Shown here: positions 1 through 37,938 of the stretch, in pieces
How positions within the stretch are numbered: position 1 is the stretch's first letter
Layout of the letters: each line of letters starts with the position of its first letter
NCBI GenBank assembly: GCA_003599885.1
Contig: QZKW01000086.1
Location: 1-37,938, forward strand
From: Desulfobacteraceae bacterium
GTDB taxonomy: Bacteria > Desulfobacterota > Desulfobacteria > Desulfobacterales > Desulfosalsimonadaceae
Direction: 5' to 3'
DNA length: 37,938 bases
Position numbers and translations under genes: made by a program
Notes under the pieces: model-generated
What the model saw: only the letters and a program-made list of their open reading frames with translations
Database searches by the model: none
What the model was told of the DNA's origin: nothing

Positions 1-154
1 AACCGATGCTGAACGTCTTCCTGTTTTTCAAAATTTAACAAAAAACTATGTCAAGAACTTTTTTTAAAAAATTGATTTTTTTTACTGAACAGTTACAAAT
101 TTATAAAATTCAGCTTCCTCAGTTTTAATCCTTCCTCAATAATCATAAAAATTT

Positions 155-1303
155 TTAGTAATAAAAAAATTGTTCAACATCTTTCAATGCACTGATAAAA
201 TTATCGATATCTCGTTTGGTATGCAAAGCGGTCAAGCTGATCCGTAAAATGGCTTTGCCCAGCGGAACCGTTGGATAACGGGCCGGCAGTACATAGATAT
301 TTTTTTCCAGCAATTTCCGGGATATACGCCTGGCTTTTTTTTCATCCCCCATCAAGACGGATAAAACATGCGCATCACCGTTGACCTCAAATCCCTGATG
401 CACCAACTTTAATGCCATATACCGGCTGATATCATGCAGATGCCTACGCTGTTCATCCGCCTTTTCGATCATTTCCAGTACGTCCATGGCGGATGCGGCA
501 TGGGCCGCAGGCAAGGTGGTGGTGTAAATCATCGGGGCGCAAAAATTAAGCAGATACTCCTTGATCATTGCCGGAAGCAGTACAAATGCTCCGAATAATC
601 CCAATGCCTTACCAAACGTCCCAATGGCGATATCAGCCACCGGCCTTGCCAGGCCTTTTCCCTTTTCACCCAGGACACCAAACGCATGGGCTTCATCGAC
701 CACGCATAAAAATTGACTTTGGGATTTGACGGTCAACAAGTCGTCACAAGGCAACACGTCACCATCCATGCTGAACAGAGATTCGGTGATCACCGCGGCC
801 TGGCCGTCGGCGCAGGCATCAAGCCGTTTTTTAAGGTGGGCGAGGTTGTTGTGATTATATCCGTAAATATGCGCCCGGCTGAGCATCAAGCCATTAACGC
901 TGCTGGCATGGATATGCTTGTCAAAGAAAACCCTGTCTCCTTTTTCAAAAAGTGCGGCCAAAATTCCGGCATTGGCTTGAAACCCACTGGGGAAAAAAAG
1001 AGCGGCCTGATAACCAAAATAATCGGCAAACGCATCTTCAGCCTGGCAGATGATCCGGTAGTTGCCGGAAACCAGCCGGGATGAGGAGGCGGACGCGCCA
1101 AGTGTTTCAAAATGCCGGGCCACTTTCTGAGCCAGGGCCTGTGAAGATCCTAAGCCCAAATAATCATTGGACCCGAAATTCAATATTCGGCGACTGTCAA
1201 TGCATAAATATTTTCCGTTCCGCTGATCAATCCTTATTGGATCGCGATACAAGCCCTGCTCTTTTTGCAGGTTCAATCGGTCATGATATCGCTTTGCAAA
1301 CAT
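155..1303 (-). CDS. bioF: BioF-like 8-amino-7-oxononanoate synthase (alpha-oxoamine synthase)
   Basis: PLP-dependent fold type I enzyme of 382 aa, the normal length for alpha-oxoamine synthases, which condense an acyl thioester with an amino acid and release CO2 (BioF: pimeloyl thioester plus alanine to KAPA). Seen: the FGSNDYLGL element near residue 43, SSRLVSG, the DEAHAFGVLG cofactor-binding segment, and GTFGKALG with the Schiff-base lysine at K232. It is the last gene of a seven-gene operon of fatty-acid-type enzymes and overlaps the preceding hotdog gene by about 30 bases, so translation is probably coupled. That neighbourhood suits dedicated pimeloyl-ACP synthesis for biotin, and the window encodes a biotin enzyme. 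BioA, BioB and BioD are not in view, so another amino acid or acyl chain (as in serine palmitoyltransferase-like enzymes) cannot be excluded. The family call is firm; the substrate is inferred. Confidence 0.82.
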   Translation of the reverse strand: MFAKRYHDRLNLQKEQGLYRDPIRIDQRNGKYLCIDSRRILNFGSNDYLGLGSSQALAQKVARHFETLGASASSSRLVSGNYRIICQAEDAFADYFGYQAALFFPSGFQANAGILAALFEKGDRVFFDKHIHASSVNGLMLSRAHIYGYNHNNLAHLKKRLDACADGQAAVITESLFSMDGDVLPCDDLLTVKSQSQFLCVVDEAHAFGVLGEKGKGLARPVADIAIGTFGKALGLFGAFVLLPAMIKEYLLNFCAPMIYTTTLPAAHAASAMDVLEMIEKADEQRRHLHDISRYMALKLVHQGFEVNGDAHVLSVLMGDEKKARRISRKLLEKNIYVLPARYPTVPLGKAILRISLTALHTKRDIDNFISALKDVEQFFYY

Positions 1304-1713
1304 GTAAATAACCGTTCATAATGAGATTGCAATCGGTTTTGGTCAAATCGATCATCATAGGCGATGGTGGCAAACAGAAATTGCCCATTGATCACGATTT
1401 GATCATTTTTAAGGGCTGTCAAATGATAACCATATGCATATTGGCTCCGGGAGGTTCGTTTCCCTTTCAGTTGATAGGTGCCGTTTAGCTCCAGGCCTGG
1501 ATTAAAACCGCATTCTTCGATGATCAGCAGCATGGCATGACGGCTGAATTGATTCGCATATCTCACGTGCATGGCGCCTAGTTGCGCCAGGCTTTCGATT
1601 CCCAGCCAGACAGGTGTTTCCGCAAATGTTTTTTCGGCGACGATGGTGTTTTCCCGCACCTGGGTAATCCGGTCGAGCAAAATAAACCGGTCTTGACCGG
1701 AACAAACCGTCAT
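1273..1713 (-). CDS. ApeP-like hotdog-fold protein, putative dehydratase partner
   Basis: Protein of about 146 aa resembling the ApeP/FabZ-like 3-hydroxyacyl-ACP dehydratases. Seen: an N-terminal FILLDRI segment and a VWLGIESLAQ helix whose Glu (residue 40 from this start) matches the acidic catalytic residue of FabZ/FabA. The HFPG-type catalytic histidine expected about 14 residues earlier is absent, and no His occurs in that stretch. The other hotdog protein in this operon has the opposite pattern, so the two may form one composite active site. I chose the ATG at 1713 because it overlaps the ketosynthase stop as ATGA; an in-frame ATG at 1722 is also possible. It lies between ketosynthase and bioF-like genes. 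The hotdog call is fairly sure; catalytic function is inference. Confidence 0.66.
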   Translation of the reverse strand: MTVCSGQDRFILLDRITQVRENTIVAEKTFAETPVWLGIESLAQLGAMHVRYANQFSRHAMLLIIEECGFNPGLELNGTYQLKGKRTSRSQYAYGYHLTALKNDQIVINGQFLFATIAYDDRFDQNRLQSHYERLFTCLQSDIMTD

Positions 1714-2921
1714 GATTTCCATTTTCGTATCACCAAAGCCGCATTCTGGCCGCCAAACCCGAAATTTTCAATTAGAACATGTTCTGCTGCAAATGCCATT
1801 GTTTTATTCACAAACGCAACATCGGACCGGCACGGGTGCTTGAGATTGCGGATGGCCGGCAGCAGTTCATTGCCGAGCAACACCAGATTCAGTCCCAATT
1901 CTACTGCGCCGCACGCCGCACTCACATGCCCGATCCATGATTTTAATCCAATGACATATGGGGTACGCCCCCCGAAAACATCCGCGATCACGTCGGCTTC
2001 GACCTGATCGTTCAATTGCGTCCCTGTGCCGTGGGCCGAAACATAATCGATCTGTTCCGGTAAAATATTCGCCTCACGCAAAACATTTTGAATGGCAAGC
2101 CTGGCGAATTTTCCATCCGGTCGGGGTGCGGTCATGGCATAGCCGTCCATGGTCGCGCTGTACCCGCATATTTCCGCGTAAATGTGGGCGCCCCGCTGCC
2201 GGGCATGGGCAATGTTTTCAAGCACAAAAAAAGCACCGCCTTCACCCGGTACAAATCCGTTGCGTGATTCGTCAAACGGGCGGCTGGCGGTATCAGGCGT
2301 CCCGTTTACCATGCATAATGCCTGGGCTTTGCGATAGGCCAGAATCCCTCCGGACGACAGCCGGGAATCCCCTCCTCCGGCCATCGCCACATCCAGATAC
2401 CCGTGTTTGATTTTTCGATAGGCCTGGCCGATGGCCTGTAAAGAAGCGCTGCAGGCGGTTGCTATGGTCAGGTTCTCGCCATGAATTCCTAAAACTTGGG
2501 ATATGGCGGAAGCCCCGGTATTGGGCAGAAACCTGAGCATCCAAAGCGCATTCAACGCGGAATCATCCAATTGACCGTTTTTGATCGCGACCAATTCTTT
2601 TTCCAGGTCCAGATTGGGTCCGACCCCGGCAAATAGTCCTGCCAGATCCAGACATGCTTTGTCGATACCGGCATTTTCAACAGCAGCCACTGCTGCCGCA
2701 AGGGCGAATTGGAATCCGGGGTTCAAATAGCGCAGATTCTTGAATCGGCCGGTGTAAGCTTTGACATCAAATCCGCAAACCGGGCTTATCACGATTTCCG
2801 GATCATGCCGAGATCGCCTGAAACATACCTGATCATTTTTGAATGACCGCAGGATGGTTTCCGGGCAATGACCTAAAGCGGAAATAATTCCCATGCCGGT
2901 GATGACGACTCTGTTTGACAT
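1710..2921 (-). CDS. Beta-ketoacyl-ACP synthase (FabF/KAS II-type)
   Basis: Ketosynthase of 403 aa that would elongate a carrier-bound acyl chain by decarboxylative condensation with malonyl-ACP. The thiolase-fold triad is visible: nucleophile C157 in TACSAS, H297 in SAHGTGT, and H332 in WIGHVSAACGA preceded by K327. The last motif departs from the usual KSxxGHxxGA form. Length is normal for FabF. The gene follows the nitroreductase gene by a few bases and overlaps the following hotdog gene by 4 bases. Only one ketosynthase occurs in the operon, with no chain-length-factor partner, so it probably acts as a homodimer. It could serve pimeloyl-ACP formation or a small specialised lipid; nothing here fixes chain length. 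Confidence 0.85.
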   Translation of the reverse strand: MSNRVVITGMGIISALGHCPETILRSFKNDQVCFRRSRHDPEIVISPVCGFDVKAYTGRFKNLRYLNPGFQFALAAAVAAVENAGIDKACLDLAGLFAGVGPNLDLEKELVAIKNGQLDDSALNALWMLRFLPNTGASAISQVLGIHGENLTIATACSASLQAIGQAYRKIKHGYLDVAMAGGGDSRLSSGGILAYRKAQALCMVNGTPDTASRPFDESRNGFVPGEGGAFFVLENIAHARQRGAHIYAEICGYSATMDGYAMTAPRPDGKFARLAIQNVLREANILPEQIDYVSAHGTGTQLNDQVEADVIADVFGGRTPYVIGLKSWIGHVSAACGAVELGLNLVLLGNELLPAIRNLKHPCRSDVAFVNKTMAFAAEHVLIENFGFGGQNAALVIRKWKS

Positions 2922-2931
2922 TTAAACGACG

Positions 2932-3597
2932 CTAAATAACCCTGTAAAATTTTTCCACGGCATCTTTGGAGCACTGCGCCGGCTTTTCATCCGCAAATCC
3001 AACCGTAATAAAGCACTTGATGACAGCATCCTCTATATTTAAAATATGTTCGACGGGTTTTTTTTGATCCGCCTGGTGGATAAAAACCAGCGGCGCCGTC
3101 AGAATACAGGCCCCTAATCCGAGTTCCTGGGCTTTTAATAAAAAATGACTCAAAGACAACCCCACAGATAGATTCATATCCGTATCATGACGAAAGTCCT
3201 GTTTCATGATTCCGGCATCTATCATTTGATGCGCAAAGCCGGACAAAGGGTTTTGGGTTCCCACGGCAAATAAAACCGGGGCATGCAGCATAAAATCGGA
3301 ATAGCGGAAATAGGCATTGATCCAGTTGCGGATCCGTTTGCCGGCGCCAAGATTTTGATGCTGCTTCAAAAACCAGTCATGTCCGGTTTCAATCGCCTGA
3401 TTCAATTGGTTGCGGATTTGGGCGGATGCGATCCGAAAAAACCGGACCGGTTGACTGTTCGAAGGTGATGGCGCCATTTGGGCGCACCGGACCATCGAAA
3501 GGATCCACTCTTCCGAAGGCAAATCAGGTTTGTATTTCCGGATGCTCCGGCGCTCATGAATCAAACGATCCAGGGCGCTTATCAGGCACGGTTGCAT
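2932..3597 (-). CDS. Nitroreductase-family FMN oxidoreductase
   Basis: Protein of about 221 aa with the nitroreductase-family layout: an N-terminal RRSIRKYKP segment (FMN phosphate contact), then PSPSNSQPVRF, and a C-terminal half with the LGLGACILTAP segment typical of the family. These are usually homodimeric, FMN-dependent, NAD(P)H-using enzymes. The ATG at 3597 overlaps the carrier-protein stop as TGATG with an AAGG ribosome-binding sequence just upstream, so I prefer it to an in-frame start at 3627. Its place inside a fatty-acid-like operon is unusual. The operon has no FabI/FabK/FabL-type enoyl reductase, so this flavoprotein might reduce an intermediate. That role is speculation; the family assignment is good. 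Confidence 0.75.
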   Translation of the reverse strand: MQPCLISALDRLIHERRSIRKYKPDLPSEEWILSMVRCAQMAPSPSNSQPVRFFRIASAQIRNQLNQAIETGHDWFLKQHQNLGAGKRIRNWINAYFRYSDFMLHAPVLFAVGTQNPLSGFAHQMIDAGIMKQDFRHDTDMNLSVGLSLSHFLLKAQELGLGACILTAPLVFIHQADQKKPVEHILNIEDAVIKCFITVGFADEKPAQCSKDAVEKFYRVI

Positions 3598-3974
3598 CAG
3601 GCCGCCTTTTTGGATTTTGTCTGCCATTCAATATAGGCAATCAGATCCTTGACCTTCAGAACCGGGCCCTGATCAAGATCTGCCAGGATTTCAGCAATCC
3701 TTTTGGTTGAAAGAAACGGAAATCTGCCGGTCAGCCCGGCCAGGCGATCCTGTGAATCCGGTATATTTTGGATATAAAGCCGCAAATTCCTCAAAAACAG
3801 ATCATCATCATTGATTTCAATCGCAAACCGGTTGTTCAAAGATACCGCCAGTTCCAGAAAATCGATGGATTCTGCGCACAAATCCCTGACCAAATAAGTG
3901 TCCGTGGTGATTTCTTTTTCATCGACGTCAAGCAGTTCGACCAATATTTGTCTGATTTCCTTAAAAATATCCAC
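3597..3974 (-). CDS. Acyl carrier protein with long C-terminal extension
   Basis: Carrier protein of 125 aa, longer than the roughly 80 aa of housekeeping ACP. The phosphopantetheine attachment serine is S36 in AESIDFLEL, a variant of the DSLDxxEL motif. Helix 1 (residues 1-17) and the acidic loop DVDEKEITTD fit the four-helix ACP fold. The C-terminal 50 residues include FPFLSTKRIAEILADL and a last helix ending in a lysine-rich tail, which could hold a partner-recognition element. It sits between the SDR and nitroreductase genes and its stop overlaps the next start. It presumably carries the growing chain for the ketosynthase, SDR and hotdog proteins of this operon. Confidence in the carrier role is good; in the specific chain, low. 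Confidence 0.8.
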   Translation of the reverse strand: MDIFKEIRQILVELLDVDEKEITTDTYLVRDLCAESIDFLELAVSLNNRFAIEINDDDLFLRNLRLYIQNIPDSQDRLAGLTGRFPFLSTKRIAEILADLDQGPVLKVKDLIAYIEWQTKSKKAA

Positions 3975-4010
3975 GAAATCATTTTCCTTTTTATGCTTAG
4001 GGCTATAAAT

Positions 4011-4754
4011 TCATTTTACGGCGGACATGCCGCCATCCATGGTGATGCTTGTGGCGTTTATACCGGAGGCGCTGTCAGTGAGCAGAAACAAAATCACATC
4101 CGCGATTTCCTCACAAGAGAGCATCCGCTTGATCGGTATTTGATCCATAATACGCTGCTCATGTTTTTCGATAAACGATTTGGCCCTTCCTGCGTCCACA
4201 TAACCGGGCCTGACACAAATCGTGGTAATACCCTTGCTCGCCAGTTCGATGCCCACGGCATTGTAAAGTGATTCAGCGCCATTTTTGGCAGCGGCATAAA
4301 ATCCCTGTCCCGGGCTCTGCCGTGCTGCGGCTGTGGAAGAGACATACACCATTCGCCCTTTTTTTTGGGTCAGCATGGCCCGGGCCGCAGTCTTGATCAT
4401 GATGGTCCGGTTGTTGAGGCTGGCCTCAAAAAACGATTGCACCCTTTGCGCATCAGTCGCGGCAATCAGGCCCTCCAGATCGTCTTGAGCAAAATCGACC
4501 AGGTAATCCAACTTATTTTCAATCGTTTCAAAGGACTGGCCGATGCTGTGGACGCGATCCAGATCCAGATACTCCGCCGCATATTTTCCTTCAAAATCTC
4601 CCAATCGGGATTCAAGTTTTTTCTGACCGGATTCGGACCTGAACGTCATGATCGGAAAAAGACCCGATAGAATCATTTTTGGCGCCAGGGTCAAGGCCAT
4701 ATCACACGTGCCGCCGACGATCAGGCATTTTGTTCCGGTAAACCTCATGTTCAT
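4011..4754 (-). CDS. Short-chain dehydrogenase/reductase, FabG-like 3-oxoacyl-ACP reductase
   Basis: SDR of 247 aa, the usual FabG length. Catalytic residues are visible: serine in VYVSSTAAA (S139/S140) and the YxxxK pair Y153/K157 in GFYAAAKNG; CVRPGYVDAG and the C-terminal ITMDGGMSA are typical of FabG-like SDRs. Two signatures are off: the Rossmann loop reads GGTCDMA rather than TGxxxGIG, and the NNAG motif is replaced by FAQDD. The cofactor pocket may therefore differ from standard FabG, although the catalytic site looks intact. It overlaps the upstream hotdog gene by 4 bases (ATGA). The role is probably reduction of the 3-oxoacyl-ACP made by the operon's ketosynthase. Confidence 0.78.
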   Translation of the reverse strand: MNMRFTGTKCLIVGGTCDMALTLAPKMILSGLFPIMTFRSESGQKKLESRLGDFEGKYAAEYLDLDRVHSIGQSFETIENKLDYLVDFAQDDLEGLIAATDAQRVQSFFEASLNNRTIMIKTAARAMLTQKKGRMVYVSSTAAARQSPGQGFYAAAKNGAESLYNAVGIELASKGITTICVRPGYVDAGRAKSFIEKHEQRIMDQIPIKRMLSCEEIADVILFLLTDSASGINATSITMDGGMSAVK

Positions 4755-5068
4755 CGCAGGATCGATCCCCTTACCAGTACGGTATCGTTAGCCAGAAGTT
4801 CGCACTCGATTTTAGATGCATGTTCCGATCTCTGAAATATCCGGTACCGGTATGTTCCCGGTGTCACCCATTTAATGAATCTGAAATTGGACAGCGTCAC
4901 TGTCTGTCCGCATTGGCCGCACTTTTGCAGCACCTTTAAAAATGCGGCGATGATCAGGGTGCCCGGAACAATCGGATGGCCTGGAAAATGATCCCGAAAG
5001 ATCGGGTCTTTCGGATCGAATTCAAATATGCCGTAATGGATGATCAACATTATCTTGACCGATCTCAC
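4751..5068 (-). CDS. FabZ/ApeI-like hotdog protein, putative dehydratase subunit
   Basis: Small hotdog protein of 105 aa, shorter than FabZ (about 150 aa). It carries the catalytic-histidine motif HFPGHPIVPG (H27), which in FabZ is followed by an IIEALAQ helix holding the catalytic Glu. Here that position is alanine (A41 in LIIAAFLK), so the acidic residue is missing. In FabZ and FabA dimers the His and acidic residue of one active site come from different subunits, so pairing with the other hotdog protein of the operon could restore a site. A GTG start at 5068 is supported by AAAGGAG about 7 bases upstream; an ATG at 5050 has no comparable site. It is the first gene of the operon. Confidence 0.7.
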   Translation of the reverse strand: MRSVKIMLIIHYGIFEFDPKDPIFRDHFPGHPIVPGTLIIAAFLKVLQKCGQCGQTVTLSNFRFIKWVTPGTYRYRIFQRSEHASKIECELLANDTVLVRGSILR

Positions 5069-5493
5069 ATCAATCTCCTTTAGGACAGAAGGTAATGCCC
5101 CCGGAGTGTTCAGTTCTCACCATAGCTGGAAACGGCTACTTGGCCGCCGAAATCATCACCATTTCAGCCCGTGTACCGGGGTGTGGAAAGGAACATATAT
5201 AATCGTGTCAGAAATTTTCTAATACAGAGGCATAAGTTGCGCTCACGGGGCACCTGTCCGTTTCCATCGGAGAGAGTATTTGGCGAAAAGGGAGTGCTCT
5301 TGTCGAGACCGATGAAGACAACCGCCCGCCGTGTGCCATGAAGTGAAGTCAGTTGAAATACCAGATGCGGTAGCTCCGCATGTCCGGCTTGATGAGCGGG
5401 AATTGAAAACGGGGCTGTAATCTACAGCCCCCGTCCTCGACCGTCCTGCTTAATTTGGCAATTGCAACATAATTTTGGATTTTGAAATGGTTT
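5069..5493. other. Non-coding gap between two minus-strand operons
   Basis: About 425 bases with no convincing gene. The part next to the hotdog gene should hold the promoter and ribosome-binding site of the 155-5068 operon. A short plus-strand reading near 5096-5200 looks faintly coding but has no family I recognise and ends quickly. The left-to-right half from about 5225 is richer in G+C and holds the hairpins listed separately. Confidence 0.5.
5361..5433 (+). ncRNA. Structured stretch with two strong hairpins; possible group II intron 3' remnant or terminator
   Basis: Two adjacent hairpins are visible: ATGCGG/CCGCAT at 5365-5370 and 5376-5381 around a 5-base loop, and GGGGCTGTA/TACAGCCCC at 5411-5419 and 5423-5431 around a 3-base loop. 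The first, read on the plus strand with its flanking CCAG and GTCCGG, resembles domain V of bacterial group II introns, in which a two-base bulge and a distal helix follow this pattern. No reverse transcriptase gene is present, so it would be only a 3' fragment. The second hairpin could alternatively be a terminator for the racemase gene on the minus strand, but no U-run follows. The structure is certain; its identity is not. Confidence 0.35.
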
Positions 5494-6675
5494 CTATTCA
5501 AAAAGTCCGGAAGTTTTAAAATTTTCAATCTCCTTCTCTGAATACCCTAATTTTAAGAGGACTTCTCTATTGTCGGTGCCTTCGGGCTGTCCTGCTTTAG
5601 AGTATTTCAACGGGGTTTCGGAAAACCGGATGGGAGTTCCGATCTGGCGGACAGAATCACCGCCCGGAAGTTCCACATCAACCAATAGCCCCCTGTGTTT
5701 GGCCTGGGGGTCATTTAACGCCTCAAAAAGTGTCAAAACCGGTTCCACGCAGGCATCAACATCTTTAAAGGCCCCTTCCCACTCGTCTCGGGTCTTTGTT
5801 TTGATTACTTCCCGAACTTTTGCTTTAACTTGCAAAACATCCTTTGGCATCACACCGCCTTTAATCAGATCCGGGCATCCAATGGTGTTGCAGAAGGCAG
5901 AAAAAAACTGTGGTTCCAGCCCGCCGAAACTAATATATTTATTATCTTTTGTCTCGTAAAAATCATAAAGACAGCCGCCGTTTAAAATTTCCCCTTCTCT
6001 TTCCGGTTCCAAGCCATTCACCAGAGCAGCCGCTCCAGTCATGGCATTGAACGGCATGACACCATCCATCATTGAAATATCAATATGTTGTCCTTTACCT
6101 GTATTTTTACGATAAAGAACTGCAGCCAGGACTCCTATAACCACGTTATTTGCGCCTGATGCCACATCTGCAATCTGCATACCTGTTAAAACAGGCCCGT
6201 CAGCCTTTGTTCCCGAATAAGACATCAGCCCTGAACGGGCGAGATAATTAATGTCATGACCGGCTCTTTTAGAATAAGGACCATCCTGGCCGTAACCAGT
6301 CAAAGAACAGTAAATAAGCCCTGGATTTATTTGTTTAAGATGCTCATATCCCAACCCGAATTTATCCATGATACCCGGTCTGAATTGTTCCACAAGAATA
6401 TCATACTCCGAGATGAGCTGTCTTACAATCGTTATAGCCTGGGCTTTTTTAAGATTGAGGGTGATAGAGCGTTTCCCACGCCCCAACCAGGCAAGATTTG
6501 CAGAAATCGATGTACCATGGAGGTAAGGCGGCATCAGAGTCGCAATGTCTGGCCGTGATCCTGACACGACTTTCAAAGTATCCGCCCCAAGATCAGTTAA
6601 CACCATAGTAGCGTATGGTCCGGGCAAAAGAGTTGAAAAATCAAGTATTTTTAAATGCTCTAAAGGTCCCGACAT
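5494..6675 (-). CDS. Alpha-methylacyl-CoA racemase (CoA-transferase family III fold)
   Basis: Protein of 393 aa of the CaiB/BaiF fold. Features favour the racemase branch (AMACR/MCR) over true CoA transferases: AGHDINYLA with H140, an acidic residue D170 in QIADVASG, and FYETKDNKYISFGGLEPQF containing E241; MCR uses equivalent His, Asp and Glu positions. AMACR epimerises the methyl-bearing carbon of 2-methylacyl-CoA so that the acyl-CoA dehydrogenase receives the S isomer. It is transcribed with the methylmalonyl-CoA cluster and two acyl-CoA dehydrogenases lie upstream in the same direction, which suits methyl-branched acyl-CoA oxidation. A CoA-transferase role with a different acid is the main alternative. 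Confidence 0.78.
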   Translation of the reverse strand: MSGPLEHLKILDFSTLLPGPYATMVLTDLGADTLKVVSGSRPDIATLMPPYLHGTSISANLAWLGRGKRSITLNLKKAQAITIVRQLISEYDILVEQFRPGIMDKFGLGYEHLKQINPGLIYCSLTGYGQDGPYSKRAGHDINYLARSGLMSYSGTKADGPVLTGMQIADVASGANNVVIGVLAAVLYRKNTGKGQHIDISMMDGVMPFNAMTGAAALVNGLEPEREGEILNGGCLYDFYETKDNKYISFGGLEPQFFSAFCNTIGCPDLIKGGVMPKDVLQVKAKVREVIKTKTRDEWEGAFKDVDACVEPVLTLFEALNDPQAKHRGLLVDVELPGGDSVRQIGTPIRFSETPLKYSKAGQPEGTDNREVLLKLGYSEKEIENFKTSGLFE

Positions 6676-6795
6676 TATTACAATCTCCTATTTAATTATA
6701 TAAACGATTCTTAAACATACTGAGATTATCAGACTTTCATTATTTGTTATGGGTCAGGATGGAATAAAAATTGTTATTTCAATTTTATCAATAAT

Positions 6796-7683
6796 TTAAA
6801 ATTGAAATAGATCAAATCGAAAATTCTCAAGGTCAATATAAGCCATTTTGTTTCGGAGAATCTTTCCCCGTTTAAGAATAATTTTAATAACTTCCATGGC
6901 TTCCAGTCCGCCTATTATGCATGGAGTTATTGATGGGACGCCAAGAATCTTTTCCATCTGTTCTGGAATTTTTCCTCCAAGATTTTTAGTTGCATATAAT
7001 TTCTCAAGATCCATATCTTCAGGGAAAATTGTCATTACATGGCCATCAAAACCTGCCACAGCGCCATGAACCATCGGAATCCTCATTTTTTTTACAGCCC
7101 GACCAAGAACAAAGCGATCTTCTATATTATCAAGGGCATCTACAACAACGTCAGCATCTTTGATAATTTCATAAGCATTGTTTTTATAAAGTTTTTCATT
7201 TCGGGATATTATTTCAACAGCAGGATTTACTAAATTTACGGCAAGCCGAGCTTCGGAAGATTTCGGCGAGCCTATAGAGGACATCTTTGATAATACTTGG
7301 CGATTGAGGTTTGTCTCATCAAAAGTATCATGATCAACAACAATAAGCCGACCGATGCCGATTCTGGCAAGAAGCATGACAACATACCCGCCGAGACCGC
7401 CGGATCCGATAACAGAAACAGTTGATTCTGATAATTTAAGCTGTTCATCTATCGAAATAATGTCACGGTTACGAAGATATATGTGAGGACAAATACCGAG
7501 TTTTAAAGCTTCAATGTAAACCTTACGAATGGAACACCCCAATGCACCGCTGATCTCTACCGCTTTCTCGTTGCTGATAATACGGACTTTTCTGCCAACC
7601 GGATCGAAAATTTCTATTGATTTTCTATTCAGGGACTCCTGAATATCAGGCTTTATACCAGGATTCAAATTGTTGCTCCTCAT
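6796..7683 (-). CDS. E1-like adenylating enzyme (ThiF/MoeB/HesA family), no zinc CxxC motifs
   Basis: Protein of 295 aa: an unusual N-terminal domain of about 85 residues, then a Rossmann ThiF domain with GSGGLGG (93-99), VVDHDTFDETNLNRQ and VVDALDN, and the closing motif GGLEAMEVIK (258-267). Family members adenylate the C-terminal glycine of a ubiquitin-like protein (MoaD, ThiS). Only three cysteines are present (C50, C65, C255), so the CxxC zinc pairs of MoeB/ThiF are missing. A MoaD/ThiS-like protein ending in GG is encoded 12 kb upstream in the same direction and is the obvious partner. Start: ATG 7683 has no upstream Shine-Dalgarno, whereas a TTG at 7668 has AGGAG 7 bases before it. Neither tungsten nor molybdenum enzymes are in view. 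The target is unknown. Confidence 0.8.
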   Translation of the reverse strand: MRSNNLNPGIKPDIQESLNRKSIEIFDPVGRKVRIISNEKAVEISGALGCSIRKVYIEALKLGICPHIYLRNRDIISIDEQLKLSESTVSVIGSGGLGGYVVMLLARIGIGRLIVVDHDTFDETNLNRQVLSKMSSIGSPKSSEARLAVNLVNPAVEIISRNEKLYKNNAYEIIKDADVVVDALDNIEDRFVLGRAVKKMRIPMVHGAVAGFDGHVMTIFPEDMDLEKLYATKNLGGKIPEQMEKILGVPSITPCIIGGLEAMEVIKIILKRGKILRNKMAYIDLENFRFDLFQF

Positions 7684-7719
7684 TGCTCAAAATTTATTTT
7701 GCCTGAAATAAAAAATAAG

Positions 7720-9756
7720 CTATCCGATAATACAGAGCACGTCATTTTTGGAAACCGAATCCCCGCTCTTGTAATTAGTCGATTTAATCGTTCCGCTAGC
7801 CGGTGCCGGAAGTGAATTTTCCATTTTCATGGCTTCCAGAACCACAACAGAATCCCCTTTTTCGACAGAATCCCCCACTTCTTTAATGTAACTGAGAATC
7901 ATTCCGGGCATAGGGGCTATCAAAGGGATTCCTTCTGCAGCTGTAGGCTTGGATGACGGTGCAGCTTCTGGTGATTTTAGTAACGAGGGTTTTGCGGCGG
8001 AGGGCGCAGGCCGTAGGGCCGGAAGGGCTGCAACTCTCTGTGCTGCAAGCGCTTGCGGCGGAATTGCGGGTGCTGCTGGAGCAACCGGCGGTTGCGCGTA
8101 AGTGATGATCGGCTGTCCGCCCAGCTCATCAACACTGACTTCAAAATATTCATCTTCGATAAACACGTTAAAAGTTCTGGTATGCTTTCCTTTGGCCGGT
8201 GCGTCTTTAGAAGATTTTTCCACCAGCGTGCCGGCTTTTGCCTTTGCAAGGATTTCATCCGTTTTTTTGACATCTTCAAGGGTTCGGGCTTTAAGTGAAT
8301 CAGGAGGCGTTTCCTTTCCATACTTGTACATCAAGAATTTTTTTCCGGTCACCGGGTACAGTGCGTATAAAATGATGTCTTCAAGATCGGACGTCAGGCC
8401 TTTGAGTTCTTTTTTGGCTTTTTCCAGTTCAGGTTCAAGCACCTCGCCAGGCCGGCAGGTAATCGGTTTTGTACCTCTTTCATACCCTTTCAAAGCTTTT
8501 TTCTGAAGTTTTGAACTGATGGGAACCGCTGTTTTTCCGTATAATCCGTAGCACAGATCCTTGACCTGGGCCGTGATCATTTTATAGTCTTCATCGTCAT
8601 CATCAAACAATACATTGTTCACCGTCTGGGTTCCCACGATCTGGCTGGTCGGCGTGACCAGCGGAATCTGTCCGAGATCTCTTCTTACCCGGGGCAACTT
8701 GGCAAACACCTCATCCATCCGGTCCAGGGCATCCATTTCCCGCAGCTGATTAACCAGGTTAGACAACATTCCGCCGGGGATCTGGTGAAGCAAGGCGTTA
8801 ATGTCAATAATCGAAACCTTTGAGTCATCCAGAAGATGCTTGTATTTGGGAAGAACTTCTTTTTCCAGTACCACATTAATTTCGGCAAGTTTCTTCATAT
8901 CAAAACCGGTATCCCGGCTGGTGCCGATCAAAGACATCACCAACGGTTCGACTGCGGGATGTGATGTCCGATACGCATAACTGGACATACAGGTATCAAT
9001 GACATCCACACCGGCCTCCACCGCTTTTAAATGCGTCATGGGCGCCATGCCGGAAGTGAAATGGCTGTGCAGATGAATGGGGATATCCGTGTTTTCCTTC
9101 AAGGCTTTGATCAGTTCAAACGCGTCATAGGGGGCCATTAATCCTGCCGTGTCCTTGATGCAGATACTGTCTGCCTGCATTTTTTCAAGGTCCTTGGCTT
9201 TGTCGAGATAGTAATCCAGGTTGTAGACGTCGCCGCCCATGCGCGGCTCGGTTAATGAATAACAGATACATCCCTGAAAATGCTTACCGCAGTCTTTGAT
9301 CGCGGCAACCACTGTTTCAAAATTCCGGAAGTCGTTTAGTGCGTCAAAAGTTCTGAATATATCCATTCCGTTTTCTGCTGCTTTTTCAACAAATGCTTGG
9401 GCAACATCATCCCCATAGTTACGGTATCCTACCACATTTTGTCCGCGAAGCAGCATGGAAAAAGGGGTTTTCTTAAAGTAACGCTTTAAGGTGCGAAGTC
9501 GCTGCCATGGATCTTCATTTAACAATCGATGCATCGTATCAAAGGTTGCGCCTCCCCAGACTTCCACGCCCCAGAAACCGACTTCATCCATCATTTCGGC
9601 TATCGGTATCATGTCTTCGGTTCGACCTCGGGAGGCAAAAAGGGACTCATGCCCGTCCCGGAGTGTCAGATCCTGGATTTTTACCGGATTATCAGCCTTG
9701 GGGCGGTTCTCATAATCATTAATTGACTGCATCTTCACTTTAAAATGATCACCCAT
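7720..9756 (-). CDS. Biotin-dependent carboxyltransferase: 5S/PycB/OadA-type domain fused to biotinyl carrier domain
   Basis: Protein of 678 aa. N-terminal TIM-barrel carboxyltransferase domain (about residues 20-290) with LTLRDGHESLFASR, HLHSHFTSG and CMSSYAYRTSHP, then the conserved PYC/OADA segment, an Ala/Pro-rich linker, and a C-terminal biotinyl domain with EAMKMEN (biotin lysine K644). Related proteins are the oxaloacetate decarboxylase alpha chain, PycB and the 5S plus 1.3S parts of Propionibacterium transcarboxylase. Adjacent genes encode a small subunit and a methylmalonyl-CoA carboxyltransferase, and no biotin carboxylase is present, which favours transcarboxylation (oxaloacetate plus propionyl-CoA to pyruvate plus methylmalonyl-CoA). 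The ATG at 9756 is preceded by GAGGAG; an in-frame start at 9846 has no such site. Confidence 0.87.
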   Translation of the reverse strand: MGDHFKVKMQSINDYENRPKADNPVKIQDLTLRDGHESLFASRGRTEDMIPIAEMMDEVGFWGVEVWGGATFDTMHRLLNEDPWQRLRTLKRYFKKTPFSMLLRGQNVVGYRNYGDDVAQAFVEKAAENGMDIFRTFDALNDFRNFETVVAAIKDCGKHFQGCICYSLTEPRMGGDVYNLDYYLDKAKDLEKMQADSICIKDTAGLMAPYDAFELIKALKENTDIPIHLHSHFTSGMAPMTHLKAVEAGVDVIDTCMSSYAYRTSHPAVEPLVMSLIGTSRDTGFDMKKLAEINVVLEKEVLPKYKHLLDDSKVSIIDINALLHQIPGGMLSNLVNQLREMDALDRMDEVFAKLPRVRRDLGQIPLVTPTSQIVGTQTVNNVLFDDDDEDYKMITAQVKDLCYGLYGKTAVPISSKLQKKALKGYERGTKPITCRPGEVLEPELEKAKKELKGLTSDLEDIILYALYPVTGKKFLMYKYGKETPPDSLKARTLEDVKKTDEILAKAKAGTLVEKSSKDAPAKGKHTRTFNVFIEDEYFEVSVDELGGQPIITYAQPPVAPAAPAIPPQALAAQRVAALPALRPAPSAAKPSLLKSPEAAPSSKPTAAEGIPLIAPMPGMILSYIKEVGDSVEKGDSVVVLEAMKMENSLPAPASGTIKSTNYKSGDSVSKNDVLCIIG

Positions 9757-9871
9757 TGGAATCTCCTCATTAATATCGTGTGACATATAAATAAATGTTG
9801 AACGTCTGAGACGTAACAAATTTTTTGATTGATTATTTTTTTTCAAAACAGAAAATCTAAAACCATTATGA

Positions 9872-10111
9872 TTAAAATTTTTGTTTTGATCCGTGGAATG
9901 CTTTCATTTGCATCATCGACCGCATCTGCATTTGATGCTGGCGGCCGCTGATGCCCCATGAATTCAAAACCAGCGGCGCATGTTTCGTTCCTGTAATTAC
10001 GGGCTGAGAATGAGCTCCATGGGACTGAGAGAATGCCATCGCTTCGTGTTCCGATTTAATATAATTGGCAACTGCTGCTATTGCGGCAATTTTTTTTTTT
10101 CTATCCAACAT
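9872..10111 (-). CDS. Small acyl-CoA carboxylase subunit (OadG/MmdD-like)
   Basis: Protein of 79 aa. It begins MLDRKKKIAAIAAVANYIK, a short helix, and ends with APLVLNSWGISGRQHQMQMR. This W-x-x-(A/S)GR-x-x-M-x-x-R ending is, from memory, typical of small subunits accompanying biotin-dependent decarboxylases and acyl-CoA carboxylases. It lies exactly between the carboxyltransferase subunit and the biotin-bearing subunit, so a structural or assembly role is likely. The ATG at 10111 has GAGGGTGGG just upstream; an in-frame start at 10168 has none. An 11-base A run on the coding strand near codons 4-7 could allow slippage. There is no transmembrane helix, unlike sodium-pump OadG. Confidence 0.6.
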   Translation of the reverse strand: MLDRKKKIAAIAAVANYIKSEHEAMAFSQSHGAHSQPVITGTKHAPLVLNSWGISGRQHQMQMRSMMQMKAFHGSKQKF

Positions 10112-10167
10112 ACCCACCCTCAATTTACATTCGTTTGAAATAAAAGGAATTATCAAAACCCAGACCA

Positions 10168-11721
10168 TTAAGCAGGAATATTACCATGTTTTTTCGGAGG
10201 AAGTTCCTGCCGTTTGTTGTACATGATCTCCAGCGCTTCAATTAACCGCATCCGCGTTTCACTTGGGACGATCACATCATCGATGTACCCGCGGCTTGCG
10301 GCACAATACGGATTAGAAAAAAGTTCACGGTATTCATCAATTTTTTCCTGCCGTTTGGCCTTTGGATCGTCCGCAGTGTTGATTTCTTTGCGATGAATAA
10401 TGTTTGCCGCACCGTCTGCGCCCATTACTGCAATTTCAGCACTCGGCCACGCAAAAGCGAAATCCGCGCCCAAATGTTTCGAGGACATGGCGATATATGC
10501 TCCGCCATAGTCTTTACGAACAATCACAAGCAATTTGGGAACCGTTGCTTCGGAGTAACACCATAAAAGCTTTGCGCCGTGGCGGATAATCCCACCCCAT
10601 TCCTGATTACTGCCCGGCATATACCCAGGAACGTCCGACAGGGTCAATAACGGGATATTAAAGGCATCACAAAATCGGATAAATCGAGTGGCCTTATCCG
10701 AAGCGTCAATGTCAAGACATCCCGCCATTACTTTGGGCTGGTTTGCGATAATGCCGATACTTTTTCCGTTTAAACGGGCAAAGCAGACAATAATGTTTTG
10801 CGCAAAATGGGCATGGGGTTCAAAGAATTCTCCTTTATCTACAATCTGACGGATTACCTCTTTCATGTCATAGGACTGACTCGAATTATCCGGAATTAAT
10901 GTATCAAGTTCCGGCGCAATTCGTTTCGGGTCATCACCAACAACCAGAATCGGCGGGTCTTCCATATTATTTGACGGCAGATAAGAAAGCAGCAACTTAA
11001 TATTATTGATTGTATCCTCATCGGATTCACAGGCAAAATGCGCCACCCCACTTTTTTCATTATGGGTCATTGCGCCGCCGAGATCTTCAAAAGTAATGAC
11101 CTCGCCGGTAACCGATTTAATGACTTCCGGACCGGTAATAAACATATGACTGGTATTTTTTACCATAAAAATCCAGTCGGTCATGGCCGGGGAATAGACA
11201 GCACCTCCGGCGGTGGGTCCCATGATAGCAGAAATCTGGGGGATCACACCTGAACACTGGGAATTTCGATAAAAAATTTCTCCGTAACCGCACAGGGCAT
11301 CAACACCTTCCTGGATCCTGGCTCCGCCGGAATCATTCATGCCGACTACCGGTGCGCCAGCTTTGTGTGCCATATCCATTATTTTGCAAATTTTTCTGGC
11401 GTGCATTTCGCCGAGGGAACCGGCTCTTGACGTAAAATCCTGGGCATATGCAAAAACCGGACGCTCGTCGACATATCCATAACCGGTGACCACTCCGTCG
11501 GATGGAATCTCGATATTTTCCATCCCGAAATTGACACATCGATGCTTGACAAACATATCCACCTCACGAAATGTGCCGGGATCAAAAAGCGCGTCCAGCC
11601 TTTCCCGTGCGGTTAGCTTGCCTTTTTCCTTGTGTTTGGCTACATTTTTTTCACCACCCTGCTCAAGAGCTTTACTCTTCAAGGCCTGTAATTCATAAAT
11701 TTTATCCGCAACACTACCCAT
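10168..11721 (-). CDS. mmdA: Methylmalonyl-CoA carboxyltransferase (12S / PCC beta / MmdA type)
   Basis: Protein of 517 aa, typical for acyl-CoA carboxylase beta subunits. Both crotonase-like carboxyltransferase halves are visible: LTARERLDALFDPGTF and DFTSRAGSLGEMHARKI in the N half; MNDSGGARIQEGVDALCGYG and IMGPTAGGAVYSPAM forming the acyl-CoA oxyanion hole; PGYMPGSNQEWGGIIRHGAK and DYGGAYIAMSSK in the C half. It transfers the carboxyl group between biotin and propionyl-CoA/methylmalonyl-CoA. With the 5S/biotin protein and small subunit downstream it makes a transcarboxylase-like or decarboxylase-like complex. Direction in vivo depends on the growth substrate; in a propionyl-CoA oxidiser it would form methylmalonyl-CoA. 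Confidence 0.9.
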   Translation of the reverse strand: MGSVADKIYELQALKSKALEQGGEKNVAKHKEKGKLTARERLDALFDPGTFREVDMFVKHRCVNFGMENIEIPSDGVVTGYGYVDERPVFAYAQDFTSRAGSLGEMHARKICKIMDMAHKAGAPVVGMNDSGGARIQEGVDALCGYGEIFYRNSQCSGVIPQISAIMGPTAGGAVYSPAMTDWIFMVKNTSHMFITGPEVIKSVTGEVITFEDLGGAMTHNEKSGVAHFACESDEDTINNIKLLLSYLPSNNMEDPPILVVGDDPKRIAPELDTLIPDNSSQSYDMKEVIRQIVDKGEFFEPHAHFAQNIIVCFARLNGKSIGIIANQPKVMAGCLDIDASDKATRFIRFCDAFNIPLLTLSDVPGYMPGSNQEWGGIIRHGAKLLWCYSEATVPKLLVIVRKDYGGAYIAMSSKHLGADFAFAWPSAEIAVMGADGAANIIHRKEINTADDPKAKRQEKIDEYRELFSNPYCAASRGYIDDVIVPSETRMRLIEALEIMYNKRQELPPKKHGNIPA

Positions 11722-11837
11722 TATCCTATCCTTTCATGTCAACCCTTACATAAACTCAACCATTTCAAAATCGTAAAAATGTAAAATAATGGAACAAAAA
11801 TAATAATTAATCGAGTGTGTCTGAAACGGGTCTAATT

Positions 11838-12815
11838 TTAGTTTTTCAGAGAATTTAATATTTTTCTCACTGCAGCTGTAGGCGTCGATGCACCTTTTTC
11901 AACAGCCCAGCACAATTGGGGCAATAATTTTTTAACCTCGGGGATTTGATAAAACCAGTCTTTTAACCCCTCTTCCAGTAACGCCCACATCCATTGACGG
12001 GCCTGTTTTTTTCTTTTTTCTTCAAGGGCGCCAGTAGCTGACATTTTTTCATGATGGTCTAAAACCATTTCCCATACTTCTGCAATACCGGTCATATACA
12101 ACGCACTGCAGGTCAAAACCTGCGGCGACCAGTCAACAGTATCAGGTGAAAACAAATGCAGGGAATCCGCATAAACTTTTTTTGCCTGCAGCGCTTTATC
12201 AAGATTGTCCCCATCCGCCTTGTTCACAACAATTGCATCAGCCAGTTCAAGGATGCCCCGTTTAATACCCTGAAGGCCATCACCAGCACCGGCAAGCATT
12301 AACAGAAGGAAAAAATCGACCATGGATGCGACACTCACTTCAGACTGACCAACCCCGACTGTTTCAACCATGATGACATCGAAACCGGCAGCTTCACATA
12401 CGAGCAGAGACTCCCGGGTTTTGCGTGACACCCCACCTAACGTTCCCCCGGACGGAGAGGGGCGGATAAAAGCGTTGGGCTGAACGGACAGTTTTTCCAT
12501 ACGGGTTTTGTCCCCCATTATACTGCCGCCGCTGTGCGTACTGCTGGGATCAACCGCCAGAATCGCTACCCGCTGCCCGCGTTCAACCAGGAGCATTCCC
12601 AGACTTTCAACAAATGTACTTTTGCCAACACCCGGAACACCGGTAATTCCGAGCCGGACGGCTTTACCGGTAAACGGAAGGAGCCGGTCAAGCACATTTG
12701 TTATCAATTCCTGATGTGTTGGCAGTGAGCTCTCGATCAGGGTAATGGTTTTGGCAAGGACTTTGCGATTGCCGGCACAAACCCCCTGAACATAATATTC
12801 AGGATTGTTTTCCAT
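11838..12815 (-). CDS. meaB: MeaB/ArgK-type G-protein chaperone of methylmalonyl-CoA mutase
   Basis: G3E-family GTPase of 325 aa. Visible: Walker A GVPGVGKSTF, the DPSSTHSGGSIMGDKTRM segment diagnostic of MeaB/ArgK, METVGVGQSE (Walker B/switch II region) and NKADGD (guanine recognition). MeaB gates delivery of adenosylcobalamin to the mutase and protects it from inactivation. Its ATG overlaps the mutase stop (TAATG), so the two are translationally coupled, fitting a stoichiometric complex. Confidence 0.94.
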   Translation of the reverse strand: MENNPEYYVQGVCAGNRKVLAKTITLIESSLPTHQELITNVLDRLLPFTGKAVRLGITGVPGVGKSTFVESLGMLLVERGQRVAILAVDPSSTHSGGSIMGDKTRMEKLSVQPNAFIRPSPSGGTLGGVSRKTRESLLVCEAAGFDVIMVETVGVGQSEVSVASMVDFFLLLMLAGAGDGLQGIKRGILELADAIVVNKADGDNLDKALQAKKVYADSLHLFSPDTVDWSPQVLTCSALYMTGIAEVWEMVLDHHEKMSATGALEEKRKKQARQWMWALLEEGLKDWFYQIPEVKKLLPQLCWAVEKGASTPTAAVRKILNSLKN

Positions 12816-14941
12816 TATCTGTTTTCCAGCGCATTCAATACCTGGTTGGCGGACTCCGTTATCACGCTCCCCGGTCCGAACACGTTTGAGACCCCGGCAT
12901 CATATAGAAAATCATAATCAGACGGCGGAATAATACCGCCGACCACCACCAGCACATCCTCTCCGCCCTGTTCCTTCAGGGAAGCAATCAGGTCGGGAAC
13001 CAGAATTTTATGGCCAGCCGCAAGACTGGATACTCCAACTACGTGAACGTCATTTTCAACGGCCATATGTGCTGCCTCGGCAGGCGTCTGAAACATGGGG
13101 CTGATGTCCACATCAAAACCAAAATCCGCAAAAGCGGTGGCCACCACCTTGCTTCCCCTGTCATGCCCGTCCTGGCCCATTTTTGTGACCAGTATTCTTG
13201 GTCTCCGCCCTTCTTTTTCAGCGAATTCATCCGTCCGTTTTCGAAGAGATGCCATAATTTCATTGCCCTGATATTCTGATGCATAGATACCTGAAATGCA
13301 CTGACTGGTGGCGACATAACGGCCAAAAACTTTTTCCATGGCATCGGATATTTCGCCCACCGTTGCCCGTTTTCGGACGGCATCAATGCTGACTTCAAGC
13401 AAATTACCGCCGGTTTCCGCACATTTTGTTATCGCTGCAAGTGCTTGTTCAACCGCTCCATTGTCTCTTTTTTCTTTAATTTCTTTGAGTCGGGTCACCT
13501 GCTGATCACGGACTTCTGCTGATATTTCCCGGACTTCTATCGGCGCCTCATCTTCCACCTGGTATTTATTGACACCGACAATCACATCTTTCCCCTGATC
13601 AATTCTTGCCTGTCGACGCGCTGAAGACTCTTCGATTCTCATTTTCGGCATACCGGAAACAATGGCTTTGGCCATACCGCCCAATTCATCAACCTCATTG
13701 ATAATCTTGCGTGCCTCCTGAATAATTGAGCGGGTCAGCGACTCAACATAATACGAACCACCAAGCGGATCGACCACGCGCGTGACCTGGGATTCCTCCT
13801 GAACTATGATCTGCGTGTTTCTGGCCACCCGGGCAGACAGGTCGGTGGGCAGGCTGACCGCTTCATCAAAAGAGTTGGTATGCAGGGACTGTGTTCCGCC
13901 TAAAACCGCTGCGAGACACTCTATCGTGGTTCGAATGATATTGTTATAGGGGTCTTGCTGTGTCAGGCTCCAGCCGGATGTCTGGCAATGGGTTCTGAGC
14001 ATCAACGAATTCAAATTTTTAGGGCTGAACTGCTTCATCAGGTCCGCCCACAGGAATCGGGCCGCCCTGAGCATGGCAATCTCCATAAAAAAATTCATGC
14101 CGATTCCAAAGAAAAAAGACAGGCGCGGAGCGAAGTCATCAATATCCAGTCCGGCGTTCAACGCGGCTTTTACATATTCAATGCCGTCAGCAATCGTAAA
14201 TGCGGTCTGTAAAACCGAATCAGCTCCGGCCTCCATCATATGGTAGCCGCTGATACTTACCGTGTTGTACTTAGGCATATTTTTGGAGCAATAACCAACG
14301 ATGTCCGAAACAATTCGCATGGACGGTTCCGGTGGATAAATATAGGTATTGCGCGTGAGGTACTCTTTTAAAATATCATTCTGTATTGTCCCCATCAGCT
14401 TCTCTTTGGAAACCCCCTGCTCTTCGGCGGCAACGATGTAACCGGCAAGAACCGGCAGAACCGCTCCATTCATCGTCATAGAAACCGACATTTTATCTAA
14501 AGGGATACCATCAAATAATATTTTCATATCCTCGACGGAATCTATCGGAACCCCAGCTTTGCCGACATCTCCTGTCACCCTTGGATGATCGGAATCATAG
14601 CCGCGATGAGTTGGCAAATCAAATGCTACCGATAGCCCTTTCTGCCCGGCCGCAAGATTTTTTCGATAAAATAGATTTGATTCTTTTGCCGTTGAAAAAC
14701 CGGCATACTGACGGATGGTCCAGGGTCTGTTCGTATACATGCTCGCACGAACACCGCGAACAAAGGGATCAACCCCTGGAAGATTATTGATAAACTCTAT
14801 GTTCTCAAGGTCTTCGGCAGTATATAATGGTTTTATATCGATTCCTTCAGGGGTCGATTTCGTCAGTGACTCTACCGGGGTTCCCCTTAATTCTTTTTCC
14901 GCCATTTTGTGCCAGTTAAGAATATCCGCATGATCAGCCAT
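12815..14941 (-). CDS. mcm: Adenosylcobalamin-dependent methylmalonyl-CoA mutase, full-length single chain
   Basis: About 708 aa with the substrate-binding TIM barrel followed by the C-terminal B12 domain in one chain, as in MCM large subunits and unlike split IcmA/IcmB-type mutases. Specificity residues look like true [12 protein letters not shown] (Tyr where isobutyryl-CoA mutase has Phe) and [13 protein letters not shown] (the Arg that binds the substrate carboxylate). The cobalt-ligating histidine is in [11 protein letters not shown] (DxHxxG). It isomerises (R)-methylmalonyl-CoA and succinyl-CoA. The start is uncertain: ATG 14941 is in the family-like position, but TTG at 14947 has better spacing from GAAGGAG; TTG 14953 is also in frame. 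Confidence 0.95.
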
Positions 14942-15031
14942 ATTCAATATCAATGCTCCTTCTTTAAATAATTTCTGATGCTCTCGTAAAAAGATACCAG
15001 GATGGCTAAGTTAAAAGTTTCACCAATACCA

Positions 15032-15133
15032 TAAAAGTTGGCAAGGCGTAGTGGTTTTTCAGACAAGAAATCATACATGTAGTATCTATAGTGGCTGAAA
15101 AGCCACTACAACGCAGTAGATGGGACTTTTAAT
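15032..15133. repeat. Palindromic element between mutase and epimerase genes (MITE/BIME-like)
   Basis: Long imperfect palindrome. Outer arms TAAAAGT (15032-15038) and ACTTTTA (15125-15131), then GCGTAGTGGTTTTTCAG (15046-15062) against CTGAAAAGCCACTACAACGC (15095-15114). The right arm can alternatively fold on itself as TAGTGGCT-GAAA-AGCCACTA (15089-15108), a perfect 8-bp stem with a GAAA loop. From its form I suspect a dispersed, non-autonomous repeat; only one copy is in this window. It sits within the minus-strand gene run and could terminate or stabilise the transcript. Confidence 0.65.
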
Positions 15134-15144
15134 GACACCATCAT

Positions 15145-15546
15145 TTATCGTTCACATAATTCCACAAGCACCCCGCTGGTCGCTTTGGGATGCAAAAATG
15201 CGATTTTTGCGCCGCCGGCCCCAATGCGCGGAGTTTCATCAATTAAGCGGACCCCCTTTTGCTTTAATTCAGCCAAGGAGTTCTCAATATCATCCACGCG
15301 AAATGCGATATGCTGGATTCCTTCGCCTTTTTTTTCAATATATTTGGCGATCGGGCCGTCCGGTGCCGTGGATTCCAGTAATTCCACTTCACTTCCGCCC
15401 ACCGGGAAAAAAGCGGTTTTGACTTTTTGGGCTTCCACTGTTTCAGCCCCCTCAAAATCCAACCCCAGGACATCCGACCAAAATTTTTTCCCGCTTTCTA
15501 TGCTGTTAACCGCAATACCGATATGATCAATTTTTAATATTTTCAT
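15145..15546 (-). CDS. mce: Methylmalonyl-CoA epimerase
   Basis: Vicinal-oxygen-chelate protein of 133 aa, the standard length. Two beta-alpha-beta-beta-beta modules: [18 protein letters not shown] at the N-terminus and [17 protein letters not shown] in the middle; the last strand ends GVLVELCER. The divalent metal ligands expected for the family (His near residue 6, Glu in SEVELLE, His in IQHIAF, Glu in VELCE) are present. It interconverts (S)- and (R)-methylmalonyl-CoA, linking the carboxyltransferase product to the mutase substrate, and lies just upstream of the mutase gene in transcription order. Confidence 0.93.
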
Positions 15547-15585
15547 AGTATTTTCCTTAATTGCTTATATGATTGTTGCCGGCAA

Positions 15586-16764
15586 TTATTTGAAATAACC
15601 AGGTCCTTTTTTTATGAGTTCATCCGCAATCAGCAATCGGCGTATCTCAGACGTGCCGGCTCCGATTTCATAGAGTTTGGCATCCCTGTAAAGCCGATTA
15701 ATGGGATATTCCAAGGTATAGCCATAGCCACCATGAATCTGGAGGGATTCGTTAACTGCGCGAGATGCGGCCTCAGCAGCAAAAAGGATTGCCGCGGCAG
15801 CCAGTTTATGGACCTCAGTCCCTTTCCCGCCGCCACTGGATTTATCAGCCAGAATGGCCGAGCGGTATACAAGTCCCTTTGCCGCTTCTATTTCTGTATA
15901 CATATTGGCCAGCTTCGCCTTTACCAGCTGAAAATTGCAGATGGGTTCACCGAACTGTTGCCTTTTTTTTGCATAATCAAGTGCCAGTTCCAAAGCGGCT
16001 TCACCAATACCTATGCTTATTCCGGCAACAACGGTTCTTTCGATGTCAAGGCCGGTCATCATCACCTTTATGCCTTCATTTACCCCTCCCACCACGTTTT
16101 CGGCCGGGACTTGACAGTTTTGAAACACAAGCTCCCCGGTGCTTGAACCACGGTTGCCCATTTTTTTTATTTTTTGGGAAACGGAAAATCCCGGAAAATC
16201 TTTTTCAATGATAAAAGCGGTAATCCCCCGGGCTCTTTTGGCCATGTCTGTTTTTGCATAAACCAGAGCGACATCTGCCTCCGGGGCATTGGTAATAAAC
16301 ATTTTATTCCCATTTAAAACAAAATACTCGCCATCTCTTTCTGCCGTTGTTCGAATACCCACGGCGTCCGACCCGGCATCCGGTTCGGTTAACCCCATAC
16401 ATCCAATTAATTCTCCGGAACAAAGTCCAGGCAGATATTTTTGTTTCTGTGACGTAGTACCGTTTCTTTCCAGATTATGGGCGCATAGATTCGCATGGGC
16501 ACCATATGACATGGCTAAGGCGGGACAGATTTTCGCCATCTGTTCTATTACAAGGGTGAAAGTAAGGGTATCATAGCCACTGCCTCCGTACTTTTCGGAA
16601 ATGCTCAAGCCCAACAGGTCGATTGCCCCCAGTTTTATCCAGATATCGGAGGGGAACTGATCGTTTTGATCAATCTCTTCCGCAAAAGGAGCGATTTCTT
16701 TGAGCATAAACTCCCGGACGTTTTTTATAATCATTTTCTGTTCTTTATTTAATTCAAAATTCAT
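15586..16764 (-). CDS. Acyl-CoA dehydrogenase, isovaleryl-CoA dehydrogenase type
   Basis: Flavoprotein of 392 aa with the acyl-CoA dehydrogenase signatures CMGLTEPDAGSD, the LNGNKMFITNA loop and IHGGYGYTLEYP. The catalytic base appears to be E242 in GLDIERTVVAG, the helix G position used by isovaleryl-CoA dehydrogenase, while the site used by short- and medium-chain enzymes reads YEIGAGTSEIRR with Gly in place of Glu. This points to a branched short-chain substrate such as isovaleryl- or 2-methyl-branched acyl-CoA. It is upstream of the epimerase and mutase genes. Electron acceptor ETF genes are not in the window. Confidence 0.87.
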   Translation of the reverse strand: MNFELNKEQKMIIKNVREFMLKEIAPFAEEIDQNDQFPSDIWIKLGAIDLLGLSISEKYGGSGYDTLTFTLVIEQMAKICPALAMSYGAHANLCAHNLERNGTTSQKQKYLPGLCSGELIGCMGLTEPDAGSDAVGIRTTAERDGEYFVLNGNKMFITNAPEADVALVYAKTDMAKRARGITAFIIEKDFPGFSVSQKIKKMGNRGSSTGELVFQNCQVPAENVVGGVNEGIKVMMTGLDIERTVVAGISIGIGEAALELALDYAKKRQQFGEPICNFQLVKAKLANMYTEIEAAKGLVYRSAILADKSSGGGKGTEVHKLAAAAILFAAEAASRAVNESLQIHGGYGYTLEYPINRLYRDAKLYEIGAGTSEIRRLLIADELIKKGPGYFK

Positions 16765-16853
16765 AACCGCCTGTTTCCCTCAATGGTTTTAGTAAAACAT
16801 TTTTTATTCCGGTTTGCCGGCGTTTGTCGTGGCCAACCAATGACATTCACAGT

Positions 16854-18533
16854 TTAAATTTTCAACATCTTCTGCCTGAACAATTTTTCAATTACTTCCG
16901 ACAGGCCGCTGATATTATCCATAAAATTTAAGTGATCTGATGGGAAATACCCTTTCAGAAACTGCTGCGTCTGCAGGTTGCATCCACAACCGATTGTAAA
17001 CACCTCGACATCGTGTGCCCGGCAGTATTTAAGGGTATCACCAAGACTGAGTCCACAATTGGCCGCCCCGTCGGTTATATGGATGATCATACTGTTTTTA
17101 TACTTTTTGTTCAGCATCATGGCCGCAGCCATGATGGCCTGGCCTGACGGTGTCCGGCCCTTTGGGATAACGGAGTATACTTTACCGCCGGAATAAAGCT
17201 GGGTGAGCACACATTGGGCACCATCCTCGGAATAGGCATAAATATCTATAAGATTTTTAAATCCTGCAGCAGCATGTGCAAGTGAGACAAAAAATTTTTC
17301 TGCGGTCTCCCATGGTCTTTTAGCGCCCGACTTTCCTCCCATTGATGATGATGCATCTGCAATGATACAAACATGCCATGGGAAATCAGATACAATAAGC
17401 TCTTTTTTTTTAAAGACCCTGCTATCCATGGGAACGCGATAAAGGCGCCGGGGATCAATCTTGCCTTCATACTGTGCTTTTTTTATGTGCCTTTTGCGGC
17501 GGCGCATAAAAAGAGACTGTTGCTGTAAAAATATTTTTTTAAGCCGGTTAACAAGCATTTCATCAGGCTGGAAATCGCTTATCGACTGGCTTTTCCTGAC
17601 GATTGTTTCCATGGATTTTGCTTCAGGCTCTTCAACCGCCACAGCAATTACATCTGTCAGATCATTCTCGCCATCCTCAAGAGCTGCCTTTAAGCGGTTT
17701 AAAAGGTCCTCTGGATCGGCGGAAGCCTGGTTTGATTCATCCGTATCCTTATTTTCATCTTCATCGTTACCTTCATCTGTCTCACCCCGGGGAGCTGCTT
17801 CGTCTCTGAAATTAATGGCATCAGGGGAAATCTGGAATTCTTCCCATTCCGAAATTTCATAAGCCACCTGGCCCCATATATCCATATAAACATCTTTTCT
17901 TCTGGACCGCCTTTCAGTAATGGAGGCTAACAATGCGATATTGGACAGCTCATCTGTAAGATGGCTCAAAATTTCAAGCGGACCGTAATAATAGGCATGC
18001 AGGTTCTTCGTATGTTCATCAAGGATTGTTGCTGCCCGCCAGATATCTGCAAGGCTGGACGGGGCGGGCGGCAGTGTTGGGTCTCTTCTGTTTTTTTCCA
18101 GTTCCAGACGCCAGTATTGTACCAGATAAAGAGACCATACAGACGATTCTGCCCGCATATTGATATAGATATCCTCGGCAGCCTCGATGACATTTTCTAA
18201 ATAACGATAAACGGAATCCGATACGGCCGGCGCCTCCTCCTGTACTTTGCCGATAACCCACTCACGCCATTCAAGCGAAGACAGACCTTCAAGTACAACC
18301 TGCCCAACCAGGGCATCGAAGGTATCGAACGAAACCGGATATTTTTCTTTGGCCATACCAGGATCAAGAAGTATAAACCGATTATCCGTTTCGACCATCC
18401 CTTTCCAGAAAACCGGTTTTACATTCCGGCCGATATAACCCGCCACCTTTCGCAGAGCACGCAAGCAGAGCATAAGCTCGGCGGTTTCATTGCCTGAACG
18501 ATTTTTTCGCCAGAAGTCCGAGTAAGTGGTCAT
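16854..18533 (-). CDS. VWA-domain protein, partner of MoxR ATPase (CoxE/CbbO/NorD-like organisation)
   Basis: Protein of 559 aa. The N-terminal 240 residues are mainly helical without a recognised domain. Residues 244-276 are a very acidic linker, and a C-terminal von Willebrand factor A domain (about 388-559) carries a complete MIDAS metal site: DASSS (393-397), T461 in GRTPSG and D488 in ITDG. Several cysteines follow (TIGCGCN). No signal peptide or membrane helix is seen, so it is cytosolic. It is encoded just downstream of a MoxR-type ATPase gene (33-base gap). MoxR/VWA pairs (CbbQ/CbbO, NorQ/NorD, CoxD/CoxE) act as activases or metal-centre maturation factors for large enzymes. The client here is unknown; candidates are the B12 mutase, the carboxylase, or the glycyl radical enzyme at the window edge. 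Confidence 0.82.
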   Translation of the reverse strand: MTTYSDFWRKNRSGNETAELMLCLRALRKVAGYIGRNVKPVFWKGMVETDNRFILLDPGMAKEKYPVSFDTFDALVGQVVLEGLSSLEWREWVIGKVQEEAPAVSDSVYRYLENVIEAAEDIYINMRAESSVWSLYLVQYWRLELEKNRRDPTLPPAPSSLADIWRAATILDEHTKNLHAYYYGPLEILSHLTDELSNIALLASITERRSRRKDVYMDIWGQVAYEISEWEEFQISPDAINFRDEAAPRGETDEGNDEDENKDTDESNQASADPEDLLNRLKAALEDGENDLTDVIAVAVEEPEAKSMETIVRKSQSISDFQPDEMLVNRLKKIFLQQQSLFMRRRKRHIKKAQYEGKIDPRRLYRVPMDSRVFKKKELIVSDFPWHVCIIADASSSMGGKSGAKRPWETAEKFFVSLAHAAAGFKNLIDIYAYSEDGAQCVLTQLYSGGKVYSVIPKGRTPSGQAIMAAAMMLNKKYKNSMIIHITDGAANCGLSLGDTLKYCRAHDVEVFTIGCGCNLQTQQFLKGYFPSDHLNFMDNISGLSEVIEKLFRQKMLKI

Positions 18534-18566
18534 CTTAAAACCTCTTGTCCGTTTTCTGACATTATT

Positions 18567-19448
18567 TTATGGCTGACCATCAGGAAGATAGGGAACATAT
18601 ACACCCGCACCGGATTTTGTCTCGTGCTCACCGGTTTCAACATGCACCGCAAGGAGTAACGATTCAAGGGCATCTCTCGATATCTGCAAACCGTAAATCA
18701 ACGCCTCTTTCAAAGATGACCCCAGAGATACCAATTCGGCAATCATCAGGCTGTGCCGGATTGAGATCACCAGACCCGCCTGTTCGTTATCCCTGATCCT
18801 TCCAATTATATTCAAAACCTGTTCCGCCTTTGTTTTATCAATCCCTGTTTTTCTGACCAAGACCTCCTTTTCCACCTCTATAGGGAGATATTCAAGATGT
18901 ATACGATAGAATCTGTCTTTAAGGGCGGCATCAAGGGTATCCGTACCTGTAAATCCATCCCCCTCGTTCATGGTGGCAAAAAAAATAACCTGGGGAGCTA
19001 CCTGGACAAAACCTAATTCATCGATCCAGATACACCGGTCTTCGGACAAAATAGAAAACAGTTCATTTAAGGCATGCGGTGACTCTGATCGATTAATCTC
19101 TTCCAGATGTATCACGCAACCCGGCGTCTGGATCGCTTCAGGGAATAAAAATTCCTTGTAAAAAGTTTCGCCGGCTTTTAATCTCTGTTGGCCAAAAAGT
19201 TCACCGGATTCGGATAACAGCCCGACTTGAAAAGTCGCCATCGGCCTTTTATAGATGCTGGCAAACTGACTGACCAGAGATGACTTGCCGCACCCCTGAT
19301 TTCCTGTAACCAGCAAATTTACCGGGTGCATTCCGGACATTTTTTCAAATCTTTCCAGGACGATCTTGTCCGCATTTAAGACAAAAAAATTCGGATCGAT
19401 GGCTGGAACTCTCAATTGTCTAAGTGTATCAACCATAATATCAAGCAC
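18567..19448 (-). CDS. MoxR-type AAA+ ATPase
   Basis: AAA+ protein of 293 aa, a typical MoxR length. Seen: Walker A GNQGCGKSS (49-57), Walker B VIHLEEI (112-118), a sensor-1 region FFATMNEGDGFTGTD and an arginine-finger/sensor-2 area ALKDRFYRIHLEY. MoxR ATPases work with a VWA protein, here encoded next, to remodel a client protein. The BssE/TutH proteins encoded with benzylsuccinate synthase are also MoxR-type, which matters because a fumarate-adding glycyl radical enzyme appears to be encoded at 37698-37938. Assignment to that BssE-like branch is inference; a tree would decide. Confidence 0.88.
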   Translation of the reverse strand: MLDIMVDTLRQLRVPAIDPNFFVLNADKIVLERFEKMSGMHPVNLLVTGNQGCGKSSLVSQFASIYKRPMATFQVGLLSESGELFGQQRLKAGETFYKEFLFPEAIQTPGCVIHLEEINRSESPHALNELFSILSEDRCIWIDELGFVQVAPQVIFFATMNEGDGFTGTDTLDAALKDRFYRIHLEYLPIEVEKEVLVRKTGIDKTKAEQVLNIIGRIRDNEQAGLVISIRHSLMIAELVSLGSSLKEALIYGLQISRDALESLLLAVHVETGEHETKSGAGVYVPYLPDGQP

Positions 19449-19522
19449 CCCCTGTATTGTTGCTGCGAATTTTGGTTAAGTACGATTTACAATAAAATTA
19501 ATCCTTCCAGGATGTTATTATT

Positions 19523-20044
19523 TTATTGTTCCCACGGGACAAATATCTCATCCGGATGATCGAAAAGATAGCCCATACGTGCCTGCGCATCTTCTCTTAC
19601 AGCATTTTGAGTAAACTCATCAAAATCTTTGGAGGCTATCCATCGCTCCAACAACAGCCCCCCCGGAAGCCACATTTCCATCGTCTCTTTTTCAGTTACC
19701 CAGGCTTTGAGTTTCACTCCGAATCGGCTCAGAATCTGCCAAATTCTGTCCCGGTCGCGCCGATCGCAATAGACCATCATCACACATTCATCAATGCCGA
19801 GATTAACTGACGGCTCTCTGTCATACTTGATAACCGGGATTTCTTTGCTCTCCACCAAAGGATCCAGCTTTATGGCCAGCTTGTCCAGCCATGATTTTTC
19901 CCCTAAAACAATCCACTTTCCCCAATATTGAAGCACTTCCCCGTTGGTCATTTCCTTCCCGTTGCGAACAGTGTATTTTTTACCGATCAAAATTTTAGGA
20001 TGAAATATAAAGATAAATTTTGATTCCGGGTTATCCTGTATCAT
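19523..20044 (-). CDS. Conserved-looking hypothetical protein next to MoxR/VWA/MoaD-like genes
   Basis: Protein of 173 aa that I do not recognise. It is soluble, rich in aromatic and charged residues, with several Trp (YWGKWIVLGEKSWLDKL, MEMWLPGG, FVPWEQ) and a central beta-rich stretch VMMVYCDRRDRDRIWQIL that looks like an alpha/beta fold. There is no signal peptide or membrane segment and no clear metal motif. It lies 31 bases downstream of the MoaD-like gene and 74 bases upstream of the MoxR gene, all in one direction, which suggests it belongs to the same functional cassette. Codon usage looks like that of its neighbours, so I take it as a real gene. Confidence 0.65.
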   Translation of the reverse strand: MIQDNPESKFIFIFHPKILIGKKYTVRNGKEMTNGEVLQYWGKWIVLGEKSWLDKLAIKLDPLVESKEIPVIKYDREPSVNLGIDECVMMVYCDRRDRDRIWQILSRFGVKLKAWVTEKETMEMWLPGGLLLERWIASKDFDEFTQNAVREDAQARMGYLFDHPDEIFVPWEQ

Positions 20045-20075
20045 GATATAAACACCTCACTTCAAGTGATAGAAT

Positions 20076-20348
20076 TCATCCGCCGGCAGCAAGGGGGATG
20101 ATACTGATTTCATCACCATCTTTAACCGTTGTCTCAAGCCCATCAAAATCCCGTAGGTTATCTCCGTTCAGGAAAATCAACACATTGGATTTGTACCCTT
20201 TCGGGTCAATCAGATGTCCTTTTACACCGGGAAATCTTTCCTCAAGACGATCAATACAGTCAAGGATTCGCTCCCCTTGGCAGGAGAACTCTGTTTCTCC
20301 GTAAAACCATCTTTTTAACGAACCTGGAATTATTATTTTAACAGGCAT
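20076..20348 (-). CDS. MoaD/ThiS-like ubiquitin-fold protein with C-terminal Gly-Gly
   Basis: Protein of 90 aa, typical MoaD/ThiS size, ending precisely in PLAAGG. The beta-grasp layout is visible: first strand KIIIPGSLKRWF, central LERFPGVKGHL-type helix region, a strand NVLIFLNGDN, and the DGDEISIIPLAAGG ending. In this family the terminal glycine is adenylated by an E1-like enzyme and becomes a thiocarboxylate or is conjugated. The candidate E1 is at 6796-7683. No moaE, thiG or tungsten oxidoreductase gene is adjacent, so the usual partners are absent. It opens the cassette with the unknown protein, MoxR and VWA. Confidence 0.85.
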   Translation of the reverse strand: MPVKIIIPGSLKRWFYGETEFSCQGERILDCIDRLEERFPGVKGHLIDPKGYKSNVLIFLNGDNLRDFDGLETTVKDGDEISIIPLAAGG

Positions 20349-20440
20349 TTTCTGTTCCCTATTAATTTAATTCTGACTCTGAGCATATGGTGTAAAATTG
20401 AAAATTATATCGCATTCCCAGTTACAATCTGGCTTAACTG

Positions 20441-22288
20441 CTAGAAAGACGCTTCCGCCATCTCTACGGCAGAGTCATCAAGGTTTTTTATATTTTTTAT
20501 TTTACCCATGGTAAGGGGGAGTACCGAAAAAGCGAAATGTTTGGCCAAGCGGATCTGGGCATCGTAAAAAGCCGCTTCACTGTTTTTCCGAATGAAATCG
20601 CATTTTTTTTCTTCCTCAACGTTTGCCAAACATTTTTCAAGTTTAGGAAAGGCCGCCTCTGCTCTCCACAGAAGCATCCAGGCAAGAACAACATCCCCCA
20701 TAATCTCCAAAAATGGATAAGCAAAAGAAAATGCCGTAAGAACTTTGTCCGACATGGCATTTTGAGCAAGGAACATCGCGCACCCGGCCAATTGATCAGC
20801 AGCTTTTTCCACCTCAGCCGCAATCGGAGCCAATTCTTTTATTTTTTCTGCATGGGATACCTTCTTTTTTACCTCAGCAATCAGGTTCATAAAATGTTCG
20901 CCGTTTGCCATGCCCAGTTTTCTTGCCAGAAGATCCATACCCTGAATGCCGTTGCTCCCTTCATAGATACTGAAGATTTTTGAATCCCTCAGGAGCTGCT
21001 CGACGGGGAACTCCTGTGTATAACCGTATCCACCGTGAACTTGGACTGCCTGCGTACAGACTTCAAAAGATTTATCAGCACTGTATGCCTTTACAATCGG
21101 AGTCAGCAGCTCAATCAGCCCTTGCCAGCGGGATCTATCAGCATCATTTGCAGCCGTCAGGACTTTATCAAAACAAAGGCCGACATAATAAATCAAACTT
21201 CGCATCCCAGCGACATGGACTTTCATCCACATCAACATCCGGCGTATGTCCGGATGATTGATAATGGCGACTTGCGGAGCCTCCGGATCCGCCATTTTCA
21301 GGAGATGCTTTCCCTGCAATCGCTGCTTTGCATATTCGACGGCGTACAGATAGGCACAGCTGGCCAACGAAAGTCCCTGCATACCCACGCCGAGGCGCGC
21401 TTCATTCATCATATGAAACATGGCACGCATCCCCTTGTTTTCTTCACCTAATAGTAGCCCCCTGCATTTTCCCGACGCGCCCAGAGTCACAGAACACGTA
21501 GCACTTCCATGAATTCCCAGTTTTTCTTCAATCCCGTCACACCTGACATCATTTAAATCACCGAAACTTCCATCATCATTGACCCATATTTTGGGAACGA
21601 TAAAAAGGGATATCCCTTTAGTGCCGTTGGGCGCGTCCTCAATCCTCGCCAACACAGGATGAATGATGTTTTCGGTAAGGTCCTGATCAGCTCCGGTAAT
21701 AAAAATTTTACTGCCTGTTATGCTATAGGTGCCGTCCGGATTCTTTACAGCCGAAGTGGTCAGAGCACCTACATCTGATCCCGCCTGAGGTTCCGTTAAA
21801 AACATGGACCCTCCCCATTTGCCGGTATACATTTTTTTAAGAAAAAGCGCTTTTTGTTTCTCGGTACCAAAGGTTTCAATCAACTTTCCGGCCCCGTGAG
21901 CGATGCCCGGATAAATCATGAAAGCGCAGTTTGCGCCACAAAAGTATTCAGCGCATGCATTGGCGACAATAGTAGGCATTCCCTGCCCTCCAACAGCAGG
22001 ATCATCAATGGCTGCAATCCACCCCCCTTCACCAAGAAGCCTGAAGATTTTTTTAAACGAAGCGGGAACCCTTACCTTTCCATCTTCAAATACGCAACCT
22101 TCCCGATCACCTTCGGCATTGGTGGGAAGTATCTCTTTGATCGCCAAATTCCGCGCTTCGTTGACGATCATCTTGACGGTCTTTTTGCTGAATTCATCGA
22201 ATCGTTTCGTCTGCGCAAGTTCTTCAATGCCCATCTGCTCAAAAAGAACAAAATCAATATCGTCCCGGTCCGCAATAATCTGTGCCAT
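20441..22288 (-). CDS. Long acyl-CoA dehydrogenase with C-terminal extension (about 600-aa class)
   Basis: Flavoprotein of 615 aa with normal core motifs (MFLTEPQAGSDVGAL, GSKIFITGAD, VQVHGGYGYTQEFPVEQLLRD) and a catalytic Glu at E443 in SIYEGSNGIQG, the position used by short- and medium-chain enzymes. It has an N-terminal extension and a helical C-terminal domain of about 120 residues, as in the DmdC-like/600-aa acyl-CoA dehydrogenases. Substrate cannot be read from the sequence; relatives range from fatty acyl-CoA to methylthiopropanoyl-CoA. It is the first gene of the long minus-strand run and faces a divergent promoter region with an inverted repeat. Confidence 0.86.
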   Translation of the reverse strand: MAQIIADRDDIDFVLFEQMGIEELAQTKRFDEFSKKTVKMIVNEARNLAIKEILPTNAEGDREGCVFEDGKVRVPASFKKIFRLLGEGGWIAAIDDPAVGGQGMPTIVANACAEYFCGANCAFMIYPGIAHGAGKLIETFGTEKQKALFLKKMYTGKWGGSMFLTEPQAGSDVGALTTSAVKNPDGTYSITGSKIFITGADQDLTENIIHPVLARIEDAPNGTKGISLFIVPKIWVNDDGSFGDLNDVRCDGIEEKLGIHGSATCSVTLGASGKCRGLLLGEENKGMRAMFHMMNEARLGVGMQGLSLASCAYLYAVEYAKQRLQGKHLLKMADPEAPQVAIINHPDIRRMLMWMKVHVAGMRSLIYYVGLCFDKVLTAANDADRSRWQGLIELLTPIVKAYSADKSFEVCTQAVQVHGGYGYTQEFPVEQLLRDSKIFSIYEGSNGIQGMDLLARKLGMANGEHFMNLIAEVKKKVSHAEKIKELAPIAAEVEKAADQLAGCAMFLAQNAMSDKVLTAFSFAYPFLEIMGDVVLAWMLLWRAEAAFPKLEKCLANVEEEKKCDFIRKNSEAAFYDAQIRLAKHFAFSVLPLTMGKIKNIKNLDDSAVEMAEASF

Positions 22289-23057
22289 TTATTTTCATTC
22301 TCCTTTTCATATCTGTCTGAGTTTGCCGTGCAACGGTATTTAAAGAGATTCTAAAGACCGCTACAATTTTTTATGAATTTTTCATATTTCCTAAAGTACA
22401 CTTTTAAGTTGCATTTCACTAAGTGAATACAAGAATTGTGCCATTAAAAGGCTAAATTACCAACTCGGCTTTTATAAGGGGTAAATACGATATTTATAGC
22501 CATCCTGTTTGAATACCAGCTTAAGTTTCTGTTTAAATCCCCCTATTGATATAAATGGAATAGCGTATGGATACATCAAAAATTTCGGACAAATTGGCCT
22601 TTATCGAACCAATTTGTCCGATACGACCGATTGTGTCCGTTCAGTTGGAATACAGGCTGTGAAAAAATAAATTTATGCCCATTAACAATTGATATCTGTA
22701 AATTTATGAATAATATGCACTCTACGTGTATCAGTATGGGATTCATTCGCAGGGGTAAAATCAAAGCACCCTGCATATAAAAAAGCAGAGCAATTCCGTT
22801 TCCAACATGGCGCTTTATATTTTAAACTATCCCGTTGAAGGTGAAAATCGTAAGGCTCTTTCATAAATAAAAGACACCCAATAAAGGCAGTTATTGTTTT
22901 TTTGGTCTAATAATTGCATTCCTAAATTTGCTGATGCCTGGTATTTAACAGGGGCTTTTTTGAAAGCTGATAACAGTAAAACAACCGCCTTCTTGTTCAA
23001 CGACAGACGGTATCTGTCTTTTTCACAAAAAAATTATTAAAACCTTTGGGGACGAAC
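22289..23057. other. Divergent intergenic region, about 770 bases, no gene seen
   Basis: The region separates the minus-strand acyl-CoA dehydrogenase run from the plus-strand genes and must hold promoters in both directions. It is AT-rich. Apparent short ORFs (for example 22576-22776 on the minus strand) have no ribosome-binding site or recognisable family and I regard them as chance. The one clear structure is the inverted repeat at 22585-22621. Confidence 0.6.
22585..22621. promoter_or_regulatory. Perfect 13-bp inverted repeat, candidate operator
   Basis: TCGGACAAATTGG (22585-22597) and CCAATTTGTCCGA (22609-22621) are perfectly complementary with an 11-base spacer. No T-run follows on either strand, so a terminator is unlikely. 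A related partial copy, CCGATTGTGTCCG, follows at about 22627. The position between divergent catabolic genes suits a binding site for a dimeric regulator of acyl-CoA metabolism. No regulator gene is adjacent. Confidence 0.5.
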
Positions 23058-23522
23058 ATGGCGGTTAGCGAAAAAATAAAAGAACTTTTATCAAACAAAA
23101 ACAGAATCAATATGTTAAGCACATCAAATAAGGAAGGAAAAACCGATGTGGCGATATTCGGTTCAGCGCCTCTGACAGATAATCAAACGGTTTCCTTTGT
23201 ATTAAAAAGTAGCTCCCGGTCGTTAACTTATCTAAAAGAAAATCCCTATGCATCCTGCTTGATACTGCTACCTGAAGAAGATGGCAAAGGGTTTAAAATA
23301 AAGGGTTGCAGACTTTATTTAAAGGCCGATTTTATTGAACTCTCGCGAAATCTTGTTTTTTTAAACGAGCGAACCGAAGGAGATAATGTAATCTGGAAAA
23401 AATCTTTTAACATCGAAAGAGACAGACAGGAAGAAGAACGAAAAACATTTAAAGACTGTTATCTTGTTCGTTTTAACATTATTGAGACAAGGCCGATTGT
23501 TGATATGGGACAGGGTATTTAA
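23058..23522 (+). CDS. FMN-binding split-barrel protein (pyridoxamine 5'-phosphate oxidase-like)
   Basis: Protein of about 154 aa. Beginning MAVSEKIKELLSNKNRINML, it shows the PNPOx-like pattern: STSNKEGKTDVAIFGSAPL, then FVLKSSSRSLTYLKENPYASCLIL, the strand order typical of small flavin-binding split barrels. Function cannot be assigned more precisely; relatives include heme-, F420- or FMN-binding proteins of unknown role. The ATG at 23058 is preceded by GGGGA; an in-frame TTG at 23046 is less likely. It stands alone, followed by non-coding sequence. Confidence 0.65.
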   Translation: MAVSEKIKELLSNKNRINMLSTSNKEGKTDVAIFGSAPLTDNQTVSFVLKSSSRSLTYLKENPYASCLILLPEEDGKGFKIKGCRLYLKADFIELSRNLVFLNERTEGDNVIWKKSFNIERDRQEEERKTFKDCYLVRFNIIETRPIVDMGQGI

Positions 23523-23542
23523 TAATATTGGTGCCCGCCGTG

Positions 23543-23565
23543 AACCTGGAATTTTCAGGTTTTCG
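23543..23565 (+). terminator. Weak terminator-like hairpin after the split-barrel gene
   Basis: AACCTG (23543-23548) pairs with CAGGTT (23556-23561) around a 7-base AT-rich loop, followed by a short TTCG tail rather than a full T-run. It lies 20 bases after the stop codon. The evidence is modest. Confidence 0.35.
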
Positions 23566-23584
23566 TTCAGGCACTGTTTAGCTT

Positions 23585-23725
23585 GCTTATCCACTTTACT
23601 TGAGTGAATCAAAGGGAAAATGAAACTCAAAAAATTCTTTGCATAGTTTTACAGTTTTTTAAGATTCCTGAGCAAATTTTGCTAATTTTTTTGCTCCGAT
23701 TTCTACAAGAGTAAAGTGGATAAGC
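23585..23725. repeat. 141-bp AT-rich segment bounded by 16-bp perfect inverted repeats
   Basis: GCTTATCCACTTTACT (23585-23600) is the exact reverse complement of AGTAAAGTGGATAAGC (23710-23725). The 109 bases between are AT-rich and non-coding. The arrangement is that of a miniature inverted-repeat element or an excised transposon remnant. No clear target duplication is visible. It lies directly before a damaged gene. Confidence 0.55.
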
Positions 23726-23905
23726 ATATATCAACATAAAATTTAGTCAATTTGCATCCGGTCAGACATCTCTGATAATTAACTGGTCCGGGAGAGTGTT
23801 CCATTTCCCGGGCATGATGCGTTTTATAAAATATGAAGAAAGGTTTTTGAGTAGTTCTATTGTAATGACCCTGAATTATTGAACAAGCAACCCGACTCAT
23901 ACGAA

Positions 23906-24289
23906 ATGAAAAACAAAGAACCAAATTGTGCGATATGCCCTTTTAAGATGCCTGACAAGCTTTTGCAAAAAGGAAGACGGCAAAGCGCCTCCTTTTTGCC
24001 CTACAAAAAACAAACAAGCTCTAAGGAAAAAATTGATGTACGTGACGATCAGAAGATTTCTCCCGGTAATTTTGAGACCATGTGTAACCCCATTATGCTG
24101 GCTTTAATTCTGAACGATGAAAAAACCGATTTCAATATTTTATTGGGATTATGCGTGGGGCATGATTCTTTGTTCCTTAAATATTCGAAAGCACTGTGTA
24201 CCGTTTTTGCAGTAAAAGATCGACTGCTCGGGCATAACCCCATGGCTGCGATTTATAATATCGACAGCTATTACCGTGATTTGAAATAG
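23906..24289 (+). pseudogene. DUF1847-like protein with internal deletion
   Basis: The reading frame gives 127 aa from this ATG (an in-frame TTG lies at 23879). The C-terminal 75 residues match what I know of DUF1847 metal-binding proteins: SPGNFETMCNPIM, LGLCVGHDSLFLKYSKA, VKDRLLGHNPMAAIY and a final SYYRDL. The N-terminus keeps one CxxC (NCAICPF). The central part of the family, which contains a conserved cysteine and the alpha/beta core, appears to be missing and is replaced by a Lys/Ser-rich stretch. Full-length members are about 200 aa or more, so this looks like an internally deleted copy, perhaps non-functional. There is no good ribosome-binding site at either start. Confidence 0.55.
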
Positions 24290-24331
24290 AACGTTACACA
24301 GAAAACGTTCCTAAGACAGGAGAAAACAAGT

Positions 24332-25495
24332 ATGAAAGTACATGAATTTCAGGCAAAACAAATTTTCAGGAGTTACAAGATTCCTGTTCCTGACGGTGAT
24401 GTGGCATTTGATCATCAAAATGCAACGCAGATCGCTAAAGGAATCGGAAAATTCCCGGTAGTAGTAAAGGCTCAGATCCATGCCGGCGGCCGTGGGAAGG
24501 GCGGCGGTGTTAAGCTTGCCCATTCTCTCGATGAAGTTTCTCAACATGCCTCATCGATTATCGGCATGAACCTGGTGACTCATCAGACGGGACCGGAGGG
24601 GAAGCAGGTGAAAAAGATTCTTGTCGAATCAGGGGTGAATATTGAAAAAGAATTATATTTAAGCTTGATCCCGGACAGGGAAACGGCCTGTATCCTTGTT
24701 ATAGCCAGTGAAGCCGGTGGAATGGATATTGAAGAAGTTGCGGCACAGACTCCGGAAAAGATTATAAAGGTTTTTATCAATCCATTAAGTGGTATTTCGC
24801 CGCATCATTGTCGCCAGGTTGCGTTTGGTCTGAATCTGCCGGCATCAGTGATTAAAGAATTTTCACAAATTCTCACCCGGCTGTATCATTTATTTGTGGA
24901 AAACGACTGTTCGCTAGTTGAGATTAATCCCCTTGTGATTACAAAAGAGAGCAGAGTAATCGCGCTGGATGCCAAAATGGATTTCGATGACAATGCCATG
25001 TTTCGGCATAAAGATATTCTGGAGTTCCGAGACTTGGATGAAGAAGATCCTCTGGATGTGGAAGCATCAAAATATAATTTAAACTATATTAATCTCGATG
25101 GAACGATCGGGAATATGGTCAATGGCGCAGGGCTTGCCATGGCCGTGATGGACACCATCAAACTGGCAGGGGCTGAACCGGCTAATTTTTTAGACGTAGG
25201 GGGCGGAGCCACGGCGGAAATGGTTGAAAACGGATTTAAGATTATTTTAAGCGATGACAAGGTCAAAGCCATATTGATCAATATTTTTGGCGGGATTCTG
25301 CGGTGCGATATTCTGGCTAATGGTGTAGTGGAAGCCGCCCGGAAAACAAAGATTAAGGTACCTTTAGTTGTCCGCATGGAAGGAACGAATGTCGAGGAAG
25401 GCAGAAAAATCCTTGCAGAATCCGGTTTGAAGCTCTTTACCGCTGTGGACATGAAAGATGCGGGTGAGAAAGTAGCGAACATTGCCGTTTCTTAA
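24332..25495 (+). CDS. sucC: Succinyl-CoA synthetase (ADP-forming) beta subunit
   Basis: Protein of 387 aa, standard length. It begins MKVHEFQAKQIFRSYKIPVP; the ATP-grasp domain shows VVKAQIHAGGRGKGGGVKLA, and LVEINPLVI and DAKMDFDDNA supply magnesium-nucleotide ligands. The C-terminal CoA-ligase domain shows FLDVGGGATAEMVENGF and NIFGGILRCD. AGGAG precedes the ATG at good spacing. It pairs with sucD 45 bases downstream. In this setting it converts succinyl-CoA from the mutase to succinate with ATP formation, just before the succinate dehydrogenase genes. Confidence 0.96.
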   Translation: MKVHEFQAKQIFRSYKIPVPDGDVAFDHQNATQIAKGIGKFPVVVKAQIHAGGRGKGGGVKLAHSLDEVSQHASSIIGMNLVTHQTGPEGKQVKKILVESGVNIEKELYLSLIPDRETACILVIASEAGGMDIEEVAAQTPEKIIKVFINPLSGISPHHCRQVAFGLNLPASVIKEFSQILTRLYHLFVENDCSLVEINPLVITKESRVIALDAKMDFDDNAMFRHKDILEFRDLDEEDPLDVEASKYNLNYINLDGTIGNMVNGAGLAMAVMDTIKLAGAEPANFLDVGGGATAEMVENGFKIILSDDKVKAILINIFGGILRCDILANGVVEAARKTKIKVPLVVRMEGTNVEEGRKILAESGLKLFTAVDMKDAGEKVANIAVS

Positions 25496-25539
25496 CACAA
25501 CTTTATATAATTTTTCATAATTTAAGGATATAGATTGAC

Positions 25540-26415
25540 ATGAGTGTTTTCGTTAATTCCGATACGCGACTGCTTGTTCAGGGAATAACCGGGAAGGAAG
25601 GTCAATTCCATACCCGTCAATGTGTCACCTATGGCACCAATGTTGTTGCCGGTGTGACACCTGGAAAAGGTAATCTGAATATAGACGGCATTCCTGTATT
25701 TAACTGCGTCAATGACGCTGTTAAAAAAACACAGGCTAACTGCAGTATGATTTTTGTCCCGCCGCCATTCGCTGCGGATGCGATTATGGAATCAATAGAT
25801 GCCGGTATTGAATTAATCGTTGCTATTACCGAAGGAATTCCCGTGCTGGACATGATGAAGATTAAACAGATGCTTAACCATGCAGGCTCCCGTTTGATCG
25901 GGCCGAACTGCCCTGGGATTATTACGCCCGGCCAGGCAAAAATCGGCATTATGCCGGCCCAGATACACAAGCCAGGAGGTCCTATTGGTGTGGTATCGAG
26001 ATCCGGAACGCTCACCTACGAGGTGGTATTCCAGCTCACTGGCCAAGGAATTGGACAAACAACATGCATCGGCATCGGCGGTGATCCGATTAACGGTACC
26101 AATTTTATTGACTGCCTGGATGCATTTGAAAATGATCCTGAAACAGAAGGTATTGTAATGGTGGGTGAAATTGGAGGAAACGCGGAAGAAAATGCCGCCG
26201 AATATATCAAATCCAATGTGACCAAACCTGTTGTCGGATTTATTGCTGGTATAACAGCTCCTCCCGGCAGGCGCATGGGGCATGCTGGTGCTATTATAAG
26301 CGGCGGCAGCGGAACTGCACAGGCGAAAATTGAAGCCTTAAAAAAAGCAGGTGTCCATATTTGTAAAAATTTAGGAGACATCGGACGGATGTGTGCGGAT
26401 GTCTTCGTGTCATAA
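25540..26415 (+). CDS. sucD: Succinyl-CoA synthetase alpha subunit
   Basis: Protein of 291 aa. N-terminal CoA-binding Rossmann domain with [15 protein letters not shown] and [13 protein letters not shown]; the ligase domain has [19 protein letters not shown] and the phosphohistidine H248 in [17 protein letters not shown]. It forms the catalytic heterodimer with SucC, transferring the phosphate from succinyl phosphate to the nucleotide. Confidence 0.96.
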
Positions 26416-26475
26416 TCTTATTAGCAATATTTTATCGGTAATATATCTGTTATCCACATTGACATTTGGAGATCT

Positions 26476-27120
26476 ATGATGAACTGGTTTATTGAAATTT
26501 TTCGCACCTCGATCGGCAAAAAGATAGTTATGGCTATTACCGGCCTCGGGTTTTCTCTTTTCCTTTTAATTCATTTAATCGGTAATTTAACTCTTTATGG
26601 CGGAAAGGAACTCTTCATGTCATATGTTGAACACCTTCATGCATTAGGCCCCTTGATTCACGTAGCGGAAGTCGGGTTGCTGACTTTCGCCATTATTCAT
26701 GTCGTATCCGGTCTAATTCTTTTTTGGCAGAATTTACAGGCACGGCCGATTAGATATAAAATTAATAAGAGGGCCGGCGGTCGGACCCTCGGGTCCGCAA
26801 CCATGCCGTATACGGGAGTACTTATTTTAATATTTGTGGTAATTCATTTATTAAATTTCCATTTTATTGATCATTCTCTTCAAACCGCATTTCAGGTCAT
26901 TTCCGCGACATTTTCCGTACTACCTTACGTTGTCTTTTATACAATAGCGGTAATTATTGTCGCAATCCATGTCAGCCATGGTTTCTGGAGCCTTTTTCAG
27001 ACACTTGGGGCCAACCATGCGAACTATATGCCTGCCATAAAAGGGTTTGGTATCATTTTTAGCCTGTTGGTTGCCGCCGGGTTTGGTTTTATCCCTGTAT
27101 ATGTCAATTTTATTATGTGA
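26476..27120 (+). CDS. sdhC: Succinate dehydrogenase/fumarate reductase cytochrome b subunit (five-helix, dihaem type)
   Basis: Membrane protein of 214 aa with five hydrophobic helices (roughly residues 17-37, 62-84, 113-133, 146-166, 187-210). Histidines suited to ligate two b haems occur in LIHLIGN, LIHVAEV/IIHVVSG and AIHVSHGFW. This single-subunit type is known from Bacillus and Wolinella complexes using menaquinone and is usual in sulfate-reducing deltaproteobacteria. Succinate oxidation by menaquinone is uphill, so such enzymes may need the proton gradient. TTTGGAG precedes tandem ATG codons (26476 and 26479). It is first of the sdhCAB operon. Confidence 0.93.
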   Translation: MMNWFIEIFRTSIGKKIVMAITGLGFSLFLLIHLIGNLTLYGGKELFMSYVEHLHALGPLIHVAEVGLLTFAIIHVVSGLILFWQNLQARPIRYKINKRAGGRTLGSATMPYTGVLILIFVVIHLLNFHFIDHSLQTAFQVISATFSVLPYVVFYTIAVIIVAIHVSHGFWSLFQTLGANHANYMPAIKGFGIIFSLLVAAGFGFIPVYVNFIM

Positions 27121-27133
27121 ATAAGGAATGGTT

Positions 27134-29062
27134 ATGAAACCGGATACAAAATTAGATTCTAAAACTCCTGATGGACCTCTTGTGGATAAATGGGACCGTC
27201 ACCGCTTTAATCTAAAACTGGTGAATCCTGCGAATAAAAAAAAGTTTGAAATTATTGTTGTGGGTACCGGGCTTGCAGGTGCTTCAGCAGCCGCTACCCT
27301 TGCTGAACTGGGATACCATGTTAAAAATTTCTGCATTCAGGACAGCCCGAGAAGAGCGCACAGCATTGCCGCACAGGGCGGCATCAATGCTGCAAAAAAT
27401 TACGCCAATGACGGAGACAGTGCCTGGCGGCTGTTTTACGATACCATCAAAGGCGGGGATTTTCGGGCACGAGAAGCTAATGTCTACCGCCTGGCCCAGT
27501 TAAGCTGCAATATTATAGATCATTGTGTTGCGCAGGGGATTCCTTTTGCCCGGGATTATGGCGGGTTCCTGGATAATCGGTCGTTTGGCGGTGCTCAGGT
27601 TTCCCGAACCTTTTACGCCAAAGGCCAAACCGGTCAGCAGTTACTGCTGGGTGCTTACAGCGCACTCATGCGGCAGGTTTCAACCGGGATGGTGAAACTC
27701 TTTCCCCGCAGGGAAATGATGGACCTGGTGATTGTAGATGGGAAGGCCCGGGGGATCGTGGTAAGAAACCTAATCACCGGAGAAATTGAAACTTATGATG
27801 CCCATGCTGTTGTACTTGCAACCGGAGGCTATGGGAATGTGTTTAATCTTTCCACTAATGCAATGGCGTCGAACGTTACCGCATCTTTTCGTGCCTATAA
27901 AAGAGGCGCTTATTTTGCCAATCCCTGTTTTACCCAAATTCACCCCACATGTATTCCGGTTCACGGAACGTTTCAGTCAAAACTGACATTAATGAGTGAA
28001 AGTCTTAGAAACGACGGCCGGGTATGGGTGCCCAAAAAACCGGGCGATAAACGCCTGCCCGCGGATATACCGGAATCGGAAAGAGACTATTATCTTGAAA
28101 ATAAGTATCCCAGTTTTGGAAACCTTGTACCGCGTGATGTGGCTTCCCGAAACGCCAAGGAACAGTGCGACATGGGAAAAGGTGTCGGAGAAACAGGTTT
28201 GGCCGTCTATCTTGATTTTGCTGATGCCATTAAACGAAACGGAAAAAGCGTGATTGCCGGTAAATACGGCAATCTTTTTGAAATGTATGAAAAGATATCC
28301 GGTGACAATCCGTATAAAACCCCGATGATGATTTATCCGGCAGTCCATTATACCATGGGCGGGCTTTGGGTGGATTACAACCTGATGAGCACCATTCAGG
28401 GTCTGTTTGTTCTTGGAGAGGCTAATTTCTCGGATCATGGCGCCAATCGACTGGGTGCAAGCGCCCTTATGCAGGGACTTGCAGATGGATATTTTGTGAT
28501 TCCCTATACGATCGGCGGATATCTGGCCCAGACTTCCTTTTCAAAAGTCAATGTGCAAGACAGTATGGAATTTAAACAGGGGATTGATGATGTCCAAAAA
28601 CGAATCGAAAAACTGCTTTCAATTAACGGCAAACGGACGGTTTCGGAATTCCATCGGGAACTTGGATTAATACTCTGGGATTATTGCGGTATGTCAAGAA
28701 ACGAGGAAGGTCTGTTAAAAGCATTGTCCATGGTTAAAAAATTGCGGCATGAATTCTGGGAAAACGTTTATGTGCCGGGAACCGGCAACGATTTAAATCA
28801 GAGCCTTGAAAATGCCGGCCGTGTTGCGGATTTCTTGGAATTCGGTGAACTGATGATTAATGATGCACTGGCCCGGAAAGAATCCTGCGGTTGTCATTTT
28901 AATACCGCTTTTCAAACCGAAGAAAATGAAGCCAAAAGAGATGATGAAAATTTTTGTCATGTAGCGGCCTGGGAATATACCGGTGATGATCAGATGCCCA
29001 CTTTTCATAAAGAGTCACTGTCCTTTGAAAATGTTGAATTAAGCCAGAGGAGCTACAAATGA
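27134..29062 (+). CDS. sdhA: Succinate dehydrogenase/fumarate reductase flavoprotein subunit
   Basis: About 642 aa. FAD-binding [18 protein letters not shown], covalent FAD attachment histidine in [13 protein letters not shown], then [34 protein letters not shown] and [14 protein letters not shown], all characteristic of the SdhA/FrdA active site, with the C-terminal capping domain intact. The ATG at 27134 has AAGGA six bases upstream; an in-frame ATG at 27128 directly abuts that site and is less likely. It overlaps sdhB by 4 bases. Confidence 0.95.
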
Positions 29063-29814
29063 TATCAAAATCTATTAATTTAACATTAAAGGTATGGCGT
29101 CAGAGTCGCGGTGAAAAAAAAGGGCATTTGGAGACCTATTATGCAAAAGATATCTCCGTTGATATGTCTTTTCTTGAAATGATTGATGTGGTCAATGAAG
29201 ATTTGACAAAAATCCATAAAGAACCCATTGCGTTTGATCATGACTGCCGGGAAGGTATTTGCGGGATGTGCGGAGCAGTGGTAAACGGCCGAGCCCACGG
29301 GCATGAAAAAGAAACCACCTTATGCCAGCTTCATATGCGGCATTTTTCAGACGGAGCTACCATCGTGATCGAACCCTGGCGGTCCCGCGCGTTTCCGCTG
29401 ATCAAAGATCTTGTGGTGGACCGAAGCGCTTTGGATAAAATCATCCAGGCCGGGGGATTTATTTCCGTTAATGCAGGCGGTGCACCGGATGCCAACGCAT
29501 TGCCCATTCCCAGGGAAGTAGCTGAAACCGCGTTTAATGCTGCTGCCTGTATCGGGTGCGGGGCATGCGTGGCAGCCTGTCCCAATGCGTCAGCCATGCT
29601 GTTTGTCAGTGCCAAAATATCGCAACTTGCGCTACTTCCACAGGGAAGACCGGAAGGGGCCAAGCGCGTCCAGGCAATGGTGCGACAGATGGATGAGTGT
29701 GGTTTTGGAAACTGTTCCAATGAAACCGAATGTGAAGTGGAATGTCCTAAGGGCATTTCGATTTTAAATATTGCCCGGCTGAATCGGGAATTTTTAAAAG
29801 CGGAATTTTCATAA
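29059..29814 (+). CDS. sdhB: Succinate dehydrogenase/fumarate reductase iron-sulfur subunit
   Basis: Protein of 251 aa. The N-terminal ferredoxin domain has the 2Fe-2S cysteines in [11 protein letters not shown] and TLCQLHM; the C-terminal part has [16 protein letters not shown] for the 4Fe-4S centre and [20 protein letters not shown] for the remaining cluster. Its ATG overlaps the sdhA stop (ATGA). It carries electrons from FAD to the quinone site of SdhC. Confidence 0.95.
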
Positions 29815-29840
29815 CGTTATGTAAATAATCCGGAGGAAAA

Positions 29841-30983
29841 ATGAAGCGTCAAATTTTTAAAAAAGAACACGACATGTTCAGAAAAACATTCAGATCGTAC
29901 TTAAAAGATAAAATCATTCCATTTTATGAGGAATGGGAAGACGCCTGCATGATTCCCAGGGAGGTCTGGCAGGAAGCCGGAAAAAATGATTTCCTGTGCC
30001 CCACGGCGGAAGAAAAATACGGCGGTGCGGGGGGGGATTTTCTGTATTCCGTCGTCATTGCCGAAGAGCTGAACTACCATGGCCTGAGCAGCGTGTTCTG
30101 GCCGCTTCATAGTGATATCGTATTGCCGTATATTGAACTCTATGGCAATGAAGAGCAGAAAAAAAAATGGATCCCCGGATGTATTTCCGGCGAAACCATT
30201 CTTGCGGTTGCCATGACGGAACCGGATGCCGGATCCGACCTGGCAAATCTTTCCACGACCGCCGTGAGAGATGGCGACCATTATATCGTCAACGGGTCAA
30301 AAATTTTTATCAGCAACGGACAACTGGCGGACTTATGCGTTGTGGCGGTCCGGACCTCGGAAACTGAAAAATCCTACGCCGGAGTCAGCCTGCTGGTGAT
30401 TGAATCAAATAGAAAAGGGTATCGAAAAGGGAACAACCTGAAAAAGATCGGGATGCATGCCCAGGATACGTCCGAGATTTTTTTTGATGACTGCCGGGTA
30501 CCGGTTGAAAATCTGTTGGGAAAAGAAGGGGAAGGTTTCATATATTTGATGCAGAAACTTCAGCAGGAACGTCTGGTGATCGCTATTGGTGCGTGTGCTG
30601 CGGCAGAAGGTACCTTAGATATAACATTGGATTACGTCAAAAACAGAAAACTGTTTGGTAAACCCCTGGGAAAATTTCAGAACACCCGGTTTACATTGGC
30701 AGAGATTGCCACAAAAGTACAACTGGCCAGATCTTTTCTGGACGATCTGATTCCGCGACATATGGCCGGTGAAAATGTGGCCAGGGAAGTCAGTATGGCA
30801 AAGTACTGGCTGACCGAAATGCAGTTTGACGTGGCGGATAAATGCCTGCAAATGTTTGGGGGCTACGGGTACATGAGTGAATATCTGATTTCCCGTTTTT
30901 TTGTTGATGCCCGGGTACAGCGCATTTATGGAGGGGCGAATGAAGTGCTTAAAGAAGTGATTGCCAGGGAATTAAAGATATAG
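29841..30983 (+). CDS. Acyl-CoA dehydrogenase, long-chain (ACADL) type
   Basis: Flavoprotein of 380 aa. Core motifs VAMTEPDAGSDLANL, NGSKIFISNG and MFGGYGYMSEY are present. The likely catalytic base is E243 in LQQERLVIA, the position used in long-chain acyl-CoA dehydrogenase, while the alternative site reads IYGGANEVLKEVIARE with Gly. It therefore differs in type from the two minus-strand dehydrogenases. CGGAGGAAAA lies before the ATG. It follows the sdh operon closely and probably shares its transcript. Confidence 0.9.
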   Translation: MKRQIFKKEHDMFRKTFRSYLKDKIIPFYEEWEDACMIPREVWQEAGKNDFLCPTAEEKYGGAGGDFLYSVVIAEELNYHGLSSVFWPLHSDIVLPYIELYGNEEQKKKWIPGCISGETILAVAMTEPDAGSDLANLSTTAVRDGDHYIVNGSKIFISNGQLADLCVVAVRTSETEKSYAGVSLLVIESNRKGYRKGNNLKKIGMHAQDTSEIFFDDCRVPVENLLGKEGEGFIYLMQKLQQERLVIAIGACAAAEGTLDITLDYVKNRKLFGKPLGKFQNTRFTLAEIATKVQLARSFLDDLIPRHMAGENVAREVSMAKYWLTEMQFDVADKCLQMFGGYGYMSEYLISRFFVDARVQRIYGGANEVLKEVIARELKI

Positions 30984-30999
30984 CGGGGACCGGTTAATT

Positions 31000-31518
31000 A
31001 TGAAACAAGGTTTTGTGCAGGTTTATACCGGTGACGGCAAAGGAAAAACAACGGCTGCCATAGGATTGGTTGTACGGGCAGCGGGTGCGGGATTAAAGGT
31101 CTTTATTGCCCAGTTTATCAAATCCGGTGATTACAGCGAAATAAAAGCGTTGAAAAAATTTTCAGATCATATCACGATCAGACAATTCGGACAGGGCCGG
31201 TTTATCAGGGGGAAACCGGCGGATGAGGATATTGCCGCCGCTCAAAATGGTCTTAATGCAGTTATATCTGCCGTTTTTTCTGATGAATTCGACATTGTCG
31301 TGATCGAAGAAGGAAATGTTGCGGTTACCTGTGGACTTTTGTCCGTCCAGGACATTCTTGATATTATTTCAATAAAGCCGGAAGGCGTTGAGCTTGTCAT
31401 TACCGGTCGCGGCGCTGATCCGTCGGTAATTGAAAAAGCGGACCTGGTAACCGAAATGAAAGAAATAAAGCATTATTATCAAAAAGGGGTCCAGGCCAGA
31501 GTCGGGATAGAGAAATAA
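31000..31518 (+). CDS. cobO: ATP:corrinoid adenosyltransferase (CobA/CobO/BtuR family)
   Basis: Protein of 172 aa with the family's P-loop GDGKGKTT (11-18), AAGAGLKVFIAQFIKSGDYSE, and a C-terminal DLVTEMKEIKHYYQKGVQAR-type tail seen in BtuR proteins. It attaches the adenosyl group of ATP to cob(I)alamin. Its 16-base spacing from the acyl-CoA dehydrogenase suggests one transcript. The methylmalonyl-CoA mutase in this window needs adenosylcobalamin, so it plausibly supplies that cofactor. Confidence 0.92.
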   Translation: MKQGFVQVYTGDGKGKTTAAIGLVVRAAGAGLKVFIAQFIKSGDYSEIKALKKFSDHITIRQFGQGRFIRGKPADEDIAAAQNGLNAVISAVFSDEFDIVVIEEGNVAVTCGLLSVQDILDIISIKPEGVELVITGRGADPSVIEKADLVTEMKEIKHYYQKGVQARVGIEK

Positions 31519-31531
31519 AAGCTCATAATCA

Positions 31532-33892
31532 ATGGCATTGATCTCCCCCATCCCCATCCCCATCCCAATTCCATTTAAAAGAAAAGCGATTGCTCTATGT
31601 ATGAAAAAATTTCGCCCACCCCAAATGTTTTTTAAAGATATCTTAAACGGCATGCTCACCTTTGCCGGCGTGCTGACGCCTGACGGGGAAGTCTTATTTG
31701 CGAACGATACGGCTTTAAAGATTGCCGGAATCAAGCTTTGTGACGTGCAGGGAAAAATGTTCCATGACACCTTCTGGTTCCAACACGCTGATGAATCAAG
31801 GCGGATAATTAAAAATGCCGTTGAAAATTGCAGGGCCGGAAAGTTAGTAAAGCAGGAAATAAAAACTCAAACTGTCGACGGCAGTTTAATGTGGATCGAA
31901 TACAGTATTCATCCAATATTTGATCCATACGGAAAGGTGCAATATCTGGTACCTGAAGGCCGGGATATTACTCCAAGAAAGACAGCAGAAAAAGCAAAAG
32001 TCGCAAGCGAAACAAGGTATCGGGAAATGGTTGAGGCATTGCCCATGGCTGTTTTTGAATCAGATAAAAAAGGCTATATTACATTTGCAAATCAATCGGG
32101 GCTTGAACTTTTCGGCTACTCAACCGAAGATTTTGCGCAGGGGCTGCCTGTTCTTGATCTGATAGCCCCGGAGGAGAGACAAAAATCCTTAAAACATTTT
32201 GACAGGATATTAAACTGTAAAAACGCCTCCCCTGATAAATATCTGGCAAAAAGAAAAGACGGGACTCTTTTCCCCGTGCTGTATCACGCCTCCATTTTAT
32301 TAAAAAACAACAAGCCGGCAGGCACGAGGGGATTTGCAGTAGACATCACAGACAGGGAGAAAAAACAAAAGGAACTTTTGATACTGTCAAAATGCCTTGA
32401 GCAGGCCGGCGAAGGTGTTGTCATCACGGACAGCAATGCCAATATAACATATGTCAATCCGGCTTTTGAAAAAATCACGGGTTACAGCAAAGATGAAGTT
32501 ATCGGCCAAAACCCGAGATTGCTGCAAAGCAAAAAACATGATCCGTTTTTTTACAAAGCCATGTGGGATACCCTGAAAAATGGAGACACATGGTCCGGCC
32601 ATTTTTTCAACAAAAAAAAAGACGGTACGCTCTATGAAGAAGATGCGACCATTTCCCCGATCTTTGATGACAATACCGGCTCGATCATAAATTATATTGC
32701 CGCAAAAAAAGACGTAACCGGGGAAAATGAGATTAAAGCCATGCTTTGGCAGGCCCAGCGACTGGAGACCGTCGGTACTCTGGCAGGCGGTATTGCACAT
32801 GATTTTAACAACCTTCTTTACATCATTTCCGGCAATACTGAACTGTTAAAAGATCAAGCAAGACCGGAAGATAAAGAATTATTACAGGAAATCCATTCAG
32901 CAACACAGAAAGGAACGGATTTAGTCAAAAAAATCCTCACGTTCAGCCGTAAGGCCGAGTATAATCTGCAACCAACGCATCTGAATGTTGTGGTGGAACA
33001 AACACTGTCGATGCTTGAACGACTGATCCCAAGAACGCTTGAAATCACGTTGGATCTTGCCGAAGATGTATATACTGTAAATGCTGATCCCGGGTCGATA
33101 GAGCAAGTTTTGACAAATTTGGCTGTAAATGCAAGAGATGCAATGCCTGACGGTGGAAAACTGGTTATTAAAACAGAAAACGGGTTAATTGATGAGGCAT
33201 TTCAGGAAAAATATTTAAAAGCGATAAATTTAACAGCGGTAAAGGGTCGGTGTATCATATTATCCGTTTCAGATACCGGGCAGGGAATGGATGATAATAC
33301 ACGGGAACATATTTTTGATCCATTTTTTACAAAGGGAAAAGCACAAAAAGGGACGGGGCTGGGATTATCAATCGTATACGGAATCGTAAAAGCGCATAAT
33401 GGATTTATTTTCTGCGACAGTGAAATCAATAAAGGCACCACGTTTAAAATTTATTTGCCTGCCTGTGATGGATCCGAACTTTACCCCAAAAAAGAAAAAG
33501 ATATATCTACAGCGCTATACGGTAAAGAGACTATCTTGATTGTTGATGATGAGAAAAGCATTTTAAAGGTCATGACGGCAATGTTAAACCAGTTAGGATA
33601 TGAAACGGTTTCAACAGATTCCGGGACATCGGCTTTGAATATTTATTCTGAAAAAAATAATGAAATCGATTTAATCCTGCTCGACTTGAATATGCCGGGC
33701 ATGGACGGGTGGAGATGCCTCAAAGAACTTCATAAAATTAATGCGGACGCAAAAATAATTATACTTAGCGGATATGCTGAGAAAGGTCTTATAAAAGATA
33801 CCCTGGATAAAGGCGCCAAAGCGGCTATCGTCAAACCTGTTGCAATGGCAGATCTCTCAAAAACCATTCGGAAGGTTTTGGATGAGGGGTAA
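31532..33892 (+). CDS. Hybrid sensor histidine kinase: three PAS domains, HisKA, HATPase, receiver
   Basis: Protein of 786 aa, cytosolic (no membrane helix). Order: PAS domains at about 30-150, 160-275 and 280-400; HisKA with the phosphoacceptor H423 in GGIAHDFNNLL; HATPase_c with NLAVNARDAMPDGG (N box), DTGQGMDD and GTGLGLSIVYG; C-terminal receiver with ILIVDDE and phosphorylatable D718 in LLDLNMPGMDGW. The output must pass to a separate phosphotransfer or response protein, none of which is adjacent. The start is odd: the ATG at 31532 begins a run of Pro-Ile dipeptides encoded by CCCCAT repeats, and a later ATG at 31601 lacks a clear ribosome-binding site. Confidence 0.9.
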   Translation: MALISPIPIPIPIPFKRKAIALCMKKFRPPQMFFKDILNGMLTFAGVLTPDGEVLFANDTALKIAGIKLCDVQGKMFHDTFWFQHADESRRIIKNAVENCRAGKLVKQEIKTQTVDGSLMWIEYSIHPIFDPYGKVQYLVPEGRDITPRKTAEKAKVASETRYREMVEALPMAVFESDKKGYITFANQSGLELFGYSTEDFAQGLPVLDLIAPEERQKSLKHFDRILNCKNASPDKYLAKRKDGTLFPVLYHASILLKNNKPAGTRGFAVDITDREKKQKELLILSKCLEQAGEGVVITDSNANITYVNPAFEKITGYSKDEVIGQNPRLLQSKKHDPFFYKAMWDTLKNGDTWSGHFFNKKKDGTLYEEDATISPIFDDNTGSIINYIAAKKDVTGENEIKAMLWQAQRLETVGTLAGGIAHDFNNLLYIISGNTELLKDQARPEDKELLQEIHSATQKGTDLVKKILTFSRKAEYNLQPTHLNVVVEQTLSMLERLIPRTLEITLDLAEDVYTVNADPGSIEQVLTNLAVNARDAMPDGGKLVIKTENGLIDEAFQEKYLKAINLTAVKGRCIILSVSDTGQGMDDNTREHIFDPFFTKGKAQKGTGLGLSIVYGIVKAHNGFIFCDSEINKGTTFKIYLPACDGSELYPKKEKDISTALYGKETILIVDDEKSILKVMTAMLNQLGYETVSTDSGTSALNIYSEKNNEIDLILLDLNMPGMDGWRCLKELHKINADAKIIILSGYAEKGLIKDTLDKGAKAAIVKPVAMADLSKTIRKVLDEG
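31548..31568 (+). repeat. Short CCCCAT tandem repeat at the 5' end of the histidine kinase gene
   Basis: CCCCAT is repeated about three to four times with degenerate ends. It encodes alternating Ile-Pro residues. Gain or loss of a six-base unit would keep frame, so it would change N-terminal length rather than switch the gene off. Confidence 0.6.
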
Positions 33893-33947
33893 AGACCCCG
33901 CGTTTCCGCATGGGGCATTCAAAGGAGGGGTTCTGTTTTATCTCACT

Positions 33948-34868
33948 TTAGGCACTATCCGGTTCCCCATCAACCACGACACGGTTGCGGCCCGATCTCT
34001 TCGCACGGTACAATGCTCGATCCGCCGCCAGGATCAGCGCTTCCGGGCCAGAGTGCCGGCGGCTGCCGGGCGCCAGGCTCGCCACTCCGAAACTCGCCGT
34101 GACGTGGGCTTGGGCGGATTTCTTATAGGAAATCGCCACTTCCATAATTTTCTGGCGTCCCCTCTCGGCGACAATCCGTGCCTGTTCCAAACTGGTGTCG
34201 GAGAGCACCAACGCAAACTCCTCGCCACCGTAACGTGCCGCCAAGTCCCCTGGCCGCAGCGCACAATCCTTGAGCGTTGCGGCCACAACACGCAAGCACT
34301 CGTCGCCGGCCTGATGGCCATAGGTATCGTTAAACAGCTTGAAGTGATCGATATCCATCATGATGAAACCGATTGGTTCGCGTTTACGCCGTGCGCGCTG
34401 CCATTCGATGGTCAGGGTTCTATCAAGGGTGCTGCGGTTGGCGATCTGGGTGAGGCCGTCAACGGCAACCATATATTGCAGATTCAGGTTAAATTCCTCT
34501 AAATCACGATTCTTAATGGAAAGTATTCGTGATTGCAGATAATTCTGGCGCAAACTGCGTTCTACCATGAAAGTTCCGATCAGGGCGCTAACGGCGGAAA
34601 CAAAAAACACGTAATTGCTGATGGCTATAATGGCCAGCTTGTTGCTCATCAGACCGAAGCCGATCATTGCTAAATTTTGCGTTAGCGATATGATAATCGC
34701 GACGATTATCCCCCATTTTAACTGTATGCGAGACACCGCAAACACTATCACCATCATCACGGTGACAGAGTTGTAGTAGAAGTAACTATAAGGTTCGATC
34801 GAATTCAGGGAGATGGCCACCAACCCGCCTGCGAAAACACAGCTAAAAATGGTGAAAATGGGTTGCAT
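33948..34868 (-). CDS. Membrane diguanylate cyclase (GGDEF), 5' end probably cut by an IS
   Basis: The visible protein has four membrane helices (within residues 1-105 from this ATG) and a C-terminal GGDEF domain: DGLTQIANRSTLDRTL, MMDIDHFKLFNDTYGHQAGD, and active-site GGEEF in ARYGGEEFALVL, with an RPGD inhibitory-site motif five residues before it. It should make c-di-GMP. The IS left end begins 7 bases upstream, and an alternative in-frame start at 34883 lies inside the IS terminal repeat, so the original N-terminus (probably more helices) appears lost. No continuation is seen beyond the IS. G+C is visibly higher than in the flanking genes, suggesting acquired DNA. Confidence 0.8.
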   Translation of the reverse strand: MQPIFTIFSCVFAGGLVAISLNSIEPYSYFYYNSVTVMMVIVFAVSRIQLKWGIIVAIIISLTQNLAMIGFGLMSNKLAIIAISNYVFFVSAVSALIGTFMVERSLRQNYLQSRILSIKNRDLEEFNLNLQYMVAVDGLTQIANRSTLDRTLTIEWQRARRKREPIGFIMMDIDHFKLFNDTYGHQAGDECLRVVAATLKDCALRPGDLAARYGGEEFALVLSDTSLEQARIVAERGRQKIMEVAISYKKSAQAHVTASFGVASLAPGSRRHSGPEALILAADRALYRAKRSGRNRVVVDGEPDSA

Positions 34869-35032
34869 GTGTGGTGGACCCATGTGTCAAGACAAAAAAG
34901 AGTCGAGTTTAAGATGGTAACCGATAGATGCGCAGCGGAATGGCGCTGCCCCGATTTCTGATTTACGTTGAATTTTTTTAGCTGTAAGCAATATCCTTTC
35001 AACTCCTCTTTTTGGGGTAATTTTTGTTGCCA

Positions 35033-35038
35033 TATAAT
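35033..35038 (+). promoter_or_regulatory. Consensus -10 box inside IS non-coding end
   Basis: TATAAT on the plus strand, followed about 7 bases later by the start of the structured segment. The -35 region 17 bases upstream (TTTTGG) is weak. It suggests a plus-strand transcript running towards the 3' end of orfB. Confidence 0.4.
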
Positions 35039-35044
35039 AAACAC

Positions 35045-35156
35045 ATGGTAATTTATTTGTGCCTGTCCGGAGGATAGGGCAACACTGGGAAGTGACCCGA
35101 GCGCCGGATCAGGCGGCGAAGGCATGAGACCGCACACAGTTGCTGTGCGGTCTTTT
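35045..35156 (+). ncRNA. Candidate small structured RNA in the IS
   Basis: A compact fold can be drawn by eye: TGCCT (35060-35064) with AGGCA (35120-35124); TCCGG (35066-35070) with CCGGA (35104-35108); GGG (35077-35079) with CCC (35096-35098); and CACT-GGGA-AGTG (35083-35094), a hairpin with a GNRA-type loop. A TATAAT lies just upstream and a strong terminator closes it. No protein is likely here. The GGGCAA plus GNRA hairpin faintly recalls the c-di-GMP-I riboswitch, but the other conserved blocks of that class are not present. It could be an antisense regulator of transposition or an unrelated RNA. Confidence 0.45.
35126..35156 (+). terminator. Rho-independent terminator inside the IS
   Basis: GACCGCACA (35128-35136) and TGTGCGGTC (35144-35152) form a perfect 9-bp stem around a 7-base loop, followed by TTTT. 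It is the clearest terminator in the window. Confidence 0.75.
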
Positions 35157-35183
35157 CAGTTCTCTGCTTTTGCCTGCAAAGCG

Positions 35184-36068
35184 TTAAATCCTGGGGGTTT
35201 GGGGGCAAGCCCCCATTATAACTGACAGGATTCCTTTTTTCTCTTTGAATTTATCCACAATTTTTGCTCCACCACCGGTAGCTGTCCGATACACTTTATC
35301 CGGTGTGCTGTAGCCCAATGATTGGTGTTTTCTCTCCGTGTTGTAAAAAACAAAGTATTCTGTCAAGCCCAGTTGCACTTCGGGCACTGTGGCATACCCT
35401 TTCAGATATACATCTTCATGCTTGACGCTTCGCCAGAGCCTTTCTACAAATATGTTGTCCAGAGCTCGGCCACGTCCGTCCATGCTGATGTTTATGCCAT
35501 GCATTTTAAGCACATTGGTAAAGGCATCAGCGGTGAACTGACAGCCCTGATCGCTATTGAATATATCGGGAATGCCGAATGTCCGCAACGCCTGCTCCAA
35601 ACAATCCACACAGAAACCGCCATCCAGCGTGTTCGATAGCTGCCATGACAGTACTTTACGTGAGTACCAGTCTATCACTGCCGCCAGGTAAATAAACCCC
35701 CGTGCCATGCGAATATAAGTGATATCAGTACTCCAGACATGGTTGGGCCGTGTCACCGTAACTCCCCTGAGCAGGTACGGATAAACCGTATGCTGAGGGT
35801 GAGGGCGGCTGGTGTTCGGCCCCGGCGCCATACCTGCCAGCCCCAGTATTTTCATTAGCCGCTGTACCCGCTTACGGTTGATCAGATGTCCCAGGTCGCA
35901 CAAGTACACTGTCATCTTCCGGCTACCATAAAAAGGGTGCCGTGTGTATTCGGTGTCGATCTCCATGAGCAGGGTCAATTCTTGCTTGTCAGGTTTGGCC
36001 GGCAGGTGATGCACATAAACAGTGGAACGGCTGACACCCGCCAGCTCACATTGTCTGCTCAGTGGCAA
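35184..36068 (-). CDS. IS3-family transposase OrfB (DDE integrase domain)
   Basis: Protein of 294 aa with an HTH_21-like start (TEYTRHPFYGSRKMTVYL, KRVQRLMKILGLAG) and an rve integrase core: first Asp in VWSTDITYIRM, second Asp in NSDQGCQF, and the Glu in NIFVERLWRSVKHEDVY, giving the DDE triad. The only start in this frame is a TTG (36068) without a good ribosome-binding site, which suggests it is made mostly as an OrfAB fusion by frameshifting. Its 3' end contains a hairpin (TGGGGGC/GCCCCCA) that may help termination. Confidence 0.92.
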   Translation of the reverse strand: MPLSRQCELAGVSRSTVYVHHLPAKPDKQELTLLMEIDTEYTRHPFYGSRKMTVYLCDLGHLINRKRVQRLMKILGLAGMAPGPNTSRPHPQHTVYPYLLRGVTVTRPNHVWSTDITYIRMARGFIYLAAVIDWYSRKVLSWQLSNTLDGGFCVDCLEQALRTFGIPDIFNSDQGCQFTADAFTNVLKMHGINISMDGRGRALDNIFVERLWRSVKHEDVYLKGYATVPEVQLGLTEYFVFYNTERKHQSLGYSTPDKVYRTATGGGAKIVDKFKEKKGILSVIMGACPQTPRI

Positions 36069-36103
36069 TAGTTCACCTGGGTCTACCCAGTGTCTCCTGT
36101 CTT

Positions 36104-36397
36104 TTACAGGCTGATCCCAGACTTTTTTTTTAGCCAGTCCAACTCCATCTTCAGCCGCCCGATTTCGGAGTAGAGACGATCTGGACTTGAGGATGGGTCT
36201 GCAGGCTTAGGGCCGCGCACAGTGTCAAATATGACCGGAGCCTGTTCCTGCAACAATTTCTTCCAATGCCCCACTTGCGTCGGATGCACGCCAAACTCCT
36301 GGGCAATTTGATTTACCGTCTTAACCCCTTTGATCGCATCAATCGCGACCTTGGCTTTGAACTGACTGCTGAAATTCTTGCGACTTTTTTCGCTCAT
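36104..36397 (-). CDS. IS3-family OrfA (helix-turn-helix DNA-binding protein)
   Basis: Protein of 97 aa with a Tnp-1/HTH-type region: FSSQFKAKVAIDAIKGVKTV, NQIAQEFGVHPTQVGHWKK, then a leucine-zipper-like LYSEIGRLKMELDWLKKK tail. It binds the terminal repeats and, after frameshifting near its end, is joined to OrfB. The ATG is preceded by AGGAG. Confidence 0.9.
   Translation of the reverse strand: MSEKSRKNFSSQFKAKVAIDAIKGVKTVNQIAQEFGVHPTQVGHWKKLLQEQAPVIFDTVRGPKPADPSSSPDRLYSEIGRLKMELDWLKKKSGISL
36123..36131 (-). promoter_or_regulatory. Likely -1 programmed frameshift site (A9G) between orfA and orfB
   Basis: The coding strand has nine A residues followed by G, read in orfA as CTA AAA AAA AAG. 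A -1 shift here gives an open frame, KKKVWDQPVKDRRHWVDPG, that continues directly into OrfB. This is the classical A6G-type slippery arrangement of IS3-family elements. Confidence 0.75.
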
Positions 36398-36457
36398 GAC
36401 CTGCTCCTTTTTATAGCAGGCTACTATCTTAAACCATTGTCCGGAATTTGGGGTCCA

Positions 36458-36873
36458 CTATAATATGGAAGGGCCAACACGCCAGGAACATAAATTCTAT
36501 TTTTGAAAATGGAATGATAAGAATTTGCCTTTGACGTTAAATGCATATAACAGCGCTATCGTCAGCTCTTGGATATACAGCTTGGTTGAAACAGCTAAAA
36601 CGTTATGAAGCCGTATGATTATATGCGGTATCTGTTTGACAATATCCCGTCTGCAAAAATTGGATCTGATTACGAAAAACTCCTGTCGCAAAACCTCACA
36701 TAGAAAAAATCGAAGCCTATACCTACAGGTGTGCTTGATTAAGCGCTTACGACAATCGCCTCCACAATTTATAGTTCAAAAAATTGCCACATCATCATAT
36801 TTCCAGTAAGAAACGGTCAACTTGTATTTTTGGATGGGAACTTTATCTGGATTATTGATTAATTTTCAATCAT
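36458..36873. other. AT-rich intergenic stretch, nothing recognised
   Basis: About 415 bases between the IS and the XRE regulator gene. Short open frames exist on both strands but none has a ribosome-binding site or a family I recognise, and none restores the missing 5' part of the GGDEF gene. Confidence 0.5.
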
Positions 36874-37611
36874 TTACCGTTTATAAGATTCAATTAATGA
36901 AAATACCCATGGCCGAAAAGCAATCATCAAACCTGTATTATGGGTTTTTTCCAAAGGAAGTGTTTTATCCATTTCAGTCAATTCATAATATTCACGAAAA
37001 AGCCGATCAATTTTTTTTAATATCATTTGCTGTGACCCATCCGAAAGTTTCCCATATTCAAGCTGCCATTGTTCGTCCGCCTGATCGAACTCGGCTTTTA
37101 AAAATTCCCGTTTAAGCCATTTATCATATTTTTTAGCAATGGGCCCGTTCTTCAACCAAGTCATGCTCTTCTGGATTAACAAACGGATTTTATTTTCAGG
37201 GTGCAGTTCGATGAGTTTAAGCTTGTCCAATTCCAGAAGGTATTTTACTAATTCTTGTTTTGATATTTTATAATCCCGGACAATGCTATCTGGGGCTCGA
37301 CCATTTAATAACAAATAAAAAAAGATCATCAATCTTGGTTTTTCTGAAAGAATGAGTTCTTGTTCATAGCTCATCACACTATGAGTTGACTCAATATCTA
37401 AGCTTATTTTCGATAGCTCATAAAAACTAATCTCCAACAAATCGCAAATTTGTTCAAAGCGCTTTAATGAAAATGTATGTTCAGAAAATAGCCTTTTGAT
37501 GCTTGATTCGCTCATACCAATCTCTTTGGAGATGTCTTCGTAAGTCAATCCCTTTGATTTTAAAATTCTTTTAACAGTGCTCAGTAATTTCGAAGTTTGG
37601 CTCATAGTCAC
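36874..37611 (-). CDS. XRE-family transcriptional regulator with C-terminal effector region
   Basis: Protein of 245 aa. An N-terminal helix-turn-helix (about residues 8-62) reads LKSKGLTYEDISKEIGMSES then SIKRLFSEHTFSLKRFEQIC, a standard XRE fold. Residues 75-130 look like a second winged-helix-like module (RDYKISKQELVKYLLELDKL), followed by a helical C-terminus with no recognised ligand domain. It lies directly downstream of the glycyl radical enzyme gene on the same strand, separated by a hairpin, so it may regulate that operon. This is inferred from position only. Confidence 0.78.
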   Translation of the reverse strand: MTMSQTSKLLSTVKRILKSKGLTYEDISKEIGMSESSIKRLFSEHTFSLKRFEQICDLLEISFYELSKISLDIESTHSVMSYEQELILSEKPRLMIFFYLLLNGRAPDSIVRDYKISKQELVKYLLELDKLKLIELHPENKIRLLIQKSMTWLKNGPIAKKYDKWLKREFLKAEFDQADEQWQLEYGKLSDGSQQMILKKIDRLFREYYELTEMDKTLPLEKTHNTGLMIAFRPWVFSLIESYKR

Positions 37612-37637
37612 TTCCGAATGAAAAGAGAAAATTCTAA

Positions 37638-37682
37638 GTTAGGGAATCCCCCAGGGGCATGAGAAGGCGGGGTATCCCTAAC
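37638..37682 (-). terminator. Long hairpin after the glycyl radical enzyme gene
   Basis: GTTAGGGAATCCCC (37638-37651) and GGGGTATCCCTAAC (37669-37682) pair over 14 positions apart from a two-base internal mismatch. Only a loose T-rich tail follows on the minus strand, so it could equally stabilise the upstream mRNA while letting some transcription pass into the XRE gene. Confidence 0.55.
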
Positions 37683-37697
37683 CATTTTTACATAACC

Positions 37698-37938
37698 TTA
37701 CAGCCCCACAACCGTTCTCTGAATAATGTTATCCTGGGTTTTGCGGCTGATATCCACAAAGTGCGCGCTGTATCCCGCTACCCGTACAATCACTTCCGCA
37801 TATTTTTCAGGGTCTTTCTGGGCCGCACGCAGGGTCGTATCATCCACCATATTAAACTGCACGTGATCCAAACCCAGATCCGCCCAGGTCTCCATGTAGG
37901 CGCTCCAGAGCTTATACCCTTTTTCACCGGCCAACTGG
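37698..37938 (-). CDS. Glycyl radical enzyme, C-terminal part; fumarate-adding (alkyl-/benzylsuccinate synthase) type likely
   Basis: The last 80 or so residues of a protein that begins beyond the right edge (the frame is open to the window end). The glycyl radical motif is RVAGYSAHF, with the radical glycine 25 residues from the C-terminus. The preceding WADLGLDHVQFNMVDDTTLR and AAQKDPEKYAEVIV are, from memory, close to the corresponding part of BssA/AssA X-succinate synthases and less like pyruvate formate-lyase (which has a VSGYAVRF-type motif) or diol dehydratases. These enzymes add a hydrocarbon to fumarate via a thiyl radical and need an activating radical-SAM enzyme, not in view. Substrate (n-alkane, aromatic or other) cannot be fixed from this fragment; the branched-acyl and methylmalonyl genes nearby favour alkanes. 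Confidence 0.78.
   Translation of the reverse strand, partial: QLAGEKGYKLWSAYMETWADLGLDHVQFNMVDDTTLRAAQKDPEKYAEVIVRVAGYSAHFVDISRKTQDNIIQRTVVGL

Follow-up and report, generated by a model that had tools for sequence, protein, structure and literature searches.

A candidate accessory module of fumarate-adding glycyl radical enzymes that combines a MoxR/VWA pair with a MoaD-like protein and an unnamed 173-residue family

Which enzyme is served by a cassette of four genes encoding a MoxR-type AAA+ ATPase, a VWA-domain protein, a MoaD/ThiS-like ubiquitin-fold protein and an unnamed protein of 173 residues (hereafter U173)? The genes lie on the minus strand of a 37,938-nucleotide stretch from a Desulfobacteraceae bacterium (contig QZKW01000086.1; this whole stretch is the window), and are transcribed in the order MoaD-like (90 residues, 20076-20348), U173 (19523-20044), MoxR (18567-19448) and VWA (16854-18533), with intergenic gaps of 31, 74 and 33 bp; all four open reading frames are present, consecutive and co-directional, as the preliminary description had it. 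Acyl-CoA dehydrogenase genes flank the cassette at 92 bp (upstream, in the same run; 615 residues, 20441-22288) and 89 bp (downstream; 392 residues, 15586-16764). The minus strand further encodes a methylmalonyl-CoA epimerase-like protein (15145-15546) and a methylmalonyl-CoA-mutase (MCM)-type protein (12815-14953), both named by eye without a family scan, the MeaB GTPase (11838-12815; PF03308, 4.9e-112), an MmdA-like carboxyltransferase (10168-11721; Carboxyl_trans 1.1e-195, TIGR01117 below cut-off), an OadA/PycB-like carboxylase with a biotin domain (7720-9846; family profiles) and a divergent E1-like adenylyltransferase of the ThiF/MoeB type (6796-7683; ThiF 3.4e-53), a possible partner of the MoaD-like protein. 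On the plus strand are a succinyl-CoA synthetase-type pair (24332-25495 and 25540-26415; family profiles) and a succinate dehydrogenase/fumarate reductase-type flavoprotein and iron-sulfur protein (27128-29062 and 29059-29814), which possibly regenerate fumarate. On the minus strand, 17.7 kb from U173, the contig end cuts through a gene for a glycyl radical enzyme (GRE) of the alkylsuccinate-synthase type, of which the C-terminus remains (37698-37937, Gly_radical match). The N-terminal part of a matching GRE opens another contig of the genome (G000:C33:1-1092) and is 64% identical to the X-succinate synthase (XSS; alkyl- or benzylsuccinate synthase) of locus L027; these two end fragments, on two contigs, probably belong to an XSS of the genome itself, whose middle is missing from the assembly. 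The cassette had been placed in a methylmalonyl-CoA cluster, and such genes are indeed present, but they are one part of a wider setting, the anaerobic breakdown of hydrocarbons by fumarate addition, which is a main route of oil degradation without oxygen.

The MoxR protein matches Pfam AAA_5 (2.4e-20) and carries a Walker A motif (GNQGCGKSS) and a Walker B-like motif (IHLEEIN), in keeping with its first assignment as an AAA+ ATPase; its listed start is a GTG at 19448, and the in-frame ATG four codons downstream, at 19436, is more likely the true start. The VWA protein, assigned by alignment, matches Pfam VWA_2 weakly and below cut-off (0.0012), and the intact MIDAS and acidic linker first ascribed to it are real: residues D393, S397, T461 and D488 are invariant across 16 aligned rows, and the linker lies inside a low-confidence stretch of the model (pLDDT below 50 at 233-275 and 280-287). 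Its best PDB fold match is the NorD VWA domain in NorQD (1.8e-7), although only about 14% identical in the fold alignment, and the PDB sequence matches of MoxR include NorQ (6.9e-14), ranking after midasin. NorQ/NorD is likewise a MoxR/VWA pair, but its client is nitric oxide reductase, and we know of no ubiquitin-like protein, U173 or E1 associated with it. BssE/BssF (TutH) is also a MoxR AAA+ protein plus a VWA protein, with known copies beside XSS genes; it was recognised years ago, but no mechanism is known for it.

The MoxR tree resolved two clades (support 100/100). Clade I comprises the copies beside XSS in L114-L120, together with those of L109 (a long branch) and L020, whereas the window copy belongs to clade II, outside the clade of the BSS-type operon in L109 and of the L114-L120 copies that stand just after the GRE gene. 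Window MoxR shares 53-60% identity with the clade I copies, which are equated with BssE by position and not through a named sequence; window VWA is 27-32% identical to clade I-type rows and lacks the HExxH-like motif that four of five of these rows possess. As judged from the tree and alignments, the window pair forms a lineage sister to the pairs of BssE/BssF type that accompany XSS genes and is not BssE proper; it travels with MoaD and U173. The MoxR/VWA part of what had been put forward as an undescribed system is in this sense of a kind already described. BssE has been called essential, and strains with a disrupted bssF no longer grow on toluene (PMC5874301); TutH/IbsE were co-expressed as putative chaperones (PMC10239695), and BSS has been activated in vitro by IbsAE (PMC12222630), yet that BSS was made with TutH (PMC10239695). 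In its own genome the window MoxR is the single BssE-like match. Genus mates G001 and G002 and family mate G019 possess a second copy (53-55%), which adjoins XSS-type genes in G002 and G019, so the idea of a sole BssE-like protein in the genome was dropped; the absence of a second copy is not firm, since a contig break interrupts the genome's own XSS locus.

The 173-residue protein, unrecognised at the outset, found no match in Pfam, NCBIfam (window copy) or PDB sequences, and the best Pfam hit among 20 relatives was a single member matching an unrelated family at 0.0035. Given its conservation among relatives (38-98% identity) and a confident AF2 model (pLDDT 92.9), U173 is a real gene rather than a chance reading frame, and on the profiles searched it is an unnamed family. 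The top Foldseek match, 1ztp (probability 1.00, E 1.4e-3, 20% identity), a Bles03/C11orf68-type fold, is a distant resemblance at best, with a TM score of only 0.39. A survey of 395 genomes of the phylum placed U173 in 15 of the 23 that have a BssE-like MoxR and in none of the other 372 (Fisher 9e-22); of the sampled families, nine of the 12 in which BssE occurs have U173, and no family lacking BssE does. The 23 comprise 20 genomes whose XSS reaches at least 60% identity and three U173 genomes, namely G385, which has a BSS-type enzyme, G167, with a damaged GRE of an XSS sister clade, and G138, where an activase and a MasB-like gene lie near U173 and no GRE was seen there. In the sampled genomes, the cassette thus appears to go solely with the machinery of anaerobic hydrocarbon attack. 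U173 is missing from eight of the 20 XSS genomes, and G179 lacks it despite a MoxR of clade II by identity. Moreover, alkylsuccinate formation has been reported in E. coli with mas genes (PMC12358834); the passages that describe it do not state the helpers used, and the main text of the paper lacks the words MoaD, von Willebrand, ATPase and chaperone. Hence, MoaD, U173 and E1 are not universally required. PF18512 failed as a general XSS marker, exceeding its cut-off in one of the 395 genomes and in three of 12 chosen ones (U173 genomes G077 and G046 included), probably because MasB-like subunits take its place in alkyl-type enzymes. Among 72,556 plasmid records U173 was absent, and a search for plasmid-borne XSS, meant as a way to reach named bss clusters, gave only distant GREs, all below 60% identity.

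The gene neighbourhoods of relatives point in the same direction. In 28 of 32 genomes or records, no more than 1.5 kb separates MoaD from U173, so that the four genes travel together instead of being scattered. A U173 with a GRE, activase or MasB-like gene at 10 kb or less was found in 14 of the 32; the remaining 18, which include Smithella/Syntrophaceae-type loci and the window, have no XSS-type gene within that distance, several of their contigs being short. Neighbour clusters were counted over 37 stretches from 31 genomes or records, leaving out three stretches added for MoxR (among them L163, on a contig without U173) and setting aside an antisense reading-frame cluster of eight. After VWA, MoxR, MoaD and E1, the commonest neighbours were GRE (10) and activase (9), followed by radical SAM proteins (8), response regulators (7), acyl-CoA dehydrogenases (6), MCM (5) and MeaB (4). 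These counts bear on whether the cassette instead serves the B12-dependent mutase, a client suggested earlier, or the biotin carboxyltransferase of the (alkyl)malonyl-CoA branch, as its position in one run with MCM, MeaB and MmdA in the window and in G019 might imply. We regard this as improbable: GRE and activase recur more often than MCM and MeaB, the L109, L020, L042 and L105 stretches have no MCM match, and MCM/MeaB also occur in XSS loci devoid of U173 (L114, L117-L120), so that their recurrence near U173 partly reflects their presence in XSS loci.

The BSS-type operon L109 of G385 has the order activase-GRE-BssB-VWA-MoxR-MoaD-U173-E1, with MoxR and MoaD overlapping by 4 bp and gaps of 18 bp (MoaD/U173) and 2 bp (U173/E1); its GRE matches TutD at 1590 bits and its small subunit PF18512 at 3.7e-40. 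L020 has the order activase-MasB-like-MoxR-VWA-MoaD-U173, and in L027 the GRE matches MasD and the small subunit MasB. Since the L109 and L020 cassettes carry a clade I MoxR, the MoaD-U173 pair is not tied to clade II. It could be argued that hydrocarbon-degradation islands carry MoaD, U173 and E1 as passengers whose separate function lies in stress response, transport or regulation, as Smithella-type cassettes lie away from XSS genes and MoaD-U173-E1 occurs without adjacent MoxR/VWA in G077, G167, G281 and G303. There is little chance of this, however, given the almost gapless coupling to MoxR in G385, the family distribution described above, and the fact that U173 also adjoins GREs of an XSS sister clade and, in L105, another AAA+/VWA pair. 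Taken together, the distribution of U173, its gene neighbours and the sister relationship of the MoxR/VWA pair to that beside XSS suggest that the client of the cassette is very probably XSS, the third of the candidates first considered.

The MoaD-like protein scores well above the Pfam ThiS cut-off (45.3 bits against 22.5; 1.3e-11), has a single match in its own genome and ends in GG, as previously noticed, like most aligned relatives (AG in L039, L098, L106 and L109). It shares the ThiS fold, the terminal glycine and a ThiF/MoeB-type E1 with MoaD-MoaE-MoeB, ThiS-ThiG-ThiF and TtuB-TtuC-TtuA, but here the partner is U173, unmatched by Pfam and NCBIfam models of such partners, and the genes are linked to XSS. 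Near U173, a possible PP-loop ATPase partner, as in TtuA, was seen at two distinct loci alone (L018 and L107). Of the 32 genomes or records, 13 have an E1-like gene no further than 6 kb from U173; E1 is thus not always near, the window copy being 11.8 kb away. Window E1 lacks the two CxxC pairs, which are zinc ligands, present in the E1 of L021, L098 and L109. By family, MoaD and E1 resemble MoaD/MoeB, and the many models matched by the Smithella-type radical SAM protein include those of MoaA and the tungsten-cofactor maturase, with scores far below their cut-offs. It nevertheless seems very improbable that they belong to molybdenum/tungsten cofactor or thiamine synthesis, because every sampled genome with U173 also has a BssE-like MoxR and no Mo/W-cofactor family occurs among the U173 neighbours scanned by Pfam (part of all neighbours); the MoaD-like protein is thus not conserved with tungsten cofactor genes alone. 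A tungstate transporter, suggested upstream of the Smithella-type MoaD by the size of six conserved genes, was not borne out by Pfam, which matched four of them to acyltransferase, ACPS, MlaE and, weakly, MlaD, and gave no match for the other two.

Hence, we favour the explanation that the cassette is an accessory module of fumarate-adding GREs, and rate it as somewhat more probable than otherwise. Probably it helps to build, switch on or repair XSS, with activation as our inference. It is likely that MoxR/VWA remodels XSS: the MoxR hexamer would pull on the XSS complex and thereby open, assemble or reset it, with the VWA protein acting as substrate arm, as in NorQD. A sulfur relay through MoaD and U173 is a more tentative proposal, in which the E1-like enzyme would adenylate the MoaD-like protein at its C-terminal glycine, U173 would be its dedicated partner, and MoaD, most likely a thiocarboxylate sulfur carrier, would mature or repair XSS or its iron-sulfur subunits during remodelling cycles. 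With the same client, MoaD could instead be a ubiquitin-like tag that E1 and U173 place on oxygen-cleaved, dead or mis-assembled XSS, or on the activase, for extraction and recycling by MoxR/VWA. SAMP/UbaA and Urm1 tagging use the same combination of a ThiS-fold protein and an E1-like enzyme, the E1 and ubiquitin-like genes stand next to AAA+/VWA genes, and quality control would fit the XSS genomes without U173. However, MoaD gives weak matches to the SAMP1 and Urm1-like models of NCBIfam, below both family cut-offs (42.4 against 60 and 30.3 against 70), no E2-, E3- or protease-like cluster was seen among the neighbours common to at least four genomes (earlier scans or by eye), and, in contrast to SAMP and Urm1, no conjugates of the window protein are known to us; we consider tagging rather unlikely.

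A literature search, mostly of titles and abstract starts, found no published description of MoaD or U173 with XSS; the combination initially thought to be new therefore has no description that we could find in print, even though its MoxR/VWA component is of a familiar kind. It is conceivable, if somewhat doubtful, that a dedicated E1/ubiquitin-fold/U173 relay joins AAA+/VWA remodellers in the maturation, modification or repair of a glycyl radical enzyme. If so, no ubiquitin-like system would have been linked to radical enzymes before, and U173 would represent a new family of acceptors or ligases for the carrier protein. Since U173 never occurs without a BssE-like MoxR in the 395 genomes, it could also be used to flag hydrocarbon degraders in genome data. 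BssE/BssF are placed in a wider module, in which the gene set of the sister pair can be named as MoaD-like, U173 and often E1; a radical SAM/SPASM protein is sometimes part of this set. The window additionally encodes a small protein (cluster C14; 23046-23522, plus strand) with a weak PNPOx_N match below cut-off, whose relatives adjoin BssF-type genes in XSS loci.

The four genes of the cassette lie on the minus strand and are separated, in transcription order, by 31, 74 and 33 bp. They encode a 90-aa MoaD/ThiS-like protein with a C-terminal GG (20076-20348; Pfam ThiS, 1.3e-11), a 173-aa protein for which neither Pfam nor NCBIfam gave a match (U173; 19523-20044), a MoxR-type AAA+ ATPase (18567-19448; Pfam AAA_5, 2.4e-20) and a 559-aa protein with a weak VWA domain in Pfam (16854-18533). 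The P-loop of MoxR and the MIDAS of the VWA protein are intact, and the genome (4.5 Mb, 90 contigs) contains one match each for U173, MoxR and MoaD. At the far end of the window, where the contig (C43) ends and locus L035 stops, the C-terminal 79 residues of a glycyl radical enzyme (GRE) are encoded. Contig C33 opens with an N-terminal GRE fragment of 364 residues that shares 64% identity with the enzyme of locus L027 and has an activase-like gene upstream. We infer that the two parts belong to one gene, the middle of which is missing from the assembly. Over its full length, the L027 enzyme aligns with MasD of (1-methylalkyl)succinate synthase (1393 bits, versus 506 for TutD), and a match to MasB (2.8e-30) was obtained for its small subunit. 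In hydrocarbon degradation, alkylsuccinyl-CoA is rearranged and decarboxylated and fumarate is regenerated; the metabolic genes of the window are compatible with this known route, as they include MeaB, a carboxyltransferase, biotin proteins, succinyl-CoA synthetase-type, succinate dehydrogenase-type and CobA/CobO/BtuR-family proteins, along with proteins resembling a mutase and an epimerase, identified by eye. A transposase with an integrase core (35184-36068), presumably of the IS3 type, and a small ORF (36104-36400) lie between the C-terminus of this X-succinate synthase (XSS) and the remaining window, at the position where other genomes place BssE/BssF-type genes.

Among 395 genomes of the phylum, the U173 profile found matches in 15, and a single-sequence search in 9 of 98 relatives, this genome being included in both counts; named genomes yielded 16 loci, including those of Desulfosarcina alkanivorans and Smithella. 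Identities to the XSS query were bimodal in the same 395 genomes: 20 had a match of at least 60%, one of them a fragment, and the other matches listed were at 38% or less. Scoring covered two GRE candidates per genome, again among the matches listed, so an XSS can be missed. With the window's MoxR as query (E ≤ 1e-30), 23 of the 395 genomes were recovered, namely the 20 XSS genomes together with G138, G167 and G385; these last three are the very genomes that have U173 but no XSS at 60%. U173 and the BssE-like MoxR occur together in 15 genomes, U173 alone in none, MoxR alone in 8 and neither in 372 (Fisher 9e-22); the corresponding numbers for U173 and XSS are 12, 3, 8 and 372 (Fisher 2e-15), both p values ignoring the relatedness of the genomes. 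At the family level, U173 is present in 9 of the 12 families having BssE. As for the three exceptions, G385 contains an enzyme of the benzylsuccinate synthase (BSS) type, and G167 a damaged GRE from a clade sister to XSS; G138 has an activase and a MasB-like gene close to U173, on a stretch where no GRE was seen. Beyond the 395, the U173 genomes G077 and G046 possess BssB-family genes above the Pfam cut-off, and the GREs of G046 and G084 place in the XSS clade.

After duplicates were merged, 32 genomes or records contained U173; MoaD lies within 1.5 kb of it in 28 and MoxR within 3 kb in 19. An E1-like gene is found at up to 6 kb in 13, and a GRE, activase or MasB-like gene at up to 10 kb in 14, several others being on contigs too short to tell. 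Clustering of the neighbours with no preset families (37 stretches, 31 genomes or records, ORFs of at least 90 aa) placed VWA (21), MoxR (20), MoaD (17) and E1 (13) at the top, followed by GRE (10), activase (9), radical SAM/SPASM (8) and response regulator (7), and then by acyl-CoA dehydrogenase (6) and methylmalonyl-CoA mutase (5), both considered as clients beside the GRE in the preliminary description, and MeaB (4); a cluster of 8 was left aside, its members apparently being antisense to U173. The clearest locus, L109 in G385, comprises activase, GRE, BssB, VWA, MoxR, MoaD, U173 and E1, with a 4 bp overlap of MoxR and MoaD and distances of 18 bp (MoaD/U173), 2 bp (U173/E1) and 391 bp (VWA/MoxR), gene starts having been assigned mechanically; its GRE matches TutD (1590 bits) and its small subunit is BssB_TutG (3.7e-40). 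Activase, MasB-like, MoxR, VWA, MoaD and U173 genes are consecutive in L020. In cassettes of the Smithella/Syntrophaceae type, XSS genes are not close by on the stretches examined. GREs of a clade sister to XSS are found near U173 in L105 (1164-7300), L103 and L108, and at 6.5 kb in L098; these four loci form the rows of that clade in the tree, from which the GRE fragments of L042/L043 were left out. L105 and L103 also encode a different AAA+ protein and L105 another VWA protein (400 aa), which makes a second, different AAA+/VWA pair going with U173 in L105. One ATPase cluster is common to L105, L103 and L042/L043, the L042 copy being Mg_chelatase/AAA_5. The radical SAM/SPASM protein, of about 370 aa, recurs in L021, L023, L024, L026, L102 and L111, and also in L038, L041, L103 and L162, located either between VWA and E1 or next to U173 or genes of the XSS type; the best NCBIfam models for the L021 copy (AhbD, TIGR04053, NirJ2) all remained below cut-off.

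A tree of 33 MoxR proteins separated two clades (100/100). Clade I, equated with BssE by gene position rather than via a named BssE sequence, comprises the copies directly after the GRE in L114-L120 together with the copy of L020 and that of L109, a long branch; clade II includes the window's copy. The clades are not cleanly separate sets, since XSS-type genes are also found close to copies of clade II (L022, L100, L107) and the clade I MoxR/VWA pairs of L109 and L020 are followed by MoaD-U173. Each of 31 chosen XSS/U173 genomes has at least one MoxR copy, and many have one of each kind by identity. U173 is absent from 8 of the 20 XSS genomes; 6 of these 8 have MoxR/VWA directly after the GRE (L114-L120). 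G179 encodes a clade II-like MoxR (72%) yet lacks U173. Walker B reads IHLEEINR, with E-E in place of the customary D-E pair, in all five MoxR proteins checked (window, L020, L109, L117, L162). Among PDB structures, the VWA domain of NorD in complex with NorQ is the nearest to the model of the VWA protein (pLDDT 78.8, pTM 0.48). An HExxH-like motif (e.g., THEALHRTEW) occurs in the N-terminal domain of four of five aligned VWA rows of the XSS-linked type (L017:899-2656, L019:14152-15870, L020:2922-4640, L022:1301-3106), and the eleven cassette-type rows, including the window's, are without it but retain the glutamates; judging from this alignment, a metal site was possibly lost or is vestigial in the cassette type. 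Beside MoxR/VWA of XSS genomes (L017:3651-5908, L022, L100/L138, L174, L135/L180), two proteins recur that may form a hydrocarbon-sensing pair: C16, which matches GAF and HATPase_c weakly, and C17, a receiver-like protein recognized by eye.

The BssE/BssF (TutH) pair of BSS operons is already known. In the open-access literature, with subscription journals mostly outside, no paper came up that connects XSS with MoaD, E1 or a protein resembling U173; hence, we take this link as a new addition to the known pair, although a bolder reading of the cassette, beyond a variant of BssE/BssF, may apply. U173 is a candidate new family, with the reservation that it may correspond to one of the bssG-L genes of denitrifiers, which themselves await an explanation. 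A lax Pfam scan of 20 U173 relatives gave scattered weak matches (best 0.0035, one member) and PDB sequences no good one (best E 0.073). The AlphaFold2 model of U173 (15 sequences) is confident (pLDDT 92.9, pTM 0.86), and Foldseek ranked the human protein 1ztp first (probability 1.00 but TM 0.39, E 1.4e-3); PII-like and eIF4E matches, both weak, ranked next. These would at most reflect a distant resemblance.

Our observations comprise co-occurrence, gene linkage, kinship to the XSS-linked pair, and an intact MIDAS and P-loop; beyond these, we propose that MoxR/VWA would remodel XSS. For such pairs, one paper describes functions as uncertain (PMC7285207). According to two studies, radical installation requires the GRE to open, and its small subunits gate this step (PMC12358834; PMC10239695), which suits a remodelling machine. 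In NorQD, NorQ is described as remodelling a linker of NorD on which metal insertion depends (PMC13036017). Passages also report alkylsuccinate formation by mas genes in E. coli, without stating there which helper genes were included (PMC12358834), and in vitro activation by IbsAE of BSS produced with TutH (PMC12222630; PMC10239695); hence, the ubiquitin-like module would be at most accessory there. The terminal glycine of MoaD, together with E1, implies that MoaD would be adenylated by E1. The window's E1 (6796-7683) lies 11.8 kb from U173 and is without CxxC pairs, and the genome contains one further ThiF-type match. These features, the lack of U173 in 8 XSS genomes and in G179, and the Smithella-type cassettes remote from XSS genes count against the proposal. 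U173, whose gene is placed like that of MoaE or ThiG in other systems, would act as the partner of MoaD. Sulfur relay and tagging are both possible; we lean towards the former on the thin argument that MoaD does not reach the cut-offs of the NCBIfam SAMP and Urm1 models and that a PP-loop ATPase also occurs in L018 and L107. This 275-aa protein, named by eye from the motif SGGTDS, lies near U173 in both loci (L018:17090-17917, L107:3189-4016), and the two copies are 62% identical in distant genomes.
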